Source: Candidatus Competibacteraceae bacterium
GTDB taxonomy: Bacteria; Pseudomonadota; Gammaproteobacteria; Competibacterales; Competibacteraceae
DNA: 64,000 nt
Direction of reading: 5' to 3'
NCBI GenBank assembly: GCA_027492875.1
Contig: JAPUDV010000057.1
Span: forward strand, 13,766 to 77,765
The notes beneath the pieces were generated by a model. The model searched no databases. It was not told where the DNA came from and saw nothing but the letters and a program-made list of their open reading frames with translations. How positions within the stretch are numbered: the stretch's first letter is position 1; each line of letters begins with the position of its first letter. Of the stretch, positions 1 through 64,000 are shown piece by piece. A program made the position numbers and the translations under genes.

Positions 1-1
1 A

Positions 2-3000
2 ACCATCCTGCGCGCCAAGGACGCCAGCGAAGCCGAGCTGCGCCGGGAATACGAAAAAGAATTGGATCAACTGAGAAATTCATCTGAAATCCAGCAAAAG
101 TTGCTGCACCAAGAATTGAAGCAATCGACTGAACAAAAAGATGAGTTACTCAAAAAAACCGAGCAGCGATATGACACTTGGCTCCGACAATTAGAGAATA
201 ATGCAGAAGCACTTTTTTTATCATGGCGTTGGCGGATTGGGTGCTTCATCGTCCGAATTGCCGAACTTGCTTTAATGCGTAGAAACGTCCGCCTAAGCGC
301 GGATTATATGCGTAATTTATTTAGCGAGATCCGTTTGTACGAGACAAAAAAAAAACAAAGTAATGATGGATACCCAGCACTAAAATACAATTTGAGTCAC
401 TCTAGTACATTAATTAACTGGATGCAGTTATTAAAAATCGATTTCGAGGTTTTATTATGCTCTAAAAGATGGCAAGTAGGCAGTTTATTTGCATGTTTTC
501 CAAAAAGTATTTTTTCGAAGGCAAGAAAAATACTTTATGTTGACAACTTAAAGACAATTTTCCAAGAATTCAAAAGTTGGTTTCCACAACAAAATAACAA
601 TGAAAAAGATATTTATTTCCTGATAACTTGGCTAAATCAAGCGGAGGTTAATTTTAATGATTTACTTGACTCGAAACGCTGGAAAACCGGTCACTCAATT
701 ATATCTTTAATCGAGAGAATCATAGGGCGTGACAAGCCTTATTTAGCTGCTGATCATATCCGCAAGATAATATTGGATTATAATAATTGGAAAAACCATC
801 ATGTTTCCAACTCGTCTCAAGAATCCACATTAGTAAATAAAGAATCACTCGATTTAACAATACGGCGCGATTTTGGTCAACGTAAAAATAAGGATTATAA
901 AAAATCTTCTTCGGTTAATATAGTTATCTACACTAAGGGTAGGCGCTCTTCGTTGCGAAGAGTCTTATTAAGCCTTAGCAAGAATTCGGATATATATCAT
1001 AACAGTTTTTATCTTATTGACGATTCACAAAGCCCTATTCCTGTTGAAAATATACTTGAATGGTCTGATAATTTGCCTATTCGAATTATTAGACCTCAGG
1101 TTCGCGACAATTTTTTAGCCTCAGTATGTGAGATCATGCGGGAAATTAGTCTCGGTGATTTTTGTATTATTCAGGACAACGCTGTTTTAACACCAGACTG
1201 GTTGTCTGGGCTTAATGAGGCAGCTTATTCGTCCAAAAGTATTGGCATCGTAAGTCCAATCACGCCAGCGCATCCTATACATAGCTTCAGAATGAAGCCT
1301 GGTGACAATGCGATGACTTGCGCTAGGAAGTTGCGCTTAGTTACACAATCAGAATTTCCACAAATAGTAATGGCGGATCCTGCGATTTTTTATGTCAAAT
1401 ATTCTGCAGTTAACGATTTTATTTCCGCCACTCAGTCGATGAAAATGGATTTAGTGGTTTTAATGACATCCATTAGTCTTGCGCTTCTAAAAAGGAATTT
1501 TATTACCGTTCTAGCGGATAATACCTATGTACATATAACCAGCAGTCTCGAAGATAACTATCTTCCAAATTTAGAGTATCTCTCTAGTTATTTCCATGGA
1601 AATGACTTGGATTTAATAAAAGAGCTAATCTATATTACCGGCATGCAAAATATGATCAGCCAAAATAATTATTTTGCATCAGATATTAAATTAGTCTATC
1701 AAAAAACGCTGGTGATATTCTTCTCGACCATACAGATTTCTGGTGGTGTTATCATTCTAAATGAATTAGTAAATGATCTGATATTATCCGGCATTAATGT
1801 GATCAGCATTCTGATGAATCCTCACTGGAAAAATACTCCAGAAATGTTTGAGCTTCTTTTCGAGCCGATACCTAAACCTGAAATCGATCAACTTGCGAAT
1901 ACATTACCAGACCATAGCATGCTTCTAGCGACTATGTGGATCACTGCGCGGCCAGTCGCTGAATTAGCGAAGTTAAATCAGAGTTTCAGACCCTATTATT
2001 TCATTCAAGATTACGAACCCCTCTTTTATAATCCTAATAATCCATCTGAAAAATCCTATTATCAAGAAGCCTTGGAAAGTTACCATCTTGATTTTTCACT
2101 TATATCGACATCCGACTGGATAATAGGTCAACTGTATAATCAATTAGGCAATTCTAACCGCGATATTAAAAAAGTATCTATTGGAATAGATCAGGAAGCA
2201 TTTTACACCGATCCAGAAATACGACGCACCAAAAAACCACTACGTTTAATTGCCATGACCCGCCCTAGCACACCGAGACGTGGATTTGAAAATCTCATCA
2301 AAACTTTATCTATCGTTCATAAGCATAACCCAGATATCCAATTCGTTTTCTTCGGCGATAATGACTTAACCATTCATAATATTCCATTCCCTTATAAAAA
2401 TCTGGGTATCATCAAGCAAGAGCAATTACGGCAAGAATACCTGATTTCTCACATTTTTATTGATCTTTCTATTTTTCAGGGATTTGGTTTACCCGCTCTG
2501 GAAGCTATGATCTGTGGTTGTACCTGTATCTTGACTGACAGTGGTGGCGTTTCTGAATATGCCCGCCATGGAGTAAATTCTGTTCTAGTTCCTGTTGATG
2601 ACAATGTCTCTGCTGCCCAAGCCATATTGGATCTAGCGTCCAATGATAAGCTTCGGCAACAGCTAAAGGATGCAGGTCAGCAAACTGCAAGGCAGTTTTC
2701 ATTGCATAATACTGCCCGCGATATTGGTGGTATACTTGAAGAAATCTATCTCCAAAGATCTTCAGAAGCGGCTATTCGCTGCTCCGATTCAACCCGCAAT
2801 ATCATCGTGCCCATTTATAACGAACTACAAGTTGCAAAATTATGCTTGGAGAGCATCGTTAAATATACCGCACTACCCTATCGTGTTTTTTTGGTAGATG
2901 ATTGCTCGGATCAGCATACTGCACAGTATTTACAGAAATTCGCTTGTGAACATCATCATTTTCATTATCTTCGCAATGAGAAAAACCTCGGATTTGTTGG

Positions 3001-3586
3001 AAGCGTTAATGTTGGTATGAGCGCTACACCCGGTGGCGATATTATTTTGCTTAACAGCGACACTATCGTCACACCGGACTGGTTGGACAAACTAACTCGA
3101 TGCGCTTTGAGTAATGATAAAATTGGGATTATTTCTCCATTAACCACCCGCTCTTCACACCTATGGATAAAGATTAACCCTGGTGATTCAATTTTTGACA
3201 CCGCTTCTGCTATCGAAAAAATTTCCAATCGTGACTATCCGGATATAGTAACTCCGGAAGGATGGTGTTTTTATATTAAACGAAATGTTTATGAGCACCT
3301 CGGGGGTTTCGATTCAATTTTTGGTAAGGGGTATTGTGAAGAATCGGATTACTGTATGCTTGCCTTCGCTAATGGCTATAAAATGGTTTGTTGTGATGAT
3401 ACCTTTATTTTTCACGAAGGAATGGTAACATTTAAGGAAGAGAGAGGTCCTCGTTATGAAAAGAATAGGGCAGTCTTTGACCGGCGCTGGAATCCTTTAT
3501 ATCAAAAAATATATGTATCATTTCTGGCCGATAATCCTTTAGGATATCTTAGAAACAAGTATGCATTGTTAGCATCGAAGATTTAA
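2..3586 (+). CDS. Multi-domain glycosyltransferase (coiled coil, triple SxRWxxG repeat, degenerate GT2, GT4, GT2), 5' partial
   Basis: The frame is open from base 2, so the true start lies outside the window; a TTG at 62 is the first in-window initiator. Counting residues from that TTG, a charged coiled coil (to about 40) is followed by three copies of a ~53-residue unit (40-92, 120-172, 190-243), each with Trp exactly 20 residues before the Gly of an SxRWxxG motif. Next comes a GT2-like domain (about 284-510) with QDN where DxD is expected, then a GT4 domain (about 549-883) with FIQDYEPLF and QGFGLPALEAM, then an intact GT2 domain (about 915-1174) with LLNSDT and GYCEESDYC. It probably adds sugars to a surface polysaccharide in the cytoplasm. 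Codon use is strongly AT-rich compared with the next gene, suggesting transfer. Donor and acceptor sugars are unknown. Confidence 0.88.
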   Translation, partial: TILRAKDASEAELRREYEKELDQLRNSSEIQQKLLHQELKQSTEQKDELLKKTEQRYDTWLRQLENNAEALFLSWRWRIGCFIVRIAELALMRRNVRLSADYMRNLFSEIRLYETKKKQSNDGYPALKYNLSHSSTLINWMQLLKIDFEVLLCSKRWQVGSLFACFPKSIFSKARKILYVDNLKTIFQEFKSWFPQQNNNEKDIYFLITWLNQAEVNFNDLLDSKRWKTGHSIISLIERIIGRDKPYLAADHIRKIILDYNNWKNHHVSNSSQESTLVNKESLDLTIRRDFGQRKNKDYKKSSSVNIVIYTKGRRSSLRRVLLSLSKNSDIYHNSFYLIDDSQSPIPVENILEWSDNLPIRIIRPQVRDNFLASVCEIMREISLGDFCIIQDNAVLTPDWLSGLNEAAYSSKSIGIVSPITPAHPIHSFRMKPGDNAMTCARKLRLVTQSEFPQIVMADPAIFYVKYSAVNDFISATQSMKMDLVVLMTSISLALLKRNFITVLADNTYVHITSSLEDNYLPNLEYLSSYFHGNDLDLIKELIYITGMQNMISQNNYFASDIKLVYQKTLVIFFSTIQISGGVIILNELVNDLILSGINVISILMNPHWKNTPEMFELLFEPIPKPEIDQLANTLPDHSMLLATMWITARPVAELAKLNQSFRPYYFIQDYEPLFYNPNNPSEKSYYQEALESYHLDFSLISTSDWIIGQLYNQLGNSNRDIKKVSIGIDQEAFYTDPEIRRTKKPLRLIAMTRPSTPRRGFENLIKTLSIVHKHNPDIQFVFFGDNDLTIHNIPFPYKNLGIIKQEQLRQEYLISHIFIDLSIFQGFGLPALEAMICGCTCILTDSGGVSEYARHGVNSVLVPVDDNVSAAQAILDLASNDKLRQQLKDAGQQTARQFSLHNTARDIGGILEEIYLQRSSEAAIRCSDSTRNIIVPIYNELQVAKLCLESIVKYTALPYRVFLVDDCSDQHTAQYLQKFACEHHHFHYLRNEKNLGFVGSVNVGMSATPGGDIILLNSDTIVTPDWLDKLTRCALSNDKIGIISPLTTRSSHLWIKINPGDSIFDTASAIEKISNRDYPDIVTPEGWCFYIKRNVYEHLGGFDSIFGKGYCEESDYCMLAFANGYKMVCCDDTFIFHEGMVTFKEERGPRYEKNRAVFDRRWNPLYQKIYVSFLADNPLGYLRNKYALLASKI

Positions 3587-3707
3587 AAATATCCATAGAT
3601 TCCTAATATTCTAGACTTCGATACATGGTATTTAATCGAAATTCATGATGAAATTTTTCTATTTGAACCCATACCATAAGATATTGTGACTTTCACGGGA
3701 AACCTCA

Positions 3708-5705
3708 TTGAGTTCTTTTTCTTTATGCGACCTCATCGTTCCCATCTACAATAGCCTTAGCTATGTCCGGGAATGCCTTCACTCCATTCTGAATCATACT
3801 GAGGCTGGCGCTTGCCGGATCATCATCGTTGACGACGCCAGTGATTCCCATACTCATCGTTACTTGCGCTGTATCGCCGCCGAATACCCTGGACAGATCA
3901 CGCTCCACCGCAACCCGGAAAATCTCGGCTTCGTCAAATCCTGCAATCTGGGCATTGCACTGGGCAACGCACCCTTCGTTGTCCTGATCAACAGCGATGT
4001 GGTGGTCACGCCGGGTTGGCTCGAGCGCTTGGTCTCCTGTGCCGAACGCGATCCCCGCATCGCCGCCGTCAACCCCTTCACTAACCACGCCTCCCAAATC
4101 AACTTGCCGCTGGCCCCCGGCGCCAACTTTTTCGGCATGGATGAGTATCTCCAGCGCCATGGGCCAACCTCCGCCGCCGATGTCGTCACCAGCGTCGGGT
4201 TCTGTCTGCTGTTGCGGCGTTCGGCACTGGAGCGGGTGGGTGTTTTCGACGAAATTTACGGGCACGGCTACTGCGAAGAGTCCGATCTATGCATGAGACT
4301 GACCACCCATGGTTACCGCACCACAGTCGCCGGTGACGTTTACGTCTACCACAAAGGTCGGGGCACCTTCACCGACCGGGGCGAACGTTACCGACGCAAC
4401 CGCGCCCTGTTCGATAGCCGCTGGCTCGGGGACTATCGGCGTCAATTCCGCGTCTTTCGCCGCGCCGATCCGCTCGGCCCCACCCGCGCCCTGTTCGCTA
4501 CCCGCCAGCGCTGGAACCCGATGCCGGTGGTCTGGGAAACGGCGCGGGCGATGCTGGCGGCTTGGCAGCGGCGCGACGGGTTGGATTTGCTTCGTTCCAC
4601 CCTGCGCGGCGTCCTGCGTCTGCCAGGTGCCCGTCGGCCGCTGGCCACTCCAGAAGACGTGCGGCAGTTCACCCGTCCTGGGCGGCTACGAGTGACTTAT
4701 CTACTCCACCATCTGGTCGTGGCCGGCGGGGTGTTGTCGGTGATTCAACTGGTCAACGAGTTGATCCTGCTCGGCGTGGAAGCGCGCATCGTGGTACTGT
4801 TCGAGGATCCGGCGGTTTACGACTGGACCCCGCTTTATACCCAACCGCTTATTTTTCGCAACGAACGCGAGTTATTGCAGAATTTCCCCGACAGCGACAT
4901 CGCCGTGGCAACCCTGTGGAATACCGCTCCTTGGGTTGCCGAACTGGTTCGGCGCGGTCGTGCGCGCACCGCCGCCTACTTCTTGCAAGACTACGAGCCC
5001 TGGTTTTTTCCCGAGGCGAAAACGGTCGCCCGCGAGCGGGTACGGGCTACTTATGCCCTGATCCCCCATCGGATCGTCAAATCCGATTGGCTGCAAGGGA
5101 TGCTGGCCAGCGACGGCTACCCCACCCAAAAAATTTTGCTGGGTATGAATCTGGCGCGGTTCTATCCTCGCGATGGCGTCCGCAGTCATCCTGTCGTCCT
5201 GGCCATGGCCCGCCCGCAGACCCCCCGGCGCGGCTTTGAACCCATGGTCGCCGCCTTGGCGCATATCAAGGCGACCCGACCCGAAGTCGAAATCGTGCTG
5301 TTTGGCGACCGCTTTTTGAGCAAACAGCAGATTCCCTTTCCCTTCCGCGACGAAGGTGTGGTGATCGACCAAAACCGGCTGGCGGAACTGTATTCGGAAG
5401 CCACGGTTTTTATCGATGGTTCCGATTTTCAGGGCTTCGGGCGCTGCGGGCTGGAGGCGATGGCCTGCGGCGCGGCCTGTGTGCTCACCCATGTTGGCGG
5501 TGTCGATGAGTACGCCCAGGATGGGATCAATGCCCTACTCGTGCCACCCCAACGCCCGGATCGCTTCGCCGGGGCGATGCTGCGACTGCTCGACGACACC
5601 GAATTGCGGGAACGGTTGATCGAGGCCGGGCTGGAGACCGTGCAACGGTTTTGCCACAAGCGGGAAGGACGGGAAACGCTGGAATATTTCAGGAGCCTGC
5701 TGTGA
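3708..5705 (+). CDS. GT2-GT4 fusion glycosyltransferase
   Basis: 665 residues from a TTG; no better initiator lies upstream and the preceding 121 bp are AT-rich non-coding. The N-terminal GT2 domain (about 8-250) has IVPIYNSL, LINSDVVVTPGW and GYCEESDLC. The C-terminal GT4 domain (about 330-665) has FLQDYEPWFF, RPQTPRRGF and DFQGFGRCGLEAMACG, with a GT4-type EX7E-like acid region. The same two modules occur in opposite order in the preceding gene, yet this copy is GC-rich, so the genes have different histories. It ends in a GTGA overlap with the next GT2 gene, so the two are translationally coupled. Likely role: polysaccharide chain synthesis at the cytoplasmic face; specificity cannot be read from sequence. 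Confidence 0.9.
   Translation: MSSFSLCDLIVPIYNSLSYVRECLHSILNHTEAGACRIIIVDDASDSHTHRYLRCIAAEYPGQITLHRNPENLGFVKSCNLGIALGNAPFVVLINSDVVVTPGWLERLVSCAERDPRIAAVNPFTNHASQINLPLAPGANFFGMDEYLQRHGPTSAADVVTSVGFCLLLRRSALERVGVFDEIYGHGYCEESDLCMRLTTHGYRTTVAGDVYVYHKGRGTFTDRGERYRRNRALFDSRWLGDYRRQFRVFRRADPLGPTRALFATRQRWNPMPVVWETARAMLAAWQRRDGLDLLRSTLRGVLRLPGARRPLATPEDVRQFTRPGRLRVTYLLHHLVVAGGVLSVIQLVNELILLGVEARIVVLFEDPAVYDWTPLYTQPLIFRNERELLQNFPDSDIAVATLWNTAPWVAELVRRGRARTAAYFLQDYEPWFFPEAKTVARERVRATYALIPHRIVKSDWLQGMLASDGYPTQKILLGMNLARFYPRDGVRSHPVVLAMARPQTPRRGFEPMVAALAHIKATRPEVEIVLFGDRFLSKQQIPFPFRDEGVVIDQNRLAELYSEATVFIDGSDFQGFGRCGLEAMACGAACVLTHVGGVDEYAQDGINALLVPPQRPDRFAGAMLRLLDDTELRERLIEAGLETVQRFCHKREGRETLEYFRSLL
5691..5695 (+). 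promoter_or_regulatory. Ribosome binding site fixing the GTG start at 5702
   Basis: AGGAG lies 6 nt before GTG 5702, inside the end of the upstream gene. It favours the GTG that overlaps the upstream stop codon over the longer in-frame extension beginning at 5651. Confidence 0.65.
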
Positions 5706-6802
5706 GCCTGGAACACTCGGAAAACCCTGGAAGGAATCGCGGCCCGACTCTACCCACCCCCCAGTCGGAGGCGGTGACGGCGATCCTGATCGTCAACTAT
5801 CGCCGTGCCGCCGATACCCTGGAATGCCTGAATTCCCTGACGCGGGTGAGCACTCCGCCTTTTCAGGTCTTCCTGGCCGACAATGGTTCTGGACCAGAGG
5901 ACGTGGCGACGCTGGCCGGATACGCGGCTCAATATCCTGATTGGCTCCACTTTATCGCTTATTCGGACAACACCGGCTTTACCGGCGCCCACAACCGGCT
6001 GCTGGCGGACATTATCCGGGACGGCCGCTACCCCTACATCCTGTTGCTCAACAACGATACCGTGGTCGAGTCGGACTTTCTGGCGCGGATGTTGGCGCGG
6101 ATGGACCCTGAGCGACGGATCGGGATGGTGGCGGCGCGGGTGATGCGATACGCCGACCGCGAGCAGGTGGACAATCTGGGGATCACTTTTTATCAATGTG
6201 GGCTGGCCTCCAACCGCAAGTCAGCGGGCAACCCCCTGCTCGGTCCCAGCGGCAATTGCGCGCTATATGCTACCGAGATGCTGCATCAGGTTTACCGGGT
6301 CACTGGCGAATACTTCGACGAGCATTTTTTCTGCTATGCCGAAGACACGGACCTCGCCTGGCGGGCCGTGCTGCTGGGCTACCGGGCGGCCTATGCCGAA
6401 GACGCCCGGGTGTACCACAAAGGATCGGTGGCCAGCGGCGGCCCCAACAGCGATTTCGTACTGTATCACGGCATCCGCAATTCGCTGTTCGTCCTGGTCA
6501 AGAACGTGCCCGCCCGCCTATTGGGGCGTAATCTGTTCTGGATACTGGCCCTGCACGCGGCCATTCTGTTGCGCTATGCGGTGAAGGGTAAATTGAGGAT
6601 CGTCTACCGCTTGTACCGCGATTTTCTGCGCGGTCTGCCGGTGATGAGCCACAAGCGTCGCTTGATTCAACAGCAGCGGCGGATTCAGCTTGACCAGATC
6701 GCGGACATGGTCAGCCGGCAATTTTACGAACGAGGCTATGTGCTGGGTGCGTTGCGGGATTTGTTCCGAACATCCATGGCTACAACCGAACAACGTTCCT
6801 GA
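5702..6802 (+). CDS. GT2 glycosyltransferase, rhamnosyltransferase-like
   Basis: 366 residues from the GTG that overlaps the previous stop (GTGA) and is preceded by AGGAG. A single GT2 domain begins with AILIVNYRRA, carries the nucleotide-sugar motif LLLNNDTVVES and the acceptor-side FFCYAEDTDLAWRA, then YHKGSVAS. The C-terminal ~100 residues are basic and amphipathic, as in membrane-associated dTDP-rhamnosyl and related transferases. With rmlACD near the other end of the window, dTDP-rhamnose is a reasonable donor, but that is inference. It is in an operon with the two preceding glycosyltransferases and the downstream sulfotransferase (10-nt gap). Confidence 0.88.
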   Translation: MSLEHSENPGRNRGPTLPTPQSEAVTAILIVNYRRAADTLECLNSLTRVSTPPFQVFLADNGSGPEDVATLAGYAAQYPDWLHFIAYSDNTGFTGAHNRLLADIIRDGRYPYILLLNNDTVVESDFLARMLARMDPERRIGMVAARVMRYADREQVDNLGITFYQCGLASNRKSAGNPLLGPSGNCALYATEMLHQVYRVTGEYFDEHFFCYAEDTDLAWRAVLLGYRAAYAEDARVYHKGSVASGGPNSDFVLYHGIRNSLFVLVKNVPARLLGRNLFWILALHAAILLRYAVKGKLRIVYRLYRDFLRGLPVMSHKRRLIQQQRRIQLDQIADMVSRQFYERGYVLGALRDLFRTSMATTEQRS

Positions 6803-6812
6803 AGTGAGTTGA

Positions 6813-7559
6813 ATGCGCCAAGTGGATTTTCTGATCGCGGGCACCCAGAAAGGCGGTACGACGGCGCTGGATCTGTATTTGCGTACCCATCCCGAACTGT
6901 GCATGGCAACCCGGAAAGAGGTGCATTTTTTTGACCGGGATGACTATTTTCAAGGAGATGCAGTAGATTATTCGGCGTACCACTCGTTCTTTAGCCCCAA
7001 CGCATCCCAACGTTTGCTGGGAGAAGCCACGCCGATTTACCTGTACTGGCACAGCGCACCGCGACGGATCTGGGCATACAACCCTCGAATGAAGATCATC
7101 GTAATTTTGCGCAATCCCATCGAGCGCGCCTATTCCCACTGGAATATGGAGCGGGATCGAGACGCGGATTTCCTACCCTTTTGGGAAGCCATCCAGCAGG
7201 AGCGAGAACGTTGCCGGGAGGCATTGCCCCAGCAGCACCGGGTTTATTCCTATGTTGATCGCGGTTTTTACACCGAGCAGTTGAGAAGGCTATGGCGCTA
7301 TTTCCCGCCGGAACAAATGCTGATTCTCCGACATGAAGCCTTGCGGGAAACGCCACAGCCGGTTCTGGACCAGATTTGCGATTTCCTCGGCGTGGCTTGC
7401 TCGTCGGTCGCGACGACCATCAATGCCCATTCGCGCCCCTATGCGACGACCATGACCGAGCGGGAAACAGCGTATTTACGGTGGCTATTTGAATACGACA
7501 TCAGAGCGCTGGAACGGATGTTGGGATGGGATTGCAGCGCGTGGCTGGCGGATCATTGA
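6813..7559 (+). CDS. PAPS-dependent sulfotransferase
   Basis: 248 residues. The 5'-phosphosulfate loop AGTQKGGTTAL is at residues 7-17, and the 3'-phosphate-binding stretch VILRNPIERAYSHW follows in the middle, the two diagnostic motifs of the sulfotransferase fold. The family transfers sulfate from PAPS to a hydroxyl or amine. Position at the end of a glycosyltransferase operon suggests that sugar or glycan residues are sulfated. The length suits a minimal soluble single-domain enzyme, and no membrane segment is visible. It converges on the prolyl isomerase gene with 72 bp between stops. Confidence 0.9.
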   Translation: MRQVDFLIAGTQKGGTTALDLYLRTHPELCMATRKEVHFFDRDDYFQGDAVDYSAYHSFFSPNASQRLLGEATPIYLYWHSAPRRIWAYNPRMKIIVILRNPIERAYSHWNMERDRDADFLPFWEAIQQERERCREALPQQHRVYSYVDRGFYTEQLRRLWRYFPPEQMLILRHEALRETPQPVLDQICDFLGVACSSVATTINAHSRPYATTMTERETAYLRWLFEYDIRALERMLGWDCSAWLADH

Positions 7560-7581
7560 GTCTAAGCACCTGCACAAAAAC

Positions 7582-7606
7582 TCCCCTCTCCCACGGGGAG
7601 AGGGGA
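7582..7606. repeat. CT/GA palindrome between convergent genes
   Basis: CCCCTCTCCC (7583-7592) and GGGAGAGGGG (7596-7605) form a 10-bp stem with a 3-nt loop, extended by a T:A pair. It lies just after the sulfotransferase stop, with no T run on either strand, so it may be a weak bidirectional terminator. It belongs to the same CT/GA palindrome type as copies found inside coding regions at 20,977 and 21,238. Confidence 0.6.
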
Positions 7607-7631
7607 TTAGGCACCGATAGAATCTAATTCT

Positions 7632-8612
7632 CTATCGAACGGGGGGCAGAGGGGGTGGAGATGGCGGGGGAGCATTGGGCACGCCAAGCGCACCGGCTCC
7701 TCCAGTCAGGGCATTGATCATCCCTAGATTGAAGGCATCCGGCTTCGGATAGAAGCGCACGACGTACTCTTTATGGTTGGTATCTTGGAAATCCTTGGTC
7801 AGTTTCTCGAGAATCCGGGCCTTGACTTGTTCGAAAGGCGGCACGGTTTCAGGTTGGCGCGAAATCAGCTTGATGATATGGTAGCCGTATTGGGTCTCGA
7901 CCACGCCGCTCAGTTCACCGGGTTGCAAGGCGAACGCGACATCTTCAAACGGTTTCACCAGCGTACCTCGCGTCACCAGCTTCGGGAGTATACCGCCCTG
8001 CCGGGCCGATGCTTTGTCATCCGAATTCTTCCGCGCCAATTCGCTAAAGTCGGCGCCGCCGCGCAGTTCCGCCAATAAGGCCTCAGCCCGTTTGCGCTTT
8101 TCACCGTTGGGATCCTCGCAGGGGCACAGGGGCGCATTGATGAGGATATGCGCCACCTCGAGTTGCTCGGGCCGGGTAAATTCCTTGCGGTGGGTCTGGT
8201 AGTACTCCTGGGCCAGATCGGTGAAGTCGGGCTGCTTGAGACCCGCCTTGAACTGGTCGACGACCGCGCTCACTAACACCTTGCGCTGGGCCATCTGCAA
8301 TTGAGCCTGGATGTCGGGCTGGTCAGGTATTTTCAGACGTTCCGCCTCCCGAACCAACCGCTCCTCGGTATACAGCTCCAGCAGAAACTCCTGCAGGGTG
8401 GTGAGGTCGTGTTCGATGCCGGAACGCTGTTTGGGCGGTAACCCCAACAGCGCCTTTTGGTAATCCGCGACGGTAATGGTTAGTTCAGAGTCCTTGACCA
8501 AGGGGGTTTCAGGCGGGAGCAAACCGCCAAGCGCCGTCTGCTCGGCCCGGACGGTCGTTGCGGCAATAACCAGAATAGCGGTGGCTATAAGCCGAATCAG
8601 TACATTCATCAT
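7632..8612 (-). CDS. Periplasmic PpiC/SurA-type peptidyl-prolyl cis-trans isomerase
   Basis: 326 residues from an ATGATG pair; the longer reading gives an N-terminus that would bury the signal peptide. The signal sequence starts NVLIRLIATAILV and is probably cut after VRA. A SurA-N-like helical region precedes one parvulin domain (about 150-255) with LEVAHILINA, the DFSELARKNSDD helix, GGILPKL and YGYHIIKL. The tail is proline-rich (PPPSPPPLPP). The role is folding or chaperoning secreted proteins in the periplasm. It lies just downstream of a strong terminator that closes the gene of the adjacent secreted protein. An extra insert, PLCPCEDPNGEK, lies within the parvulin domain. Confidence 0.9.
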   Translation of the reverse strand: MMNVLIRLIATAILVIAATTVRAEQTALGGLLPPETPLVKDSELTITVADYQKALLGLPPKQRSGIEHDLTTLQEFLLELYTEERLVREAERLKIPDQPDIQAQLQMAQRKVLVSAVVDQFKAGLKQPDFTDLAQEYYQTHRKEFTRPEQLEVAHILINAPLCPCEDPNGEKRKRAEALLAELRGGADFSELARKNSDDKASARQGGILPKLVTRGTLVKPFEDVAFALQPGELSGVVETQYGYHIIKLISRQPETVPPFEQVKARILEKLTKDFQDTNHKEYVVRFYPKPDAFNLGMINALTGGAGALGVPNAPPPSPPPLPPVR

Positions 8613-8724
8613 AAAAAATGACACCAGTAGCGATTTTACGGATATTGCGAAATCACTCGAGCACTTCGCGGCGTTTACCAAGAAGAACGCCGATGCCGAG
8701 TCAAGACCGGCATCGGCGTCCGAT

Positions 8725-8753
8725 GGAAAAAACGCTCCCGCGAGGGAGCGTTT
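8725..8753 (-). terminator. Rho-independent terminator after the first secreted-protein gene
   Basis: On the minus strand, AAACGCTCCC pairs with GGGAGCGTTT around a TCGC loop and runs into TTTTTTCC. It starts 10 nt past the stop codon of the 598-residue secreted protein and ahead of the prolyl isomerase gene. Confidence 0.9.
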
Positions 8754-8762
8754 GGCAGGCGA

Positions 8763-10559
8763 TTAAGGCAACTGGCAGGTGCTGTCCCCGGCCGCCTTGC
8801 TGCAGGGAATACCACGCCCCAAATAAGCATGATCAGCCAGGTAAGCGTAGTTCTTGAGCGCATCGAAGCCGATGTTCAAGGCACGCTGCTTGATCATGAA
8901 CCCGATCGCCGGCAAACCGTTACCCGGCAATTGATTGAGGGCGGTTCCCGTACTGTAGCCGGACTTCGCAGCCAGCGGCTTGGCCAAATTCATATCCAAC
9001 CAGCCGAACTGCTGGGTAAAACCCGGTACGATCTGGCCACTCAGATCCAGCCCCAACCGAGACTCAAAGATGCGATCATTGGCGGAAAACCGAATGATGT
9101 TGGTCTCGAAGCACAGTGACAACGCATCGGTGCGCGGCACGGGCGATTCGATCACATTAATATCACTGAGCACCAGGGGCTTTTCGCTACGATCATAAGC
9201 GGTGGCGCCCACCTGATTGCAGGATTGGCCGTCGGTCACGCCCGAGAACGCTTCCTGGAACGGCGGAATCGGAACCTGCAACATGCGCTGCTGCCAGTCG
9301 GGGTTGAAACCGGCCGGGAACCGCCGCGCATTGTTGGCCGCCAGCGGACTCGGCCCCTTGTCCACGAAGAAGTTTTTGGTGGGGTGAGTGATCACCCACT
9401 CGGTGGTGACGCCCAGATTGGAGTTATAGCTCCATTCGTTAACCACCCGCGCCGCCCGCAGGACTTCGCTCACCGCCAGATAGCCGTATCCATACGGCCC
9501 GAGCTCCGTGGTCGTCCCCAAGCCCAAGTCGTCGTTGACGGTATACGAGGCGTTGGGATACGCATCGGCCAAGGTCGGCTCGAGGCTGTCAAATCCAGGC
9601 TGGTTGGATTGCGCCGCGATCAGGTTGGGACAGTCTTGATTAATCCCTGGATCCCAGTTCGGATTCCGGGCTCCCGAGATCGGGTTAAAGAACATATTAG
9701 TGGTGGACGGTTGGCCCACACCGGCCGGCGGATTGGCGAAGCAGGTTCTTGGCCCAACGACTTTGCCGAGTTCCGGATGGTAATGGCCGATCCGGACGAA
9801 GTTAGCCAGATGGGTCGCCGGGCCACCCGCCGAAATGCCCCGCTCGACATTGAGGAAGTTGTAATTGCCTTTCAGCGCGTTGATCGGCTCGCCGTACTTG
9901 CTGGCGGTCGCGACAATGTTGGCTTGCTGGAACTCGCTGACACAATCACCCGGATCTCCATCCTTGTATCCCTCAACGATGGCGACGATGTAGCCTTCAT
10001 AGCCACGGTCGTTCGTAGAGAGGCCACCGGCCAGATAGGAACCGGATCCGACGTAGGGCACCGGATAAAAGCCGTCGTTTTGAGCGGAGTGATCGCTATT
10101 GGTCGCCGAATAGCCAAAATTGCTGAACGAAAACTCGGTTTTATTCGGCACGGTGCAGGTGGTTTCACCGACCGACTTAACAAATTTAGCCGGAACGTCG
10201 CTGATGGGCGGAGTCCCGAAGATCGGCGGGACATAGTTATCGCCCTGCGTGACATACCCGGCAAACACGTCTTTCGGCGACAGCACGACCGTGAAGTCCA
10301 GGACTTCGCGAGAGTTGTAGCCCTCGAAGAAGCGGAGCTTGACGGCCACGCTCTTATCGCTGGTGTTGGTCAGGTTGAGCAGCGTCTGCCAGCAATCGCT
10401 GGTGCTGCAACGGGCGGTGTAGTACGGAAAGATGACCACATCGCCCACGCCCTGAGCCGAGATATTGACGGCGCCCGCGGACGGTGCAAACGCGCCCCCG
10501 ACGAGACCGCCCATCGCGGTCGCCAGCGTTAGCGCCATGGAGAGCTTGCTGCGTTTCAT
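8763..10559 (-). CDS. Large secreted protein, paralogue 1 (unknown family)
   Basis: 598 residues. The ATG at 10559 is chosen because AAGGAGA lies 5 nt upstream. The N-terminus MKRSKLSMALTLATAMGG is a signal peptide with predicted cleavage after SAGA. The mature part opens with GDVVIFPYYTARC and carries TNTSD, FEGYNSRE, DVFAGYV, YEGYIVAIVEGY, SLCFETNIIRF and, near the end, GLPAIGFMIKQRAL. At least eight cysteines are spread through it, so disulfides are likely. It aligns along its whole length with the next gene, a tandem duplicate. No catalytic motif, membrane anchor or sorting signal is visible. It is probably exported by Sec and abundant, judging by the strong ribosome site and terminator. 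I do not recognise the family; a structural extracellular or cell-surface role is inference. Confidence 0.82.
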   Translation of the reverse strand: MKRSKLSMALTLATAMGGLVGGAFAPSAGAVNISAQGVGDVVIFPYYTARCSTSDCWQTLLNLTNTSDKSVAVKLRFFEGYNSREVLDFTVVLSPKDVFAGYVTQGDNYVPPIFGTPPISDVPAKFVKSVGETTCTVPNKTEFSFSNFGYSATNSDHSAQNDGFYPVPYVGSGSYLAGGLSTNDRGYEGYIVAIVEGYKDGDPGDCVSEFQQANIVATASKYGEPINALKGNYNFLNVERGISAGGPATHLANFVRIGHYHPELGKVVGPRTCFANPPAGVGQPSTTNMFFNPISGARNPNWDPGINQDCPNLIAAQSNQPGFDSLEPTLADAYPNASYTVNDDLGLGTTTELGPYGYGYLAVSEVLRAARVVNEWSYNSNLGVTTEWVITHPTKNFFVDKGPSPLAANNARRFPAGFNPDWQQRMLQVPIPPFQEAFSGVTDGQSCNQVGATAYDRSEKPLVLSDINVIESPVPRTDALSLCFETNIIRFSANDRIFESRLGLDLSGQIVPGFTQQFGWLDMNLAKPLAAKSGYSTGTALNQLPGNGLPAIGFMIKQRALNIGFDALKNYAYLADHAYLGRGIPCSKAAGDSTCQLP

Positions 10560-10682
10560 GCCTTTCTCCTTACATTTCAAATTGTTAACCCCGAACAGGG
10601 CTGAAATCTATAGCTAAGGACCCTTAAACTGAGAGAGGGATCACTCCGTAGAGGCGATTAGGCCAATTCCCCGCTGCCGCCA

Positions 10683-10698
10683 GCGCCATCCTTGGCGC
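10683..10698. repeat. Short perfect inverted repeat between the paralogous secreted-protein genes
   Basis: GCGCCA-TCCT-TGGCGC, a 6-bp stem with a 4-nt loop and no adjoining T tract. It may pause or stabilise the mRNA between the paralogues; it is weak evidence for termination. Confidence 0.35.
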
Positions 10699-10762
10699 GA
10701 ACTGACTCCTCGACGCGGCAGGGAACCTCTCGTTCAAATGCCGCTACCCCCATATTTGCGCT

Positions 10763-12604
10763 TCAGGGCGCCGTCTGCAGACCCTCGTAGGGAACCTTGC
10801 GCGAATGATCAATCAGATAAGCGAAGTTCTTGAAGTAATCCCCCGACAAGGCGCGCTGTTTGATCATGAAGCCAATCGCTGGCAGACCCGAGCCTAGCAG
10901 TGGACCGGTGTTCTGCAAAAACCCGCCAGGTTTCACTGCCCCATACTGCGCGGCCGGCGATGTGGTCAAGTTCAGGTCCATCCAACCGGCGGGGACGGGA
11001 TCGCCCCCAAAGGCGCTGCCAACTCCCTTAGTTAGATCCAGGGTCAACTTCGAATCCAGGACGGGACGCCCGGCGGAGAACTGGATCACGTTGGTCTCGA
11101 AGCACAGCGACAGGTCATCGTTGCGCGGCAGCGGCGACTGGATGACGCTACCTTCGGTGAGAGTAGTACCTACTTCGTTACGATTGTAAACCACAGGCGT
11201 AACCTGATTGCAGGATTGACCTTCGGTGATGGTCGAGAACCCCTCGGCAAACGGCGGCAACGGAATAGGATAGAAGAACGGAGCCGGGAAACGCCGCTCG
11301 TTGAACGCCGCCATGGGACCCCAGTACTTCCAGCTATCCACATAGAAGTTCTTGGTCGGATGCGTCACCACCCATTCGGTACTTACACCCAGCGCGGGGT
11401 TGAAACTCCATTCATTGATCAGCTTAGCCGCCCGCAACACCTCGCCTACCGCCAGGAAGCCAAAGCCGTTGGGCCACACCCCTATCACTGGCAGGGAGGT
11501 GGGATCGATGAGGCCGATCGAACCAGGCCCGTTCGCATAGGAATCGTAGGAATCCGCCAAGCTCGGTTCGAGGTGATCATAACCGGGCTGGTCCGATTGC
11601 GCCGTAATCAGGTTGGGGCACCATGTGCTATTGGCTGTAGTGTTACCCAGCGCCGGCGCCCAAGCCAGGTTCCGCAAATCGTAAACCGGATCGAAGCGCA
11701 TATTGCCCGTAGCCTGCGCGGTGCTGGCAACGCAGCCGCCGCTCAAACCAGGTTGTGGAGCATCGTCATCCGGGCTGATCCGAATGAAGTTCGCCAAAGT
11801 CGTGGCCGAACCGCCCGCCGCGACGCCGCGCTTGACATTCAGGAGGTTGTAATTGCCCTTCAGCGCGTTGATCGGCTCGCCGAACTCGTTGGCGGTCAGG
11901 ACGATGTTCGCTTTGGTGAAGGATGACCGGACGGCGTCGCAATTCCCCCCAGGCACCGTCTCGCCATCATCGGCGCTACCCGTGACATGGGCGCTGACAA
12001 AGCTGGGGCTGTACAGACCTCGTGTTACCTGAGGCAAGGTAGCTGCGGGAGCGTGCCCCTCGACGATGGCGACGATATACCCTTCGTAGGCACGACCGTT
12101 CGAGGACATGACGCCGTCAACCGAGGCGTCGTGATCCCGGTTGGTCGACGAGTAGCCAAAATTGCTGAACGGCAAACCCGCCGTCTGCGAGATGTAGGGC
12201 ACGGTACAGGTGGTGTCGCCGTGCGCCTTGACGAAGCGCGCCGGAGTATCCTTGGCGGGATAATCAGCGCCCTTGTCGACGTAACCGGCAAACACGTCGT
12301 GCGGTGACATCACCACCGTGAAGTCCAGGGCGTCGCGGGAGTTGTAGCCCTCCAGGAACTTGAGCTTGACGACCAGGGTTTGATCGCTGGTATTGGTGAT
12401 ATTGATCAGCGTCTCCCAGCAATCCTCAACGATGCCCAGTTCGTTGGTGTGGCATCGGGCCGTGTAATACGGGAATATCAATACATCGCCCAAGTTCTGA
12501 GCCGCGATGCTGATAGCGCCCGCAGATGGTGTATACGCGGCCCCGACCAGACCGCCCATCGCGGTCGCCAGCGCCAGCGCCGTGGAAAGCTTGCTACGTT
12601 TCAT
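10763..12604 (-). CDS. Large secreted protein, paralogue 2 (unknown family)
   Basis: 613 residues from the ATG at 12604, which has AAGGAGAT just upstream; longer in-frame readings lack a ribosome site. The signal peptide MKRSKLSTALALATAMGG is nearly identical to that of paralogue 1. Shared landmarks are GDVLIFPYYTARC, TNTSDQ, LEGYNSRDALDF, DVFAGYV, YEGYIVAIVEG, LSLCFETNVIQFS and GLPAIGFMIKQRAL. Differences are indels, such as a longer loop around residues 165-190 and a cysteine-containing VEDCW segment. It follows the NTF2-like gene by 107 bp containing a perfect 14-bp palindrome. Probable role: an exported extracellular or surface structural protein; no enzyme motif is visible. Confidence 0.82.
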   Translation of the reverse strand: MKRSKLSTALALATAMGGLVGAAYTPSAGAISIAAQNLGDVLIFPYYTARCHTNELGIVEDCWETLINITNTSDQTLVVKLKFLEGYNSRDALDFTVVMSPHDVFAGYVDKGADYPAKDTPARFVKAHGDTTCTVPYISQTAGLPFSNFGYSSTNRDHDASVDGVMSSNGRAYEGYIVAIVEGHAPAATLPQVTRGLYSPSFVSAHVTGSADDGETVPGGNCDAVRSSFTKANIVLTANEFGEPINALKGNYNLLNVKRGVAAGGSATTLANFIRISPDDDAPQPGLSGGCVASTAQATGNMRFDPVYDLRNLAWAPALGNTTANSTWCPNLITAQSDQPGYDHLEPSLADSYDSYANGPGSIGLIDPTSLPVIGVWPNGFGFLAVGEVLRAAKLINEWSFNPALGVSTEWVVTHPTKNFYVDSWKYWGPMAAFNERRFPAPFFYPIPLPPFAEGFSTITEGQSCNQVTPVVYNRNEVGTTLTEGSVIQSPLPRNDDLSLCFETNVIQFSAGRPVLDSKLTLDLTKGVGSAFGGDPVPAGWMDLNLTTSPAAQYGAVKPGGFLQNTGPLLGSGLPAIGFMIKQRALSGDYFKNFAYLIDHSRKVPYEGLQTAP

Positions 12605-12676
12605 GCCTATCTCCTTAAGTGAGTAACCCCTGCAACGGGTTAGGTAGTAGTCAAGGACGCAAACCAGAGATGTAAA

Positions 12677-12690
12677 GTGGCGATCGCCAC
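12677..12690. promoter_or_regulatory. Perfect 14-bp palindrome GTGGCGATCGCCAC
   Basis: The palindrome, with core GGCGATCGCC, sits in the 107-bp gap between the NTF2-like gene and secreted-protein paralogue 2. It could be an operator for a dimeric regulator or an mRNA hairpin that protects the downstream message. The core also resembles the HIP1 repeat of cyanobacteria, which may be coincidence. Confidence 0.45.
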
Positions 12691-12711
12691 ACCGAAAAGT
12701 ATGGAAACGCA

Positions 12712-13170
12712 TCAATTTTGTTGATGCCACCATTGGCCGTCTTTACGCAACCAAATTTCCCTAACTGTCTGTTTCATATCGAAAGCTTGTTCTTCCTTCC
12801 CCGGATCAGCATAACGATACGCAACTTCCAGCTGGATTCTCGCCACATCGGGGTCATCATAGTCAATTTGCTTTACAGTTACCATACGCCACTCGATCTG
12901 GCCGCCGTTTTGAGACCGGAGCTGACTTGGCGTATAGATCGCCCGATAGGCAGGGGTTTCAAACTGATAGATCGCATCGAAATTGCGGTCGATGAGCGCC
13001 TGCCAGCGCGCTAGAACCCGTTCCTTCAGCAGAGCTTCGTCGGCGGTGGGCACCACGACTTTCGGCGGTGGGACTTGAGCGGACGCGGCGGGCACGGGCA
13101 TCTGGTCGGCCGCCCAGACACCGTACCCAGCCAAGGCCAGCACCACCCCCAAAATCACCCTGTGCGTCAT
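12712..13170 (-). CDS. Small secreted NTF2-like domain protein
   Basis: 152 residues. The ATG at 13170 is preferred over one two codons earlier because AGGGGGAG lies 8 nt before it. The signal peptide (MTHRVILGVVLALAGYGVWA) is followed by a Pro-rich spacer and a compact domain: LLKERVLARWQALIDRNFD, then a YTPSQLRS segment, ending VREIWLRKDGQWWHQQN. The same pattern, with a WYHQ end and a TPDQYRQ segment, forms the C-terminus of the tripartite protein at 43,467-45,863. That places it in the SnoaL/NTF2-like fold class (inference). Being first in line before two secreted-protein genes, it may be a periplasmic partner or escort. No catalytic residues are evident. Confidence 0.8.
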   Translation of the reverse strand: MTHRVILGVVLALAGYGVWAADQMPVPAASAQVPPPKVVVPTADEALLKERVLARWQALIDRNFDAIYQFETPAYRAIYTPSQLRSQNGGQIEWRMVTVKQIDYDDPDVARIQLEVAYRYADPGKEEQAFDMKQTVREIWLRKDGQWWHQQN

Positions 13171-13178
13171 AGCCATCG

Positions 13179-13186
13179 CTCCCCCT
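13179..13186 (-). promoter_or_regulatory. Ribosome binding site deciding the start at 13170
   Basis: AGGGGGAG on the minus strand is 8 nt from ATG 13170 but only 2 nt from ATG 13176, so the inner ATG is the likely start. Confidence 0.6.
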
Positions 13187-13242
13187 GATTTGGCTTTTCG
13201 AAACTCTATTACCCGTCAGGGCATTAAGTGCTTTGTTGTATT

Positions 13243-13258
13243 GTTGCACTAGAGCAAC
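13243..13258. promoter_or_regulatory. Inverted repeat in the leader of the NTF2-like gene
   Basis: GTTGC-ACTAGA-GCAAC lies between the predicted promoter and the gene, within a run of TTGTTG and GTTGC words. It could be an operator or a leader hairpin. Confidence 0.35.
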
Positions 13259-13281
13259 CAAAAGTTGCTTTATTGCTGCCA

Positions 13282-13310
13282 ATCCTAACAAGCAACCAGC
13301 CGGGTGTCAA
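13282..13310 (-). promoter_or_regulatory. Sigma-70-type promoter for the NTF2-like/secreted-protein genes
   Basis: Minus strand: a perfect TTGACA (-35, 13305-13310), 17-bp spacer, then TAGGAT (-10, 13282-13287). It lies about 110 bp upstream of the NTF2-like gene. A second, weaker candidate (TTGTGT, 16 bp, TATACT) is at 13401-13428. The 13,171-13,471 interval holds these signals and no gene. Confidence 0.55.
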
Positions 13311-13471
13311 CGACTTCGGGAATTTTGTTGTAAATCAGCCCCGTTTTGTATCAGTCTGATATTTTTTAAGTCGCTTTCCATGATTAGTTAATTGATTTTT
13401 AGTATAATTTATATTATCTAAAACACAACAGCCGATTCACTTTATCCTCCGGGCATAAGGATGCGAACCGG

Positions 13472-16400
13472 CTACATCCCCCCTGCCAAGGCTGCTTCGA
13501 CAAACCTCTCAAACTCCCGAATGGCTTGCCGATCCTCGAACAGTTCCCCGCTGGCCTCGCGCAGCCGGCGGCCGAACTCGATCCGGTAGTCCGGCTCGGT
13601 GGCAAACCGCAACGCCCGTTCGATGTAGTCCTCGGGGTCGGCGGCGATGCCGTCATCCAAGCCCATCTGCCGATAGGCGGCGCAGGTCAAGCGTCCCCGG
13701 CCAAAATCTCCCGGCAGGGTCACCACGGGTTTACCCACCGAGAATACTTCGTAGGCCGTAACGCCACCGCCAAAATGCACGGTATCCAGCATGACATCCG
13801 CCAAGGAAAGCAGATTTAAATACTCCTGGTGCGGCAACCGGGCTAGAAAGCGTACCCGGTCGATCACTTCGGGCAGATTGGCTTGCATGCGCTGGCGCAG
13901 TTGTGCCGTTACCAGCGGTTGAGCATCCTCGATCAGCACCACTAACCCGCGCGGGTCTCGCCGCAGGATGCCGTCCATCAAACCATCAAAGTCAGGATGT
14001 AGTTTGCGTGGGTTTTGTACGCACAAATAGATATGCTGGTCAGCGGTCAGGCCGAAGCGCTCCCGTCCCACCGTCGCTCCCGGTGGCTCAGGACGGTAAA
14101 AACAGGTTGGCAACCGCTGAAACCGCACTAAACGCTCGCTGTAATACGCTTCACCATCTGCGGGCTCCAGATGCTGGGAGGACAGATAGTAATCGATTTG
14201 TGGGATGCCACTGGTCACCGGCCAACCCCAACCGGTGCATTGAACCGGCGCCAAGCGGAAAAACGGCAGGAAGTAGTTGACGCTATCTGTACCCACCTCC
14301 CAATAATATAGAATGTCGAAACGGGTTTGGCGGATCGTTTCCAGGCTCCGATCAAACCGCACGGGCAGCGGCAAATAGCGGATATTGGGGTTGGCGATGG
14401 CCGCTCGTAAGACCTGCTCCCCACCCTGCAGGCTGCACATCACGATCAACTCGAAGCGCCGGGCGGGCAAACCGTTCAAGATGCCGCGCATGCATTTGGC
14501 AAATATCCCCTCGTGCCCCCGCGTCACCACAAAGCCCACGCGCGGTTTTCCACCAGCCAGCGGCAGGGCGGTCACCTCCGGTAGCAGGGGATGAAACAAC
14601 GCGGCCCACGCCTCCTTCAACGGTCGGTCGTCACGACCCTGATAAGCCAGATATAAGGGAGGTTCAAAGCCACTGGCGTGCAACTGCCGCAGATCCAGCC
14701 GCAGGCCAGGCTGGGCGCGCAGTTGTTTCAACCGGACCATCAGGCCGGCTCGATACCTATCGATTTCCGGGTTGCCGGCGGGGATCGCCGGACACAGGCT
14801 ATCGGTCCGCAGGCGCAGCAGAGGGTCGTCCGGTTCTCGCGCCAAAATAGCCTGATAGCAGGCTCGCGCGTCTTCGTTCAAACCCTGCCGTTCGAGCACT
14901 GTCCCCAGATTGCGCCGCGCCTCCACCAGATCAGGCTTGTAGCGCAGGGCCTGACGGAACGCTTCAGCGGCCTCGTCCAACCGGTTCTCCGCATCCCGCG
15001 CCTGCCCGAGATTGTTGTGCGCCTCGGGAAAATTCGGTCGTAATTGCAGCGCCCGTTGGTAACAGCCGGCGGCTCCGGCATAATTTCCCTGCTCCAGTAG
15101 AGTGTTGCCCAAACTGTAGTGGGCAAACGCATGATCCGGCTTGAGTTGCAGCGCCCGCTGATAACACGCGAACGCCTCGTCCAGCCGGCCTTGCTCCCTT
15201 AGCGCATTGGCCAGGCTGACATGGGTTTCCGCCAGTTGCGGGGCCAGCCGCAGGGCCTGCCGGTAACTGTGCTCGGCCGCTACCGGGTCGCCCTGCCGGA
15301 ACAGGGCGCCTCCCAGGTTGTGATGGTAGGTCGGCTGCTTGTCGTTCAATTCGATAGCCCGGCGGATGGCCTGCACCGCACCGGCCTGATCGCCCCGCCG
15401 GTCGCGGATTACACCCAGCAGATGGTGGACATCCGGGTGCCGGGGGAGATGCGTCAAAAGCATCTGGCAAATCTCCAGTGCGGTCTCGAAATAGCCCAGA
15501 TGCGAAGCTCGGGAAGCACCCTCGAATAGTTGAGGAATGAACAGCGGAACACAGTTTTTTTTAAAATAAGGCAAGAGATTTTTTTGATAGTCTTCCATGC
15601 GTTTTTTATCTTTATCAGAATCGAGGCTTCTCGTTTGGCTTTCATGGTGATAGGCAACGGCGTGACCGATTTGATAATTTTTTCTACCCAACCGCAACAT
15701 CTCCAGATTTAACTCAACATCTTCAAAGTATTCATTATATTTTTCATTAAAATAGAATTTTTCGAATATGGATCGCTCTATCATCAAAAAGACTGACAAA
15801 TTGGCGACAACTTCTATTGTATCACTATCATATTTATAGTAACTAAACTTATTTCGATGCAAAATACTAAAAACTTTATCTGTGCCAAATAAAAATTCTA
15901 TACCATTATGCTGAATTGAGCCATCTTCATAATGCAATCGAATTCCTAACGTCCCTATATTATTTTTTTTATTTTTAAACAAGTATAAACACCGATCAAT
16001 AGCGTCGTTCAATAATTCGATATTGCTGCTACAAAAAATAATATGGCTGCTATTTTTTGAAAGATATTGTTTTACAATATCGTTGTTAAGCTGTGAAAAA
16101 TTATAACTGCTATATTTTTCGATAATTTTTATCTTAGCCAGATTAGATCTTTTATCTATTTTTTTTATCCAATTCGTCAATTTATCTTTATTATCGATTG
16201 TAAGACCAGCCCCGAAAACAATAATTTCATACCGCGCAATACGGGTGCGGCTAATAATTGACTGAATACAATTTATTACCGATTCACCTTGATCTTTTAT
16301 AGTCACAATAATCGAAATGAGAAAATTATCTGGGTTAAATTTTTTTATAGCCAGCTTATCAAATTCAATTTTTTCCGGCTTAACACTACAGGGAAGCGAA

Positions 16401-17056
16401 CTGCTAAAAATTTTTGAAAAAATTAACCGGTTCTTTTCCCATTCCTGGTCGAAAGATCCGCCTGATTTATGCGTCAAATCAACATCGAAAGTAACACCTA
16501 CCTTAACTCCAGCCAAGTGATTTGCCAAAGTGAACGATATATCATAATAGTGAAAACCCTGAAATTTTTCATCAAAATTCTCACGAATTCTATTTCTATC
16601 GACCGCAATAAAAACCCCATCCAGACAAACAACTTGAATAGGACGATCATACTTATTTGACATAGTAGTATCAAATATTTTGCCATTAATCTCATGTTTA
16701 AGCATTCCCACCGATCTATATTCTATAGAAAACCACTTTTCAGCAATATCGTCAGCATTTTTCATTAAATCGGTTGTGCCAGCAACTCCCAATATCCCAT
16801 AATCAGTATCCTTAAATTGTTTTAAAAGAGACTTTCCCCAGTTTTTATTATTAAAGATAATATCATCATGAATAAAGACAATTATATCATACTTCGCTTC
16901 TTTCAAGCCTCTATTGTATAACTCCGTTAATGAGTATTTTCTATTATTTAGATAAGGTATTATTTCGGCATTTTGCACACCGACCGTTTTCTGAATATGA
17001 TCAATGAACCCAGATCTAATTTCTCTAGCGCTAAAAACAATTGATAGCGACATCAT
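13472..17056 (-). CDS. Chimeric GT2-GT2-TPR-GT41 (OGT/SPINDLY-like) glycosyltransferase
   Basis: About 1194 residues from an ATGATG pair behind GAAGAG. Domain 1 (about 1-235), with IVFIHDDIIF and QVVCLDGVFIAVDR, resembles the StrF-type GT2 family. Domain 2 (about 245-505) is GT2-like, with LISIIVTIKDQG and NEYFEDVELN. TPR repeats follow (about 515-745), seen as recurring AxxxYxxALxLxP patterns. A GT41-like C-terminus (about 835-1190) holds RGHEGIFAKC, CVQNPRKLHPDF (the conserved Lys of OGT) and DTVHFGGGVTAYEV. GT41 enzymes usually transfer GlcNAc or glucose to Ser/Thr/Asn of proteins. The N-terminal half is AT-rich and the TPR-GT41 half GC-rich, with a sharp change near 15,560. It lies directly upstream of the NTF2-like/secreted-protein genes. 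Substrate unknown. Confidence 0.88.
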   Translation of the reverse strand: MMSLSIVFSAREIRSGFIDHIQKTVGVQNAEIIPYLNNRKYSLTELYNRGLKEAKYDIIVFIHDDIIFNNKNWGKSLLKQFKDTDYGILGVAGTTDLMKNADDIAEKWFSIEYRSVGMLKHEINGKIFDTTMSNKYDRPIQVVCLDGVFIAVDRNRIRENFDEKFQGFHYYDISFTLANHLAGVKVGVTFDVDLTHKSGGSFDQEWEKNRLIFSKIFSSSLPCSVKPEKIEFDKLAIKKFNPDNFLISIIVTIKDQGESVINCIQSIISRTRIARYEIIVFGAGLTIDNKDKLTNWIKKIDKRSNLAKIKIIEKYSSYNFSQLNNDIVKQYLSKNSSHIIFCSSNIELLNDAIDRCLYLFKNKKNNIGTLGIRLHYEDGSIQHNGIEFLFGTDKVFSILHRNKFSYYKYDSDTIEVVANLSVFLMIERSIFEKFYFNEKYNEYFEDVELNLEMLRLGRKNYQIGHAVAYHHESQTRSLDSDKDKKRMEDYQKNLLPYFKKNCVPLFIPQLFEGASRASHLGYFETALEICQMLLTHLPRHPDVHHLLGVIRDRRGDQAGAVQAIRRAIELNDKQPTYHHNLGGALFRQGDPVAAEHSYRQALRLAPQLAETHVSLANALREQGRLDEAFACYQRALQLKPDHAFAHYSLGNTLLEQGNYAGAAGCYQRALQLRPNFPEAHNNLGQARDAENRLDEAAEAFRQALRYKPDLVEARRNLGTVLERQGLNEDARACYQAILAREPDDPLLRLRTDSLCPAIPAGNPEIDRYRAGLMVRLKQLRAQPGLRLDLRQLHASGFEPPLYLAYQGRDDRPLKEAWAALFHPLLPEVTALPLAGGKPRVGFVVTRGHEGIFAKCMRGILNGLPARRFELIVMCSLQGGEQVLRAAIANPNIRYLPLPVRFDRSLETIRQTRFDILYYWEVGTDSVNYFLPFFRLAPVQCTGWGWPVTSGIPQIDYYLSSQHLEPADGEAYYSERLVRFQRLPTCFYRPEPPGATVGRERFGLTADQHIYLCVQNPRKLHPDFDGLMDGILRRDPRGLVVLIEDAQPLVTAQLRQRMQANLPEVIDRVRFLARLPHQEYLNLLSLADVMLDTVHFGGGVTAYEVFSVGKPVVTLPGDFGRGRLTCAAYRQMGLDDGIAADPEDYIERALRFATEPDYRIEFGRRLREASGELFEDRQAIREFERFVEAALAGGM

Positions 17057-17405
17057 CGGCTCTTCAATGCTTCTTGTGGATTTCAGGCAGGCTTGGGAGC
17101 TTTTTACAGAAATCAAGATTATCGCCAGCTAAAATCTAGTGAGCTGAAGATCGGCGGACTGCAATCGCCGACCGCAAGATAAAGCGACTGAAAGCTGGTG
17201 GTTTATGCCAAGGACCGAGCACCCTTCGGGCGAACTAGAGCCGCCCCAGAAAAATCAAGCAACAATATATTGATTCAATTATAAAAATCTTGTCTTACCG
17301 ACAAAAAGGATTATCAAGCTTTGCAGTGCCAAGCAGGAGTGTTGTACACTTAAATTAAAGACATGCTTTCCGATAAACTCAATTCTATAATTAACTGAGA
17401 CACTC
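17057..17405. other. Divergent intergenic region, 349 bp
   Basis: It separates the GT2-TPR-GT41 gene (-) from the methyltransferase gene (+) and should hold promoters for both. A GC-richer island (about 17,130-17,250) contains the hairpin TCGGCG...CGCCGA (about 17,151-17,172). It reads in two frames like a decayed protein end (ELKIGGLQS, then IADRKIKRLKAGG). No intact gene or RNA was recognised. Confidence 0.4.
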
Positions 17406-19193
17406 ATGCAACACGATTTTACTGCGATAACTCCCCTAGATATTATCTGGTTTCCAGAAACCATCTTAACTTCTCTTCTATCTTGTCCCATTTGTGGCAC
17501 ATTGGACAATCAAAAACCTCTATTGTCCATTCCCAGCATGGAAGGAAACAGCATAAAAAAACTGTTTACATGCACAAAGTGTAATAGTCAATTTTTTAAT
17601 CCTCCCGAAGTATGCGCATTTAGCGAAATCACTGGAGATGCCGAGTATTTTTATAAACAATACTGTGAAGCTGGAGCTGGTATCTGGGAAATGTTCTGGC
17701 CACTCGCCATGGTGCCTAGATCGACAGAAACCACCTTGCTCGATGTGGGATGCGGGTTTGGCTACACGGTCGATTGCTGGCGCACGACGCGTGGAGACGC
17801 AATCGGAATTGAATTAGCTGAATATGGCAAAATCGGAGCCGCTTTATTAAATATCCCAATCTATTTCAACTACCTTAATGAGGTTACGGAGTTAAAACAC
17901 AAAAAACTCGATATCGTTTATGCCTCAGAAGTAATCGAACATGTTTCAGATCCAAAAGCATTTATTATGGAGTTATCAGCATATATAAAATCAGATGGTT
18001 TTTTAGTTTTAACAACGCCTAATAGCAATTTTATAAGGAAAAAAAACGAAAGTCCAATGTTAATAGCTGCGCTATCGCCAGGTTTTCACGGCTTTCTTTT
18101 CTCATCAACAGCGCTAGAGCAAATCATCCGTAATACAGGGTTCTCCTATGTCATTGTTAAAGAATATAATGAACGCCTTGTTGCTTGGGCTTCCAAGAAA
18201 GCATTTCAACTCAATGAATCGCCTGATAAGTTCAGGGAAGATTATCTTAATTATCTCGTGTCGGCAATTGAAAAATTATCGAATCGACATGATTTAGTTT
18301 ACGATGGCCTCGTTTACCGATTATTTCGAGATCAACTCAATGCAGGAAATATTACCGCAGCCACAGATACACTAAAAAAACTGGAGGAGAGTTTGATTGA
18401 AAAATATGGGTCAGCAGTTTTGCAACCTAAAGCGACTATTGAAGCTTTATCATCTTGGTCCTCAAATTCAGAGTTTATTAAATTATACCCCTATTTTCTT
18501 CCAAACTATTTTTATTATCGCGGTATTCTTGGTCTTCTATTAGGAGAGAATCCAGTACTCACGGTACAATATTTTTCTGCTTCCTGGAAATTCACTCGGG
18601 CTGCGCTCGAAAAAATCGGCATATATTCATTTCTTGAAGCAATTTCCCTAATATGGACCGCAAAGTTACATGAGAGCCTTTGCTTAATAATGCTTGGCAA
18701 TTTTAGTCAAACTGTTAAATTTTTAGAGGAATCAGCAAGAGCTGCAGAATCTATTGTAATAGATTTTGGTTTTTCAAAGCTTGATGCGCCAAAAATAGAA
18801 ACAATTCTAAGCACAATCTTTAATCAGCTAATCTCCCAAAAAAGAGTCAATGAACTTACTCAGACATTACCAATATTAGAGCACTATTTAAGCCGCAATT
18901 ATGGGAAATCAATAAAAAATAATCCTGAATACTATGAAATAACGCAACAGGCACTAAATCTATATTTGATGCTCGGCAATGCAGAAATACTGACAAATAA
19001 TTATATACTCGGGATCAAATACTTGAATATAGTTATTTCGCAAAGTCGCTTTGTCAAAATTCACAATAGAGATACAAATCAATTAAATCTTATTATTAAT
19101 CAAGCAAAAAAACTTCTTACAAAAATAGAGCATTTAAATAAATGGGCAGACGCAAAAATCAGTTACTCATTCACCCTCAATAGAAAAGAATAA
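17406..19193 (+). CDS. Zinc-ribbon class I SAM-dependent methyltransferase with helical C-terminal domain
   Basis: 595 residues. A CPIC...CTKC zinc ribbon (Cys27, 30, 56, 59) precedes a Rossmann methyltransferase domain with motif I LLDVGCGFGY (111-120), a YASEVIEHV motif and the post-motif LTTPNSN. This zinc-ribbon plus methyltransferase arrangement is common among sugar- and polysaccharide-modifying methyltransferases. The C-terminal ~300 residues are helical and TPR-like, without recognisable catalytic motifs. The gene is AT-rich like the neighbouring GT2 half at 15,560-17,056, from which it diverges, so both may have arrived together. Likely role: methylation of a glycan or nucleotide sugar; the acceptor is unknown. 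Confidence 0.82.
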   Translation: MQHDFTAITPLDIIWFPETILTSLLSCPICGTLDNQKPLLSIPSMEGNSIKKLFTCTKCNSQFFNPPEVCAFSEITGDAEYFYKQYCEAGAGIWEMFWPLAMVPRSTETTLLDVGCGFGYTVDCWRTTRGDAIGIELAEYGKIGAALLNIPIYFNYLNEVTELKHKKLDIVYASEVIEHVSDPKAFIMELSAYIKSDGFLVLTTPNSNFIRKKNESPMLIAALSPGFHGFLFSSTALEQIIRNTGFSYVIVKEYNERLVAWASKKAFQLNESPDKFREDYLNYLVSAIEKLSNRHDLVYDGLVYRLFRDQLNAGNITAATDTLKKLEESLIEKYGSAVLQPKATIEALSSWSSNSEFIKLYPYFLPNYFYYRGILGLLLGENPVLTVQYFSASWKFTRAALEKIGIYSFLEAISLIWTAKLHESLCLIMLGNFSQTVKFLEESARAAESIVIDFGFSKLDAPKIETILSTIFNQLISQKRVNELTQTLPILEHYLSRNYGKSIKNNPEYYEITQQALNLYLMLGNAEILTNNYILGIKYLNIVISQSRFVKIHNRDTNQLNLIINQAKKLLTKIEHLNKWADAKISYSFTLNRKE

Positions 19194-19253
19194 ATTTTCT
19201 AAAGATTTCTCGAATCACTTTTCCGCTTAAATTAAGAGGCGAAGAATACGGCC

Positions 19254-19867
19254 ATGACCGATCTCAAGACCCAACTACAAGCCGAACTGCCCGAGCTGCT
19301 GAAACAGGACACGGACTTCCAGCAATGGCTGGAACACCTGATCCGGCAAACGGCGATCACGCCGGAAAGTTTCGAACGCCTGTTGCAAGAGTTCATTGCC
19401 GACCGGCCCGAGCAAAAACGCAAGAATAATGAACTACTGGAGGAAAGCAAGCTCTGCTGTTCCCGGCAGGAACAAGGCATCGGCGCGCTGGGGGCGCGCT
19501 GGGCATCGCGTCCGAACACAGTTTCCGCGCCGCGCTGAAGGGGATTCTGGAAAAAAGCTTCGGCGTCGAAGTGCTAAACGTCAATGAATTCGACGACGAA
19601 GGTACGGTATTCGGCACCCCCGACCAGGTCGAAATCGACATCATCATCAAGAACGGCGAGCTGATCCTCCGCAAACTCAAACCGTCGATGTCCAAATCCG
19701 ATATGTATACCTTCGACCGCAAGGTGCACTACTACGGACGGCGCCATCAGCGTCCGGTCCAGTGCAAGATCGCGGTCTCGTCGATGGTGCCCCAAGCTGC
19801 CCGCGCCGTCGCTGACAAGCTGGGAATCGAGGTGTTCGGCTACGCTGAGGACGTCACCAGCGCGTGA
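19254..19867 (+). pseudogene. Frameshifted DUF3782-type (PD-(D/E)XK-like) pseudogene
   Basis: A 5' reading frame begins with ATG 19254 (LPELLKQDTDFQQWLEHL) and runs to IGALGARW. The homologous continuation (IASEHSFRAALKGILE, VLNVNEFDDEGTVFG, QVEIDIIIKNGELI, MYTFDRKVHYY) lies in another frame. The shift is near 19,490, in a GCGCTGGG/GCGCGCTGGG repeat where slippage is plausible. The coiled-coil middle usual in this family also looks shortened. In the nuclease-like core the expected E-x-K-S following the beta strand reads RKLKPS, so the catalytic glutamate appears lost too. These proteins are usually scattered accessory genes of unknown role. A single sequencing error could mimic the shift but not the lost residue. 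Confidence 0.7.
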
Positions 19868-19909
19868 ACAATCCAATCCTGCTCCCACCGGCTTCATCGA
19901 GGTCGGCCG

Positions 19910-20617
19910 ATGGCTGAACCCGCCCGCCCCATCGCCCTGATTCCCGCCCATAACGAAGCGGCCACCGTCGGCGCCATCGTCGCCCAAGTCCGGCAGTTGT
20001 GGAGCTGCCCGGTGGTGGTCATCGACGACTGTAGCAGCGACGCCACCGCCCAAACTGCCTGGAACGCCGGCGCCACCGTGCTGCCGCTGACCCTGCAACT
20101 CGGGGCCTGGGGCGCGATTCAGACCGGTCTGCGTTACGCCCTGCGCCAAGGCTACCGCACCGCCATCACCCTCGACGCCGATGGCCAACACGAACCCCAA
20201 GACATCGGCCTTCTGCTACAACCGCTCGTCGACGGCCAAGCCGAAGTTGCCATCGGCGCTTTTCCAGAGCGCGCCAGCCGTGCCCGGCGGATCGCCTGGA
20301 GCTATTTCCGCTGGCTGACGGGTCTGGAGCTGGAAGACATTACCTCCGGCTTCCGGGTCTACAACCACGCGGCAATGACCGTGCTCGTCTCCCGCGAAGC
20401 CAGTCTGCTCGACTATCAGGATGTCGGCGTGCTGCTGATCCTGCGCCGCAAGGGTCTGCGCATCGTCGAAGTGCCGGTGGCGATGCAACCGCGCGTGCTG
20501 GGCGCTTCCCGGGTGTTCCGCTCCTGGTGGGTCGTGGGAAAATACATGCTGCAAACCAGCCTGCTTTGCCTCGCCCGGGTCGGCTACAATCATCTTCCGC
20601 CTGCAGCCGACGACTGA
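19910..20617 (+). CDS. GT2 polyprenyl-phosphate sugar transferase (DPM1/GtrB-like)
   Basis: 235 residues; the ATG is preceded by GAGGT. It has the DPM1-like GT2 pattern: IALIPAHNEAATVG, VVVIDDCSSD, ITLDADGQHEPQDI (DAD metal-binding) and ITSGFRVYN. No C-terminal transmembrane pair is present, so it is the soluble or monotopic form. The family loads a sugar from a nucleotide donor onto undecaprenyl phosphate, providing donors for membrane GT-C enzymes; a candidate GT-C protein is encoded at 22,252-23,703. It is followed 8 bp later by a DUF2304 gene, a common pairing in glycan loci. Confidence 0.88.
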   Translation: MAEPARPIALIPAHNEAATVGAIVAQVRQLWSCPVVVIDDCSSDATAQTAWNAGATVLPLTLQLGAWGAIQTGLRYALRQGYRTAITLDADGQHEPQDIGLLLQPLVDGQAEVAIGAFPERASRARRIAWSYFRWLTGLELEDITSGFRVYNHAAMTVLVSREASLLDYQDVGVLLILRRKGLRIVEVPVAMQPRVLGASRVFRSWWVVGKYMLQTSLLCLARVGYNHLPPAADD

Positions 20618-20625
20618 TACCCCTG

Positions 20626-21075
20626 ATGATCACCTACCAGATTACCTCGATGGCGATCGGGGTCGGCCTCGCCGCCATTATCCTGTTCCTGGTCCGCCGC
20701 GATCACCTGCACGGTCCCTACGCCATCTGGTGGATCGGGGCCGCCGCGACAGTCGCCCTGCTCGGTCTATTCCCGCGCCTGTTCGACGTTCTGGCCAGCA
20801 AAATGGGGGTTAGCTACCCACCGATTCTGGCTATCGTGCTGGGTTTCAGCCTACTGCTACTCAAAATGTTGACCATGGATCTGGATCGCTCCCGACAGGA
20901 ACGGCTGATCCGCCGGCTCGCGCAGCGGCTGGCCATGCTGGAGGCGCGGCAAAATCCCCCCTCTCCCCAACTACACTCTCCCTCAGGGGCGGAAGAGGGA
21001 GAACCTGGCGGGGATACAACGGGACGGGAACCCATGACAACTCCCCCGCCTCCTCAGAGGGGAGATCGAGAGTAA
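20626..21075 (+). CDS. DUF2304 small membrane protein
   Basis: 149 residues from ATG 20626. Three hydrophobic segments (about 6-23, 32-50, 62-80) are followed by a basic amphipathic helix (DRSRQERLIRRLAQRLAMLE) and a Pro/Gly-rich tail. DUF2304 proteins occur next to DPM-like GT2 genes and may be membrane partners of the polyprenyl-phosphate transferase. The tail, from about residue 106, is encoded by a CT/GA palindromic repeat (hairpin TCTCCCTC/GAGGGAGA at 20,977-21,002), so it looks acquired and probably is not essential. Confidence 0.82.
   Translation: MITYQITSMAIGVGLAAIILFLVRRDHLHGPYAIWWIGAAATVALLGLFPRLFDVLASKMGVSYPPILAIVLGFSLLLLKMLTMDLDRSRQERLIRRLAQRLAMLEARQNPPSPQLHSPSGAEEGEPGGDTTGREPMTTPPPPQRGDRE
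20977..21002. repeat. CT/GA palindrome inside the DUF2304 gene
   Basis: TCTCCCTC (20977-20984) pairs with GAGGGAGA (20995-21002). Further CT/GA-rich half-arms flank it from 20,955 to 21,066, all within the coding frame. Confidence 0.55.
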
Positions 21076-21081
21076 GCGGAC

Positions 21082-22275
21082 ATGCGCGTTCTCCATATCG
21101 GCAAGTACTACCCACCGTTCGCCGGCGGCATCGAGCATTTTCTGGCCGACCTGTTGCCGGCGCTGAGCGCGCGCGGCATCGCGGCGGCGGCGTTGGTGCA
21201 CGACGAGCAACCACCCTTCTCCCGCCACCCTTCTCCGGTAAGGGGAGAAGGGAAAGTATCGATCTACCGGGCGCCGTGCTTCGGCCGGCTGCTGTACGCC
21301 CCGATCAGTCCCGCGTTCCCGGTCTGGCTGAACCGGGCTATTCGCGCGTTCCGTCCCGATCTGCTGCACCTGCACCTGCCCAACACCTCCGCATTCTGGG
21401 CGATGGCTATTCCCGCCGCGCGCCGCTTGCCGTGGATCGTCCATTGGCACGCCGACGTGGTGGCCTCCGCCATCGACCGGCGGCTAGCGCTGGCCTATCA
21501 CCTATACCGGCCGTTCGAGCAACGCCTGCTCGCCGCCAGTCGGGCGGTGGTCGCCACCTCTCCGCCGTATCTGGAAGCCAGCGCCGCTTTGGCCTCCTGG
21601 CGCGAGCGATGCCACATCGTTCCATTGGGCCTGGACCCCACGCGCATCGCCGAACCCGATCCAGCGGCGCAGTCACGGGCCGAACGACTGTGGGGAATGA
21701 CAGGCTTCCGGGTGCTGGCCATCGGCCGTCTGACCTATTACAAGGGCCACGACGTGCTGATCCAGGCCGCCGCCAGTCTGGACGACAGCCGAGTATTGAT
21801 CGTGGGAACCGGCGAGCACCTGGAACGGCTGACCGCGCTGATCCAATCGTCGGGACTCGGCGAGCAGGTGCGTCTGCCCGGCTTTCAGCCCGAACCCGAT
21901 CTCAATGCGCTACTGGCCAGTTGCGACGTATTGTGTCTGCCGTCGCTGGAACGCACCGAGGCGTTCGGGTTGGTGTTGCTGGAAGCGATGCGGTTTGGAA
22001 AACCTGTCGTGGTGAGCGACATCCCCGGTTCCGGCGCGGGCTGGGTAACGCGGCAGGCCCGCCATGGTCTGCTGGCGCCGCCGGGCGATTCCACGGCGCT
22101 GGCGGTGGCGCTGCGGGCGCTCCAACACGATCCCGACCGACGGCGAACCTTGGGTCTGGCGGGCGCGGCGGCGTTGCGCGAACAGTTCGGAATCGAACCG
22201 GTTGCCGCAGCCGTGGCGGAGTTATACCGACGAGTACTCGCCGCCACGCGGTCAGCCGCCCCCGCTTCCACCTGA
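21082..22275 (+). CDS. GT4 glycosyltransferase
   Basis: 397 residues from ATG 21082. It begins MRVLHIGKYYPPFAGGIEHF, has HLHLPNT and HWHADVVAS in the acceptor half, then VLAIGRLTYYKGHDVLI, PGFQPEPDLNALLASCDV and EAFGLVLLEAMRFGKPVV in the donor half with the family's EX7E. This is a retaining GT-B enzyme of the WcaL/PimB type acting on a polysaccharide or lipid-linked acceptor. A palindromic repeat adds about a dozen residues (SRHPSPVRGEGK, about 49-60) in a loop of the N-terminal domain. Its 3' end overlaps the convergent membrane-protein gene by 24 bp. Confidence 0.9.
   Translation: MRVLHIGKYYPPFAGGIEHFLADLLPALSARGIAAAALVHDEQPPFSRHPSPVRGEGKVSIYRAPCFGRLLYAPISPAFPVWLNRAIRAFRPDLLHLHLPNTSAFWAMAIPAARRLPWIVHWHADVVASAIDRRLALAYHLYRPFEQRLLAASRAVVATSPPYLEASAALASWRERCHIVPLGLDPTRIAEPDPAAQSRAERLWGMTGFRVLAIGRLTYYKGHDVLIQAAASLDDSRVLIVGTGEHLERLTALIQSSGLGEQVRLPGFQPEPDLNALLASCDVLCLPSLERTEAFGLVLLEAMRFGKPVVVSDIPGSGAGWVTRQARHGLLAPPGDSTALAVALRALQHDPDRRRTLGLAGAAALREQFGIEPVAAAVAELYRRVLAATRSAAPAST
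21238..21262. repeat. CT/GA palindrome inserted in frame in the GT4 gene
   Basis: CCCTTCTCC (21238-21246) and GGAGAAGGG (21254-21262) flank a 7-nt loop. It encodes PSPVRGEG, an insertion not expected in the GT4 fold at this point. Confidence 0.65.
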
Positions 22276-23703
22276 GGGAGAGGAGCCATGGAAGGGTGAA
22301 GACTGAAACACTGTCAGCACCCAGAACAGGAAGGCAGGCACAAACTCCAGAAACACCCGGTTGATACTGGTGTACTGCTCGGCCCAGCGCTGGGCGTCGG
22401 TCAGGAAGAACAGCAGAAACAGGGCCAGCAGGCTGGTGACGACAAAAACCAGTTCCGCCCGTTGCCAGCGCGCCGCGCCGCGCCTGAAAACCGAAACCGT
22501 CGCCACGCCCGCCGCCAACAGCATCAGATACCCGAGCAAATGCCAGTTCGCCAACAGCAGAAAATTCATCACCACCGGGTCCCAACCGCCGCGATAACCC
22601 AAGGCGAACCGGCCCAGATAGGGTACTTGGATCAATGCCGGCGTCAGCCGAAATACCCCCAACCCCGGAATCGTGAATCCCAGCCCACCCGCCAGCCACC
22701 AACCCAACCCCAAGGCCAGCCCCAGCCCCGTCAGCGCCAGCAGCCACCTGCCCCGCAGACGAGCCGCCAGCAGCGCCGGCAGGAACAACAGCAACCAGAC
22801 CGTTCCCTCCAACTTGATCGAGGGACAGGCCAGCGCCAGCAGTAACGCTAATGCTCCCTGGCGACGGTCGCCATCCCGCGCCCAGTGGAAGAAGGCGATG
22901 GCCGCCAGACCGAACACCGTCGCCAGCCAGAGATCGGCGTAACCCGCCAGGGCGACATGGCTGTCCAGCAGCGGCAGCGACAGCAGCAACCAGGTAAATA
23001 TCAGCGCTGTTAGAGGGGAAACCCCCCACAACCGCGCCTGGCCGTAGAACCCCAAACCCAAGGCCAGCGCCGCACCCAACCACGGCAAGTTGGCGGCGGT
23101 CTCGTTCCAAGCGCCAGAAGCCAGGGTCGGCCACAGCGCCAGCAACGGCACCGTGTACGGATAAGTCCAGGCATCGATGGTGTAAACCAACTCGTCGGTA
23201 TCGGCCAGCCAACGCTGCGGGTCCACGAACGGCACCAATCGATGCCATTCCGACCACGCGCGCGGCCGCACCATCCAGGTGGTCCAGGCATCCCAGGGAT
23301 ACAGGGGTCGCCACCAGATCTCCTGCGCCAGGCTGGCCAGTCGCCACCCCAGCCAGAACAGCAGCAGGACAAACAGAACTTGCGACCACCGCACCCTCGT
23401 CTTCAGCCCCCCCCCTCCATGTACGAAGAAGGGGTTGGAGGGTGCGATTCGCCGCCACGCCAACCCGCCGCCCGACAGCGCCAGCAGCGCCATCATCAAA
23501 ATCGGGCCGGCAAAACTCAGTGGCAACCCCACCGCCGCTTGCACGCGCAGCAGCACGGTCGCCGCCAGCAGGCCCAGCACGCCGCCATATCCCAGCACCA
23601 GGGGCCAAATCCCCGCCGGAGCATCGCGCCACAGCGCACGCAGCCAGAGCGCGCCCGCCAGCCAGGGCAGACCCAGCGCCAAACCAATCCGCCACTCTTC
23701 CAT
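22252..23703 (-). CDS. Polytopic membrane protein, probable GT-C glycosyltransferase
   Basis: 483 residues, about eleven hydrophobic segments. After the third or fourth segment comes a periplasmic loop with YPWDAWTTWM, an acidic-aromatic motif like that in lipid-phosphate-sugar-using GT-C enzymes (inference). Later features are AGYADLWLATVFG, SIKLEGTVWLL and a long loop before the last two helices. It follows the 399-residue membrane protein gene by 6 bp, so they are probably made together. The donor may come from the polyprenyl-phosphate transferase encoded opposite at 19,910. A palindrome (CCCTCCA/TGGAGGG, 23,412-23,441) encodes part of a loop near residues 88-97. The last codons overlap the convergent GT4 gene. 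Confidence 0.7.
   Translation of the reverse strand: MEEWRIGLALGLPWLAGALWLRALWRDAPAGIWPLVLGYGGVLGLLAATVLLRVQAAVGLPLSFAGPILMMALLALSGGGLAWRRIAPSNPFFVHGGGGLKTRVRWSQVLFVLLLFWLGWRLASLAQEIWWRPLYPWDAWTTWMVRPRAWSEWHRLVPFVDPQRWLADTDELVYTIDAWTYPYTVPLLALWPTLASGAWNETAANLPWLGAALALGLGFYGQARLWGVSPLTALIFTWLLLSLPLLDSHVALAGYADLWLATVFGLAAIAFFHWARDGDRRQGALALLLALACPSIKLEGTVWLLLFLPALLAARLRGRWLLALTGLGLALGLGWWLAGGLGFTIPGLGVFRLTPALIQVPYLGRFALGYRGGWDPVVMNFLLLANWHLLGYLMLLAAGVATVSVFRRGAARWQRAELVFVVTSLLALFLLFFLTDAQRWAEQYTSINRVFLEFVPAFLFWVLTVFQSSPFHGSSPSGGSGGG
23412..23441. repeat. Palindrome inside the GT-C-like gene
   Basis: CCCTCCA (23412-23418) and TGGAGGG (23435-23441) with a 16-nt loop, coding for a Gly/Pro-rich loop between membrane segments. 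Confidence 0.45.
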
Positions 23704-23709
23704 CGCCGC

Positions 23710-24909
23710 TCAGCCTCCGTCCACCCGGAACAGCGCGCCCGCCGACGCGGCGTATAGCATTTTCGCCGGCAACCGCCCGCCTCGCCATTCCAGCGCCCGC
23801 GCTTCGCGGTTGTAGCTCACGCCGCCACCCAGTGGCGACAGGATCAGCACATAATCGCCAGCACGCGCCTCGCCGGGATTCGGCACTCGCGAGAAACCGG
23901 CATAGCCGTTGTGCGGCAACACATGATAGCGGGCGCGACCGGCTTGGAACCCATGGGGATCGGCGCTGACGATGAACAGCCGGACCGGCTGTTCCGGCAA
24001 GTGCCGACGCACCTCCAACAGGAAGCGGTACAGGTTGCCATCCAGCGCCGCCAACCGCCGGTCCTCCTCGCTCTTGCCGGCGAAGCGTTCGACGGTCTGC
24101 TCGAGTCGCTGGTGCAAATCCCACTGCCAGCGCAGGTCCAGCACCAGCCAACCGAGTAGAAGCAGCGCGGCGTGGGGGATCCACTCCCACCGGCGCGATG
24201 GCTCGAACAGCGCGTACAGCACGCCGCTCAAACCGACCCACAGCGCCACCACCAGCACCGGCGGAAACAAGGCATCCAATGGCGCGCCCGCCGTGTAATT
24301 GATGGAACGCTGGCTCCAGCTCTCGAACGAGGTCCACTCTTCCCACGCCCAGTGCAGCAGGTCGCTGGTGGTGGGTGGCGCCGGCCACAGCTCCAGCCGG
24401 TCCAGCAGCAGTGGTTGCGGAAATGGCCCGGGCACGATCAACCCAAGGCCGGCGATCCGGCCTTGCCAGCGCGGTTCCGCGCGCAAATCCAGCTCGCCGA
24501 CCCCATCCGGCCCGACCGGCGGCACGATCAGTTCCTGGGTCTGTTGCGGGTCGGCCAGCGTCACCCAGGCCAGCCGCAACGGGCGGTTCGGTTCGAGTCC
24601 GCGCACCCGCCATGTCAGACGGTTGTACAGCGCCGCTCGAGATCCGCGCCGCACCGGCGTTTGAACCGCCGCCACCCCTTCCGAACCCGGCTGGCGGATT
24701 TCCAATCCGGCCGGGGTCAGCGCGCCCTGACCCGCCACCAAACGGAGATCGGAACCCACCAGCACCACCGGCGGCGCCACCACCGAAAGGCCACCCATCT
24801 GATAAAACAGCAGCAGCGCCAGCACGCTCGCCAGAGCGCCACCCGTTACCGCCAGCAACCACACTCCATACGGCCGCAACCGGCGCGGCCAATCCCCGAT
24901 TTCCTTCAT
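23710..24909 (-). CDS. Membrane protein of unknown function, partner of the GT-C-like protein
   Basis: 399 residues from ATG 24909, which overlaps the epimerase stop (ATGA). One N-terminal membrane segment (about 15-37) leads to a ~170-residue extracytoplasmic beta-rich domain. Two further membrane helices (about 215-235, 245-262) and a C-terminal soluble domain follow, with LFIVSADPHGF, PHNGYAGFSRVPN and GDYVLILSPLGGG. I do not recognise the family. Close coupling with the epimerase and the GT-C-like gene suggests a role in lipid-linked sugar transfer. Much longer upstream readings in this frame are shadows of the epimerase. Confidence 0.65.
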   Translation of the reverse strand: MKEIGDWPRRLRPYGVWLLAVTGGALASVLALLLFYQMGGLSVVAPPVVLVGSDLRLVAGQGALTPAGLEIRQPGSEGVAAVQTPVRRGSRAALYNRLTWRVRGLEPNRPLRLAWVTLADPQQTQELIVPPVGPDGVGELDLRAEPRWQGRIAGLGLIVPGPFPQPLLLDRLELWPAPPTTSDLLHWAWEEWTSFESWSQRSINYTAGAPLDALFPPVLVVALWVGLSGVLYALFEPSRRWEWIPHAALLLLGWLVLDLRWQWDLHQRLEQTVERFAGKSEEDRRLAALDGNLYRFLLEVRRHLPEQPVRLFIVSADPHGFQAGRARYHVLPHNGYAGFSRVPNPGEARAGDYVLILSPLGGGVSYNREARALEWRGGRLPAKMLYAASAGALFRVDGG

Positions 24910-25913
24910 TGAACCGATCCCTGTAACTCGACCTTGCAATACCGCTCCAGCGTCCAGGCCGGCCGATAACCCAATTCCCGTTCGATTCGAGCGGAACTGT
25001 AGCAGGCCCAACCCAGCAGTTTGTTCAGCGCGGTCCGCGCCCAGCGGTCGCGGCGACCGGCCAGCGACAACAGACCATCCGTCAGATCGGCCGCGCCATG
25101 AAGCACGCCGGCCGGCGCCGACCAGGCTGGCACGGATCGCCCCAGCGCCCGGCGAACCATCGCATATATCTCCCGGCCGGAATGGGTTTGTCCGTCGCTC
25201 ACCAGATAGGTCCGGCCGGCGGCGGCGGGCTGCGCGGCGACCAGCAACATGGCTTGCGCCACATCGTCCACATGGACCAGCGAGCGGCGGTTGCCGGTTT
25301 CCGGTAGCGGCGGCAACCAGCCACGCCGCGCGACGGCGATCAAGCGCGCCAGATTGCCCTTCATCCCCGATCCATAAACCAGCACCGGTCGCAGATTGAC
25401 CGCATGAAAGCCGCCTTCGTGGCCTGCCGCCAGCACCCGCTCCTCTGCGGCGCGCTTGGCCCGACCATAGGGGGTGTCCGCCGGTGCATCCCAGCTTTCG
25501 TCCACGCAGCGCGGACCGGGATCGCCCACCGCCTTGCAACTGCTGAGAAAGACGAAGCGCCCGACTCCGGTCGCCGCCGCCGCGTCGAGCAGGCGAAAGG
25601 TTCCCTCGGCGTTCACCGCCCAATGCCGGGCCGCGAAATCCGCAGTGTCCGCCGCGTCCGCATGGGCGAAACCGGCGACGTGCAACACGGTGTCGATCCC
25701 GACGCAAGCCCGCGCCAAGCTGGCGGCATCGCTCAGATCGCCGATCGCTTGCTCCACCTCATCTCGATCCTGGCAGGACCCATAGCTGACTTCCTGCGTC
25801 CTAACCAACACCCGCACACGCGCTCCCCGTTCGCTCAGTGCGCCGACCAAGCGGCGGCCGATGAAACCGGTTCCACCGGTCACCAGCACCGATCGTTCCC
25901 GGAAAAAATCCAC
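24906..25913 (-). CDS. NAD-dependent epimerase/dehydratase (extended SDR)
   Basis: About 335 residues. The N-terminus VLVTGGTGFIGRRLVGALSE is the Rossmann dinucleotide loop; LSDAASLARAC, FLSSCKAVGD and the catalytic YGRAK (YxxxK) follow, then RPVLVYGSG. The start is GTG 25913 or GTG 25922; both fall at the stop of the upstream methyltransferase-GT2 gene. The enzyme acts on a nucleotide or lipid-linked sugar (4-epimerase, or reductase of a keto sugar); sequence alone does not decide. It overlaps the next gene by ATGA and belongs to a five-gene glycan operon running from 28,537 to 22,252. Confidence 0.85.
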   Translation of the reverse strand: MDFFRERSVLVTGGTGFIGRRLVGALSERGARVRVLVRTQEVSYGSCQDRDEVEQAIGDLSDAASLARACVGIDTVLHVAGFAHADAADTADFAARHWAVNAEGTFRLLDAAAATGVGRFVFLSSCKAVGDPGPRCVDESWDAPADTPYGRAKRAAEERVLAAGHEGGFHAVNLRPVLVYGSGMKGNLARLIAVARRGWLPPLPETGNRRSLVHVDDVAQAMLLVAAQPAAAGRTYLVSDGQTHSGREIYAMVRRALGRSVPAWSAPAGVLHGAADLTDGLLSLAGRRDRWARTALNKLLGWACYSSARIERELGYRPAWTLERYCKVELQGSVQ

Positions 25914-25915
25914 CG

Positions 25916-27541
25916 CTACCACCCGCGCCAACCGTGCCGGTTGAAGAACTTCACCGCAGCCCGGAGAAACAGGCCGATATGGCGGATTCCCTTGCGGGCG
26001 GCATGACCGCCGAGATGGACGATGCGCACCGTCGGCACATGGATCAGCCGCGTCACCGTCGCCAGTCGCAGGCTCAAATCGAAATCCTCGAAATAGAGAA
26101 AATACTCCGGGCGGAAGCCTCCAACCTGCTCCAGCGCTGCCCGCCGGCACAGCATGAAACAGCCGCTAGCGATGGGCGGATCCCATAGCACGGCATCGCC
26201 GGCCTGATCGCGCAGTTCGTAACGATCCAGCCGGTTCTGAAAACGCCGCCGCAATCCGGCCGGGGCAAATCCGCGCAATGCCAGATCCAGCACGGTCGGA
26301 TAACGCTTGCACAGATACTGCCGCCGGCCGTCTCCGTCCCAAGCCGCCGGCGCCACCAGCCCCACCTCGGGATGGGCGGCCAGAAACATCAAGCCCTCGC
26401 TCAGGGCATCTTCTTCCAGCAGCACGTCGGGATTGAGAATGAGGTGAAACTCGCCGGTCCCCTGATGAAACGCCAGGTTGTGTCCGGCCCCATAACCGAC
26501 ATTGCCCTGTCCGCTGAGCAATGCGACCGTTGCCGGCAAATCCGCCGCATCCAGCAATCGCCGCAAGGATTCGCGCCAATCGGCGCCGGGACCGTTATCG
26601 ACCAGGATCAATTGCGCCCGATCCAGCAGCTTCCGTTCGCTCGCATGCCGCAGTGCCCGCCCCAGCTTTTCCAGCACCGTGGTCAGCACAGGCAAATCGG
26701 GCGCATGGGTGACGATGGCCACCGTCAGCGAGGGGGCCACTGGAAACCGTCGCGCCGCCAGTCGCGCCGTCAGCGCCGCCTGGGCCACCGCCGCCGCCTC
26801 GGAGGGTACAGAGACCTTCGTCTCGCCCGCGTCATCCACCAGCGCGGCGGTCACGATGAACTGATAAACCAGTGCCTCGGGCCGATCCAGCAAGGCGCGG
26901 ATCACCTCGACCGGCAGCGTCTCGGCCCAGCCACCGTCGATCCACTGATCGACGAATTCGGACTGGTCCAGCTCCACGATCGTCGTTTCCAGCGCGACCG
27001 CCCGCAAACCGTGCTTCTCCAGCAAGCGGCGCAGAGAGTCGTGGGTGAAGAAACGCAGATGCGTGTCGTCGAGCAGTCCCTCGGGCCGGTAGCGGAAATC
27101 GCCGGCCAGCAGTTCGGCGATCAGACCGGCATAGGCCGCATTCGGCACCGACAACAGCACTCGTCCGTTCGGGGCCAGCAGGTCGGGCAGTTGCGCGAGA
27201 AGCGCGCCGGGCTGGCGCAGATGCTCCAAAATATCGGCGCAGAGGATGAAGTCGTAGCGCTGGCCGGCAAAACGCTCGATCAGCGCGATGCTTTCGAGGT
27301 CGGCGCATTCCAACTGGCGGTACCAGGGCGCCGCCTCCGCCACCGCTTCCGGGTTGTACTCAACCCCGTCCACCACGCAGCCGAGCGCCTCGGTCAGATA
27401 GCGACCCAGCACGCCCGGACCGGCGCCCAGATCCAGCACCCGGCTACCGGGTCGGATCTGGCGGGCGAGTCTGGCCAGCGAGTCCTGGCCGTCCGGGTTC
27501 AGGGCGCGATGATAAACATGATCGGTGGGAACGATAGCCAT
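25916..27541 (-). CDS. Methyltransferase-GT2 fusion protein
   Basis: About 541 residues from ATG 27541 (a TTG three codons earlier is possible). The N-terminal SAM methyltransferase domain (about 25-200) has VLDLGAGPGVLGRYL, DFILCADILEHL and LLSVPNAAY. A linker is followed by a GT2 domain (about 280-540) with LTVAIVTHAPDL, ILVDNGPG, HLILNPDVLLEEDAL and YFLYFEDFDLSLRL. Having both activities in one chain suggests methylation and sugar transfer on the same growing glycan, as in chain-capping systems; this is inference. The NPDV motif in place of DxD occurs in many rhamnosyltransferase-like GT2 enzymes. It lies between a GT2 gene and the epimerase gene. Confidence 0.88.
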   Translation of the reverse strand: MAIVPTDHVYHRALNPDGQDSLARLARQIRPGSRVLDLGAGPGVLGRYLTEALGCVVDGVEYNPEAVAEAAPWYRQLECADLESIALIERFAGQRYDFILCADILEHLRQPGALLAQLPDLLAPNGRVLLSVPNAAYAGLIAELLAGDFRYRPEGLLDDTHLRFFTHDSLRRLLEKHGLRAVALETTIVELDQSEFVDQWIDGGWAETLPVEVIRALLDRPEALVYQFIVTAALVDDAGETKVSVPSEAAAVAQAALTARLAARRFPVAPSLTVAIVTHAPDLPVLTTVLEKLGRALRHASERKLLDRAQLILVDNGPGADWRESLRRLLDAADLPATVALLSGQGNVGYGAGHNLAFHQGTGEFHLILNPDVLLEEDALSEGLMFLAAHPEVGLVAPAAWDGDGRRQYLCKRYPTVLDLALRGFAPAGLRRRFQNRLDRYELRDQAGDAVLWDPPIASGCFMLCRRAALEQVGGFRPEYFLYFEDFDLSLRLATVTRLIHVPTVRIVHLGGHAARKGIRHIGLFLRAAVKFFNRHGWRGW

Positions 27542-27556
27542 AGACTTCAAACCTGC

Positions 27557-28537
27557 TCAGCCACCGCCGCGCCGGCAGAGCGCCAGCAGGCCGTGGCTCA
27601 TCGTGTGTCGCAACCCCCAAGCCGAAACTCGACGGTGGACCTGGATAACGCGCCGTTGCCGCCAGCAGCACGAAAGCCCGCACAGGGCATCCCGCTTGGC
27701 CCGTAGCAGCGGACCAGCCTGACCGCGCAACGCGTACCAAAGCACGGTGCCCAGATTCAGCAGCAGATGCTGCGGCAGATACAGCCAGAACAGGGGGCCG
27801 GGCATGTTTTTACAATACGTCCAGACCAGGTTGCGATGACCGTGATAGAGCGAAAACGGGCTGCGCCGGCCGGTCACCGCCGAACCGACATGCCGGACCA
27901 CGGCATCCGCCACGTAGCGGCTGCAATAGCCGAGCAGGCGCAATCTAAATCCCAAATCGACATCCTCGAAATAACAGAAAAAATCTTCGTCGAAACCGCC
28001 CGCTTCGAGAAAAATATCGCGGCGATACAATGCCGCCGCCGCGCAAGGCGCAAAAATTTCTCCACTGGCGCTCGCGCCGACGGCCGTGGGCCGACCGTGA
28101 TCGCGCCGCCAAGCCAAGCCGCTGACATGATAGACATCGCCGGTGCCATCGAGCCGGCTGGAGTCGCTGGCATCCACCAGCCGAGAGCCGAAACTGGCGC
28201 ATTCGGGATGCTTGTCCGCCGCCGCCAGCAAGCGCTCCAGCCAGTCCGGCTGCGGAAAAGCATCGGGATTGAGCAGCGCCAACCATTCCACCTCACCCGC
28301 CCACCGTACCGCCAGATTGTTGGCGGCGGCAAAGCCCCGATTGCGGTTCGAGCGAATCCATTCCGCTTCGGGGTATTCGGACTCCAGCCAATCGGCGGAA
28401 CTGTCGCTGCTGGCGTTGTCCACCACGATCACCCGTTCCGGGTGCCGGGTCTGGGCACGCAGGTGGCGCAAGCACTCCCCGAGCAGGTCTCCACTGTTGA
28501 AGTTGACGATAATCACCGCCACACCACCGACACTCAA
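27557..28537 (-). CDS. GT2 glycosyltransferase, rhamnosyltransferase-like
   Basis: 326 residues from TTG 28537, chosen because AAGGAGA lies 6 nt before it. The 57 residues that would extend it upstream are low-complexity Arg/Gly/Pro and lack family similarity. GT2 motifs: VAVIIVNFNSG, VIVVDNASSD, RGFAAANNLAV, LALLNPDAFPQ and FFCYFEDVDLGFRL. The C-terminus is hydrophobic then basic, consistent with membrane association. It is first in the five-gene minus-strand operon and divergent from the WbsX-type gene across 227 bp. Probable role: transfer of dTDP-rhamnose or a similar sugar to a lipid-linked glycan. Confidence 0.87.
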   Translation of the reverse strand: MSVGGVAVIIVNFNSGDLLGECLRHLRAQTRHPERVIVVDNASSDSSADWLESEYPEAEWIRSNRNRGFAAANNLAVRWAGEVEWLALLNPDAFPQPDWLERLLAAADKHPECASFGSRLVDASDSSRLDGTGDVYHVSGLAWRRDHGRPTAVGASASGEIFAPCAAAALYRRDIFLEAGGFDEDFFCYFEDVDLGFRLRLLGYCSRYVADAVVRHVGSAVTGRRSPFSLYHGHRNLVWTYCKNMPGPLFWLYLPQHLLLNLGTVLWYALRGQAGPLLRAKRDALCGLSCCWRQRRVIQVHRRVSAWGLRHTMSHGLLALCRRGGG

Positions 28538-28543
28538 ATCCTG

Positions 28544-28550
28544 TCTCCTT
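28544..28550 (-). promoter_or_regulatory. Ribosome binding site fixing the TTG start at 28537
   Basis: AAGGAGA on the minus strand, 6 nt upstream of the TTG; no comparable site precedes the longer reading frame. Confidence 0.6.
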
Positions 28551-28764
28551 GCTCCTGTCGTCTCCCTAGCGCGCCGCCCGGCTAATTTCCCGGCAGGCGG
28601 CAATCTCCTAGAATGCCGGCTCGAAGGCATCCGGCGGTGTACCCCGTTTCCCGGCGACGCAACCCCGACGGGGCGCTCACCATAGCCGTTCCATCCTGCC
28701 GAAATCAATCACCGCCCACGCGGCCCGCCGCCGGCCAAACCACCATCACCCCCCACCAACCCAC

Positions 28765-30087
28765 ATGCCCAGCAGAATCCGAATCCTGGCAGGAAAAAGT
28801 GCCCGCTTTCTCTATCGCCGGCTGCCGCTGCCGCTGCCGCTCCGGTGGCGCATCAAATCCTTTTTCTACCGGCATCTTGGCCTGTTTCTCAAAAACAGCG
28901 CCAACTACCGGCAATGGCTGATCCAGACCGGGGCTCTCCGACCGGATTCGGCGTGGTTCTCCGGTTCGGCAACGGTTCCACCGCAATCGATGCTGGATAT
29001 CGACGAGGAAAACCTGGCTCCATCCAAGGCATCGGCGGACGAGCCGGTGCGCCTGATCGCTTTCTACCTGCCGCAATATCATCCGATCCCGGAAAACGAC
29101 CGTTGGTGGGGCAAGGGCTTCACCGAATGGACCAACGTCACCAAGGCCACGCCCAATTTCGCCGGCCACCCCCAGCCGCGCCTGCCGGCCGATCTGGGAT
29201 TTTACGACCTGCGGGTGCCCGAAGTTCGCGACGAGCAGGCCGCCTTGGCCCGACAATACGGGATTCATGGTTTCTGTTACTACTACTACTGGTTCGCCGG
29301 CAAACGGTTGCTGAACCGGCCTCTGGACGAAGTGGTGCACTCCGGTGATCCCGACTTCCCGTTCTGCGTCTGCTGGGCCAACGAGAATTGGAGCCGGCGC
29401 TGGGACGGTCTCCACGCCGACATTCTGATCGCCCAGCAACATTCCGACGAGGACGATCTGAACTTCATCAAAACCCTGGAGCCCGCCTTGCGCGACCGGC
29501 GCTACATCCGGGTCAACGACCGGCCGCTGCTGCTGGTCTACCGCATCGGCCTGCTGCCGGACCCAAGCCGCACTGCCGCGATCTGGCGGCGGTATAGTCG
29601 CGAGGCGGGTCTTGGCGATCTCTACCTGGCAGCGGTGCAAAGCTTTGGCGCCGCCGACGATCCGCGCGGTTTCGGCTTTGACGCCGCCGTCGAGTTCCCG
29701 CCGCACGCCATGGCGGTGCTGGCCGAACGACCGGCGCGGATGCTGAATCCCAACTTCCAGGGCATGTTCTACGACTATGCCGCCACCGCCGAGGTCTTCA
29801 TGAACCGGCCGGCGGCGCCCTATCCCCTTTTCCGCACCGCCATGCCGTCCTGGGACAACACCGCCCGCCGGCAGGACGCCAGCGAGATTTTCCTGAACGC
29901 CACCCCGGAATATTACGAACGCTGGCTGCGGCAACTGGTGGAACGAACCCGCCGGAATCGCCCCGATCACGAACGCCTGGTGTTCATCAACGCCTGGAAC
30001 GAATGGGCCGAAGGCAACTATTTGGAACCCGACCAACAATTCGGCCATCGCTATCTGGAAGCGACCCGCAATGCCATCGGGCGGTGA
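28765..30087 (+). CDS. WbsX-type glycosyltransferase / GH99-like domain protein
   Basis: 440 residues from ATG 28765. The WbsX signature starts at about 92: IAFYLPQYHPIPENDRWWG, then GFTEWTNV, GFCYYYYWF, CWANENWSRRWDG and, near the end, INAWNEWAEGNYLEPD. WbsX proteins are found in O-antigen and other polysaccharide loci; their fold is related to GH99-like barrels and the exact reaction is not settled. The basic first ~60 residues (including FYRHLGLFLKNSANYRQW) resemble the start of the neighbouring 733-residue glycosyltransferase. Its TGA abuts the stop of that convergent gene with no base between (TGATCA). Confidence 0.9.
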   Translation: MPSRIRILAGKSARFLYRRLPLPLPLRWRIKSFFYRHLGLFLKNSANYRQWLIQTGALRPDSAWFSGSATVPPQSMLDIDEENLAPSKASADEPVRLIAFYLPQYHPIPENDRWWGKGFTEWTNVTKATPNFAGHPQPRLPADLGFYDLRVPEVRDEQAALARQYGIHGFCYYYYWFAGKRLLNRPLDEVVHSGDPDFPFCVCWANENWSRRWDGLHADILIAQQHSDEDDLNFIKTLEPALRDRRYIRVNDRPLLLVYRIGLLPDPSRTAAIWRRYSREAGLGDLYLAAVQSFGAADDPRGFGFDAAVEFPPHAMAVLAERPARMLNPNFQGMFYDYAATAEVFMNRPAAPYPLFRTAMPSWDNTARRQDASEIFLNATPEYYERWLRQLVERTRRNRPDHERLVFINAWNEWAEGNYLEPDQQFGHRYLEATRNAIGR

Positions 30088-32289
30088 TCATGGCGAGGGT
30101 GCGCCGTCACCCACCGACGCCAAGGATTGCTCCGACGCGGTGGAAATATCGTCGAGCAGTCTGCCCAGCCGTTCCAACCCTCGGGCGTAGGAAAAATTCT
30201 GCTCCATGAACTCCCGGCCGTTTGCGGACAGGCTATTCCACAACGCTTCGTTCTGATACGCCTCGATAACCGCGTCGGCAAAGCGCTCGGCATCGGCGCC
30301 GATCATGACGTTCGCCCGATCCGTAAGCCCCATGCCCTCGGCGGCGACCGGGGTGGCCACGCAGGGCACGCCATGGCTCAGGCTGGTGCCGATTTTGCCC
30401 TTGATGCCCGCCCCGTAGCGCAACGGCGCCACCGACAGGCGGCAACGGGCGAAGAGCGGCGCCAAATGCTCGACGTAGCCGACCACTTCCACGCCCGGCT
30501 CGCGCCCCAGTCCGGCGACATCATCGGACATATTGCTGCCGACGATCAGGAACCGCATTTCAGGGACCGCTTGCCGGATTCGCGGCCAGATCTCGGCCAC
30601 AAAGTAATTGACGGCGTCGATGTTCGGGTCGAACAGGAAGCCGCCGATAAACACGATGTCGCGGCGCTGCTGGAAAGGCGCAGCCGAACCGTGAATTTCC
30701 CGCGCGTAGGGAATCGCCGCCACCCGAATATCCGGCCATTCGCGCCGCACGATCTCCCGTTCGGATTCGCTGATCACGATCGTCGCGTCGGACTGCCGCA
30801 TCACCGCGTATTCCAGCGCCTTGGTCCGGCGGGCCTGTTTGGCGAGTTCGGTCGATTGCTCGACCTGCGCCTGCCGCTCCTCGCGGACAAAATGCAGATC
30901 GACCGTGTTGAAAATCACCCGGGCGTTCCGACAGAAACGCCGGACCGCCCCGATATGCTGCGCCGCATGATGCGCGCGCTCCAGCATGACCAGATCGTAG
31001 TAGGCGCCACACGTTTCCAGATGGGCGCTTAACGAGGATGTGTAAGGCTGGTAAAGGCACTCGACCCCGATGCGCTGGAGCGCTTCGGTATAACGGCCGG
31101 CATGGCGCAAGTCGTGCGGACAGAACACCACCTTAAAGCCGAGTGCCTGCATCATCCGAATATATTGCAGGGTATCGATGGAACCGGAATCCTTATCCGG
31201 CATGGGCGTCGTCACATCGACGATCAGCGCCCACCGACGGGCGACGCGCTCCCGCGCCAGCCAGGGATTGTCCTCGCGGGTTCCGTGCCCGGCCAGAACC
31301 TCTCGCCATTTGGCCAGAAACTTGGTTTGATTGACGAGCTGATAGGCTTTGACTCCCTGGCGGACATCGGTGCCGGAGGTCACGCCCTCGAAGTGAATCA
31401 CCCTGGAAAAGGGTTGCAGCAACACCCGATAGCCCGCCTGCCGGACGGCGAAGGCGAGATCCGTGTCCTCGTAGTAAGCGGGCGCGAACCGGTCGTCGAA
31501 CCCACCCAAAATCTCGAATAAAAGTCGCGGAATCATGAGGCTGGCTCCGGAGCAGTAGTCCACCTCTCGCAGGAAGGCGTACTCCGGCCGATTGGCGTCA
31601 TCGTCGCGCCCGTAGTTCAAACCCGACCCATCGCTCCAGATCAGTCCGCCCGCTTCTTGCAGACGTCCGTCCGGATAAACCAGCTTCGATCCGACCAAAC
31701 CCACATCGGCGTGGGCGGTGAACGTATCCAGCAACTCGTCCAGCCAACCGGGCAGCACCTCGGTATCGTTGTTGAGAAACAGGAGATAGTCGCCTCGAGC
31801 GTGCACAGTTGCCTTGTTGCAGCTCCGCAGAAAGCCCAGGTTCGTGTCGTTGTGGATCACGCGCATCCCACGCGCCAAGGCCAGCAACTCGGATGTGCGA
31901 TCAGTGGAACAATCGTCCAGGACGATCACTTCGTAAGAAGCGCGGGGCTGGCTGCGCTGGATCGAGCGCAGGCAGTGCAGAGTATACGCAACTTGGTTGT
32001 GGACCGGCACGATGATCGACACTTGGGGAGCATCGACCTCAGGAAAGTTGATCGCGGCCGCGTCTTCCGGCGTTTCCACCGGCACCGGCGTGGCCAACGC
32101 GGCATGGAAAATCGGCGCCGCCAGCCCCTGAGTTTCCCGCCAGCGCCGATAGGCCGCCGTGTTCTGGAACAGCCGGGGAAACCGTTCGAAGGCACGATGC
32201 GCCAATTCGATTTTGCTGGTGCGGGCCAGCGGCATATGCCGGTACAGCCAACGGATTAATTGCTGGGTCAAAAGGGCTTGGGTCTCCAC
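30088..32289 (-). CDS. GT2-GT4 fusion glycosyltransferase
   Basis: 733 residues from a GTG. A ~60-residue N-terminal segment ([17 protein letters not shown]) is shared in style with the WbsX-type protein. The GT2 domain (about 90-330) has [34 protein letters not shown] and [11 protein letters not shown]. The GT4-like domain (about 360-710) has [48 protein letters not shown] and [17 protein letters not shown]. Such two-active-site proteins can build a disaccharide repeat or add two sugars in sequence. Nothing nearby on the same strand is tightly coupled to it. Specificity unknown. Confidence 0.9.
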
Positions 32290-32379
32290 CGTGACAACCC
32301 GGTCAGGATCGGTTTACAGACTCGACCGCGCTATCATCCGCTTATGCTTCAATAACCGATTATCGTGATTGAATGGGTA

Positions 32380-34692
32380 TTAGGCTTTCAACCGCCCCAC
32401 CATTCTCCGCACGGCATGAGACAACACGCGCATGGGACCCATTAATTCCCAAGAGGTTGATTCGCGGATCATGGCGATTACTTGCAGGGCCTCTTGAGCA
32501 CTGGATATGCGCGGTCTGCTCTCAGCCGGCAGCCCGCGCGAACGCAATATGGCGGATCGCAAGGGTCTGAGTAACCGCCATGAAGTTGAATCCCAGTATT
32601 CATCGACCAATGCCTGCCAGGTTTCTATTCCTCCGCCATAGCTTCCGGTTTGTTGTTCGGAATTTTGATTTGGATAGGCAAAAGCACGAAAGAAAAGACC
32701 GTAGGAAAAATGAATAAGATCCCGCATGACAACGGGTACGGTTTCCAGATACGGCCGAAGCGGGCGTATATGATTTTCATACCTCGGCGTGGTATTGACC
32801 ATGCTATCCTCCGCCATCCGGTACCAGAACAGCGGCTCTGGAATGACCTGTAGACGATAGCCTTTCAGCACAGCGCGGGCAAAAAATTCCCAGTCTTCAT
32901 GCCCGATTCCATAATCCTCGGTAAATCCTCCCAAAGCTTCGAATACATCACTGCGAATCAGGGCGTTGGCATCTCCGAAGCAATTTTTAAACATGCCCAC
33001 GGCTGCTGCACCACCGATAGGTAACGACCGAGCGCCCGGAACTTGATAGCTACCTGGTTCGCCTTTACCCCGGAATGCGTCAATAAAGCAAGTCAGAATA
33101 TCCGCGCCTGATGCCTGAGCTGCCTTAACGAATGTACTTAGCTCATGGGGTTTAGCGACGTTATCATCGTCCATAAAGACCAAGTATTCACCACGAGCAT
33201 GACGGGTGGCAGTGTTACGTGCTGCGCCTAGATAGCGGTTTTTCTGGCGCACCAAGCGCCAACCGCGCATGGTAAAATCGGATTCAAGCGTGTTGAGATA
33301 ATCCAGCGCATCGGGGTCAGTGCTGCCATCATCCACTAAAATGACTTCAAAATTCGGATAATCTTGAGCTTTAATTGATTTGAGAGCATAACTAAGGTAC
33401 ACAGGTCGGTTAAAGTGTGTCATGCATACACTAACAAGAGGAAACTTTGACACCTGATCATTTACTATGCTAAGAGGCTTTGGCACACAAATAGTATTAT
33501 GCCATTTTAGCCAGTTATCTATATTCTCTTCCAATGGAACCACCGGCCGCGCTGGATTTATGCCTTCACGTAAGACCTTCTTGAACTTATCTGCCAATTC
33601 ATCAGAACGGGTAGCAAATAAAACACACCGTCTATCCTCCGGAACAATTAGTTCCGAAGTACCACCTACATTACTAGCCAGGAAAGGTATACCTGTATAC
33701 AGGCAAGCCTGCACTGCATATGGCGAACTTTCCAATAATGAAGGAATAACTGCTATCCGCAGATTTTTACTTAAATATTTAATAGCATTATGATGGTTTA
33801 TATCTGTAATAAATTGCACTGGCCAAGGCCAATTAATCATCCGTTTTCGGAGATAGTTTTCACTTCCTTGGCCATTGATTGTCGCTATCTTACCCAGAAA
33901 GGTCACTTTGAAATCACATAACCCAGCCCTTTCCAATTTATCAATTGCATCACAAAAAAGCATTATACCTTTGCGCCATTCAAGCTGCCCAAAGAAAACC
34001 AGCTCATTTACCGCTAGTGGCTTAGCTGAATTGGCTCTAGGAGTACATTTATCTATATCAGTTAGATTAGGATGAATCCAGATTTGTTTGGGCAAGCGCC
34101 AGCCCTCACGTTTGATCCAATCAAGCAAGTAGCAATTCGGGCTTACAACAATATCTGCGAGCGCCACACTTTCTCGCTCCATAAAATCTAACTCAATGCT
34201 TTCAAGCGACTCTGTATATGTTTTGATGCCTGCTCTGTGCCAACTACTGGGATTATGTATACCAACACACATTATTGTATCTTTAAAATATAGCCCTTGT
34301 CGTTTAGCCAAAAAACTGAAAAAACCATGCCCTTTAGTCTCTGGAAAATGAATGAGATCAAAAGATTCTGTTTTCAGCCACTGATAAATGTTGTAAGACT
34401 GCTGTACTATTTGAGAACCGTAATAAGAGATTGAATTGTCCTGACACAGGACAATAAAGCGTATATTTTCTTGTCGGTAATACTGGCGCAAAAACCCGGT
34501 ATCCAGTTTTTTTGACTGGCCACAAAACGTATAAAGTATAGTGACATGATGACCATTCCTGGCCAAGACTAAAGCTAGCGAGTGATAAGCTGTCCCAATA
34601 CCATCGTCTTGGGCGGATTCCACAATAGCGGAGGTAGCGATACAGATGCGCAAAGCACGTCCTCGTTCCAAGCTTGATGGATGTACAGTCAT
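32380..34692 (-). CDS. GT4-GT2 fusion glycosyltransferase with C-terminal SxSW tail repeats
   Basis: 770 residues from ATG 34692. GT4-like domain (about 14-395): LRICIATSAIVESAQDDGIG, VFFGQLEWRKGIMLF, SSPYAVQACLYTGIPFLAS. GT2 domain (about 420-650): LVSVCMTHFNRP, VILVDDGSTDP, EYLVFMDDDNVAKP (three Asp in the DxD site), GHEDWEFFARAV. Two short C-terminal units, STSWRLLRPLR and STSWELMGPMR, each lead into a basic helix. The N-terminal third is AT-richer than the rest, suggesting module exchange. The family context is polysaccharide synthesis; donor and acceptor cannot be assigned. Confidence 0.88.
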   Translation of the reverse strand: MTVHPSSLERGRALRICIATSAIVESAQDDGIGTAYHSLALVLARNGHHVTILYTFCGQSKKLDTGFLRQYYRQENIRFIVLCQDNSISYYGSQIVQQSYNIYQWLKTESFDLIHFPETKGHGFFSFLAKRQGLYFKDTIMCVGIHNPSSWHRAGIKTYTESLESIELDFMERESVALADIVVSPNCYLLDWIKREGWRLPKQIWIHPNLTDIDKCTPRANSAKPLAVNELVFFGQLEWRKGIMLFCDAIDKLERAGLCDFKVTFLGKIATINGQGSENYLRKRMINWPWPVQFITDINHHNAIKYLSKNLRIAVIPSLLESSPYAVQACLYTGIPFLASNVGGTSELIVPEDRRCVLFATRSDELADKFKKVLREGINPARPVVPLEENIDNWLKWHNTICVPKPLSIVNDQVSKFPLVSVCMTHFNRPVYLSYALKSIKAQDYPNFEVILVDDGSTDPDALDYLNTLESDFTMRGWRLVRQKNRYLGAARNTATRHARGEYLVFMDDDNVAKPHELSTFVKAAQASGADILTCFIDAFRGKGEPGSYQVPGARSLPIGGAAAVGMFKNCFGDANALIRSDVFEALGGFTEDYGIGHEDWEFFARAVLKGYRLQVIPEPLFWYRMAEDSMVNTTPRYENHIRPLRPYLETVPVVMRDLIHFSYGLFFRAFAYPNQNSEQQTGSYGGGIETWQALVDEYWDSTSWRLLRPLRSAILRSRGLPAESRPRISSAQEALQVIAMIRESTSWELMGPMRVLSHAVRRMVGRLKA

Positions 34693-34846
34693 ACGGTCAA
34701 CCGACCTATAAAAGTCTATTTTGAGTCAAGAGAAATCACTCGCCTAAAGTTGCTCTTTGTTTAGACATCAAGTAGAATTTTACCTTCCACTAATCATTAG
34801 ATCCAATGAATAAATGGTTCTGATAAGAGCGAAACAGGAAAAGCTT

Positions 34847-35734
34847 ATGCATTCTTTAATTAACCCTCCTATCATATCAATTATTATCCTAACAAAGAAC
34901 GGAGGCAACCTTTTCCAAGCATGTCTAAATGCCATTTTTTCACAGGAAATAGATCTATCCTATGAGGTCGTTATAGTTGACTCCGGCTCTACTGATGATA
35001 CTCTAAAATTTATTAGTGAATATCCAGTCCAGCTTTACAATATAGCCCCTGAAAATTTCAGCTTTGGTCCTACACGGGATTATGCTTTTTCCCAAGCCAG
35101 AGGTCAGTATCTAGTAACATTATCGCAAGACGTGGTGCCCGCAAATCGTAATTGGCTGGCGAAAATAACAGATCCATTAGTTTCCGATACCGCTGATGTT
35201 GTTCAGGGATTAACTATCGTTCCAAGAGATAGTGATGGTTATAATAGGGATATCTTTTTTTGGGAAAAGAATGGGTTATTTTATTTCACCAGTGAAGGAG
35301 ATAAATTTATTAAAGATTTTGGAAACATTCCTCTTTCTTGCTGTAGTCTCGCCATCAAGAAGAAGGCGTGGGCAGAAACTGGTTTTGGTGATGTATTAAT
35401 GAATGAAGATAAAGCTATCCAAAAAAAGTTAGTAGAAAAAAACTATAGAATAGCGTTTGCAAATGATTCTTTAGCGTTTCATGGACATAATTATACTTTA
35501 AAATCCTTAATAGATAGATGCGAGAATGAAGGTCTCGGCTGGAAATGTATAGGAGTATCATATTCATTTTCTCAAATGCTTAAGGATCTAATACCAGAAA
35601 AAAAACTTTATAATTTTTTTATAACAAATTTGCGGAATAAAGAAATCAATAGCACTGCGGAACTACTATTTTTATTTATTAGACCCCTCTTTGTATATAA
35701 GGGGAATCGATTTGGCAAAGCCTATAAAAAATAG
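34847..35734 (+). CDS. GT2 rhamnosyltransferase-like enzyme
   Basis: 295 residues from ATG 34847, preferred over ATG 34814 because CAGGAAA lies about 8 nt before it. It begins IISIIILTKNGGNLFQACL, has VVIVDSGSTDDTL, FSFGPTRDYAF and VTLSQDVVPANRNWL. The SQD motif replaces DxD as in WbbL/RfbF-type dTDP-rhamnosyltransferases, so rhamnose transfer is the best guess and fits rmlACD in the window. C-terminal residues are basic and hydrophobic, giving peripheral membrane contact. It is strongly AT-rich and alone on the + strand between minus-strand genes, which suggests insertion by transfer. Confidence 0.85.
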   Translation: MHSLINPPIISIIILTKNGGNLFQACLNAIFSQEIDLSYEVVIVDSGSTDDTLKFISEYPVQLYNIAPENFSFGPTRDYAFSQARGQYLVTLSQDVVPANRNWLAKITDPLVSDTADVVQGLTIVPRDSDGYNRDIFFWEKNGLFYFTSEGDKFIKDFGNIPLSCCSLAIKKKAWAETGFGDVLMNEDKAIQKKLVEKNYRIAFANDSLAFHGHNYTLKSLIDRCENEGLGWKCIGVSYSFSQMLKDLIPEKKLYNFFITNLRNKEINSTAELLFLFIRPLFVYKGNRFGKAYKK

Positions 35735-35746
35735 GCCACACTGAAA

Positions 35747-38206
35747 CTAACAGAAACGTCGATACTGCCGGCCTAGCCAACGCACTGGCCGAGTAAGCCA
35801 CCAAGAATGAGAGGAATAAATTTCTTGCATTGCCCGCTCCAGATCCACAACCTGCTGCTGTAGCATACCAGAACGCCACCGCTGTTGCTCAATTTCCTGA
35901 CACTGCCCGGCAATATGTTGATTCAAATCAGCCAGTGCCCGCTCCTTGTCCGCTAACGCCCGCTCCTTGTCCGCTAACGCCCGCTCCTTGTCCGCTAATA
36001 AATCCGCTAGTGCCTTTTTCTTTGCCAAGAGACCATCTTGCCAAGCCTTGACATCCGCTTCAATCAATATTCTGTCACTAGGCCATTCAATTAGATTCTT
36101 GAGTATCTCTATCAATCGACTGCGTCCAAAATTATCGATTATCGAATCTGTTAATTCACAATAAATATACTCTATCTTAAATATCTCATCGAATACCAAA
36201 TAATTAAATACCCTAGTGAATACACAATTCTTAATGACCGACGTATACTGTTCCAAGTATGCATCACAAGCCATAGAACCAAAGAGAAACTCAGATTTTT
36301 CTACTGTATATCGTTTTCCATCTACAATATCAAGCAACAAGTCATTGACGGTTTTAGGTAGAGCATCCCATTCAATCAGGCGGGCACTTGGGTAACCACT
36401 CAATCGTTCGATAAAAGCGCCTAGCTTGGGTGCCACAATCGGCAATCCGGAATTCAACGCAGTACTTAAAGTATAGGAGTAAGTCTCTGGCCATTGCGCT
36501 GGAAAGTAGATAATATCTGCTTTTTCAGAAGCGATAAGTGCATGAAGATTGCAATCCAAATAAGGCCCACTGAACGTGAGCGGTAGGTCTAGTTCGCCAT
36601 CACCCAATACACCTATAGGTAGTTTTTCATAATAGGAAAAACCCAGTACCCTAAAAGAAAGCGGCAGATTTCTCTCTCTAGCATCTCTCGCGCACGACTC
36701 CAACTGTAATACTCCTTTCGCGAGAGACATCATTCCCAATACTAACACCTTAATTGTATGAAGCTCTGGGTGGGGAAGGTAAGTGAAGCTCGCCTCAGGA
36801 ATATACTTTCTAATGCGATTGATCGTATCCTGGGATGGACTGATTACCCGCTCCGCACCCACCAAGAGATTATGAAAATAGCTACGCCAAGCGATAATGT
36901 CGAGTTGCCATTGGGGAGGGCGTTCCTCCAGACATGTGTTACAACCACTCACGTCTGGTTCACCACAATAACGCCCATCAGGCAGTGTCAGGTTGAACTG
37001 TGGACAAATCGGGAAGTAATCATGTAGCGTATAATCGTAAGGCACTCGCAGTTTCTGTGGTAGCAAGGCTATTAAGGGATGGTGACCGATCAAATGATGA
37101 AAATGAACACGTATTATCGCCACTTGTTGGAGTAGTCTGACTAAATTTTCGAAAGTAACCGGTATCGCAAAATATAGTTTAAACTCTTCACCTCTTCTGG
37201 CCCATTCCAAAGTCACCTTATCCTCTGCATCCGGCCTCAGAATCAATATCTCAAATTGGGGTTCAAGCAAACGCACCAAATCCTGAACATGTTTTTCCGT
37301 GCCACCGCCAAGATGGTGGGTGACAAACAGCAAACAGGGTTTTCCAAACCGTATAAGCCGCGCCCAATCGACGCGCCTGCGTACCTGTCGTGCAGGATCA
37401 ATCGCTACATGGGACGCGATCAATTGATCGTAAAAAGGATAAAGAATCCGTAGCCGCTTCATGGCGTTTCGAGCTAAAAACTGATGCTCCGATCCAAAGG
37501 ATACCGCACCTTGGTGATAGACAAAGATATCGGCACAGAGCAGGTGTTTAAACCCAAGTTCGCTACCACGCAAACAAAAGTCATTTTCCTCGCCGTACCC
37601 GCGACCGAAACGCTGCACATCAAAGTAACCCACCTGCTCGATACAACGACGAGTGATATACATACAGAACCCAACCGCTGTAGGGATTTCCACATGACGT
37701 GCAGTATTTATCTCGGCAAATAATACATCCAATTCCGCTAGTTTATTTTCGGCGGGAAGAAACGAGTTGTTCTCGCAAAAACGCGGGTAGCTGCAAATAG
37801 TGGCATTGTTGGAAAACGGAGTCGCCGTGCCAATCATCGGATCGCTGCTCGCGTGGCGGCGCAAACGATCTAGCCAGTCGCCGTGTACCTCTGTATCACT
37901 GTTAAGCAGCACTACATCGCGGTCGGAATGCAACACAATGCCACGGTTGACAGCGTTGACGAAACCGGTATTGATCGGATTTTCCAACAGGGTGAAAGCG
38001 CCAGTTTCTGCCCGCTGCCACAGAAAAGCCGTTAGTTCCGGTTCCGGGCTGCAATCGTTAATGACTACAATCTCATAAGTGGTCTGCTGGGGAAACGCCA
38101 ATACGCTCTCCAGGCAGCGCCGGGTTTCATCTAACCCACGGTAAACCGGGATGATCACGTCGACCACGGGCGCACTGCCCGTAGCAGACTCAATATCGGT
38201 GGTCAC
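35747..38206 (-). CDS. GT2-GT4-coiled-coil fusion glycosyltransferase
   Basis: 819 residues from a GTG in a GTGA overlap with wzt. GT2 domain (about 12-265): DVIIPVYRGLDETRRCL, INDCSPEPE, VVLLNSDTEVHGDWL, GYGEENDFC. GT4-like domain (about 290-640): LLFVTHHLGGGTEKHV, then a Cys-rich insert (CGEPDVSGCNTC) and VISPSQDTI. A coiled coil (about 725-790) contains three exact heptads ADKERAL from a 21-bp tandem DNA repeat. The tail is SHSWWLTRPVRWLGR. It is the last gene of the FG-GAP-PpiC/TPR-GT41/wzm/wzt operon, so it probably helps to build or cap the exported glycan; the coil may set chain length, as in WbdD-type molecular rulers (inference). Confidence 0.88.
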   Translation of the reverse strand: MTTDIESATGSAPVVDVIIPVYRGLDETRRCLESVLAFPQQTTYEIVVINDCSPEPELTAFLWQRAETGAFTLLENPINTGFVNAVNRGIVLHSDRDVVLLNSDTEVHGDWLDRLRRHASSDPMIGTATPFSNNATICSYPRFCENNSFLPAENKLAELDVLFAEINTARHVEIPTAVGFCMYITRRCIEQVGYFDVQRFGRGYGEENDFCLRGSELGFKHLLCADIFVYHQGAVSFGSEHQFLARNAMKRLRILYPFYDQLIASHVAIDPARQVRRRVDWARLIRFGKPCLLFVTHHLGGGTEKHVQDLVRLLEPQFEILILRPDAEDKVTLEWARRGEEFKLYFAIPVTFENLVRLLQQVAIIRVHFHHLIGHHPLIALLPQKLRVPYDYTLHDYFPICPQFNLTLPDGRYCGEPDVSGCNTCLEERPPQWQLDIIAWRSYFHNLLVGAERVISPSQDTINRIRKYIPEASFTYLPHPELHTIKVLVLGMMSLAKGVLQLESCARDARERNLPLSFRVLGFSYYEKLPIGVLGDGELDLPLTFSGPYLDCNLHALIASEKADIIYFPAQWPETYSYTLSTALNSGLPIVAPKLGAFIERLSGYPSARLIEWDALPKTVNDLLLDIVDGKRYTVEKSEFLFGSMACDAYLEQYTSVIKNCVFTRVFNYLVFDEIFKIEYIYCELTDSIIDNFGRSRLIEILKNLIEWPSDRILIEADVKAWQDGLLAKKKALADLLADKERALADKERALADKERALADLNQHIAGQCQEIEQQRWRSGMLQQQVVDLERAMQEIYSSHSWWLTRPVRWLGRQYRRFC
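35937..35999. repeat. Three 21-bp tandem repeats within the coiled-coil region
   Basis: Three head-to-tail copies of a 21-bp unit beginning GCCCGCTCC (plus strand); the third differs at its last base. Each encodes one heptad of the coiled coil, so copy-number change alters coil length in frame. Confidence 0.9.
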
Positions 38207-39612
38207 GCAAACCGCTCCCGAACCGGTTCCGAGACATCATCGGGGGTAATGCACAATTCGATATCCAGCATCGGAATACCCATCAGCCCTTGATGAACGC
38301 TGCTGGTATGTGACTTAAAAATCAACATATCATTACACCAACAATGAATAATGTGCTCCTGCTGAGTACCGGAAGCCGCCGCGATATCCACAGCGTACTC
38401 TCCAACCGATAGCACCGGCATGTAGAAGGTAAAGCGCGCGATCAAGTGTTGACCAGCAACCATGCGCTGAGGATCGGCGGCATAAGTCAGATAGGTATTA
38501 TCTCCGAACAGATTTTGACCAAGCCGATCCTTAATAAAAAAACCGATAATCGGGCTGTCCAGATCGACCAGAACCCGCGCCTTTACAATTAGGGTAACCA
38601 GCTCACCACCAACGATCCAGTGCAGCGCATAGCCCTGCTCGTCTTCAAAATAAACGTCTTCGATCCGAATTGCCCTAGTGCCGTAACCCTCAACTTCGTG
38701 GCAAAACTCGAACAACTCCAGATCGTTGCGAAATCGGGTCTGGTTCAGAAACGCCAGCCGCTGGTCCACTCGCTCCACCCGAGCGCACGGATCACCCGCG
38801 ATGACAGGGGGTTGCCGTGATGGCATGACCGGGATGCCCATGTGCTGAGATTCGCGCAAGGTCGCCAGGTAGTGCTCGCAAACCTCCTTGGCCGGACCCG
38901 ACTCACGCATTTGACCGTGTTCCAGCCACAACACATGATCGCAGAGATTAACCACCGCTGCAGTATCGTGACTGACAAAAAACAGCGTGCCGTGCTCCTG
39001 AAACTTGCGGAGAAAGCGCATGCATTTCTGCACGAAAAACATGTCACCGACCGCCAACGCCTCGTCAATAACCAGGATATCGGCACGGACATGAGCGGCA
39101 ACGGCAAAGGCCAACCGTACCGCCATGCCGCTGGAATAGGTCTTAACCGGCTGATCGATAAATTCGCCAATATCGGCAAAAGCCAGAATCTCGGGCAGGT
39201 AGCGTTCGATTTCCGCGTCATTGAGGCCGAGAATCGCGGCGTTGAGATAAACATTCTCGCGACCGGTAAACTCTGGATTAAAACCGGTGCCCAGCTCCAG
39301 CAGCGCCGCCACCCGACCCCGCACTTCCAATACCCCCGTGGTCGGAGCCAGTGTACCGCAGAGCATTTTGAGCAAAGTCGATTTACCGGATCCGTTCCGA
39401 CCAATCACTCCGAACGTCTGACCGTGCTGAACCGTGAACGACACGTTCCGCAGGGCCCAGAATTCGCGGTAGTAGCAGCGTCGGCCACGCCATAACATCT
39501 GCTTCAAGCGATCCTGCGGCCGTTCGTAGATCTGATAGCATTTTCCCATCTCGCGCACTTCGATCACGGCTTGCTCGTCAGTCAATCGGTCGATGGCAGG
39601 TTCAGAGGACAT
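38203..39612 (-). CDS. wzt: ABC transporter ATPase for polysaccharide export, Wzt type
   Basis: 469 residues from ATG 39612, overlapping the wzm stop by 11 nt; longer readings run into wzm. Nucleotide-binding domain (about 20-260): Walker A GRNGSGKST, signature YSSGMAVRLAF, Walker B ILVIDEALAVGD, switch SHD. The C-terminal Wzt domain (about 300-455) is a beta-sandwich that in O9a/O8-type systems binds the modified non-reducing end of the glycan before export. With Wzm it moves undecaprenyl-linked polysaccharide across the inner membrane. A terminator-modification enzyme would be expected; the methyltransferase genes in this window are candidates (inference). Confidence 0.93.
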   Translation of the reverse strand: MSSEPAIDRLTDEQAVIEVREMGKCYQIYERPQDRLKQMLWRGRRCYYREFWALRNVSFTVQHGQTFGVIGRNGSGKSTLLKMLCGTLAPTTGVLEVRGRVAALLELGTGFNPEFTGRENVYLNAAILGLNDAEIERYLPEILAFADIGEFIDQPVKTYSSGMAVRLAFAVAAHVRADILVIDEALAVGDMFFVQKCMRFLRKFQEHGTLFFVSHDTAAVVNLCDHVLWLEHGQMRESGPAKEVCEHYLATLRESQHMGIPVMPSRQPPVIAGDPCARVERVDQRLAFLNQTRFRNDLELFEFCHEVEGYGTRAIRIEDVYFEDEQGYALHWIVGGELVTLIVKARVLVDLDSPIIGFFIKDRLGQNLFGDNTYLTYAADPQRMVAGQHLIARFTFYMPVLSVGEYAVDIAAASGTQQEHIIHCWCNDMLIFKSHTSSVHQGLMGIPMLDIELCITPDDVSEPVRERFA

Positions 39613-40519
39613 CGGCGAATCCCTTGCGCGTCCGAGCGAACCAATAGGCACCCAGCAGTGCCACCAACAATCCCATGCCCAGACACAATAGATAGTGTTC
39701 CCAAACCGGCGATTGGCCAAACAGAATAATTCCCCGAGTCTGCTCGATCACCAGCGCCAGTGGATTAAATTGGAACCAGTATCGGGCGGATGCCGGTAGG
39801 GCGCTGATCGGATAAAACACCGGACTCATAAACATCAGCAACTGCACCAACGGCACGATCAGCTGCTGGATATCACGGATGTACACCCCTAAAGCAGCCA
39901 AAAACCAGCTCAGCCCCAGCGCAAGCAACAACAGTGGCAGCATCATGACCGGCAATAGCAAAGCTGTCCAAGCCAAGCCATTACCCAAAACCTCTTGCAG
40001 CGATAGAATCACAAACAGTGTGACGGTTAGCGTCAATAGGGCGGAGGTAACCATCACCACTGGCAGCATCTCCAGTGGAAAAATAACATTTTTGACGTAA
40101 TTCTGGTGCGCCAAAATAAGGCCAGGGGCGCGACTGAGGCATTCCGCCAAAAAGTTGTAAAGGGCCATGCCGACGAACAGAATCAATGCCAATTCACTCA
40201 ACGAACTACTGCTATGATCACCCCAACGCATCTTAAAGATCACGCCGAAAAAGAAGGTAAACACCAGCAGTGACAATAGTGGCAGCAGTAGCGACCAGAA
40301 CAGTCCCAGATAGGAGCCCTGGTAACGCTCGGCAAAATCCCGCTTCAACAGTTTCAAAAACAATTGACGCTGCAACCAGGACTCATGGAGAACCCGGTAA
40401 AGTAGCCGATCCTGCCCAAGTCTAGGTTTTGAATTCGCCGGAGAAATCAAATTGAAAATCGACACGTCTTCAGCCAACTGCGAGTTAAGAACCACACGCC
40501 CGGAATCATGCGCTTCCAC
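39602..40519 (-). CDS. wzm: ABC-2 polysaccharide export permease, Wzm type
   Basis: 305 residues from a GTG that overlaps the end of the TPR-GT41 gene by 14 nt. A ~40-residue cytoplasmic N-terminus (KRDFAERYQGSYLGLFWSLL) leads into about six membrane helices typical of ABC-2 permeases, including FTFFFGVIF, LLVALLGAYWF and a conserved PVFYPISALP before the last helices. It forms the channel of the Wzm-Wzt transporter with the next gene. Translational coupling to an OGT-like gene upstream is unusual and notable. Confidence 0.92.
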   Translation of the reverse strand: MEAHDSGRVVLNSQLAEDVSIFNLISPANSKPRLGQDRLLYRVLHESWLQRQLFLKLLKRDFAERYQGSYLGLFWSLLLPLLSLLVFTFFFGVIFKMRWGDHSSSSLSELALILFVGMALYNFLAECLSRAPGLILAHQNYVKNVIFPLEMLPVVMVTSALLTLTVTLFVILSLQEVLGNGLAWTALLLPVMMLPLLLLALGLSWFLAALGVYIRDIQQLIVPLVQLLMFMSPVFYPISALPASARYWFQFNPLALVIEQTRGIILFGQSPVWEHYLLCLGMGLLVALLGAYWFARTRKGFADVL

Positions 40520-43457
40520 GATTCACGGCGGGCAACGCCGGTACATGCAGCGGAGCAGGCGACAGTCCTCGCACATGGCGGTCCCACATCAATTCATAGG
40601 CTCGTTCGAGATGCCGGACAAAGCGTTCGGTATCGAACAGCGGGGTTCGCAAGTGATTGTACGCCAGCTTGTCCCGCAGCAGCGTCAGATCCGCCGGTCG
40701 GGTCGCCAACCACACCGCCCGTTCCTCGTATTCTTCCAGTGAATGGGTGATCAGTTCCGGCATTTCCACCGCCTGCAACACGCTGGCGGCCACCCGCGCC
40801 TGGAAGGTCTCGCCCATGCAGGTCAGTACCGGTAATCCAGCCCACAGAGCATCGCTCGCCGTCGTGTGAGCACCATAAATACGCGTATCCAGGAATAGAT
40901 CAGCCAGCCGGTGGCGTTCGAGATGGCGATCTTTGGGCAAGCGCTTGGCAAACACCAGCCGCTCGCCAGTAACCCCGCAGGCAGCGGCGGTCGCCCGCAG
41001 ATTATCCTGGGCCTCTTGGTCCTCGGAGTACAGCCACAACACCGAGCCGGGCACGCGACGGAGGATGCACATCCAGACCGAGAACAGGACCGGATCGAGT
41101 TTCTGAATCTGGTTAAAACAGCAGAAAACGAAACTTTGTTCGGGCAAATCCTGGTCTACTCGCCGGATACCGGTCTCGGCGATCTCCTGCCAGCGGTCGT
41201 TGACTTGGTAGCATTCGGGCAGATAAACCGGATTTTCATTGAAATAGCACTGCGACTCTTCCGGCAGCACAATGGGATCGGCAATGATGTAGGGCATGAA
41301 GGGTGCACCCATGGTACCGGGATATCCCAGATAGCTGACTTGCACGGGAGCCGGTTGCAAGGCGAAGACTTCCGAGCGAGCGTAAGCCGTATAGCCCATC
41401 AAATCGATCAGAATATGAATGCCATCGACATGGATACGCCCCGCGATATCGGCATTGCTCGCACCTGCCAAGTCCACGAACCGATCTGCATCCGCCTTGA
41501 TACGCCGGTAATAATCACTCCCGTCATCGCCGCAGAGCGCGTAAATGCAAGTCTCAAAACGCTCCCGGTCGTGCAACCGGAACAGACCGCGCATCAGATG
41601 GGCGGTGGGATGGTTGCGAAAATCCGCCGATACGTAGCCGATCCTGAGTCGCTCGGCAGCCACCAGCGGATGGGAGAACGCCAGTTGCTGGCGCGCGGCC
41701 ATCATGCCCTCAGCCAGAAATTCGCCGCGGCTGCGGGCGATAGCTGCTGTCAGTTCGGGTGAAAGCGGCAAGAGTAATGACTTAAACGGTGGGATCGGGG
41801 TGGGTTGTCCCGCAGCGAGCATTTGCGTGATCAGATCCCGTGCCCGATCGACGGTCGCTTCATATTCCCGCCAGTCACCCCGATCCAAGCGCTTTAACTT
41901 AAAGGCCAGATATTCAGCACACGGCTCCGGATCGGACATCCGTGCATCCGGCGGCCTGCCATAAACCTCATGGCGTCCCCGAAAGGCCCGGAAAGCGTCC
42001 TTGTCCAGCTCGCGGGCCGTCGCAAAAGCTTGCCGCGCCTCTTCAAACCGCTCTAATCCCGCCAAGGCCCCCGCCTGATTGGCATAGATCTGCCAATCGC
42101 GCATGCCCCGCCCCAGTAATTCCCGCGCGGCCACCAGCGCTTCGGAAAAACGGTGCAAGCCGTTCAAGGCCGCGATCCGATTGATGGCGGCCTGGTTCTG
42201 ATGCGGTTCCAGCGCCAAGGCGCTCTCGACCGCAACCAAGGCCTCGGCGTAACGCTCGGCTGCCAGCAGAATGGCCGACTTGGCCGTCCAAAGCGAGGCA
42301 TTCGTCGGGTGCTCGGCGAGCGCCTGCTCGATCAAAGTCCGGCCAGCATCCCACTCGTTGCGACCGAACAGAATCTCTGTCTTAAGCGATACCGCCTCGG
42401 GCGGGTGAGGCGTGGTCGCCAGCACGGCATCCAGAGCAGATTCCGCCTCGGAAAAGCGCCGCAAACCCATCAGGGCTCTCGCCACGGCCAACTTCAGCAG
42501 CGGACGATCGGGGTATCGGGAGAGCGCCTTGTGCCCTTCCGCCAGCGCCTCCGCGAAGCGGCCCAAACCCAGCAGCGCCTGCGCCCTGATTTCCAGGGCA
42601 TCGGGATTGAAGGTATCGAAGGTCGATACGGTCAGCAAAGTCGCCAAGCAGGACTCGTAGTCCCGCAGTGCCAGCAAGGCAACGGCTTTATTGATCAAGC
42701 CCTTGATATGACGCGGCTTCAGCTGCAGCAAGCGATCCACGGCCGCCAGCGCTTCTCGAGGTTTGCGCAGACTCAACAATGCCGCAGTACGATTGAGCAG
42801 GGCAATGATCGCATCCGGCTGAATCCGCAAGGCGGCATCGGCCGCATGGATGGCTTCCTCGGGGCGATCCAGCGCAATCAACACCGAACTGCGGTTCATC
42901 AGCGCATTAGCATGATCGGGCGTAGAGACCAACAGCCGATCAAATACTTCCAACGCCGCCAGCGACTGCCCCATGCCATGCAGCGCCACTCCGCGATTCA
43001 ACTGTGCGGTGCTATTGGCTGGATCGTTCCGCAGAACCCGTTCCGTCAGCGGCAGGACTTCGGCGTAACGCTGCTGGCCAAGCAGCGCGCCCGCCTTACT
43101 GTTGAGTGCCTGAAAGTGATCCGGCGCGAGGGTCAGCGCGGCATCGGCCGCCTGGATAGCCTCCGCGTAGTGCCCCATCTGGCTTGCCGCCGCCGCCCCG
43201 ATCAGATACGGTTGCACTTGTCGTGAATTCAAGCTTAGAGCCTTGGCGACAGCCTGCCTGCATTCTGGAAAACGCCGCAGCCGCAGACAGCTCACCGCCA
43301 AACCGGACCATGCTCCAGCATCCTCGGGATTTTCCTGGCAGATCCGGGCGTAGAGTCCGTGCGCCTCTTCATGGCGGTGCTGGTCCAACAGCGCGCTCGC
43401 CTGATCGAGCGTAACCTGAATCTTGCTTTGTTTATCCATCATCACTCTTGATCGCAT
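40506..43457 (-). CDS. TPR-GT41 protein, OGT/SPINDLY-like glycosyltransferase
   Basis: 983 residues; ATG 43457, or the ATGATG pair at 43442. About fourteen TPR units span residues 10-520. The GT41 catalytic region (about 600-965) has LRIGYVSADFRNHPTAHLM (His of the OGT site), QVSYLGYPGTMG, FVFCCFNQIQKLDPVL (the UDP-binding Lys) and YGAHTTASDALWAGLPVLT. All landmark residues of the family are in place, so it should be active. Bacterial relatives glycosylate proteins in the cytoplasm; some have no known substrate. It starts 9 nt after the tripartite FG-GAP-PpiC gene and overlaps wzm, so it is in one operon with both. Protein glycosylation of the nearby secreted proteins is a testable inference. 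Confidence 0.9.
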   Translation of the reverse strand: MRSRVMMDKQSKIQVTLDQASALLDQHRHEEAHGLYARICQENPEDAGAWSGLAVSCLRLRRFPECRQAVAKALSLNSRQVQPYLIGAAAASQMGHYAEAIQAADAALTLAPDHFQALNSKAGALLGQQRYAEVLPLTERVLRNDPANSTAQLNRGVALHGMGQSLAALEVFDRLLVSTPDHANALMNRSSVLIALDRPEEAIHAADAALRIQPDAIIALLNRTAALLSLRKPREALAAVDRLLQLKPRHIKGLINKAVALLALRDYESCLATLLTVSTFDTFNPDALEIRAQALLGLGRFAEALAEGHKALSRYPDRPLLKLAVARALMGLRRFSEAESALDAVLATTPHPPEAVSLKTEILFGRNEWDAGRTLIEQALAEHPTNASLWTAKSAILLAAERYAEALVAVESALALEPHQNQAAINRIAALNGLHRFSEALVAARELLGRGMRDWQIYANQAGALAGLERFEEARQAFATARELDKDAFRAFRGRHEVYGRPPDARMSDPEPCAEYLAFKLKRLDRGDWREYEATVDRARDLITQMLAAGQPTPIPPFKSLLLPLSPELTAAIARSRGEFLAEGMMAARQQLAFSHPLVAAERLRIGYVSADFRNHPTAHLMRGLFRLHDRERFETCIYALCGDDGSDYYRRIKADADRFVDLAGASNADIAGRIHVDGIHILIDLMGYTAYARSEVFALQPAPVQVSYLGYPGTMGAPFMPYIIADPIVLPEESQCYFNENPVYLPECYQVNDRWQEIAETGIRRVDQDLPEQSFVFCCFNQIQKLDPVLFSVWMCILRRVPGSVLWLYSEDQEAQDNLRATAAACGVTGERLVFAKRLPKDRHLERHRLADLFLDTRIYGAHTTASDALWAGLPVLTCMGETFQARVAASVLQAVEMPELITHSLEEYEERAVWLATRPADLTLLRDKLAYNHLRTPLFDTERFVRHLERAYELMWDRHVRGLSPAPLHVPALPAVNRGSA

Positions 43458-43466
43458 CCCGAACGC

Positions 43467-45863
43467 TCAAGAATTTTTTTCTTCCTGAGTGTGAGGCTTA
43501 GGGGTTTGGTGGTACCACTCGCCATCAATCAAAACCCATTCCTCGGTGAGAGTCTGCTGGGTCCATCCGAATGCCCCAACCTCGATTTTACCCTGGAGCT
43601 TGACCGAGGCCCGCTCACCCTCCACCGTCGTTTCCAGAATCTGGACCTCGCGAACCGGCAGTCCGCCGAGTTGCCGGTACTGATCGGGCGTCAGCCAGCC
43701 ACCGGGTCGGGCCGCCGCCTCTAGGCTGTACACGGTCTGGAAGTCATTGACTGAACGGGCGGTCCAGTAACGCTGGACTCTATGCTCCAGCGATTCGCCC
43801 ACTTGAACCTGAGCCGGATTCGCCCGTTCCAGCTTTTTCTCATCAACGACGACCCCAAATTCATGGGCCAATGTTTTTAGATAGCGATCCCGCGCCTGGC
43901 GTTGCTGTTCCGCCTGCCATTGCGCCGCGACCTTGACGCGCATCGTCTCAAAAGCGGCGATCAAAGGCGCCCGCCAGTCAGTCATCAACAATAGTTCATA
44001 ACCCACTGGCGACTGCACGATGCCGGTACGCTGGCCGGGTTGCAGACCGCGCACGGCATCCCGCAACCAGGGCTCGGCGTTGCGGGCGACAAAACCCCGC
44101 TCTGGCCCAGTATCGCGGGCGCGCGGGTTTTCGGTCAATTCCGCTGCGACCTTGCTAAAACCTTCCCCGGTTTCGAGCCGCCGCATGGCCTGTTCGGCGC
44201 GTTGCCGAGCCGTAGGGCCTCCCGTCTGATCGCGGTCGTTGCGGAACTGGATTTGTACCAGTCGAACCAGTTCGGGGATACCGAACTGCTCCCGGTTCGC
44301 ATCGTAATACGCGCGCAGCACGGTCTCGTCCGGCGGTGGCGGCACCGGAAAATATCGATCCCCCAGCAACCGCAAGCCGGTAGCGTATTCTTCCTGCGAC
44401 ATCGCTTTTGAAGGCAGATTTTCTCGCTCGACCGCTTTCTTGAGCAATTCCTCCTCGATCATGAGCCGTAAAACCCGGATTTGACCCGCCTGGGTTTGCA
44501 GTTCCTGACCCAATCCACTTTGCAAGCCGAAATCTTGCAGATCTTTAATCGTGATCGCATGATCGCCCACGCGAGCCAAAACATGGGCAGGATCAACCGT
44601 CAGCGCAATATTACGCTTGATGGCCGAAACCGGATCTGTACGATCATCCTCTCGTTCTACCGTCTGACTAGGCGCAACCTCGGCGGCGGATTTCGGATTC
44701 CTCAAATTGGTCGCTGCCTGCCAGAGCGGTCCATATAAAATCCGCAGCGAATCCTCAGTCTTGTTCAACACGACGATCAAGTCGGATTCCCCGTCACCGT
44801 CTACATCCTGAAGCATCAATTGGTTGACGCTGCTACCCAGCGGTATCTCGACCGTTTCATATCGGTAGGGATTGCCGGTCTCGATTCGGAACAACACCAG
44901 CGACTGCTCGGTGTCGGTCGCCAGCAACCAGCTTCCATCCTTGATCTTGGCTATCGCCAACAAGGCAGGCCCCCAAGCTTGACCGGGAACCAGCAGTTCT
45001 GGCCCCGGCGTGAAATGGCCCTTGCCATCGTTTAAAAGCACCGCGATCCGGCGTTCCGATTCCAAAGGCAGCAGAATATCGAGCGCCCCATCGCCATTCA
45101 AATCCGCTACCACCACATGACGGGGCGCACCGACCGGCGCCGTCCAGATCGCCACTGGTTCAGGGGGCTGGCCGTCCTTGGGATAATCGACCCGCCACAA
45201 GGTCCGCGAACGCCGGGTGGTATAGAGCAACTCAACAATGCCATCGCCATCGATATCTGCGGCGGTCACCGCACCAGGGACGCTGTGCTGCGGCACACCC
45301 AAGGTGTATTCCGCATCCACCTGTGCGGAGTCGGCCTGAAAATTTCTTAGCAACATCCAAGCAGGCCCTTGATAGGGCATCACAGCCAGTGCCGTACCCC
45401 AATTCGGCCAGGAGAACGCCGTGGTCGTAAACGATCCGTCGCCCTGAGGACGGTTCGCGATCTCTCGCAATCCTCTCTCGCCGTCCGGCGCCAACACTTT
45501 CAACTGTTCTTCGCCTTCGGCGTTCAGTAGATAGCGATGCGCGTTCCCAGGTAGACGAGTCAACTCGTTGGCATGAAACCCCAGCACCTTTGCGGCGGGC
45601 CCGGCTTCGAACTGGCGCGGCGCCTTCTGGTAAAGCACCTGTGCTGTTTCCGCGCCGCGATCAGTCACAATCAAGTCGCTACGGCCATCCTCATCCACAT
45701 CGTCCACCACCACGGCGAACGCCCCCCCGGTGAAGGGCAAGAGCTGAAGTATTGGTGATGGCATCGCCGGTTCCATCGCTCGTGGCGACTGGACCACCAG
45801 CAACAACCCTCCAACCAACATTAGGGAACACGAGGATCGCACAAAACCGGGGGTTTTTCGCAT
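43467..45863 (-). CDS. Secreted FG-GAP/VCBS + PpiC prolyl isomerase + NTF2-like fusion protein
   Basis: 798 residues from ATG 45863 (GAGAG 7 nt upstream), giving a signal peptide (LMLVGGLLLVVQSPRA) that a longer reading would bury. Four DxDxDG-type FG-GAP/VCBS motifs follow (VDEDGRSD near 54, IDGDGIVE near 200, LNGDGALD near 252, VDGDGESD near 351), indicating a calcium-binding beta-propeller-like domain. A SurA/PpiC region follows, with its parvulin core at about 531-624 (LVRLVQIQFRN, VGYELLLMTDW). An NTF2-like domain ends the protein (about 694-790; TPDQYRQ, EEWVLIDGEWYHQ). The same isomerase and NTF2-like parts occur as separate genes at 7,632 and 12,712. It is probably a periplasmic foldase for the neighbouring secreted protein. 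Confidence 0.87.
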   Translation of the reverse strand: MRKTPGFVRSSCSLMLVGGLLLVVQSPRAMEPAMPSPILQLLPFTGGAFAVVVDDVDEDGRSDLIVTDRGAETAQVLYQKAPRQFEAGPAAKVLGFHANELTRLPGNAHRYLLNAEGEEQLKVLAPDGERGLREIANRPQGDGSFTTTAFSWPNWGTALAVMPYQGPAWMLLRNFQADSAQVDAEYTLGVPQHSVPGAVTAADIDGDGIVELLYTTRRSRTLWRVDYPKDGQPPEPVAIWTAPVGAPRHVVVADLNGDGALDILLPLESERRIAVLLNDGKGHFTPGPELLVPGQAWGPALLAIAKIKDGSWLLATDTEQSLVLFRIETGNPYRYETVEIPLGSSVNQLMLQDVDGDGESDLIVVLNKTEDSLRILYGPLWQAATNLRNPKSAAEVAPSQTVEREDDRTDPVSAIKRNIALTVDPAHVLARVGDHAITIKDLQDFGLQSGLGQELQTQAGQIRVLRLMIEEELLKKAVERENLPSKAMSQEEYATGLRLLGDRYFPVPPPPDETVLRAYYDANREQFGIPELVRLVQIQFRNDRDQTGGPTARQRAEQAMRRLETGEGFSKVAAELTENPRARDTGPERGFVARNAEPWLRDAVRGLQPGQRTGIVQSPVGYELLLMTDWRAPLIAAFETMRVKVAAQWQAEQQRQARDRYLKTLAHEFGVVVDEKKLERANPAQVQVGESLEHRVQRYWTARSVNDFQTVYSLEAAARPGGWLTPDQYRQLGGLPVREVQILETTVEGERASVKLQGKIEVGAFGWTQQTLTEEWVLIDGEWYHQTPKPHTQEEKNS

Positions 45864-45925
45864 GACTTTACTCTCGGGTTTAATCAACACCCTTGGATAC
45901 CGACAACGACACAGAATTCCTTCCC

Positions 45926-45961
45926 TCAAAAAGAAACGGCGCCTTTCGCAAGGCACCGTTT
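45926..45961 (-). terminator. Rho-independent terminator after the third secreted-protein gene
   Basis: Minus strand: AAACGGTGCCTT pairs with AAGGCGCCGTTT (one G-T wobble) around GCGA, followed by CTTTTTGAGGG. It lies between the secreted-protein gene and the FG-GAP-PpiC gene, matching the layout at 8,725-8,753. Confidence 0.88.
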
Positions 45962-45994
45962 AGGAAAGCTAACTTCAGATCGGATCAGAGCTGA

Positions 45995-47185
45995 TTAGAA
46001 CTCCGCACCCTCGGTCGCCATTTCGGTTTGGAGCTGTGCGGCATTGCTACCCGCGCCCAAGCCGAGCATATTGAAGACCACGCCCGAGGAAGTCCACTCG
46101 ATGGTGCTCTTGTACTCAGGCACACCGAAGCGGATGATGCCGGTATTCACGACCGTGTCGCCTGTATAAACTTCTTTCTCCGAATGAATCATGCCCGGAA
46201 ACGCCGGGACCGCCGGCGTGCTGACTATGACATTCAATTCGTTCGGCAGCGTCACCGAGAACGACCGCTTGTAGACCTGCTCGCTATCGTAGGTTTCACC
46301 AGACGAGCTGCGCGTCGCGTTGGTGTTGAACCAGAACACCATTTCGTTCTTGGTCGCCAACGCCGGATCCAGGAAGTAGCGAAGGTAGATGTCGCGCACA
46401 AAGTTGGAGTAGGGATTGGTGAAATCGATACCACTGATCAGACGGTCGGTGTGCGGATAACCGTCACTTCCCTTGGTCACGTTCAACCACTGAGTGCTCG
46501 GCCCCTGAGGTTCCCGACAATCGCCGCCGGGCACCGCAACCGGGGAATTGTAGGTGCAAACCGGGTTGGACAACACGGGAATAAACGCCTGGGAAGCCCA
46601 GTCGCCGACGATTTGATAGGCATGACCGTAGAGCGCGAACTTGGGCATGCCGACGACGTACGGGAGGTTACCGAGCTGCTCGGAATCGAAGGTATTGTCG
46701 ACGAACAGCATGTAGCCTTCCACGCCGTCCAGCGCCTTCTGGGTGTTTGGATCGCCGGTTACGATGTTACACCAGTCGACCCGCACAAAGTCGTTGTCGG
46801 TGACCGGAATAACGCCATCCAGCACATGCTGGCTCTTGTTGTTATAGAAATACCAATGCACCAAACCCTTACTACCGCCACCAGGCGAGGTGACCCGCGC
46901 GGGTAAGGTCGGCACCGATTGACCTATAACATTCGCCAAAACAGCCGGCGCGGGCTGATAGTAGCCTTTACTATTAACCAAGCCGATCCGGCTTTTCCAG
47001 AACGTGATCAGGCCGATCAAGGTATTTTGGCGACCCCCGGGGACCGCAGTGTTGCAAACCACGCGCGGCACCAGCAGAAAATCGCCAGGAGTCGACAGTT
47101 GCACTGTCGCATAACTGGCGGATGAAGCCAGCAGGGCACCGGCGACTGCCGCAGCGGCACCAACCTTTTTAAATTCACGCACCAT
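45995..47185 (-). CDS. Secreted protein 3 (unknown family)
   Basis: 396 residues from ATG 47185, fixed by AAGGAG 7 nt upstream. The signal peptide (FKKVGAAAAVAGALLASSA) is cut after SYA. The mature start, VQLSTPGDFLLVPRVVCNT, recalls the GDVVIFPYYTARC start of the two paralogues at 8.7-12.6 kb, and GVEGYMLFVDNT recalls their YEGYIVAIVEG; a distant relation is possible but not certain. It has five or more cysteines and many Asn/Ser/Thr residues. No enzymatic motif or anchor is visible. Two promoter-like sites, a strong ribosome site and a strong terminator suggest a highly expressed single-gene message. It sits between the tripartite foldase gene and gspD, so it is a candidate T2SS substrate. 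Confidence 0.8.
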   Translation of the reverse strand: MVREFKKVGAAAAVAGALLASSASYATVQLSTPGDFLLVPRVVCNTAVPGGRQNTLIGLITFWKSRIGLVNSKGYYQPAPAVLANVIGQSVPTLPARVTSPGGGSKGLVHWYFYNNKSQHVLDGVIPVTDNDFVRVDWCNIVTGDPNTQKALDGVEGYMLFVDNTFDSEQLGNLPYVVGMPKFALYGHAYQIVGDWASQAFIPVLSNPVCTYNSPVAVPGGDCREPQGPSTQWLNVTKGSDGYPHTDRLISGIDFTNPYSNFVRDIYLRYFLDPALATKNEMVFWFNTNATRSSSGETYDSEQVYKRSFSVTLPNELNVIVSTPAVPAFPGMIHSEKEVYTGDTVVNTGIIRFGVPEYKSTIEWTSSGVVFNMLGLGAGSNAAQLQTEMATEGAEF

Positions 47186-47251
47186 TTTGAGGCTCCTTAA
47201 CAAGTAGCAAGGGAGAAGCATCATTCAAGAGAAGTCTCAACGACAGAGTAA

Positions 47252-47280
47252 ACTGTACGTTGAAAACATGGATAAGTCAA
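47252..47280 (-). promoter_or_regulatory. Sigma-70-type promoter, proximal, for secreted protein 3
   Basis: TTGACT (47275-47280), 17-bp spacer, TACAGT (47252-47257) on the minus strand, about 65 bp before the start codon. Confidence 0.5.
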
Positions 47281-47351
47281 CCAAACAACACGTGCTGGCA
47301 AAAAAACAACAATCCTTTGTTCATGCCACCACAAACCCCTATTAGTTATGG

Positions 47352-47380
47352 ACTATAAGTGTAGCGCACGGCCCTGTCAA
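47352..47380 (-). promoter_or_regulatory. Near-consensus sigma-70 promoter, distal, for secreted protein 3
   Basis: TTGACA (47375-47380), 17-bp spacer, TATAGT (47352-47357) on the minus strand. It lies exactly 100 bp upstream of the proximal site, and both follow the word GGTTGAC. Several TTGTTGT(T) words surround it. The 279-bp interval to gspD holds these signals and no gene. Confidence 0.65.
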
Positions 47381-47464
47381 CCATACAACAAGCTATACCA
47401 AAAAAACAACAAAACTTTCAGCCTATCCCCGTACCCACCACAAGAACCCTCACGGCAGCAGGAC

Positions 47465-49777
47465 TCAGCCTGCGGGTTGCTGGATCAAGGGCGCAACCTC
47501 CTGCATCTTGCGCTTGATCTCCTCGGTCACCTGATCGGCGTCCTGGCTATTCTCGACCACTCGTGGGGTGATCAACACGATCAGCTCGGTACGGTCTACC
47601 TGTTCTTCGGTGTTGCCGAACAGCGCGCCCAACACCGGAATTTTGTACAGTATCGGAAAGCCGCTCTGTCCTTCGGAACGGTTGTCGCGGATCAACCCCC
47701 CCAGCACCAGCGTCTGTCCGCTCTTGACCACCACCTTGCTGGTCACGCTACGCTGCAAAAATGAGCGCGACGAGATAGATTGGCTGCTGCTCTGGGTGGT
47801 TTCCACCAACGGCCCCAAGTCGATCACTTCCTGCTTGATTTCCATGTTCACCATGCCGCCCGAATTGACCCGGGGCAATACCTCCAACAATACACCGGTA
47901 TCTTTATATTCTACCCCACCCGAGGTGGTCACGTTATTCGTGGTGGTCGTGCCGGATGGAATCGGTTGCTGGGTACCCACCCGGATCACCGCCTGCTGGT
48001 TGTCCACCACCATCACATGGGGCGATGACAGCACCTTGACCTTGGAATCGCTGGCCAAGGTATTCAGCAGAGCACGCACTAGCCCGGCGCTATCGGTGAT
48101 CGCATAGGAAAAAGCGCCGGCTGACCGACCCGCAAGCACATCGTTGACGGTAAGGTTGTCCGCGTTGATCCCGAGCGAACCCGTGCCTGTATGACTACTG
48201 CCCACGTCATTGGTAAAAAACCATTGCAGGCCGTACTGTAACTTGCCGGTCAGGGTCACCTCGGCGATGGTGGCCTCGATCAGGACCTGACGGGGCGTGA
48301 CATCCAGCTTTTGTAGTGTGTTAATGATCCGCTCGTAATTCTGATTGGTGGCCCAGATCAACAGCGAATTATTTTCGGTATCGGCGACGATACGAACTTC
48401 TTCCATGCCCGCGCTGGGCCCGCCGGATCCGATGGCGCTGCCTCCAGCCCCAGTCCCTGCCGTACCACCGGAGCGTCCACCCGCGCGATTGCCAACTGAT
48501 GGCGTGGCCCCCCCCAGCCCGGATGTCCCTACACCCGAGGCACCCGAAGCACCAAGCCCGGAGGAGGACGAACCGGACAGCGTCGACTTGCCGCTTCCCC
48601 CGCCCAAACCAGAACTCGAACCGCCTGCCAAGCCCGATCCGCTGGACAGTTGCGCCGATTTCAGACCTGGCGCCAGTTCGCCCCCCCGGCTTGCGCCCCC
48701 ACCACTACCAAGGTTGAATAGGCCATTGAGCAATTCGGCTACGTAGTCAGCCCGGCTGTTCTGCACTTGATAGACATACAGCCGTTCGCCACCGATGCCA
48801 TCCAGCCGCTCGATCCAGATGGCCGCTTCCTTGAGGTATTCCAACTGCGGCGTGATCACCAGCACCGCATTCAGCTTGCTAAGCGGCACGAATTTAAGCA
48901 TCCCCGCAATCGGCGTTCCGGAACCTTCGCCCAAAAATTGATTCAATTCTCCGGCCAAGGCCTGACTGTCCACATTGCGCAGCCGAAACATACCGATCGA
49001 CATACCCTTGAGCCAATTCACATCGAAAGTATCGATGGTGCTTTGCGCGTTGGCCAACTCTTGTGGGGTACCAGCCAAAATCAGCAGGTTACGAATTGGA
49101 TCCGCCCGGAGAATGCCCCCTTCGGGCAGAAATGGCGTAATGATCGTTTGCATCTCGGTGGCACTCACATAGCGCAAGGGCACGATCCTTACACCATAAC
49201 CCGAGCCACCCTGCCCCGAGCGTGGAGTCAAAATCCCTTTCTGCACGGCGCCCGCAGCCGGAATGATCCGGTACACCCCGCCTTCGCGAACCAGAACCGC
49301 GTTGTTGGCCCGCAGCAATGTCTCCAGCGTCGGCAACAACTGATCCCGTGCGAGCGGTCGGCCGGTTTGCACGGTCACCTCGCCCTGCACTTGCGGGTCG
49401 ATCGTATAGTTTTCCTTGAGGGTGTCGAAAACCACCTTGATCACATCGCGGATATCGGCCCCTTCGAAATTGAGAGTAACTTCGCCGGCTGCGGTGCGCG
49501 TCACGGAGGTCGGCTTGGCGGCGATCTTCCCGTCGATGAAGTTGCCCGTGCCCGGCAGGATCATCGTGGTTCTGGGAGACGGTGCGGTGCCGGACTGGCC
49601 GATGTCGGCCGATCGAGGGGGGGATAGCGGCGCCGAGGTGATCCGGGGTGCTTCACCGGTAGCGGGGGCGGCGGGCATCCCCGTATCCTGAACGTTCTGG
49701 TCGGCAGGTACCGTCGTGCACGCACCGAGCAGCAACACCAGCAACGCGCCGGCTGGTGTAAAAAAAGCCTTTTTCAT
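47465..49777 (-). CDS. gspD: Type II secretion outer-membrane secretin GspD
   Basis: 770 residues from ATG 49777. The N-terminus ends in the lipobox LLGAC, so this secretin is probably a lipoprotein that inserts without a separate pilotin. N0-N3 domains follow: VTLNFEGADIRDVIKVVFDT, VRIVPLRYVSATEMQTIITP. The secretin C-domain has VLSSPHVMVVDNQQAVIRVG, VLEVLPRVNSGGMVNMEI and LVLGGLIRDN. Residues about 355-457 form a Gly/Ser-rich linker, much longer than usual, inside the periplasmic domains. It forms the outer-membrane channel through which folded proteins leave. It is the last gene of the T2SS operon, 13 bp after the XpsN-type gene. Confidence 0.95.
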   Translation of the reverse strand: MKKAFFTPAGALLVLLLGACTTVPADQNVQDTGMPAAPATGEAPRITSAPLSPPRSADIGQSGTAPSPRTTMILPGTGNFIDGKIAAKPTSVTRTAAGEVTLNFEGADIRDVIKVVFDTLKENYTIDPQVQGEVTVQTGRPLARDQLLPTLETLLRANNAVLVREGGVYRIIPAAGAVQKGILTPRSGQGGSGYGVRIVPLRYVSATEMQTIITPFLPEGGILRADPIRNLLILAGTPQELANAQSTIDTFDVNWLKGMSIGMFRLRNVDSQALAGELNQFLGEGSGTPIAGMLKFVPLSKLNAVLVITPQLEYLKEAAIWIERLDGIGGERLYVYQVQNSRADYVAELLNGLFNLGSGGGASRGGELAPGLKSAQLSSGSGLAGGSSSGLGGGSGKSTLSGSSSSGLGASGASGVGTSGLGGATPSVGNRAGGRSGGTAGTGAGGSAIGSGGPSAGMEEVRIVADTENNSLLIWATNQNYERIINTLQKLDVTPRQVLIEATIAEVTLTGKLQYGLQWFFTNDVGSSHTGTGSLGINADNLTVNDVLAGRSAGAFSYAITDSAGLVRALLNTLASDSKVKVLSSPHVMVVDNQQAVIRVGTQQPIPSGTTTTNNVTTSGGVEYKDTGVLLEVLPRVNSGGMVNMEIKQEVIDLGPLVETTQSSSQSISSRSFLQRSVTSKVVVKSGQTLVLGGLIRDNRSEGQSGFPILYKIPVLGALFGNTEEQVDRTELIVLITPRVVENSQDADQVTEEIKRKMQEVAPLIQQPAG

Positions 49778-49790
49778 GAAAATATAGCCT

Positions 49791-50423
49791 TTATCCATCA
49801 GGTTGTGGCGGCGTGGGAACAACCGACGGCGGAAGCGCGTCGGGCTTTGGCGTAACCACGGGCTGACTGACCGGTTGTACATCCCGGCCACGCCTCGCGC
49901 CAGCCCGTTGGGCGTGCGGCCCAAGCGATTTTTGCGGGCGCACCAACGGCAATTCCTGGGTCGATTGGCCCTTACGCAGCACGACTCGGTCGGGGAAAAT
50001 CGCTTCCAGTAGCCACTCGCCTACTTTTTCTCCCAAGCCAATCCGTACCGTTTTGGCATTGGGCTCCTCGGGTCGCAATAAAGCCTTCTTTGCGCTGGAC
50101 GTGATCATCACCCCCAGCAACGTCAGTTTCTGTTCCGTCTTCGGGGGAGCAGGCGGTCTTTCTGGTGGCGCTTCATCAGGAGGCGGAGGAGGTTCCGGTT
50201 GGCGGGTGGAAATAAACAGCGGATGCAGAACGATCTCGCCATACCGATCCAGCGGCGGTAGTTGAAACGGCCGCATTGGTTCCACTGCCGGCAGTTCGAG
50301 GATGCGGTTGGCACCGACTGCCGCCGGAGGGCGCGGCGGGTGCGCCAGTTGCCAGTACGCGGCAACGGCGGCAACCCCTCCAACCAGCAGCCACAACAAC
50401 AGTCCGGCGCTTCTGGCCATCAT
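49791..50423 (-). CDS. Type II secretion inner-membrane protein, GspC/XpsN type
   Basis: 210 residues; its ATG directly follows the gspM stop. One N-terminal membrane helix (about 5-22), a Pro-rich linker (PPPPPDEAPPERPPAPPK) and a homology-region-like domain (about 95-165: LTLLGVMITSSAKKALL, GEWLLEAIFPDRVVL). A basic, Pro-rich tail follows. Position between gspM and gspD and this layout match XpsN of Xanthomonas, the functional equivalent of GspC that links the inner-membrane platform to the secretin. No separate gspC was seen in the window. Confidence 0.85.
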   Translation of the reverse strand: MMARSAGLLLWLLVGGVAAVAAYWQLAHPPRPPAAVGANRILELPAVEPMRPFQLPPLDRYGEIVLHPLFISTRQPEPPPPPDEAPPERPPAPPKTEQKLTLLGVMITSSAKKALLRPEEPNAKTVRIGLGEKVGEWLLEAIFPDRVVLRKGQSTQELPLVRPQKSLGPHAQRAGARRGRDVQPVSQPVVTPKPDALPPSVVPTPPQPDG

Positions 50424-51023
50424 TTAACCGCCTTCCTTGCGCAGGTATCCCGAGACTTCAAATTGAACGGTCAACTGCACCCGGCTATAGCTCGCTAACC
50501 GACCGTTGGGCAGGCGCTGGCGAATTTCCCGCACCGATACGTCCAAATTATCGACGAACAGCAATGGCGTCTGCGATTCAAGGTCGTACAGAATTTTCTG
50601 CAAGCTCTCGGTATCTCCACTCACGGTCGCGTTAACACCCACCTTCATGGCGTTCCCTTCCTCGACTGGTGGCAACGCCTGGGTACTGTGCAGGGTACCG
50701 CCAGCCGCTTCGACGGCGGCCTTGACGCGCTGCTGTAAACCGGCGGCGGCCAGCGGAGGCGCGGATTGCGGCAGGTACTGGGCGCTTATATTGCGGTCCT
50801 GTTGGATGCTGGCGATCACCTGCTGGATCGGTTCGCGGCTAGCAGCCATCCGTTCGAGTTGCCCCAATCGGCCCTGCTGCTGTTCCAGACGCTCTTGATA
50901 GAAACGGTAGCGGGCAATCAGTATCTGGTCCACCAGCAGGTAGAAGGCGCCAGCCATAACCAGCAATAGCAGCGCTAGCGCACCCAGACGCTGCCCCCAA
51001 CCCGGCGAGGTTGCGGCAGTCAT
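50424..51023 (-). CDS. gspM: Type II secretion protein GspM
   Basis: 199 residues from the ATG overlapping the gspL stop (ATGA). One membrane helix (about 13-33, LGALALLLLVMAGAFYLLV), then a coiled coil and a ferredoxin-like periplasmic domain (QQRVKAAVEAAGGTLHSTQ, PLLFVDNLDVSVRE). It resembles the XpsM subtype. It binds GspL and the XpsN-type protein in the inner-membrane platform. Confidence 0.9.
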   Translation of the reverse strand: MTAATSPGWGQRLGALALLLLVMAGAFYLLVDQILIARYRFYQERLEQQQGRLGQLERMAASREPIQQVIASIQQDRNISAQYLPQSAPPLAAAGLQQRVKAAVEAAGGTLHSTQALPPVEEGNAMKVGVNATVSGDTESLQKILYDLESQTPLLFVDNLDVSVREIRQRLPNGRLASYSRVQLTVQFEVSGYLRKEGG

Positions 51024-52150
51024 CGCGGTTCCCTACCAATATGCGCACCCAGCAAGAAACGTTCCTTGCCAGTCCTCGGATCCGTGGTGACCGGCGACAG
51101 AAATCCAGCGCCGTCCAGCAAATCCGAGGCCTCGATAATGCCGACCAACGCCGATGCCCTAGCGGACTGACCGCTGATTTGCAAGCTATCCCCCTTGATC
51201 TGCAACCGTTCCACCCAAGTGTCCGGCGGCAGAATCAGGGTCAATTCCCGCAGCAGATCCACCCGGGGTGGAGCCGCTTTTTTCTTTTCCGCCAGCATGT
51301 TGGACGTTTGCAAGGTCCGATCTAATTGGTTCCGCAGGGCCAGCGACTGATCCGCCGCCGCCCGGAGCCGGTCGCTCCTGGCGTTCGCATCGAGCAACAG
51401 CGCACGCTGCTGCCAGATCGGCAGCAGCGATGCCACCACGACCAGCAGCAGGCTAGCGACGATCACCATCGCCCGCAACCGCTGCCCCCAAAGACCGCGG
51501 CGCACCCGCTGCTCCGGCGGCAACAGATTGAGATCGGAACCAGCCCCGGCCACGTCCAGCACATCCGGCGATAACCCTTGCTGCCGCAACTGGAACAGCA
51601 CTGGATCCACCGCAACCCGCGGCAACGCGGTCAACTCAACCCGCAGACGACGCTGTTCGGGCTGACGCTGCAACACGCGGGCATGGTAATACACCTGATC
51701 GGCGACAAACGGCGTCAGGCGATCCATCTCAAATCCCGCCACCTGGCGCAAGTTCTTCTCTGCGGCTAAAGGCAACGGCAGGGTCCGCACCAGCGCCTGG
51801 CCGGCTGGAAAGCGCAGCACCAATTGTCTGGCTTTTTCCGTTCTGAACCATCTCGCCACAACCTGATAATCAGGCGACGTGCGGTCCAACCTCTCCAATT
51901 CCTGGTCCTGGCCGGCTTCCTCGCGCAACAGCACGCACTCGCCTTCATCCACCGCGATGACCAGCCGCCGCGACGAACCGATCAGCCAGCGACGGATGCC
52001 GGCGGGCAACCAGGCCAGCAGGCCATCCCGCCACCAGCGCCAGACCGCATTCCAGATCCAGCGGGGATTGACTGTCAAAGCCTGCAAACGTGATGAACCC
52101 AGCGACAAAGCCATGCGCGAGCGCCGATCCTCCGGTCTAAGGGGCTGCAT
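51020..52150 (-). CDS. gspL: Type II secretion protein GspL
   Basis: About 376 residues from ATG 52150; no clear ribosome site, and ATG 52114 is an alternative. The actin-like cytoplasmic domain is reduced: a basic N-terminus, then VIAVDEGECVLLRE and FEMDRLTPFVADQVYYHARV, as in the PilM/XpsL-type form. The membrane helix is at about 235-255 (VIVASLLLVVVASLLPIW), followed by a coiled coil and a periplasmic PilN-like domain (PPDTWVERLQIKGDSLQISG). It recruits the GspE ATPase to the membrane. Confidence 0.88.
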   Translation of the reverse strand: MQPLRPEDRRSRMALSLGSSRLQALTVNPRWIWNAVWRWWRDGLLAWLPAGIRRWLIGSSRRLVIAVDEGECVLLREEAGQDQELERLDRTSPDYQVVARWFRTEKARQLVLRFPAGQALVRTLPLPLAAEKNLRQVAGFEMDRLTPFVADQVYYHARVLQRQPEQRRLRVELTALPRVAVDPVLFQLRQQGLSPDVLDVAGAGSDLNLLPPEQRVRRGLWGQRLRAMVIVASLLLVVVASLLPIWQQRALLLDANARSDRLRAAADQSLALRNQLDRTLQTSNMLAEKKKAAPPRVDLLRELTLILPPDTWVERLQIKGDSLQISGQSARASALVGIIEASDLLDGAGFLSPVTTDPRTGKERFLLGAHIGREPR

Positions 52151-52184
52151 ACAATACAACTTTATGATTCATACTGAGATATCT

Positions 52185-53096
52185 TCAGCGCCCCGCGCGC
52201 CGCGCCAGCACTCGCGGGTTCTGGCCGGCCGCTACTTCCCGCCCATCGATGACGGCCTGCATGGTCGCGGATGTTCCGGTCTCCGTCTCCGCCGCGACGG
52301 TAATATGATAAACATTCGCGCGGCTTGGAGAAAAAAAGGATTGACCGTCACCGGATTGCAGCGGCGGCGGGGGCGATCCCTCGGTGGTGGCGCGCGCGCG
52401 CGCTTCCAAATAATCGACCACGGTCCGCTCGTCCAAACCCAGGGCTCGCAGCAATCGGGCGGGCGCCAGTTCCGGATTGACGCCGGAGTGGTAGGAAAAC
52501 ACCGTCCCCACATCGGCAATCCGTTCATACAATTCCCGCGTTATTCCCAGTACTTCCCCCAATTCCTCGACACTTTCGAAGGGCGCATTCTTGGGACCGG
52601 GCCGGCCAGCGGCACGGTAGTCACCGCTTTCGGCGCCATGCGGTAGCGGTTGGTCGTCCGGGTCGCGCCAGTCCTGGATGGCATCCGCCAAACGGTCCTG
52701 ATTCTGCGGATCGACGCCGGCCGCAGCCAGCAGGGCCTTGAGCAGTTCGGAGTTGGCGGTATTGAGATTCACCAAGCCGCCGGCATCCACCACCTGGATT
52801 CGCAGCCGACCGCCCCCAAAGGACCATTCGCGCAAGTCACCGTTTGGTGGCCACTGCTTTTGCGCTTCCGGATCCAATTGCCAGGCCAGCGCATAGGCGA
52901 TGCCAGCTTCGGCCAGAGCCCTGGCTTGTGCTCGCTCGACCGTGCCGGTCGCCAAGCGGGTCTCGACCCGCATGGAATAGGCAAAACTGCCGGCCATCAC
53001 CGCCAGTAGGGTCATGATCCACAATACGATGACCAACACCATGCCGCCTTCGCGAGCGCCGATCCACCCGACGCACCCTTCGTGACCGGCCGCCAT
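52185..53096 (-). CDS. gspK: Type II secretion minor pseudopilin GspK
   Basis: 303 residues; ATG 53096 shares one base with the gspJ stop (TGATG). The prepilin-like leader ends REGG, followed by MVLVIVLWIMTLLAVMAGS. The large globular domain has LAEAGIAYALAW, VNLNTANSELLKALL (helix-hairpin-helix) and a calcium-loop-rich middle (DWRDPDDQPLPHG). GspK lacks the Glu5 of other pseudopilins, as here, and caps the tip with GspI and GspJ. Confidence 0.92.
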   Translation of the reverse strand: MAAGHEGCVGWIGAREGGMVLVIVLWIMTLLAVMAGSFAYSMRVETRLATGTVERAQARALAEAGIAYALAWQLDPEAQKQWPPNGDLREWSFGGGRLRIQVVDAGGLVNLNTANSELLKALLAAAGVDPQNQDRLADAIQDWRDPDDQPLPHGAESGDYRAAGRPGPKNAPFESVEELGEVLGITRELYERIADVGTVFSYHSGVNPELAPARLLRALGLDERTVVDYLEARARATTEGSPPPPLQSGDGQSFFSPSRANVYHITVAAETETGTSATMQAVIDGREVAAGQNPRVLARRAGR

Positions 53097-53719
53097 CAGC
53101 GCGACCCCTCGACCAGCGCGACGACCAGATCGGGCCAAGGCTCGCCCCGAAGAGTCAGATTCAGCCGCGCCAGCAGCGGCCGACGCTCGGTGCTGGCCCA
53201 ATCGGCGCGCCAGCGCGGTGGCTCCCGATCATTGTCCCGTTCCGGGCCAAAATACGCCCACTCCACGGCGGATACCCCTTCCAGCAAAACGGTCTCCCGT
53301 TCTTCGCCCGCAGCCGGATCGCCCGGCAGGTACGGTCGCCAGTGCAGTTGCAACTGGCCGTTCGCCATGCCGATCCGCATCCGATATAGCCCGCCCAGCC
53401 CCAGCCGGGCCGGCATCGGCGCCACAAATTCGATCTCCTCCGACCGGCCGGCGAAGACCACGAAACGCTCCCTCCGGTCGTTGCTGGTCTGGTAAACGGT
53501 CATCGACTGCGCTAACTGGCGGCGCAAGAACTCTTCCACCGAGCGCAATCGGTTGGTGGCTTCGGCGCGCCGCTCGCCGCTGTCCCAACCGTTCAACCCC
53601 AACCGCAGGCCGCTGTACAGCACCACCAGCACCAAACCCATCAGGGTGATGGCGACCACCAGTTCCAGCAAGGTGAACCCCATCTGCCGGCGGTCCGCAC
53701 CGTGCGCTATCGCCTTCAC
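53096..53719 (-). CDS. gspJ: Type II secretion minor pseudopilin GspJ
   Basis: 207 residues from a GTG overlapping the gspI stop (GTGA). Leader ends RRQMG, then the prepilin motif FTLLELVVAITLMGLVLVVL. The globular part has RSVEEFLRRQLAQS and YRMRIGMANGQLQLHWRPY. It is part of the GspI-J-K tip complex of the pseudopilus; a prepilin peptidase for maturation is not in the window. Confidence 0.92.
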   Translation of the reverse strand: MKAIAHGADRRQMGFTLLELVVAITLMGLVLVVLYSGLRLGLNGWDSGERRAEATNRLRSVEEFLRRQLAQSMTVYQTSNDRRERFVVFAGRSEEIEFVAPMPARLGLGGLYRMRIGMANGQLQLHWRPYLPGDPAAGEERETVLLEGVSAVEWAYFGPERDNDREPPRWRADWASTERRPLLARLNLTLRGEPWPDLVVALVEGSR

Positions 53720-54129
53720 CGGCGTCCACCCGGCGGTTCGAGCGGCGCCAATCGTAAGGTCTCCAGCGCGACGGAACGCGTTTGCAGCAGACCCTTCCAG
53801 AATACCTCGACTCGAATCCGGTAAGCCTGGACCCGGGTTTTCTCGGGGTCCGGCATATTCTCGGTGTAGGCGTGGACCGTGCCGCGCCAGGAGAATTGGT
53901 CGTCGATCGGTCCATCGCGCGCGCCCTCGGTCAAAGGCGCTTCCCGGCCGATCGCGGCCAAGATCGATTCGGCGTACAAGGTCGCCCGGGTGTAGTCGGC
54001 GGCGACACCCGCGTTGCGCAGCCCGGTGGCGAAGATTTGTAGCAGCACCCCTAGCGAAATCGAGAGGATGGCGAAAGCGACCAGCACCTCCAGTAGCGAA
54101 AAGCCGTCCTGCCGCCGGTGTCGGTTCAC
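53716..54129 (-). CDS. gspI: Type II secretion minor pseudopilin GspI
   Basis: 137 residues from a GTG overlapping the gspH stop (GTGA). Leader ends RRQDG, followed by FSLLEVLVAFAILSISLGVL. A short globular domain (ATLYAESILAAIG, FSWRGTVHAYTE) matches GspI in length. It nucleates the tip complex with GspJ and GspK. Confidence 0.92.
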   Translation of the reverse strand: MNRHRRQDGFSLLEVLVAFAILSISLGVLLQIFATGLRNAGVAADYTRATLYAESILAAIGREAPLTEGARDGPIDDQFSWRGTVHAYTENMPDPEKTRVQAYRIRVEVFWKGLLQTRSVALETLRLAPLEPPGGRR

Positions 54130-54590
54130 GGTTGCGCGTCCTGCTCGACGACGGCGACGGCGCCGGTCAGCCAGTCCACGTTCACGCGATAAGCCAGTTT
54201 CGGACCGCTGACGGTGATGGAACCACCGGTGGAACCCCCATCCGGAAAGAAGCGGATGCTACCGGTGGCGCCGTCAAGCAACTCCGATTGAGCGGTGTGC
54301 AGCTTGAGCGCCACGCCGGCCGGCAACGCGATCTCGCGCGGGTCGCCGGTCACGCCGAAGCGGCGCCGCTCCAGATCGAGCGTCAGTACCGCCTCCCGCT
54401 GACGGGCAACCGCTTCATTGCGGGCATTGCGCAGGCCGGCGGCCAGTTGCCGCGCTGCGCCGCGCAGTTCGGTGGCGCCGCTCATGCCCGAGAGCAGCGG
54501 CGGCGCCAGCGCCACCAACAACACGCCGATCACCAACACGATCAGAATTTCCAGCAAAGTGAAACCGTGTTGCCCGGCCCGCACCGTCAT
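54126..54590 (-). CDS. gspH: Type II secretion minor pseudopilin GspH
   Basis: 154 residues from ATG 54590. Leader MTVRAGQHG, then FTLLEILIVLVIGVLLVALA. The GspH/FimT-like domain has RQLAAGLRNARNEAVARQRE and a beta-rich C-terminus (IRFFPDGGSTGGSITV). It joins the pseudopilus between the GspG stalk and the tip. A 23-bp gap separates it from gspG. Confidence 0.92.
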   Translation of the reverse strand: MTVRAGQHGFTLLEILIVLVIGVLLVALAPPLLSGMSGATELRGAARQLAAGLRNARNEAVARQREAVLTLDLERRRFGVTGDPREIALPAGVALKLHTAQSELLDGATGSIRFFPDGGSTGGSITVSGPKLAYRVNVDWLTGAVAVVEQDAQP

Positions 54591-54613
54591 ATCATCGTCG
54601 CGCTTGGATCTGC

Positions 54614-55048
54614 TTACTGCCAGCTCACCACATCCTGATTCTCGCCGTCGCCGCCCTCGGCGTTATCGGCCCCCAGCGCATACAAATCGAAGGCTCCACC
54701 GTGCTGGCCGGGCGAGCGATATTGATAGTCGTGCCCCCAGGGATCCTTGGGGACGAGGTTCTTACGCAGATAGGGACCGTTCCAGCGATTCGCGCCAGAG
54801 GGCTGCGCGACCAGCGCCGCCAGGCCTTCGGCGGTGGTGGGATAACGCCCCATGTCCAGGCGAAACGCATCCAGCGCGGTGCTGAAGTCCTCGATTTGCA
54901 GCTTGGCGGTCTTGGTGTTGGCGCCGCCCAGATATTTCATGACCTGCGGCCCGACCAGCCCGGCCAGCAAACCGAGAATCACCAGCACCACCAGCAGCTC
55001 AATCAGGGTAAAACCGCGCGAAAGAAAAAAATTATCTTGTCGTTTCAT
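54614..55048 (-). CDS. gspG: Type II secretion major pseudopilin GspG
   Basis: 144 residues from ATG 55048, giving a short leader ending FFLSRG; a TTG eight codons earlier is less likely. The prepilin motif FTLIELLVVLVILGLLAGLV precedes the long helix and GRYPTTAEGLAALV, then YLRKNLVPKDPWGHDYQY and the calcium-site tail (GADNAEGGDGENQDVVSW). It is the main subunit of the pseudopilus. The 30-bp gap to gspF is AT-rich. Confidence 0.95.
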   Translation of the reverse strand: MKRQDNFFLSRGFTLIELLVVLVILGLLAGLVGPQVMKYLGGANTKTAKLQIEDFSTALDAFRLDMGRYPTTAEGLAALVAQPSGANRWNGPYLRKNLVPKDPWGHDYQYRSPGQHGGAFDLYALGADNAEGGDGENQDVVSWQ

Positions 55049-55078
55049 CGAATCAGATATCCAAGGGATCAACCGGGT

Positions 55079-56299
55079 TCAAAAAGCCAGCTCGTTTAAA
55101 CTGAGGATCGCGACCAGGATGGACATAATGATGCCGGCGATGATCACGCCCAAGCCGAGAATCAAAGCCGGCTCCAGCAGGGTCAGCAGCCGCTTGACGG
55201 CGGTCTGCACCTCGCCATCGTAGGCATCGGCCACTTGCAGCAGCATCTCCTGCAACTGGCCGGTTTCCTCGCCGACCCGGATCATCTGCACCGCCAGCTT
55301 GGGGAAGCGGCTCGCCTCCAGCAGCGGATCGGCCAGCCCCCGGCCGGTCTTGACATGCTCGGCCACCTCGCCCAACGCGCCCGCCAACACCTGGTTGCTC
55401 AAGGTCTCGCGGGCGATGGCCAGGGCGTTCAACATCGACACACCGTTGCCGAGCAGGGTACCCAGGGTCCGCGACAGCCGCGCGGTCTCCACCTTGGCGA
55501 TCAAATCGCCAAACAGCGGCAGCCGCAGAAACCAGTTATCCCAGCGGGCGCGGCTCTCCGGCTGGCTCAACTGCTGGCGCGCAACCGCCGACAATAGCAC
55601 GAACAAGATCGCTCCCACCCACCAGTAGTAGCGGAACCCGTCACCGACGGCGATGACGATCTGAGTCGCCAGCGGCAGCGCCTTGCCGGCGTCGGCGAAC
55701 AAGCGCTGAAACTGCGGCACCACGAAAGTCAGCAGGATAATGACCGACAGCGCCGATACCGAAAGCAGGATGATCGGGTAAATCAGCGCCGAAGTTACCG
55801 TCTCCCGCAGCGCCTGCGATCGTTCCAGGAACTCGGTCAAGCGCTTCAGCACCACGTCCAGCGCCCCGCCCGCCTCGCCGGCGCGGACCATGTTCAGGTA
55901 GAAACGCGAAAACACGCCCTGCATCTCCAGGGCGTCGGCCAGGGACGAGCCACCACGCACTCTTTCCTGCACCCGCTCCATCACCGGCCTGGCCTGCGCA
56001 TCCTCGGTCACGCCGATTAGAATGGTCAGCGCCCGGTCCAGCGGCATGCCAGCGTGCAGCAAGCTGGCCAGTTGCTGGGTCAGCAGGGCGACAGCTTTGC
56101 GCGATAATGCCCGCCGCTTGCTGAACAACGGCTGACCGAAACCGCCGCGCAGGAACCCACCCTTGGCTTCGTTCACCGTCAGCGGCAGCAAACCCTGATC
56201 GCGCAGCCGCGCCACCGCCGCGTCCAAGGTCGCCGCGTCCAACTCGTCGCGCACCACCTCGCCCGCAGCATCCACCGCCTCGTAGCGATAGCGGGGCAT
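55079..56299 (-). CDS. gspF: Type II secretion inner-membrane platform protein GspF
   Basis: 406 residues, the standard length. The start MPRYRYEAVDAAGEVV lies 2 nt after the gspE stop. Two GspF domains are each followed by membrane helices: LLTQQLASLLHAGMPLDRAL, ALIYPIILLSVSALSVIILL, LSRTLGTLLGNGVSMLNAL, LLEPALILGLGVIIAGIIMS. It sits at the centre of the inner-membrane platform and contacts GspE. Confidence 0.95.
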   Translation of the reverse strand: MPRYRYEAVDAAGEVVRDELDAATLDAAVARLRDQGLLPLTVNEAKGGFLRGGFGQPLFSKRRALSRKAVALLTQQLASLLHAGMPLDRALTILIGVTEDAQARPVMERVQERVRGGSSLADALEMQGVFSRFYLNMVRAGEAGGALDVVLKRLTEFLERSQALRETVTSALIYPIILLSVSALSVIILLTFVVPQFQRLFADAGKALPLATQIVIAVGDGFRYYWWVGAILFVLLSAVARQQLSQPESRARWDNWFLRLPLFGDLIAKVETARLSRTLGTLLGNGVSMLNALAIARETLSNQVLAGALGEVAEHVKTGRGLADPLLEASRFPKLAVQMIRVGEETGQLQEMLLQVADAYDGEVQTAVKRLLTLLEPALILGLGVIIAGIIMSILVAILSLNELAF

Positions 56300-56301
56300 G
56301 G

Positions 56302-57999
56302 CTATGCCTCCTGCTCGTGCTGGCTGGTCACCCGAAGCACTTCCTCGATAGTGGTCAACCCAGCCACCGCCTTGCTCAGCCCATCTTCGTACATGGTGTC
56401 CATGCCTTCTTTCTGCGCCGCCGCCTGCAACTCGCCGGCATCGGCATGTTTGAGCACCATCCGGCGCAGCGGGTCGCTCATCATCAAGAATTCCATGATC
56501 GCCGCCCGCCCGCGATAGCCGGTGCCGCCGCACTGCTCGCAACCGACCGGTTTATATAAGGTGATATCGCGGGCATCGGTAAAGCGGCGCAGCCGCAACT
56601 CATCCGCCAGTTCCGGCAAGGCGGGATACGGCTGGCGACATTGGGTGCACAGCAGCCGCACCAGCCGCTGGGCCAAAATACCATTGATGGTCGAGGTCAG
56701 CAGATAATCCTCCACCCCCATGTCGAGAAGCCGGGTGATGCTACCGGCGGCATCGTTGGTGTGCAGGGTGGACAGCACCAGATGGCCGGTCAACGCCGAC
56801 TGCACGGCGATCCCGGCGGTTTCCACATCGCGCATCTCGCCGATCATGATCACGTCGGGATCCTGGCGGACGATGGCGCGCAAGGCGTTGGCAAAGGTCA
56901 GGTTGATCTGCGCCTTGACCTGGATCTGGTTGACGCCTTCCAGTTGATACTCCACTGGATCTTCAACCGTGAGGATCTTGCGCTCCGGGGTATTGATGGT
57001 CTGCAGGGCCGTGTAGAGGGTGGTAGTTTTTCCGCTACCGGTGGGACCGGTGACCAGGATGATGCCGTGCGGCTGGTGCAGCACGTCCAGGAAGCGCTTG
57101 AGCGTGCGCGCGCTAAAGCCCAGCTTGGCAAAATCCAGCACCACGCTGGCCTTGTCGAGGATACGCATCACCACGCTTTCGCCGTACAGGGTCGGCACGG
57201 TGGACACGCGCAGGTCGATTTCCTTGCCCTGCGCCCGCAGTTGAATCCGTCCGTCCTGCGGCAAACGCCGCTCGGCGATGTTCAGCTTAGCCATGATCTT
57301 GATGCGCGAAATCACCGCCGCCGACAGCCGCGACGGCGGCGATTCCACCTCGCGCAACACTCCGTCCACCCGATAGCGGATCTTGAGCCGGTTTTCGAAG
57401 GGTTCAATGTGAATGTCGGAGGCGCGCGACTCCACCGCTCGAGCGGTCATCAGGTTGACCAAGCGGATAACCGGCGCTTCGCTGGCTAAATCCTTGAGGT
57501 GCTGGATTTGCTCCTCATCGGTCAGGTTGTCGGCCAGACCGATGGAATCGACGATCTGGCCCATGGCCGAGCGCCCACTGCCGTACAGCCGCTCAAACGC
57601 CGTTTCCAATTCTGACGGAATCGCCACCCTCGGCAGGACAGCCTTACCGGTCGCCAGCCGCAGCGCCGCCAGCACGTAGTCATCGGTGGGGTTGGCCATC
57701 GCCACCGTCAACCCCTTCTCGTCCTCGAACAAGGGGATGGCCCGCGACTCTTTGAGAAAGCGCGCGGAAACCCCGCCGTTGGTCGCCGGAGTGTCGGGAT
57801 AGTCGGCGGGCTGCACCAGCGGCAGGTTCAATTGCGCGGACAGCGCCTCGACCAAATCGCGTTCCGACACCAAGCCCAGCTTGACCAGCAGCGAGTCCAG
57901 ATTCTCGCCGGTGCCGTCCTGCACGCGCCGGGCGCGCTGCAAGTCGGCATCGGCCAGCTTCTGGTGCGCGACCAGCAATTCGCCCAGATCAACTGGCAT
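56302..57999 (-). CDS. gspE: Type II secretion ATPase GspE
   Basis: 565 residues from ATG 57999, which overlaps the rmlD stop by 11 nt; a TTG nine bases earlier is possible. N1 domain (VDLGELLVAHQKLADAD), N2 region, then the ATPase core: Walker A GPTGSGKTT, Asp box DPVEYQLEGV, Walker B VIMIGEMRD, His box STLHTNDA. The zinc-binding CTQC...CEQC module is intact. It powers pseudopilus assembly from the cytoplasm. It is first in the T2SS operon, and its coupling to rmlD is unusual. Confidence 0.95.
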   Translation of the reverse strand: MPVDLGELLVAHQKLADADLQRARRVQDGTGENLDSLLVKLGLVSERDLVEALSAQLNLPLVQPADYPDTPATNGGVSARFLKESRAIPLFEDEKGLTVAMANPTDDYVLAALRLATGKAVLPRVAIPSELETAFERLYGSGRSAMGQIVDSIGLADNLTDEEQIQHLKDLASEAPVIRLVNLMTARAVESRASDIHIEPFENRLKIRYRVDGVLREVESPPSRLSAAVISRIKIMAKLNIAERRLPQDGRIQLRAQGKEIDLRVSTVPTLYGESVVMRILDKASVVLDFAKLGFSARTLKRFLDVLHQPHGIILVTGPTGSGKTTTLYTALQTINTPERKILTVEDPVEYQLEGVNQIQVKAQINLTFANALRAIVRQDPDVIMIGEMRDVETAGIAVQSALTGHLVLSTLHTNDAAGSITRLLDMGVEDYLLTSTINGILAQRLVRLLCTQCRQPYPALPELADELRLRRFTDARDITLYKPVGCEQCGGTGYRGRAAIMEFLMMSDPLRRMVLKHADAGELQAAAQKEGMDTMYEDGLSKAVAGLTTIEEVLRVTSQHEQEA

Positions 58000-58891
58000 A
58001 CAGAGCAAACAGCATGGCGGCCAGTCCTTCTTGCCACGAACACGGTCGGATGCCGAATCCGGCGGTCAGCCGGGCGCAGTCCAACATCGAATTAGCGGGT
58101 CGGGCGGCGGGGGTCGGATAATCGGTGGTGGCAATGGCGGTCACGGTTCGCACCGGCAGCGATTCGTGGACCCGCGCCTTCTCGATGATCGCGCTGGCAA
58201 AACCGTGCCAGGTGGTGGCCGGTTCGCCGCAATAATGATAGGTGCCCCAGCCGGCCCCGGTATCCCACATCGCCTTGGCATCCATCTCGGCGCTGCGTCC
58301 GGCCAGCACCAGCAAAGTATCGGCGATGTCGCCGGCGTAGGTCGGACAGCCGCACTGGTCGGCCACCACGCGCAATTCCTCGCGCTCCCGCGCCAGCCGC
58401 AGGATGGTCTTGACGAAGTTGTGGCCCCGAATCCCAAACACCCAGCTTACCCGCAGGATCAGATGCCGGGGCAACAGCCGGCGCACCGCCTCGTCACCCT
58501 CCCATTTGCTGCGACCGTACACACCCAGGGGCGAGGCCGGATCATCCTCGACATACGGGTCGGTCTTGCGGCCATCGAACACGTAATCGGTGGAGATATG
58601 CAGCAACGGGAGATGCAAGCGGGCACAGGCGGCGGCCAGATGCGCGGGGCCGTCACGGTTGACGGCGAACGCCAGGTCCGGCTCCTGCTCGGCCCGGTCC
58701 ACGGCGGTGTACGCCGCCGCGTTGATGACCACGGCCGCGCCGCTGGCTGTCAGCATCTGGTCCACCGCAACGGCATCGGTGATATCCAGCTCATCCTGAT
58801 CCCAGGCCAGCACCTCGTGACCGAACATGGGCGCGCGACGGGTCAGCTCCCAGCCGACCTGCCCCTTGGAACCGATGATCGCGATACGCAC
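57989..58891 (-). CDS. rmlD: dTDP-4-dehydrorhamnose reductase
   Basis: 300 residues from a GTG, 3 nt after the rmlC stop. An extended SDR: MRIAIIGSKGQVGWEL (NAD(P)H loop), INAAAYTAVDRAEQEP, HISTDYVFDG, YGRSKWEGD (YxxxK) and LRVSWVFG, the RmlD signature. It performs the last step of dTDP-L-rhamnose synthesis. rmlB is not in the window, so the 4,6-dehydratase must be encoded elsewhere. Confidence 0.95.
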   Translation of the reverse strand: MRIAIIGSKGQVGWELTRRAPMFGHEVLAWDQDELDITDAVAVDQMLTASGAAVVINAAAYTAVDRAEQEPDLAFAVNRDGPAHLAAACARLHLPLLHISTDYVFDGRKTDPYVEDDPASPLGVYGRSKWEGDEAVRRLLPRHLILRVSWVFGIRGHNFVKTILRLAREREELRVVADQCGCPTYAGDIADTLLVLAGRSAEMDAKAMWDTGAGWGTYHYCGEPATTWHGFASAIIEKARVHESLPVRTVTAIATTDYPTPAARPANSMLDCARLTAGFGIRPCSWQEGLAAMLFALYAS

Positions 58892-58894
58892 GGC

Positions 58895-59455
58895 TCAGAC
58901 CTCGTAAACCGGCAGGTCTTCGGGACGCTGCGCGGCCAACAGCAGGTTACGCTGGTCCTTGGCCGACAGCGCAATTCCTTCCCGCAGGGGCCAGGCGATA
59001 CCGATCTCGGGATCGTCCCAGGCGATGCCGCGCTCCGAGGATGGATGGTAGTAATCGGTGCATTTGTAGAAGAAATCCGCTTCCTCCGATAGCACGCAGA
59101 ACCCGTGAGCGAATCCGGGTGGAATGTAGAGCTGACGGTGGTCCACATCGTCCAGCACGCAACCGTACCAGCGGCCAAAATCCGGCGAACCCCGGCGAAT
59201 GTCCACCGCCACGTCGAACACCGCACCGCGCGTCACCCACACCAGCTTACCCTGCGGCTGCACCAATTGATAATGCAGACCGCGCAACACGCCCCGGCGC
59301 GAACGGGACTGGTTGTCCTGGACGAAACGCTCCGGCATGCCGGCCTCGCGATAGCGCGCCGCCTGCCAGATTTCCATGAAGAAGCCGCGCGCGTCGCCGA
59401 ACGCCTTCGGCTCCAGCAGCAACACGCCGGGCAGTTCCGTCGCGATCACGTTCAT
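58895..59455 (-). CDS. rmlC: dTDP-4-dehydrorhamnose 3,5-epimerase
   Basis: 186 residues from an ATG overlapping the rmlA stop (ATGA), with GGAGGAG upstream. Cupin fold: [40 protein letters not shown] (the catalytic His), [34 protein letters not shown]. It epimerises C3 and C5 of dTDP-4-keto-6-deoxyglucose before RmlD reduction. Confidence 0.96.
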
Positions 59456-60336
59456 CGCATACTCCTCCGTTCCAGCAGTTCCAGCAGATACTGGCCATAG
59501 CCGTTCTTGGCTAGCGGCGCCGCCAGCCGGGCCAGTTGTCCGTCATCGATGAACCCCATCCGCCAGGCAATTTCCTCCAGGCAGGCGATTTTCAGACCCT
59601 GGCGCTGCTCGACCACCTGCATGAAGTTGGCCGCCGCCAGCAGGGATTCGTGGGTACCGGTATCCAGCCAGGCGTAACCGCGCCCCAGCAATTCGACGTT
59701 CAGTGCATCCCGCTCCAGATAGACCTTGTTGACATCGGTGATTTCCAGTTCGCCGCGCGCCGAGGGGCGAATGTTTCGAGCGATCTCCACCACTTCGTTA
59801 TCGTAGAAATACAAGCCGGTGACCGCATAGTTGGATTTGGGTTGCCGGGGTTTTTCCTGAATGTCCACCGCTCGGCCCCGGGCGTCGAAGCTCACCACGC
59901 CGTAGCGCTCCGGGTCGCGCACGTAATAGCCGAACACCGTGGCGCCCTGCTCGCGGGCGGTGGCTCGACGCAACACCGCCGACAGGCCCTGGCCGTAATA
60001 AATGTTGTCGCCGAGGATCAGACAAGCGGGATCGCCGCCGATGAAGTCCTCGCCGATCAAAAACGCCTGCGCCAACCCGTCGGGACTGGGCTGCGCGGCG
60101 TAATGGAACGTGATGCCCCACTGGCGGCCATCGCCGAGTAGCGTCTGATAGGCGTCCTGATCGCGCGGCGTGGTGATCACCAGGATGTCGCGGATCTCCG
60201 CCAGCATCAGCGTGGCGATCGGATAGTAGATCATCGGCTTGTCGTAAACCGGCATGAGCTGCTTGCTGACCGAAACCGTCAGCGGGTGCAGCCGGGTACC
60301 GGAACCACCGGCGAGAATGATGCCCTTGTATGCCAT
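59452..60336 (-). CDS. rmlA: Glucose-1-phosphate thymidylyltransferase
   Basis: 294 residues. Nucleotidyltransferase motifs: [58 protein letters not shown] and [16 protein letters not shown]. It makes dTDP-glucose, the first step of dTDP-rhamnose synthesis, and is the first gene of the rmlA-rmlC-rmlD-gsp series. The 73-bp leader after glmS contains a 17-bp direct repeat; no clear promoter was found there. Confidence 0.96.
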
Positions 60337-60376
60337 CTGTTTGTTCTTAATCTAGTGAGAACGGTAGCTGTTCATG

Positions 60377-60410
60377 TAACTGGGAAGTGCCCTTAACTGG
60401 GAAGTGCCCT
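60377..60410. repeat. 17-bp direct tandem repeat at the end of glmS
   Basis: Two perfect copies of TAACTGGGAAGTGCCCT, 60,377-60,393 and 60,394-60,410. The second copy ends on the last base of the glmS stop codon, so the duplication sits between glmS and rmlA. Confidence 0.9.
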
Positions 60411-62245
60411 TACTCGACCGTCACCGACTTGGCCAGATTGCGCGGCTGGTCCACGTCGGTGCCCTTGAGCACCGCCGCGTGATAGGCCAGCAGTTGCAAC
60501 GGCACGGCGAATACGATGGGAGCGATGGACTCGGGCACCGCGCCCAGCGACAGCACATGCGTGCTGACGCCGCTGAGATGGGTATCCACCTCGCGGTCGG
60601 CGAACAGGAACAACTCGCCGCCGCGCGCGCGTACTTCCTGCAAGTTGGAGAGCACTTTCTCCAGCAGGTCGTCCTTGGGCAACACGCAGACCACCGGCAT
60701 GTCGGCGTCCACCAGCGCCAGCGGCCCGTGCTTGAGCTCGCCGGCCGGATAGGCCTCGGCATGGATGTAGGAAATTTCCTTGAGCTTGAGCGCGCCTTCC
60801 ATGGCGATCGGATACTGTGGGCCGCGCCCCAGAAACAGGGCGTGGTGCTTCTCGGCGAAATGTTCGGCCAGTCGCTCGATGGCGCCATCCAGCAACAGAG
60901 CTTCCTCCAGTGCCCGCGGCAGCCGTTCCAGATCGCGCACCAGCGCCGCCTCGGCGTGTTCGCTTAGACCGCGCCGCCGGCCCAGCATCAAGGCGAGCAG
61001 GCGCAGCGCCACCAGTTGCGTCGTAAACGCCTTGGTGGACGCCACGCCGATTTCCCGCCCGGCCCGGGTCAGCAGGATTAGTGCCGACTCCCGCACCAGC
61101 GAGCTTTCGGCGACGTTACAGATGGCCAGCGTAGACAGATAGCCGCGCTCCCGAGCCGCACGCAGCGCCGCCAAGGTATCGGCGGTTTCGCCGGACTGGG
61201 AGACGCTGACGAACAGGGTGCCCGGCGGCGTCACTCCCCGGCGGTAGCGGTACTCGCTGGCCACTTCGACCGCGCAGGGCACACCCAGATTTTCCAGCCA
61301 GTAACGGGCCACCAACCCGGCATGGTAGCTGGTGCCGCAGGCGATGATGTGCACCCCCTGGACCCGATCGAACAAGGTCGCCGCCTCTGGTCCGAAACCG
61401 TCGTCCAGCAATCGGCCCTGATGGATGCGTCCTTCGAGAGTTTCGGCGACCACCGCCGGCTGCTCGAAAATTTCCTTGAGCATGAAATGGCGGTAACCGC
61501 CTTTGCCGACCGCGCCGGTCATTTGCCCCGAATAGGACAGCGGCCGTTCCACCACCTGCCCTTCCCGATCATAAAGGGTGAAGGATTCCCGCCGCACGTC
61601 GGCAACGTCGCCTTCCTCCAGGAACACGAAGGTTTGGGTCACCGGCGCCAGCGCGAACACGTCCGAGGCGATGAAATGCTCCTCGATGCCGATGCCCAGC
61701 ACCAGCGGGCTGCCGGCTCGCGCCGCGATCAGCCGTTCCGGATCGTCGCGACAGAGCACCCCAAGACTGTAGGCGCCGGTCAGCCGAGCCACGGCTTGCC
61801 GCACCGCCGCCAGCAAATCGCCGGTTTCCCGCATCCGCCGGTCGATCAGATGGGCGACCACTTCGGTATCGGTCTCGGATTCAAAGCGATAGCCCGCAGC
61901 GATCAATTCCTCCTTGAGTTCCCGATAGTTTTCGATGATGCCGTTGTGCACCACCGCCACCGAGTCGTTGCTGACATGGGGGTGCGCGTTGCGCTCGCAG
62001 GGCTCGCCGTGGGTGGCCCAGCGAGTATGGGCGATGCCCAGCGGACCGCGCACCGGCTTCTGTCGCAGCCGCTCCGCCAGCACCTGCACCTTGCCGACCG
62101 TGCGGGTCAGGTGCAGGCGCTGGTCGCGGTGATCCAGGGTAACAATCCCCGCCGAATCGTAGCCGCGATATTCCAGCCGCCGCAAACCTTCAAGCAGGAT
62201 GGGGGTCACGTTGCGTTCGGCGATGGCGCCCACGATTCCGCACAT
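60410..62245 (-). CDS. glmS: Glutamine--fructose-6-phosphate aminotransferase
   Basis: 611 residues, full length. The N-terminal glutaminase begins [13 protein letters not shown] with catalytic Cys2, then [22 protein letters not shown] and [10 protein letters not shown]. Two SIS isomerase domains follow ([42 protein letters not shown]), and the C-terminus is [13 protein letters not shown]. It produces glucosamine-6-phosphate, the entry to UDP-GlcNAc, which feeds peptidoglycan, LPS and possibly the GT41 enzymes here. Its position before rmlA suggests a nucleotide-sugar supply cluster. Confidence 0.97.
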
Positions 62246-62294
62246 AGAACTCCGACCGATGAATTCAAGGAATGAGAAAAGCGCACTAGCCTAA

Positions 62295-62320
62295 CGGCTT
62301 GTCCGCCGGCGGACAAGCCG
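62295..62320. repeat. 26-bp perfect palindrome between ackA and glmS
   Basis: The half-site CGGCTTGTCCGCC is followed by its exact complement with no loop. It starts 10 bp after the ackA stop on the minus strand. No T run follows, so it is either a factor-independent terminator of weak type, an mRNA 3' stabiliser, or a regulator site ahead of glmS. Confidence 0.8.
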
Positions 62321-62329
62321 CGCGGAGAT

Positions 62330-63532
62330 TTAACATCCCAGCACCAGCCGCCGGGTATGGCGGGCGATGACCCGTTCTTCGTTGGTGGGCAGCACCCACA
62401 CCGCCACCCGGCTGCCGGGCCGGTCGATCCGTCGCCGGTCGTGAACGGCGTTGGCCGCCGCATCCAGCTCGATGCCCAACCACGCCGAACGGGCGCAGAC
62501 CTGCTCGCGCACCGCCGCCGCGTGCTCGCCGATGCCGCCGGTGAACACCAGCGCGTCCAGCCCGCCCAGCGCCGCCGCCAGCGAGCCGAGTTCGCGGGCG
62601 ATGCGGTAGGTAAAGTAATCCACCGCCAGCTTGGCGCTGGGATCGGCGCTGGCCAGCAACTCGCGCATGTCGTTACTGAATCCCGACAGGCCCAGCAAGC
62701 CGGACTGCTTGTACAGCAGCTGGGTCAGCTCGCGCGCGCCCATGCCGTGTCGTTCCATCAGATAGATCAGCACGCCGGGGTCCAGCGATCCGCTGCGGGT
62801 ACCCATCGGCAGGCCCTCGACCGCAGTGAAGCCCATGGTGCTGGCCACGCTCTGGCCGTCCCGCATTGCGCACATGCTGGCGCCATTGCCAAGATGCGCC
62901 ACCACCGCTCGGCCGGTTGTCGCCGTGCCCGTGGCCTCGGCCAGCGCCCCGGCGATGTATTCATAAGACAGGCCGTGAAAGCCGTAGCGCCGCACCCCTT
63001 CTTCACGGTAGACACGCGGCAGGGCGAATAGCTGCGCCAGTTCCGGCTGACCAAAATGGAATGCGGTGTCGAAGCAGGCCACTTGCGGCAGCTCCGGCTG
63101 CACCGCGCCGATGGCGCGGATGCCGGCCAGGTTATGCGGCTGGTGCAGCGGCGCCAACGGCACGAAGGTTTCCAGGCGCGCGATGATCTCCGGCGTCAGT
63201 ACCTGTGGATCGCTGTACTCTTCGCCACCGTGCACCACCCGGTGACCGACCGCGATCACATCGGGCAAATCCGGCGAATCCCTCAGCCAGGCCAGCAAAT
63301 CGCGCAACGCCGCCTGATGGTGGTAAACCCCACCGGCTGGCGGCGTCGGCTGGGTGTCGATCACCACCGTTCCAGCTTGATCGAACGCCGTGAAACGCGG
63401 GTTGTCGTCGCCGATATTTTCCTGCAAGCCCCGGCAAACCAGTTTCAGTTCGCCGCCGTTGGACGGCAGGGCGAACACCGAAAACTTGATGCTGGACGAT
63501 CCGGCGTTCAGAACGAGTAACCCCTGTGGCAT
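62330..63532 (-). CDS. ackA: Acetate kinase
   Basis: 400 residues from ATG 63532, which has GAGGAGGAGG 5 nt upstream; a longer reading is rejected. ASKHA-fold motifs: LVLNAGSSSIKFSVF, AVGHRVVHGGEEYSDP, HLGNGASMCAM, GLPMGTRSGSLDPGVLIYL and VFTGGIGEHAAAVRE. It interconverts acetate + ATP and acetyl phosphate + ADP. No pta gene is in the window. The gene lies between galU and glmS, an ordinary housekeeping setting. Confidence 0.96.
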   Translation of the reverse strand: MPQGLLVLNAGSSSIKFSVFALPSNGGELKLVCRGLQENIGDDNPRFTAFDQAGTVVIDTQPTPPAGGVYHHQAALRDLLAWLRDSPDLPDVIAVGHRVVHGGEEYSDPQVLTPEIIARLETFVPLAPLHQPHNLAGIRAIGAVQPELPQVACFDTAFHFGQPELAQLFALPRVYREEGVRRYGFHGLSYEYIAGALAEATGTATTGRAVVAHLGNGASMCAMRDGQSVASTMGFTAVEGLPMGTRSGSLDPGVLIYLMERHGMGARELTQLLYKQSGLLGLSGFSNDMRELLASADPSAKLAVDYFTYRIARELGSLAAALGGLDALVFTGGIGEHAAAVREQVCARSAWLGIELDAAANAVHDRRRIDRPGSRVAVWVLPTNEERVIARHTRRLVLGC

Positions 63533-63567
63533 CGCGGCCTCCTCCTCAGGAAAGTGGCAACCCGAAC

Positions 63568-63999
63568 TCAATCGTCGGCTGGCGTCGGGCCGTCGAACCG
63601 GCAGCCGAAGGTTTGCAAGTAATTGCGAAACCGATCGCCCAGTTCCGGATGGCGCAGGCCGTACTCGACCGTCGCGACCAGATAGCCCAACTTGCTGCCG
63701 CAGTCGTGGCGCCGACCGGAAAATTCGTAGGCCAACACCTGCTCCTCGGCCAACAAGGCGGCGATGCCGTCGGTCAACTGAATCTCGTTGCCGGCCCCGC
63801 GCGGGATGGTGGTCAACAGGTCGAAGATGCGCGGCGTCAGGATGTAGCGGCCCACCACCGCCAGATCGGATGGGGCGTCCTCGGGCTTAGGCTTTTCGAC
63901 GATGCCGTCCACGTTGCTGATCCGGTTGGCAAACGGCAGGGGATGAACGATGCCGTACTTGTTGGTCTCCTCTTTGGGCACCCGTTCCACCCCCAGGAT
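63568..63999 (-). CDS. galU: UTP--glucose-1-phosphate uridylyltransferase, partial (C-terminal part)
   Basis: Only the last ~143 codons are inside the window; the frame runs open past its end. Visible GalU motifs: KYGIVHPLPF, IVEKPKPEDAPSDLAVVGRY, GAGNEIQLTDGIAALL, DCGSKLGYLVATVEY. The product makes UDP-glucose for glycan synthesis. A 35-bp gap separates it from ackA, so the two may be cotranscribed. Confidence 0.95.
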   Translation of the reverse strand: MLGVERVPKEETNKYGIVHPLPFANRISNVDGIVEKPKPEDAPSDLAVVGRYILTPRIFDLLTTIPRGAGNEIQLTDGIAALLAEEQVLAYEFSGRRHDCGSKLGYLVATVEYGLRHPELGDRFRNYLQTFGCRFDGPTPADD

Positions 64000-64000
64000 C

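Follow-up and report, generated by a model that had tools for sequence, protein, structure and literature searches.

Here, we identify a conserved gene set that probably serves as a maturation and export module, coupled to a type II secretion system (T2SS), for an abundant, disulfide-bonded cell-surface protein, which is either a member of the family here called SEC or the secreted protein SEC3. Two loci of this kind lie in the window, i.e., the whole stretch of 64,000 nucleotides that was analyzed. In locus A (7,632-13,176), the genes follow in the order NTF2-like protein, SEC2, SEC1 and PpiC; in locus B (43,467-47,224), SEC3 is followed by a single chain that combines an FG-GAP propeller, a PpiC domain and an NTF2 domain. 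All genes named in the two loci by the first-pass annotation are present and lie on the minus strand. Locus A contains the following features:

7582..7606, minus strand, terminator-like hairpin at the end of locus A
7632..8681, minus strand, PpiC-type parvulin of 349 aa with both active-site histidines, H178 and H268 (Pfam Rotamase, E 3e-24)
8685..8721, minus strand, terminator-like hairpin with a 15-bp stem, between SEC1 and PpiC
8763..10580, minus strand, SEC1, SEC-family secreted protein, likely start 10559 (SEC2 paralogy, cysteine conservation)
10763..12733, minus strand, SEC2, SEC-family secreted protein, likely start 12604 (50% identity to SEC1)
12712..13176, minus strand, NTF2-like secreted protein of 154 aa (AF2 model, Foldseek, VIA, family alignment)
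13282..13310, minus strand, promoter-like TTGACA-17-TAGGAT with TG before the second hexamer, upstream of the NTF2-like gene (regional count near chance)

SEC1 and SEC2 are paralogs, as had been recognized earlier, with 50% identity over about 650 columns. Numbered from the likely start, Cys135 and Cys206 of SEC1 are invariant (69/69 SEC sequences), Cys447 and Cys483 are each present in 57/69, and signal-peptide-like N-termini are found throughout SEC and SEC3. Searches of Pfam, NCBIfam and PDB sequences with the SEC family returned nothing consistent, and comparison of the SEC model with known folds by Foldseek (best E 0.07) and VIA-align gave no convincing fold. The best VIA match, TM1070 (Z 6.0), covers the N-terminal sandwich domain alone, and galectin-like rows with Z of about 3 were ascribed to the common sandwich arrangement. 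Because SEC lacks a recognizable fold, we call it a surface protein on the basis of its signal peptide, its context and one NCBI name. Several genomes (G028, G064, G100 and G306) carry multiple copies of SEC or SEC3, which would fit a structural surface protein.

Locus B is directly preceded by a T2SS operon, and its next gene on the other side, in relatives too, encodes a protein with TPR and GT41 parts:

38203..40519, minus strand, Wzm/Wzt-type ABC glycan exporter, permease and ATPase with Wzt_C (Pfam ABC2_membrane, ABC_tran, Wzt_C)
40506..43457, minus strand, TPR and GT41 (O-GlcNAc-transferase-like) protein (Pfam Glyco_transf_41, E 1e-108)
43467..45956, minus strand, fusion protein, likely start 45863 (Pfam, NTF2 homology)
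45934..45961, minus strand, terminator-like hairpin after SEC3 and before the fusion gene
45995..47224, minus strand, SEC3, secreted protein directly behind GspD (position kept in relatives wherever the contig covers it)
47352..47380, minus strand, promoter-like TTGACA-17-TATAGT, 11 of 12, between GspD and SEC3
47465..58008, minus strand, type II secretion operon GspD, C, M, L (PilN-type), K, J, I, H, G, F, E

As judged from its genes, this operon is complete, with secretin, inner-membrane parts, pseudopilins and ATPase. The Pfam matches obtained for the tested genes GspD, C, M, L and K are Secretin, T2SSC, T2SSM_b, PilN and T2SSK; GspE, F and G-J were assigned by gene order and sequence, and an equal set carries NCBI names in Comamonas. 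We rate the operon as the most informative neighbor of locus B. The genome of the window also encodes a second T2SS-type secretin. Because locus A is located away from the T2SS in Competibacteraceae, export of SEC1 and SEC2 by a T2SS is suggested only by analogy.

The fusion protein had been described as a two-domain protein, but it has three domains, an FG-GAP beta-propeller at residues ~40-440 having been missed (Pfam FG-GAP_3, E 4e-20). The propeller is followed by a degenerate parvulin domain at ~445-700 (Rotamase_2, E 2e-9) and by the NTF2-like domain, which was rightly noted but spans ~715-822 rather than 694-790. Likewise, the earlier view that locus B repeats locus A holds for the PpiC and NTF2 parts, which are homologous (PpiC regions: pairwise E 7e-13, profile E 3e-21), but not clearly for SEC3. 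A first match between SEC3 and SEC included the signal peptide; without signal peptides, the profile-profile comparison gave E 0.002 at a probability of 14% (reversed control, E 0.33), and E 0.004 with more sequences added. Because the score is weak once the signal peptide is removed, we do not claim homology of SEC3 and SEC. A PDB search with SEC3 returned nothing. In the PpiC tree, locus A clusters with T2SS-linked PpiC proteins of other bacteria, and locus B forms a distant, well supported clade; thus, a simple recent duplication of the whole module is not supported.

The free NTF2-like protein of locus A is predicted to have the NTF2 fold, a cone-shaped alpha+beta arrangement of helices followed by a curved sheet. 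Its AF2 model (pLDDT 86, pTM 0.70) matches NTF2-fold proteins in Foldseek (E 2.5e-5) and 3d9r in VIA (Z 12.6, 115 residues at 3.0 A), together with many other NTF2-fold chains. The first-pass annotation had staked its proposal on the similarity of the two NTF2-like regions; blastp finds 30% identity over 106 aa (E 3e-6), and the free protein matches the C-terminus of the fusion in profile-profile comparison with a probability of 97.9% (E 5e-13). A profile of the free family matched the whole genome at loci A and B only, and all seven strong matches in 276 genomes adjoin SEC or SEC3-type genes. The gene itself, first placed at 12,712-13,170, lies where it was annotated but starts further upstream: the second ATG (13,170) had been used, and the gene runs to 13,176. 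According to the family alignment, most members contain a lipobox; the protein is a lipoprotein in most relatives, and the Competibacteraceae version, which has no lipobox, apparently is not. In many genomes, the gene for this small lipoprotein comes right behind that of GspD, and the protein might be an unrecognized pilotin of this secretin that serves the machine rather than the cargo. We consider this quite unlikely: the NTF2-like gene lies beside SEC or SEC3 with no adjacent GspD gene in locus A, Nitratiruptor, G100 and G306, the Competibacteraceae protein lacks the lipobox, and the NTF2 part of locus B comes after PpiC, within the PpiC/propeller chain.

The first-pass annotation had reasoned that SEC, NTF2-like and PpiC genes should co-occur in related genomes, and they do. 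Among 79 SEC loci of Gamma- and Betaproteobacteria, with each tally limited to loci with sufficiently long flanks, an NTF2 gene lies upstream in 58/69 and PpiC downstream in 54/59; the secretin gene gspD is upstream in 46/59, and a Wzt-type exporter lies within 8 kb in 35/52. The recurring order in both classes is GspC-GspD, NTF2, SEC, a variable secreted protein, PpiC, Wzm-Wzt and glycosyltransferases. By sequence, the variable protein is not a relative of the FG-GAP propeller. On a Comamonas plasmid, the same gene order follows a T2SS operon, and SEC is named "cell surface protein" by NCBI; a Nitratiruptor plasmid (Campylobacterota) has a PpiC-NTF2-SEC trio twice. A few SEC loci (L108, L143, L175 and L182) have no partner genes. 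Carriers of the gene set include a sludge bacterium (Candidatus Competibacteraceae) and many relatives. If surface-glycan regions gather secreted proteins, general envelope genes might cluster there by chance or hitch-hiking; both loci indeed lie inside a glycosyltransferase-rich region, and genomes contain several PpiC genes each. The survey makes this explanation highly improbable: at about seven parvulin matches per 3.8 Mb, PpiC is expected in about 1% of 6-kb stretches, against the 54/59 observed, the same arrangement of genes is seen in different orders and in two phyla, and the parts are also fused.

These fusions take several forms. About ten relatives encode propeller, PpiC and NTF2 in individual genes that lie next to each other; in three, propeller and PpiC are fused and NTF2 is separate; and in the window genome and G024, all three form one chain. 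In G018, a different, BNR-type propeller is fused to NTF2, again behind GspD. Together with the co-localization, these fusion states strongly support the earlier argument that parts found separate in one place and fused in another act together.

The hairpins suggest how the products may be balanced. In other genomes, 53/56 SEC genes in mid-operon position have a terminator-like hairpin behind them, compared to 96/554 other adjacent gene pairs, and SEC3 has one in 16/16 genomes, implying, at the level of sequence features, that SEC is produced in excess of its helpers. Promoter-like sites lie upstream of SEC in 27/70 cases, compared to 6/56 for PpiC and 1/42 for GspD.

The PpiC of locus A matches PF00639 above the cut-off (E 3e-24), has PpiC, PrsA and SurA as PDB relatives, and belongs to a group in which each active-site histidine is kept in 9/10 members. 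In the fused PpiC of locus B, both histidines are replaced by Q and E in 15/15 homologs, although the domain still scores above the PF00639 cut-off. Isomerase activity is thus likely only for the PpiC that is encoded by a gene of its own. A catalytically degenerate parvulin with fixed replacement residues is expected of a binding domain, and FG-GAP and BNR propellers, which are common extracellular binding modules, are found fused to NTF2; on these grounds, NTF2, propeller and PpiC-like parts could be co-exported subunits of one secreted SEC surface complex rather than periplasmic helpers. We regard this as unlikely, given that the hairpin and promoter pattern implies an excess of SEC over PpiC, that most species have the NTF2-like protein as a lipoprotein, and that locus-A PpiC keeps its catalytic histidines.

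We prefer a T2SS-coupled maturation module. Like the first-pass annotation, we infer a dedicated periplasmic folding/escort system, now amended by the coupling to the T2SS and, for locus B, by the loss of the histidines. We suggest that SEC passes the inner membrane via Sec and then folds in the periplasm, where it would form one disulfide that is invariant and a second that is common. PpiC would act as a parvulin foldase that helps SEC, and the holder or escort of SEC may be the NTF2-like protein, which in most species is a lipoprotein of the envelope; in locus B, pseudo-parvulin and NTF2 domain would share one chain with the propeller. Once folded, SEC would be exported by the T2SS encoded alongside; at the surface, it is probably either glycosylated or anchored by glycan, via the neighboring glycosyltransferases and the Wzm/Wzt exporter. 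The hairpin right behind SEC would curb read-through, such that SEC outnumbers its helpers.

More broadly, and tentatively, the loci may represent a widespread, undescribed branch of T2SS whose machine comes with an abundant surface protein of its own and with a private maturation set. This set would comprise a parvulin, a periplasmic escort of a new kind in the form of the NTF2-fold lipoprotein and, in one lineage, a helper that unites propeller, pseudo-parvulin and NTF2 in a single chain. The product could build a coat or matrix linked to glycan in environmental Proteobacteria, among them sludge bacteria that form granules. What recurs, and can be tested, is a surface-protein family that lies beside a T2SS together with a parvulin and an NTF2-fold escort; natural fusions reveal which parts belong together. 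The module would give a function to the large SEC family, which has no Pfam or NCBIfam model, and make SEC a candidate when the matrix or surface proteins of bacteria in wastewater granules are to be identified. The branch that has lost both catalytic histidines offers a natural experiment in which chaperone and isomerase activity are separated.

We found no earlier description of the gene set in the open-access literature. The Comamonas and Nitratiruptor plasmid genes are true relatives, annotated by name only as "hypothetical protein" or "cell surface protein", and we found no studies of them. In Ca. Accumulibacter granules, abundant secreted hypothetical proteins are 49-58% identical to Paracidovorax "cell surface proteins" (PMC12019908). 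Their likeness to SEC is a lead by name only, via the NCBI name shared with the Comamonas SEC. EpsD-family PpiC proteins (TIGR02925) are similar in being envelope PpiC proteins in a surface-polymer gene cluster, but the NCBIfam match is weak (E 8e-4) and its score of 19.1, compared to the curated cut-off of 108.9, argues against membership. PrsA, SurA and PpiD share the homologous PpiC domain; however, they are general helpers, whereas the PpiC of the module is tied to one protein family and its locus-B version lacks the catalytic histidines. T2SS substrates fold in the periplasm before export, and, to our knowledge, few dedicated folding helpers of such substrates are known. Lif/LipH, the lipase-specific foldase, and CpaB for CpaA in Acinetobacter are periplasmic helpers encoded beside one T2SS substrate. 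Compared by general description rather than by sequence, they resemble the module in that a helper gene adjoins the substrate gene. In contrast to the parvulin and NTF2-fold lipoprotein described here, Lif and CpaB act as steric chaperones, are anchored in the membrane and have another fold, and the module differs further in that it often lies directly behind the T2SS genes themselves.

We conclude that the parts of locus A (7,632-13,176, minus strand: an NTF2-like protein, the secreted proteins SEC2 and SEC1, and PpiC, a parvulin-type prolyl isomerase) and of locus B (43,467-47,224, minus strand: the secreted protein SEC3 and a fusion chain, behind a type II secretion system [T2SS] operon) almost certainly act together. 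The genes named in the first-pass annotation of this part of the 3.8-Mb genome (contig C57) are all present on the minus strand where it had placed them. SEC1 and SEC2 are 50% identical. As had been proposed, the fusion's C-terminus proved homologous to the NTF2-like protein (pairwise blastp E 3e-6; profile-profile probability 97.9%, E 5e-13), and a profile of the NTF2 family matches the whole window genome at these two places only. The PpiC regions of the two loci are homologous too, and an FG-GAP propeller forms the N-terminus of the fusion. Kinship of SEC3 to SEC1/SEC2 was not demonstrable by profile-profile comparison of the mature chains (E 0.002, probability 14%; reversed control 0.33).

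Locus B was compared with same-genus and same-family relatives, i.e., Candidatus Competibacter, Candidatus Contendobacter and other Candidatus Competibacteraceae. Other Competibacteraceae share the gene order GspC-GspD, SEC3, propeller, PpiC, NTF2, TPR-GT41 protein and Wzm-Wzt (an ABC glycan exporter). About ten genomes encode propeller, PpiC and NTF2 in separate genes, three have propeller and PpiC fused beside a separate NTF2, and in the window genome and G024 (71% identical) all three parts form one chain. Because the fusion thus has a second, diverged copy, an assembly artefact is argued against. In G018 a fusion of another type joins a BNR propeller to NTF2, likewise behind GspC-GspD, and here NTF2 was joined independently to another propeller; at this locus (L233:5867-9352), GspC-GspD and a GT41 protein precede a secreted protein (507 aa) and the fusion. 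In another family of the same class (G100 and G306), NTF2 genes adjoin SEC3-type genes, and in G306 SEC3 genes also flank a propeller-PpiC pair.

The order NTF2, SEC, PpiC recurs within Competibacteraceae. In 84,980 species genomes we detected 240 relatives of SEC and took the 79 best loci for comparison, from sources including Sedimenticola, Wenzhouxiangella, Dokdonella, Thauera, Thiobacillus, Marinobacterium, Haliea and Pseudomonas. Most of these 79 read T2SS operon ending GspC-GspD, NTF2, SEC, variable secreted protein, PpiC, Wzm-Wzt, glycosyltransferases. The expected co-occurrence held: in those of the 79 loci with sufficient flank, several from closely related genomes, NTF2 accompanies SEC in 58/69, PpiC in 54/59, GspD in 46/59 and Wzt in 35/52. 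At roughly seven parvulin matches per 3.8 Mb, a 6-kb stretch would contain PpiC by chance in about 1% of cases. Since loci were chosen by SEC similarity, these tallies describe SEC neighbourhoods. In SEC loci NTF2 is usually a lipoprotein. A sample of 276 genomes from the class gave seven strong NTF2 matches; five adjoin SEC and two adjoin SEC3-type genes. The window genome also has a PilQ-like secretin and a secretin of a second T2SS locus, on contigs C55 and C87 (L185, L186).

The gene between SEC and PpiC encodes a secreted protein that differs completely from species to species (L131, L161, L170, L125, L183), with TIG repeats, with Lcl_C, DUF4214 or phytase-like domains, or with none; this position is an exchangeable cargo or partner slot. 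In Candidatus Contendobacter (L108, L110), three SEC genes stand in tandem without NTF2 or PpiC alongside, with more copies elsewhere in one genome. A Comamonas plasmid carries the same gene set under NCBI names, with SEC as "cell surface protein". On a 35-kb plasmid of Nitratiruptor (Campylobacterota; L235), the PpiC-NTF2-SEC trio occurs in two copies separated by a prepilin-type gene. This may be a compact form of the system; its PpiC matches our profiles weakly and was assigned mainly from the record's annotation. This plasmid also encodes a serine protease and a glycosyltransferase of the O-linked-glycosylation type.

The NTF2 structure was predicted with confidence and resembles structures of the NTF2 fold. 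The SEC model (pTM 0.84) gave no convincing fold match in a structure search, and SEC has no family model. Two SEC cysteines are invariant (69/69 members) and a second pair is kept in 57/69 each, which fits folding in an oxidising compartment. Locus-A PpiC has both active-site histidines, each kept by 9/10 locus-A members, by 49/53 and 52/53 T2SS-linked PpiC proteins, with which locus A groups in a tree, and by 4/4 other parvulins of the window genome. Locus-B PpiC forms a distant clade in which glutamine and glutamate replace both histidines (15/15); these invariant substitutions suggest a conserved, non-catalytic role in binding.

Terminator-like hairpins follow two of the window's secreted-protein genes; none follows SEC2.

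8,721-8,685, minus strand: terminator-like hairpin after SEC1
45,961-45,934, minus strand: terminator-like hairpin after SEC3

Across genomes, some related and therefore not independent, such hairpins lie 3' of SEC in 53/56 cases with a further operon gene downstream and of SEC3 in 16/16, compared with 96/554 other adjacent gene pairs (39/151 with gaps of at least 60 bases). Their sequences differ between genera, so structure rather than letters is conserved, and their presence at both genes supports functional equivalence of SEC and SEC3. Promoter-like sites (at least 9 of 12) precede SEC (27/70) and SEC3 (7/15) but are rarer at PpiC (6/56) and GspD (1/42). On the simplest reading, the cell would make more SEC than helpers, as suits an abundant structural protein with catalytic amounts of foldase.

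The T2SS exports folded proteins; thus, a foldase and an escort encoded next to the machine and a single substrate form a coherent set. We consider SEC/SEC3 likely T2SS cargo and, with moderate confidence, assign PpiC and NTF2 to their folding or escort: PpiC as periplasmic foldase and NTF2 as escort would act on SEC/SEC3, the probable substrate of the adjoining T2SS. The main rival readings make NTF2 a pilotin of the secretin, or the parts a surface complex of several co-exported proteins. Neighbouring genes make a glycan link a candidate. Two large TPR proteins (13472-17116 and 40506-43457), one carrying a complete GT41 (O-GlcNAc-transferase-like) domain and lying directly behind the fusion in relatives, the other with a GT2-like N-terminus and a weak GT41 match, are candidates for glycosylating surface proteins. 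A sulfotransferase-like protein (6813-7559) ends the glycosyltransferase run beside locus A, making a sulfated surface glycan possible there.

We found no description of this combination in the open-access literature searched. Every part except SEC is of an already known kind, and we read the whole as probably a T2SS that comes with its own substrate and dedicated maturation factors.

What the first reader, a model, noticed from the sequence alone, without database searches (positions are those of the whole stretch)
43467..45863. Unusual tripartite FG-GAP + PpiC + NTF2-like protein
Four DxDxDG calcium-type motifs, a parvulin isomerase and an NTF2-like domain in one exported chain is an architecture I do not know as described. 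The propeller-like part could grip a client while the isomerase folds it.
Basis: partly seen in the sequence, partly recalled or inferred. Interest (0 to 1): 0.65.

Follow-up and report, generated by a model that had tools for sequence, protein, structure and literature searches.

The report
Fused helper for surface-protein secretion
Three exported helper proteins that relatives make from three neighbouring genes are fused into one chain here, beside a secretion machine and a likely coat protein, so the chain is most likely a dedicated chaperone for building the cell's outer protein coat.

Summary
The gene (798 aa, 43467-45863, minus strand) is real: signal peptide, integrin-like FG-GAP propeller, parvulin domain, small NTF2-like domain. 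The architecture arose by stepwise gene fusion: in 12 of 18 Competibacteraceae loci the three parts are separate adjacent genes, in three the propeller and parvulin are fused, and only this genome and one Ca. Contendobacter have all three fused. The locus is rml genes, complete T2SS, exported protein X409, helper(s), TPR-GT41 glycosyltransferase, Wzm/Wzt. Apart from the helpers and the GT41 this is the gene order of the Aeromonas S-layer cluster (rml, sps T2SS, vapA, wzm, wzt), with X409 in the VapA position. A terminator-like hairpin follows X409 in 17 of 17 loci. X409, helpers and most of the GT41 gene are exchanged between genomes as a block. Five genomes lacking the block carry, behind the same gspD, a GT41, another exported protein and a BNR-propeller/NTF2-like protein. 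Neither catalytic parvulin histidine is present in any of 19 relatives, so "isomerase" is probably wrong. Best reading: a dedicated periplasmic chaperone for a T2SS-secreted, S-layer-like protein. Function is inferred from genomics; the NTF2 fold is probable, not shown.

The parts
43467..45863 (-). Fusion protein, 798 aa: signal peptide ~1-30, FG-GAP propeller ~37-386, linker, parvulin region ~426-685, NTF2-like ~690-790
45995..47224 (-). X409, exported protein without family match, proposed client and S-layer-like subunit
45934..45961 (-). Terminator-like hairpin (12 pairs, T tract) between X409 and the fusion gene; equivalent in 17 of 17 loci
47352..47380 (-). Promoter-like site TTGACA-17-TATAGT upstream of X409
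40506..43457 (-). TPR plus GT41 (O-GlcNAc-transferase-like) glycosyltransferase; N-terminal ~600 aa swapped with the cassette
39602..40519 (-). Wzm-type ABC-2 permease
38203..39720 (-). Wzt ATPase with Wzt_C domain
47465..49924 (-). GspD secretin
49791..58008 (-). T2SS genes gspC (XpsN-like), M, L, K, J, I, H, G, F, E
   Evidence: L named by position and a weak PilM hit
57989..60336 (-). rmlD, rmlC, rmlA
7632..8681 (-). Parallel module: separate exported parvulin with both catalytic histidines
8763..12733 (-). Parallel module: two large exported proteins (605 and 656 aa ORFs) of one family
12712..13176 (-). Parallel module: separate NTF2-like protein related to the C-terminal domain of the fusion

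Best explanation
The protein is a dedicated periplasmic chaperone or assembly factor for X409, a proposed S-layer-like protein secreted by the neighbouring T2SS and tethered by the Wzm/Wzt-exported O-polysaccharide. It arose by fusing three adjacent genes for exported proteins, first propeller to parvulin, then parvulin to NTF2-like. Proposed working: X409 crosses the inner membrane by Sec; the propeller and NTF2-like domains hold it while the catalytically degenerate parvulin region binds it as a SurA- or PpiD-like chaperone module; it is then handed to GspC/GspD. Shown: domains, synteny, fusion order, missing catalytic histidines, block exchange, conserved hairpin after X409. Inferred: that X409 is the client, that it forms a surface layer, and every binding step.
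For: X, propeller, parvulin, NTF2-like and GT41 keep one order in the family loci, as far as contigs reach. Of 18 family loci: 2 triple fusions, 3 double, 12 separate, 1 truncated; the fused ones form one clade, support 0.997. Separate forms examined (4 parvulin, 4 NTF2-like) carry their own hydrophobic leader; the fusion lacks inner ones. Gene order as in the Aeromonas AH-1 S-layer cluster (PMC4413209, passages). Another GspD above cut-off lies elsewhere in this genome, so this T2SS can be dedicated. X, helpers and GT41 co-vary, partial r 0.80-0.98, 0 of 2000 permutations for each of 10 pairs, 12 loci. In a class sample, X and NTF2-like relatives occur in the same 4 of 274 genomes. Hairpin after X in 17 of 17 loci, 25 of 3400 shuffles, 1 of 17 control junctions. 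Propeller plus NTF2-like recurs with another propeller family in 5 of 5 readable alternative loci.
Against: No experiment. X409 has no family hit and its model is uninformative (pLDDT 33.6), so 'S-layer' rests on gene position; homology to VapA was not tested. In G174 (another family) X, propeller, parvulin, NTF2-like and Wzm/Wzt have no GspD nearby (one lies elsewhere), so the T2SS link is not universal. In G101 the parts lie in separate places and X genes lack the hairpin (0 of 5 tested). G016 lacks Wzm/Wzt beside the cassette. Codon bias does not single out X409 (Nc 46.2; window genes 33.7-57.2). 11 of 11 other tested family genomes lack the cassette by choice of test set, and 5 of those 11 also lack a close GspD orthologue.
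Confidence: 0.6

Rival explanations
1. The fusion protein is itself a T2SS cargo: a calcium-dependent surface adhesin or tip protein, like PilY1 on type IV pili, with X409 a partner on the surface.
For: Calcium-type propellers are often surface or adhesive proteins; PilY1's propeller site controls pilus function (PMC3123361, passages). The gene follows a T2SS and has a signal peptide.
Against: Parvulin and NTF2-like parts, and separate exported parvulin/NTF2-like proteins beside the S605-type proteins, point to folding helpers. The hairpin places X, not the helper, as the most transcribed gene.
Confidence: 0.17
2. The set serves the O-polysaccharide or glycoprotein side: the propeller binds glycan, and the protein links glycosylated X409 to O-antigen or checks glycans before export.
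For: GT41, Wzm and Wzt_C neighbours; integrin-like propeller of a fungal lectin binds sugars (reference title in PMC3123361); the GT41 N-terminal part moves with X and helpers.
Against: X409 relatives show no sequon enrichment (17 tested); no sugar-binding site was identified; Wzm/Wzt do not move with the cassette.
Confidence: 0.15
3. A general periplasmic folding factor of the SurA/PrsA kind that happens to lie here.
For: Parvulin region matches PrsA and SurA in profile search (1e-13, 1e-12).
Against: Patchy occurrence (18 of 39 family genomes), strict synteny and co-variation with X, missing active-site histidines.
Confidence: 0.08

Closest known systems
Aeromonas hydrophila AH-1 S-layer cluster (rml, spsE-D T2SS, vapA, wzm, wzt)
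   Same: Order of rml genes, T2SS E to D, exported protein, Wzm, Wzt (PMC4413209, passages)
   Different: No FG-GAP, parvulin, NTF2-like or GT41 gene is named in the passages I read; X409 not shown to be related to VapA
SurA, PrsA and PpiD parvulin-type chaperones
   Same: Parvulin region matches in profile search; the PpiD parvulin domain is also devoid of PPIase activity while PpiD is a chaperone (PMC2956729, passages)
   Different: Propeller and NTF2-like domains; both active-site histidines replaced
HMW1A/HMW1B/HMW1C
   Same: GT41 enzyme encoded with an exported surface protein and its secretion apparatus (PMC3983070, passages)
   Different: T2SS instead of two-partner secretion, TPR-type GT41, no sequon enrichment, extra exported helpers
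Integrin-type calcium propellers, including PilY1
   Same: DxDxDG motifs in a propeller; fold match Z 20.6
   Different: Joined to parvulin and NTF2-like domains; 1 to 4 strict motifs among 16 relatives

Membership tests
FG-GAP / integrin-type propeller | FG-GAP repeats above cut-off and propeller fold | tested here: met
   PF13517 73 bits, cut-off 26.9; Z 20.6, residues 37-383
Parvulin (PpiC) domain | Rotamase profile above cut-off | tested here: met
   (PF13145 39.1 bits, cut-off 27)
Active parvulin PPIase | Two conserved active-site histidines (recalled from the family) | tested here: not met
   Q and E here; 0 of 19 X-type relatives have either His; 7 of 7 S605-type have both
NTF2-like superfamily | Cone fold, or profile match above cut-off | tested here: inconclusive
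   no match above cut-off, no PDB sequence match, weak hits of relatives; domain not modelled alone
Aeromonas-type S-layer secretion locus | Order rml - T2SS - exported protein - wzm - wzt | tested here: met
   against PMC4413209; two extra genes lie between exported protein and wzm
Aeromonas-type S-layer secretion locus | Exported protein forms a crystalline surface array | not testable with these tools
   needs microscopy and proteomics
Aeromonas-type S-layer secretion locus | Exported protein homologous to VapA | not tested
   no VapA sequence was fetched
Type II secretion system | Core genes C to M | tested here: met
   D, E, G, M above curated cut-offs; F 411.5 of 424; C, H, I, J, K below-cut-off hits to T2SS models; L only a weak PilM hit

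The most novel reading that the evidence does not exclude
An exchangeable coat cassette at a T2SS locus: coat protein, its own chaperone (propeller + inactive parvulin + NTF2-like, split or fused; or BNR propeller + NTF2-like) and the protein-binding part of its GT41 glycosyltransferase move together between genomes, so a cell swaps its surface layer with matched folding and glycosylation helpers. The propeller would be a lectin-like reader of the glycosylated client: a bacterial counterpart of lectin-plus-prolyl-isomerase glycoprotein chaperoning.
Probability: 0.18. Interest if true: 0.85.

Novelty: new variant of a known kind. Interest (0 to 1): 0.6.

Why it matters
It gives a testable function to a protein architecture that I found in no paper of the held library (and the other searches listed), through the fusion logic: three proteins that are separate elsewhere are joined, so they most likely work together. 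It suggests that dedicated T2SS surface-layer loci, described in Aeromonas, also exist in the uncultured Competibacteraceae, a family known (recalled) from phosphorus-removing sludge granules where surface proteins shape aggregation, with client-specific chaperones. The block exchange of coat protein, chaperone and glycosyltransferase parts would be a new level of modularity in bacterial surface variation.

Tried and rejected
The fold of parvulin and NTF2-like parts was therefore not tested by structure; Foldseek and VIA lists were filled by propellers, so absence of NTF2 folds there means nothing.

PDB sequence search with the NTF2-like profiles A3 and A9: no hit at E 10. DUF4864 as a bridge: only 1 of 59 genomes hit, not used.

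N-glycosylation sequons in X409 relatives: no excess in 17, so HMW1C-like N-glycosylation was not adopted. High expression of X409 from codon bias: not shown.

One ancestral family for X409, the alternative protein Y and the S605-type proteins: profile comparisons gave 91% (X-Y), 79.5% (X-S) and 95.4% (Y-S) probability, but signal peptides were included in the aligned part and the X-S and Y-S matches cover only the N-terminal ~60-85 columns, so I do not claim it.

Literature: searches found no description of this architecture or of a Competibacteraceae T2SS surface locus; no architecture database (InterPro, CDART) was at hand, so 'undescribed' is limited to those searches.

First gene-identity matrix lost most GspD rows through a length filter and gave no correlations; it was redone with the GspD C-terminal part, using the 12 loci that hold all eight genes. 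iqtree2 gave no output; FastTree was used.

Full report
OBSERVATION. The ORF on the minus strand ends at 43467; the ATG at 45863 gives 798 aa. Pfam finds FG-GAP repeats and a PpiC-type parvulin domain above cut-off and nothing over the last ~110 residues. Four DxDxDG motifs are present. The AlphaFold model is poor overall, but residues 37-383 match integrin-alpha propellers with Z 20.6; Foldseek's own list is likewise of propellers.

ORIGIN OF THE ARCHITECTURE. A search of 96 relatives and the loci around the hits show the propeller part in 18 of 39 genomes of the family (own genome included). In 12 loci the propeller, parvulin and NTF2-like parts are three adjacent genes in that order; in three (G005, G019, G028) the first two are fused; in two (this genome and G024, which is Ca. 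Contendobacter JARSSP010000044.1, 72% identity) all three are; in one (G035) the contig ends inside the first. A tree of the three parts puts all five fused loci in one clade (support 0.997), with the two triple fusions together (0.88). The family is Candidatus Competibacteraceae by the title of the G024 record and NCBI taxonomy. The separate parvulin and NTF2-like proteins I examined (4 and 4) have hydrophobic leaders of their own, which the fusion lacks, so all three parts are exported proteins.

NEIGHBOURHOOD. Upstream and downstream order in the window: rmlA, rmlC, rmlD, gspE, F, G, H, I, J, K, L, M, C, D, X409, fusion, TPR-GT41, Wzm, Wzt. X409 lies directly upstream of the propeller gene in 17 of the 18 loci including the window; the exception, G020, ends there. 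gspD precedes X409 in all 16 loci whose contigs reach it. The GT41 gene follows in 17 of 17 that reach it; Wzm/Wzt follow in 15 of 16, G016 being the exception (my count). Passages of PMC4413209 list the S-layer cluster of Aeromonas hydrophila AH-1 as RmlD, RmlA, RmlC, SpsE to SpsM, Orf2, SpsD, VapA, Wzm, Wzt: the same plan, with X409 in the place of VapA. Passages of PMC3658858 say that Aeromonas S-layer subunits are secreted by T2SS-like components and that LPS may link the layer to the cell. This genome holds another GspD above cut-off on a different contig.

EXPRESSION SIGNALS. A hairpin of at least 8 pairs with a T tract lies just after X409 in 17 of 17 loci, against 25 of 3400 dinucleotide shuffles and 1 of 17 other gene junctions. 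A TTGACA box with at least 9 of 12 consensus matches precedes X in 15 of 17 (no shuffle control there, and in the window such sites are not rarer in shuffles by much: 4 found, mean 2.1). The same kind of hairpin follows 5 of 5 Y genes and 7 of 9 S605-type genes, but only 1 of 6 X genes outside the family. This is what one expects of a subunit made in excess of its helper.

PARVULIN WITHOUT ITS HISTIDINES. At the two positions where parvulins have histidine, 18 of 19 X-type relatives have Q and E, and G101 has R and F; 7 of 7 parvulins beside S605-type proteins have both histidines (alignment to SurA and PrsA). PpiD is a precedent for a chaperone with an inactive parvulin domain (PMC2956729, passages). 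So I read this region as a binding module.

BLOCK EXCHANGE. Between this genome and its congeners G001 and G003 the gspD end is 89-93% identical in DNA; identity falls to 59-63% just after it, stays at 45-63% through X409, the fusion and most of the GT41 gene, and returns to 74-82% in the GT41 3' part and Wzm. Against G024 it stays at 62-81% throughout. In the flank tree this genome groups with G001 and G003 (1.000), in the helper tree with G024. G008 and G027 are sisters by flanks (0.999) but carry different helper types, so exchange has happened more than once. Among 12 loci, pairwise identities of X, propeller, parvulin, NTF2-like and GT41 correlate at 0.82-0.98 with each other and 0.11-0.53 with GspD, Wzm and Wzt; partial correlations are 0.80-0.98. 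In the GT41 protein the first ~600 residues (TPR region and start of the catalytic part) are the swapped part.

ALTERNATIVE CONTENT OF THE LOCUS. Of 11 family genomes without the cassette that I tested, 6 have a close GspD orthologue. In the five of these with sequence behind it (the sixth contig ends there), gspD is followed by a GT41 gene, another exported protein (Y), an exported 584-617 aa protein and Wzm/Wzt, with an unrelated extra ORF in G030. That large protein has BNR/Asp-box repeats (sialidase-type propeller; four of the five scanned) and a C-terminal domain related to the NTF2-like domain (four found by HMM; profile comparison 97.5%). A propeller joined to this domain has thus been assembled twice from different propeller families at the same locus.

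PARALLEL SYSTEM. At 7632-13176 the window has a separate parvulin, two large exported proteins (S605, S656) and a separate NTF2-like protein related to the fusion's C-terminus (E 4.3e-4; profile 96.5%). The trio recurs in G001, G024, G026, G030, G054 and G064. So exported protein plus parvulin plus NTF2-like helper is a wider theme.

OCCURRENCE. In 274 genomes drawn from the class, X relatives were found in 4 and NTF2-like relatives in the same 4: this genome, G008, and two from other families, G101 and G174. In G174 X, propeller, parvulin, NTF2-like, Wzm and Wzt are neighbours without a T2SS; in G101 the parts are spread over several places.

CONCLUSION. The tripartite chain is a fused set of exported helpers dedicated to one exported protein at a T2SS/O-antigen locus. 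The most economical function is chaperoning or assembly of an S-layer-like protein. That step, and the roles of the single domains, are inference. The novelty lies in the helper architecture, its assembly by fusion, and the exchange of client, helper and glycosyltransferase part as a block.

Noticed in passing
window 7632-13176: Second helper module: separate parvulin with intact histidines, two large exported proteins of one unnamed family, separate NTF2-like protein; recurs in six other genomes.
   Followed up: partly
window 56302-58008: GspE matches the MshE-related cyclic-di-GMP-binding domain model at its N-terminus (NF053729, 39.5 bits, cut-off 38), so this T2SS may be controlled by c-di-GMP.
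   Followed up: no
window 13472-17116: 1214-aa protein whose sequence reads as GT2 plus TPR plus a GT41-like C-terminus, next to the second module; not scanned for domains.
   Followed up: no
window 47465-49924: GspD carries a long Gly/Ser-rich insert before the secretin core, visible in the translation.
   Followed up: no
L101-L104, L106: Exported BNR/Asp-box propeller proteins with a C-terminal NTF2-like domain at the same T2SS locus, beside an unnamed exported protein.
   Followed up: partly
L073 6815-12063: Three S605-type genes in tandem in G028, suggesting recent duplication of this exported-protein family.
   Followed up: no
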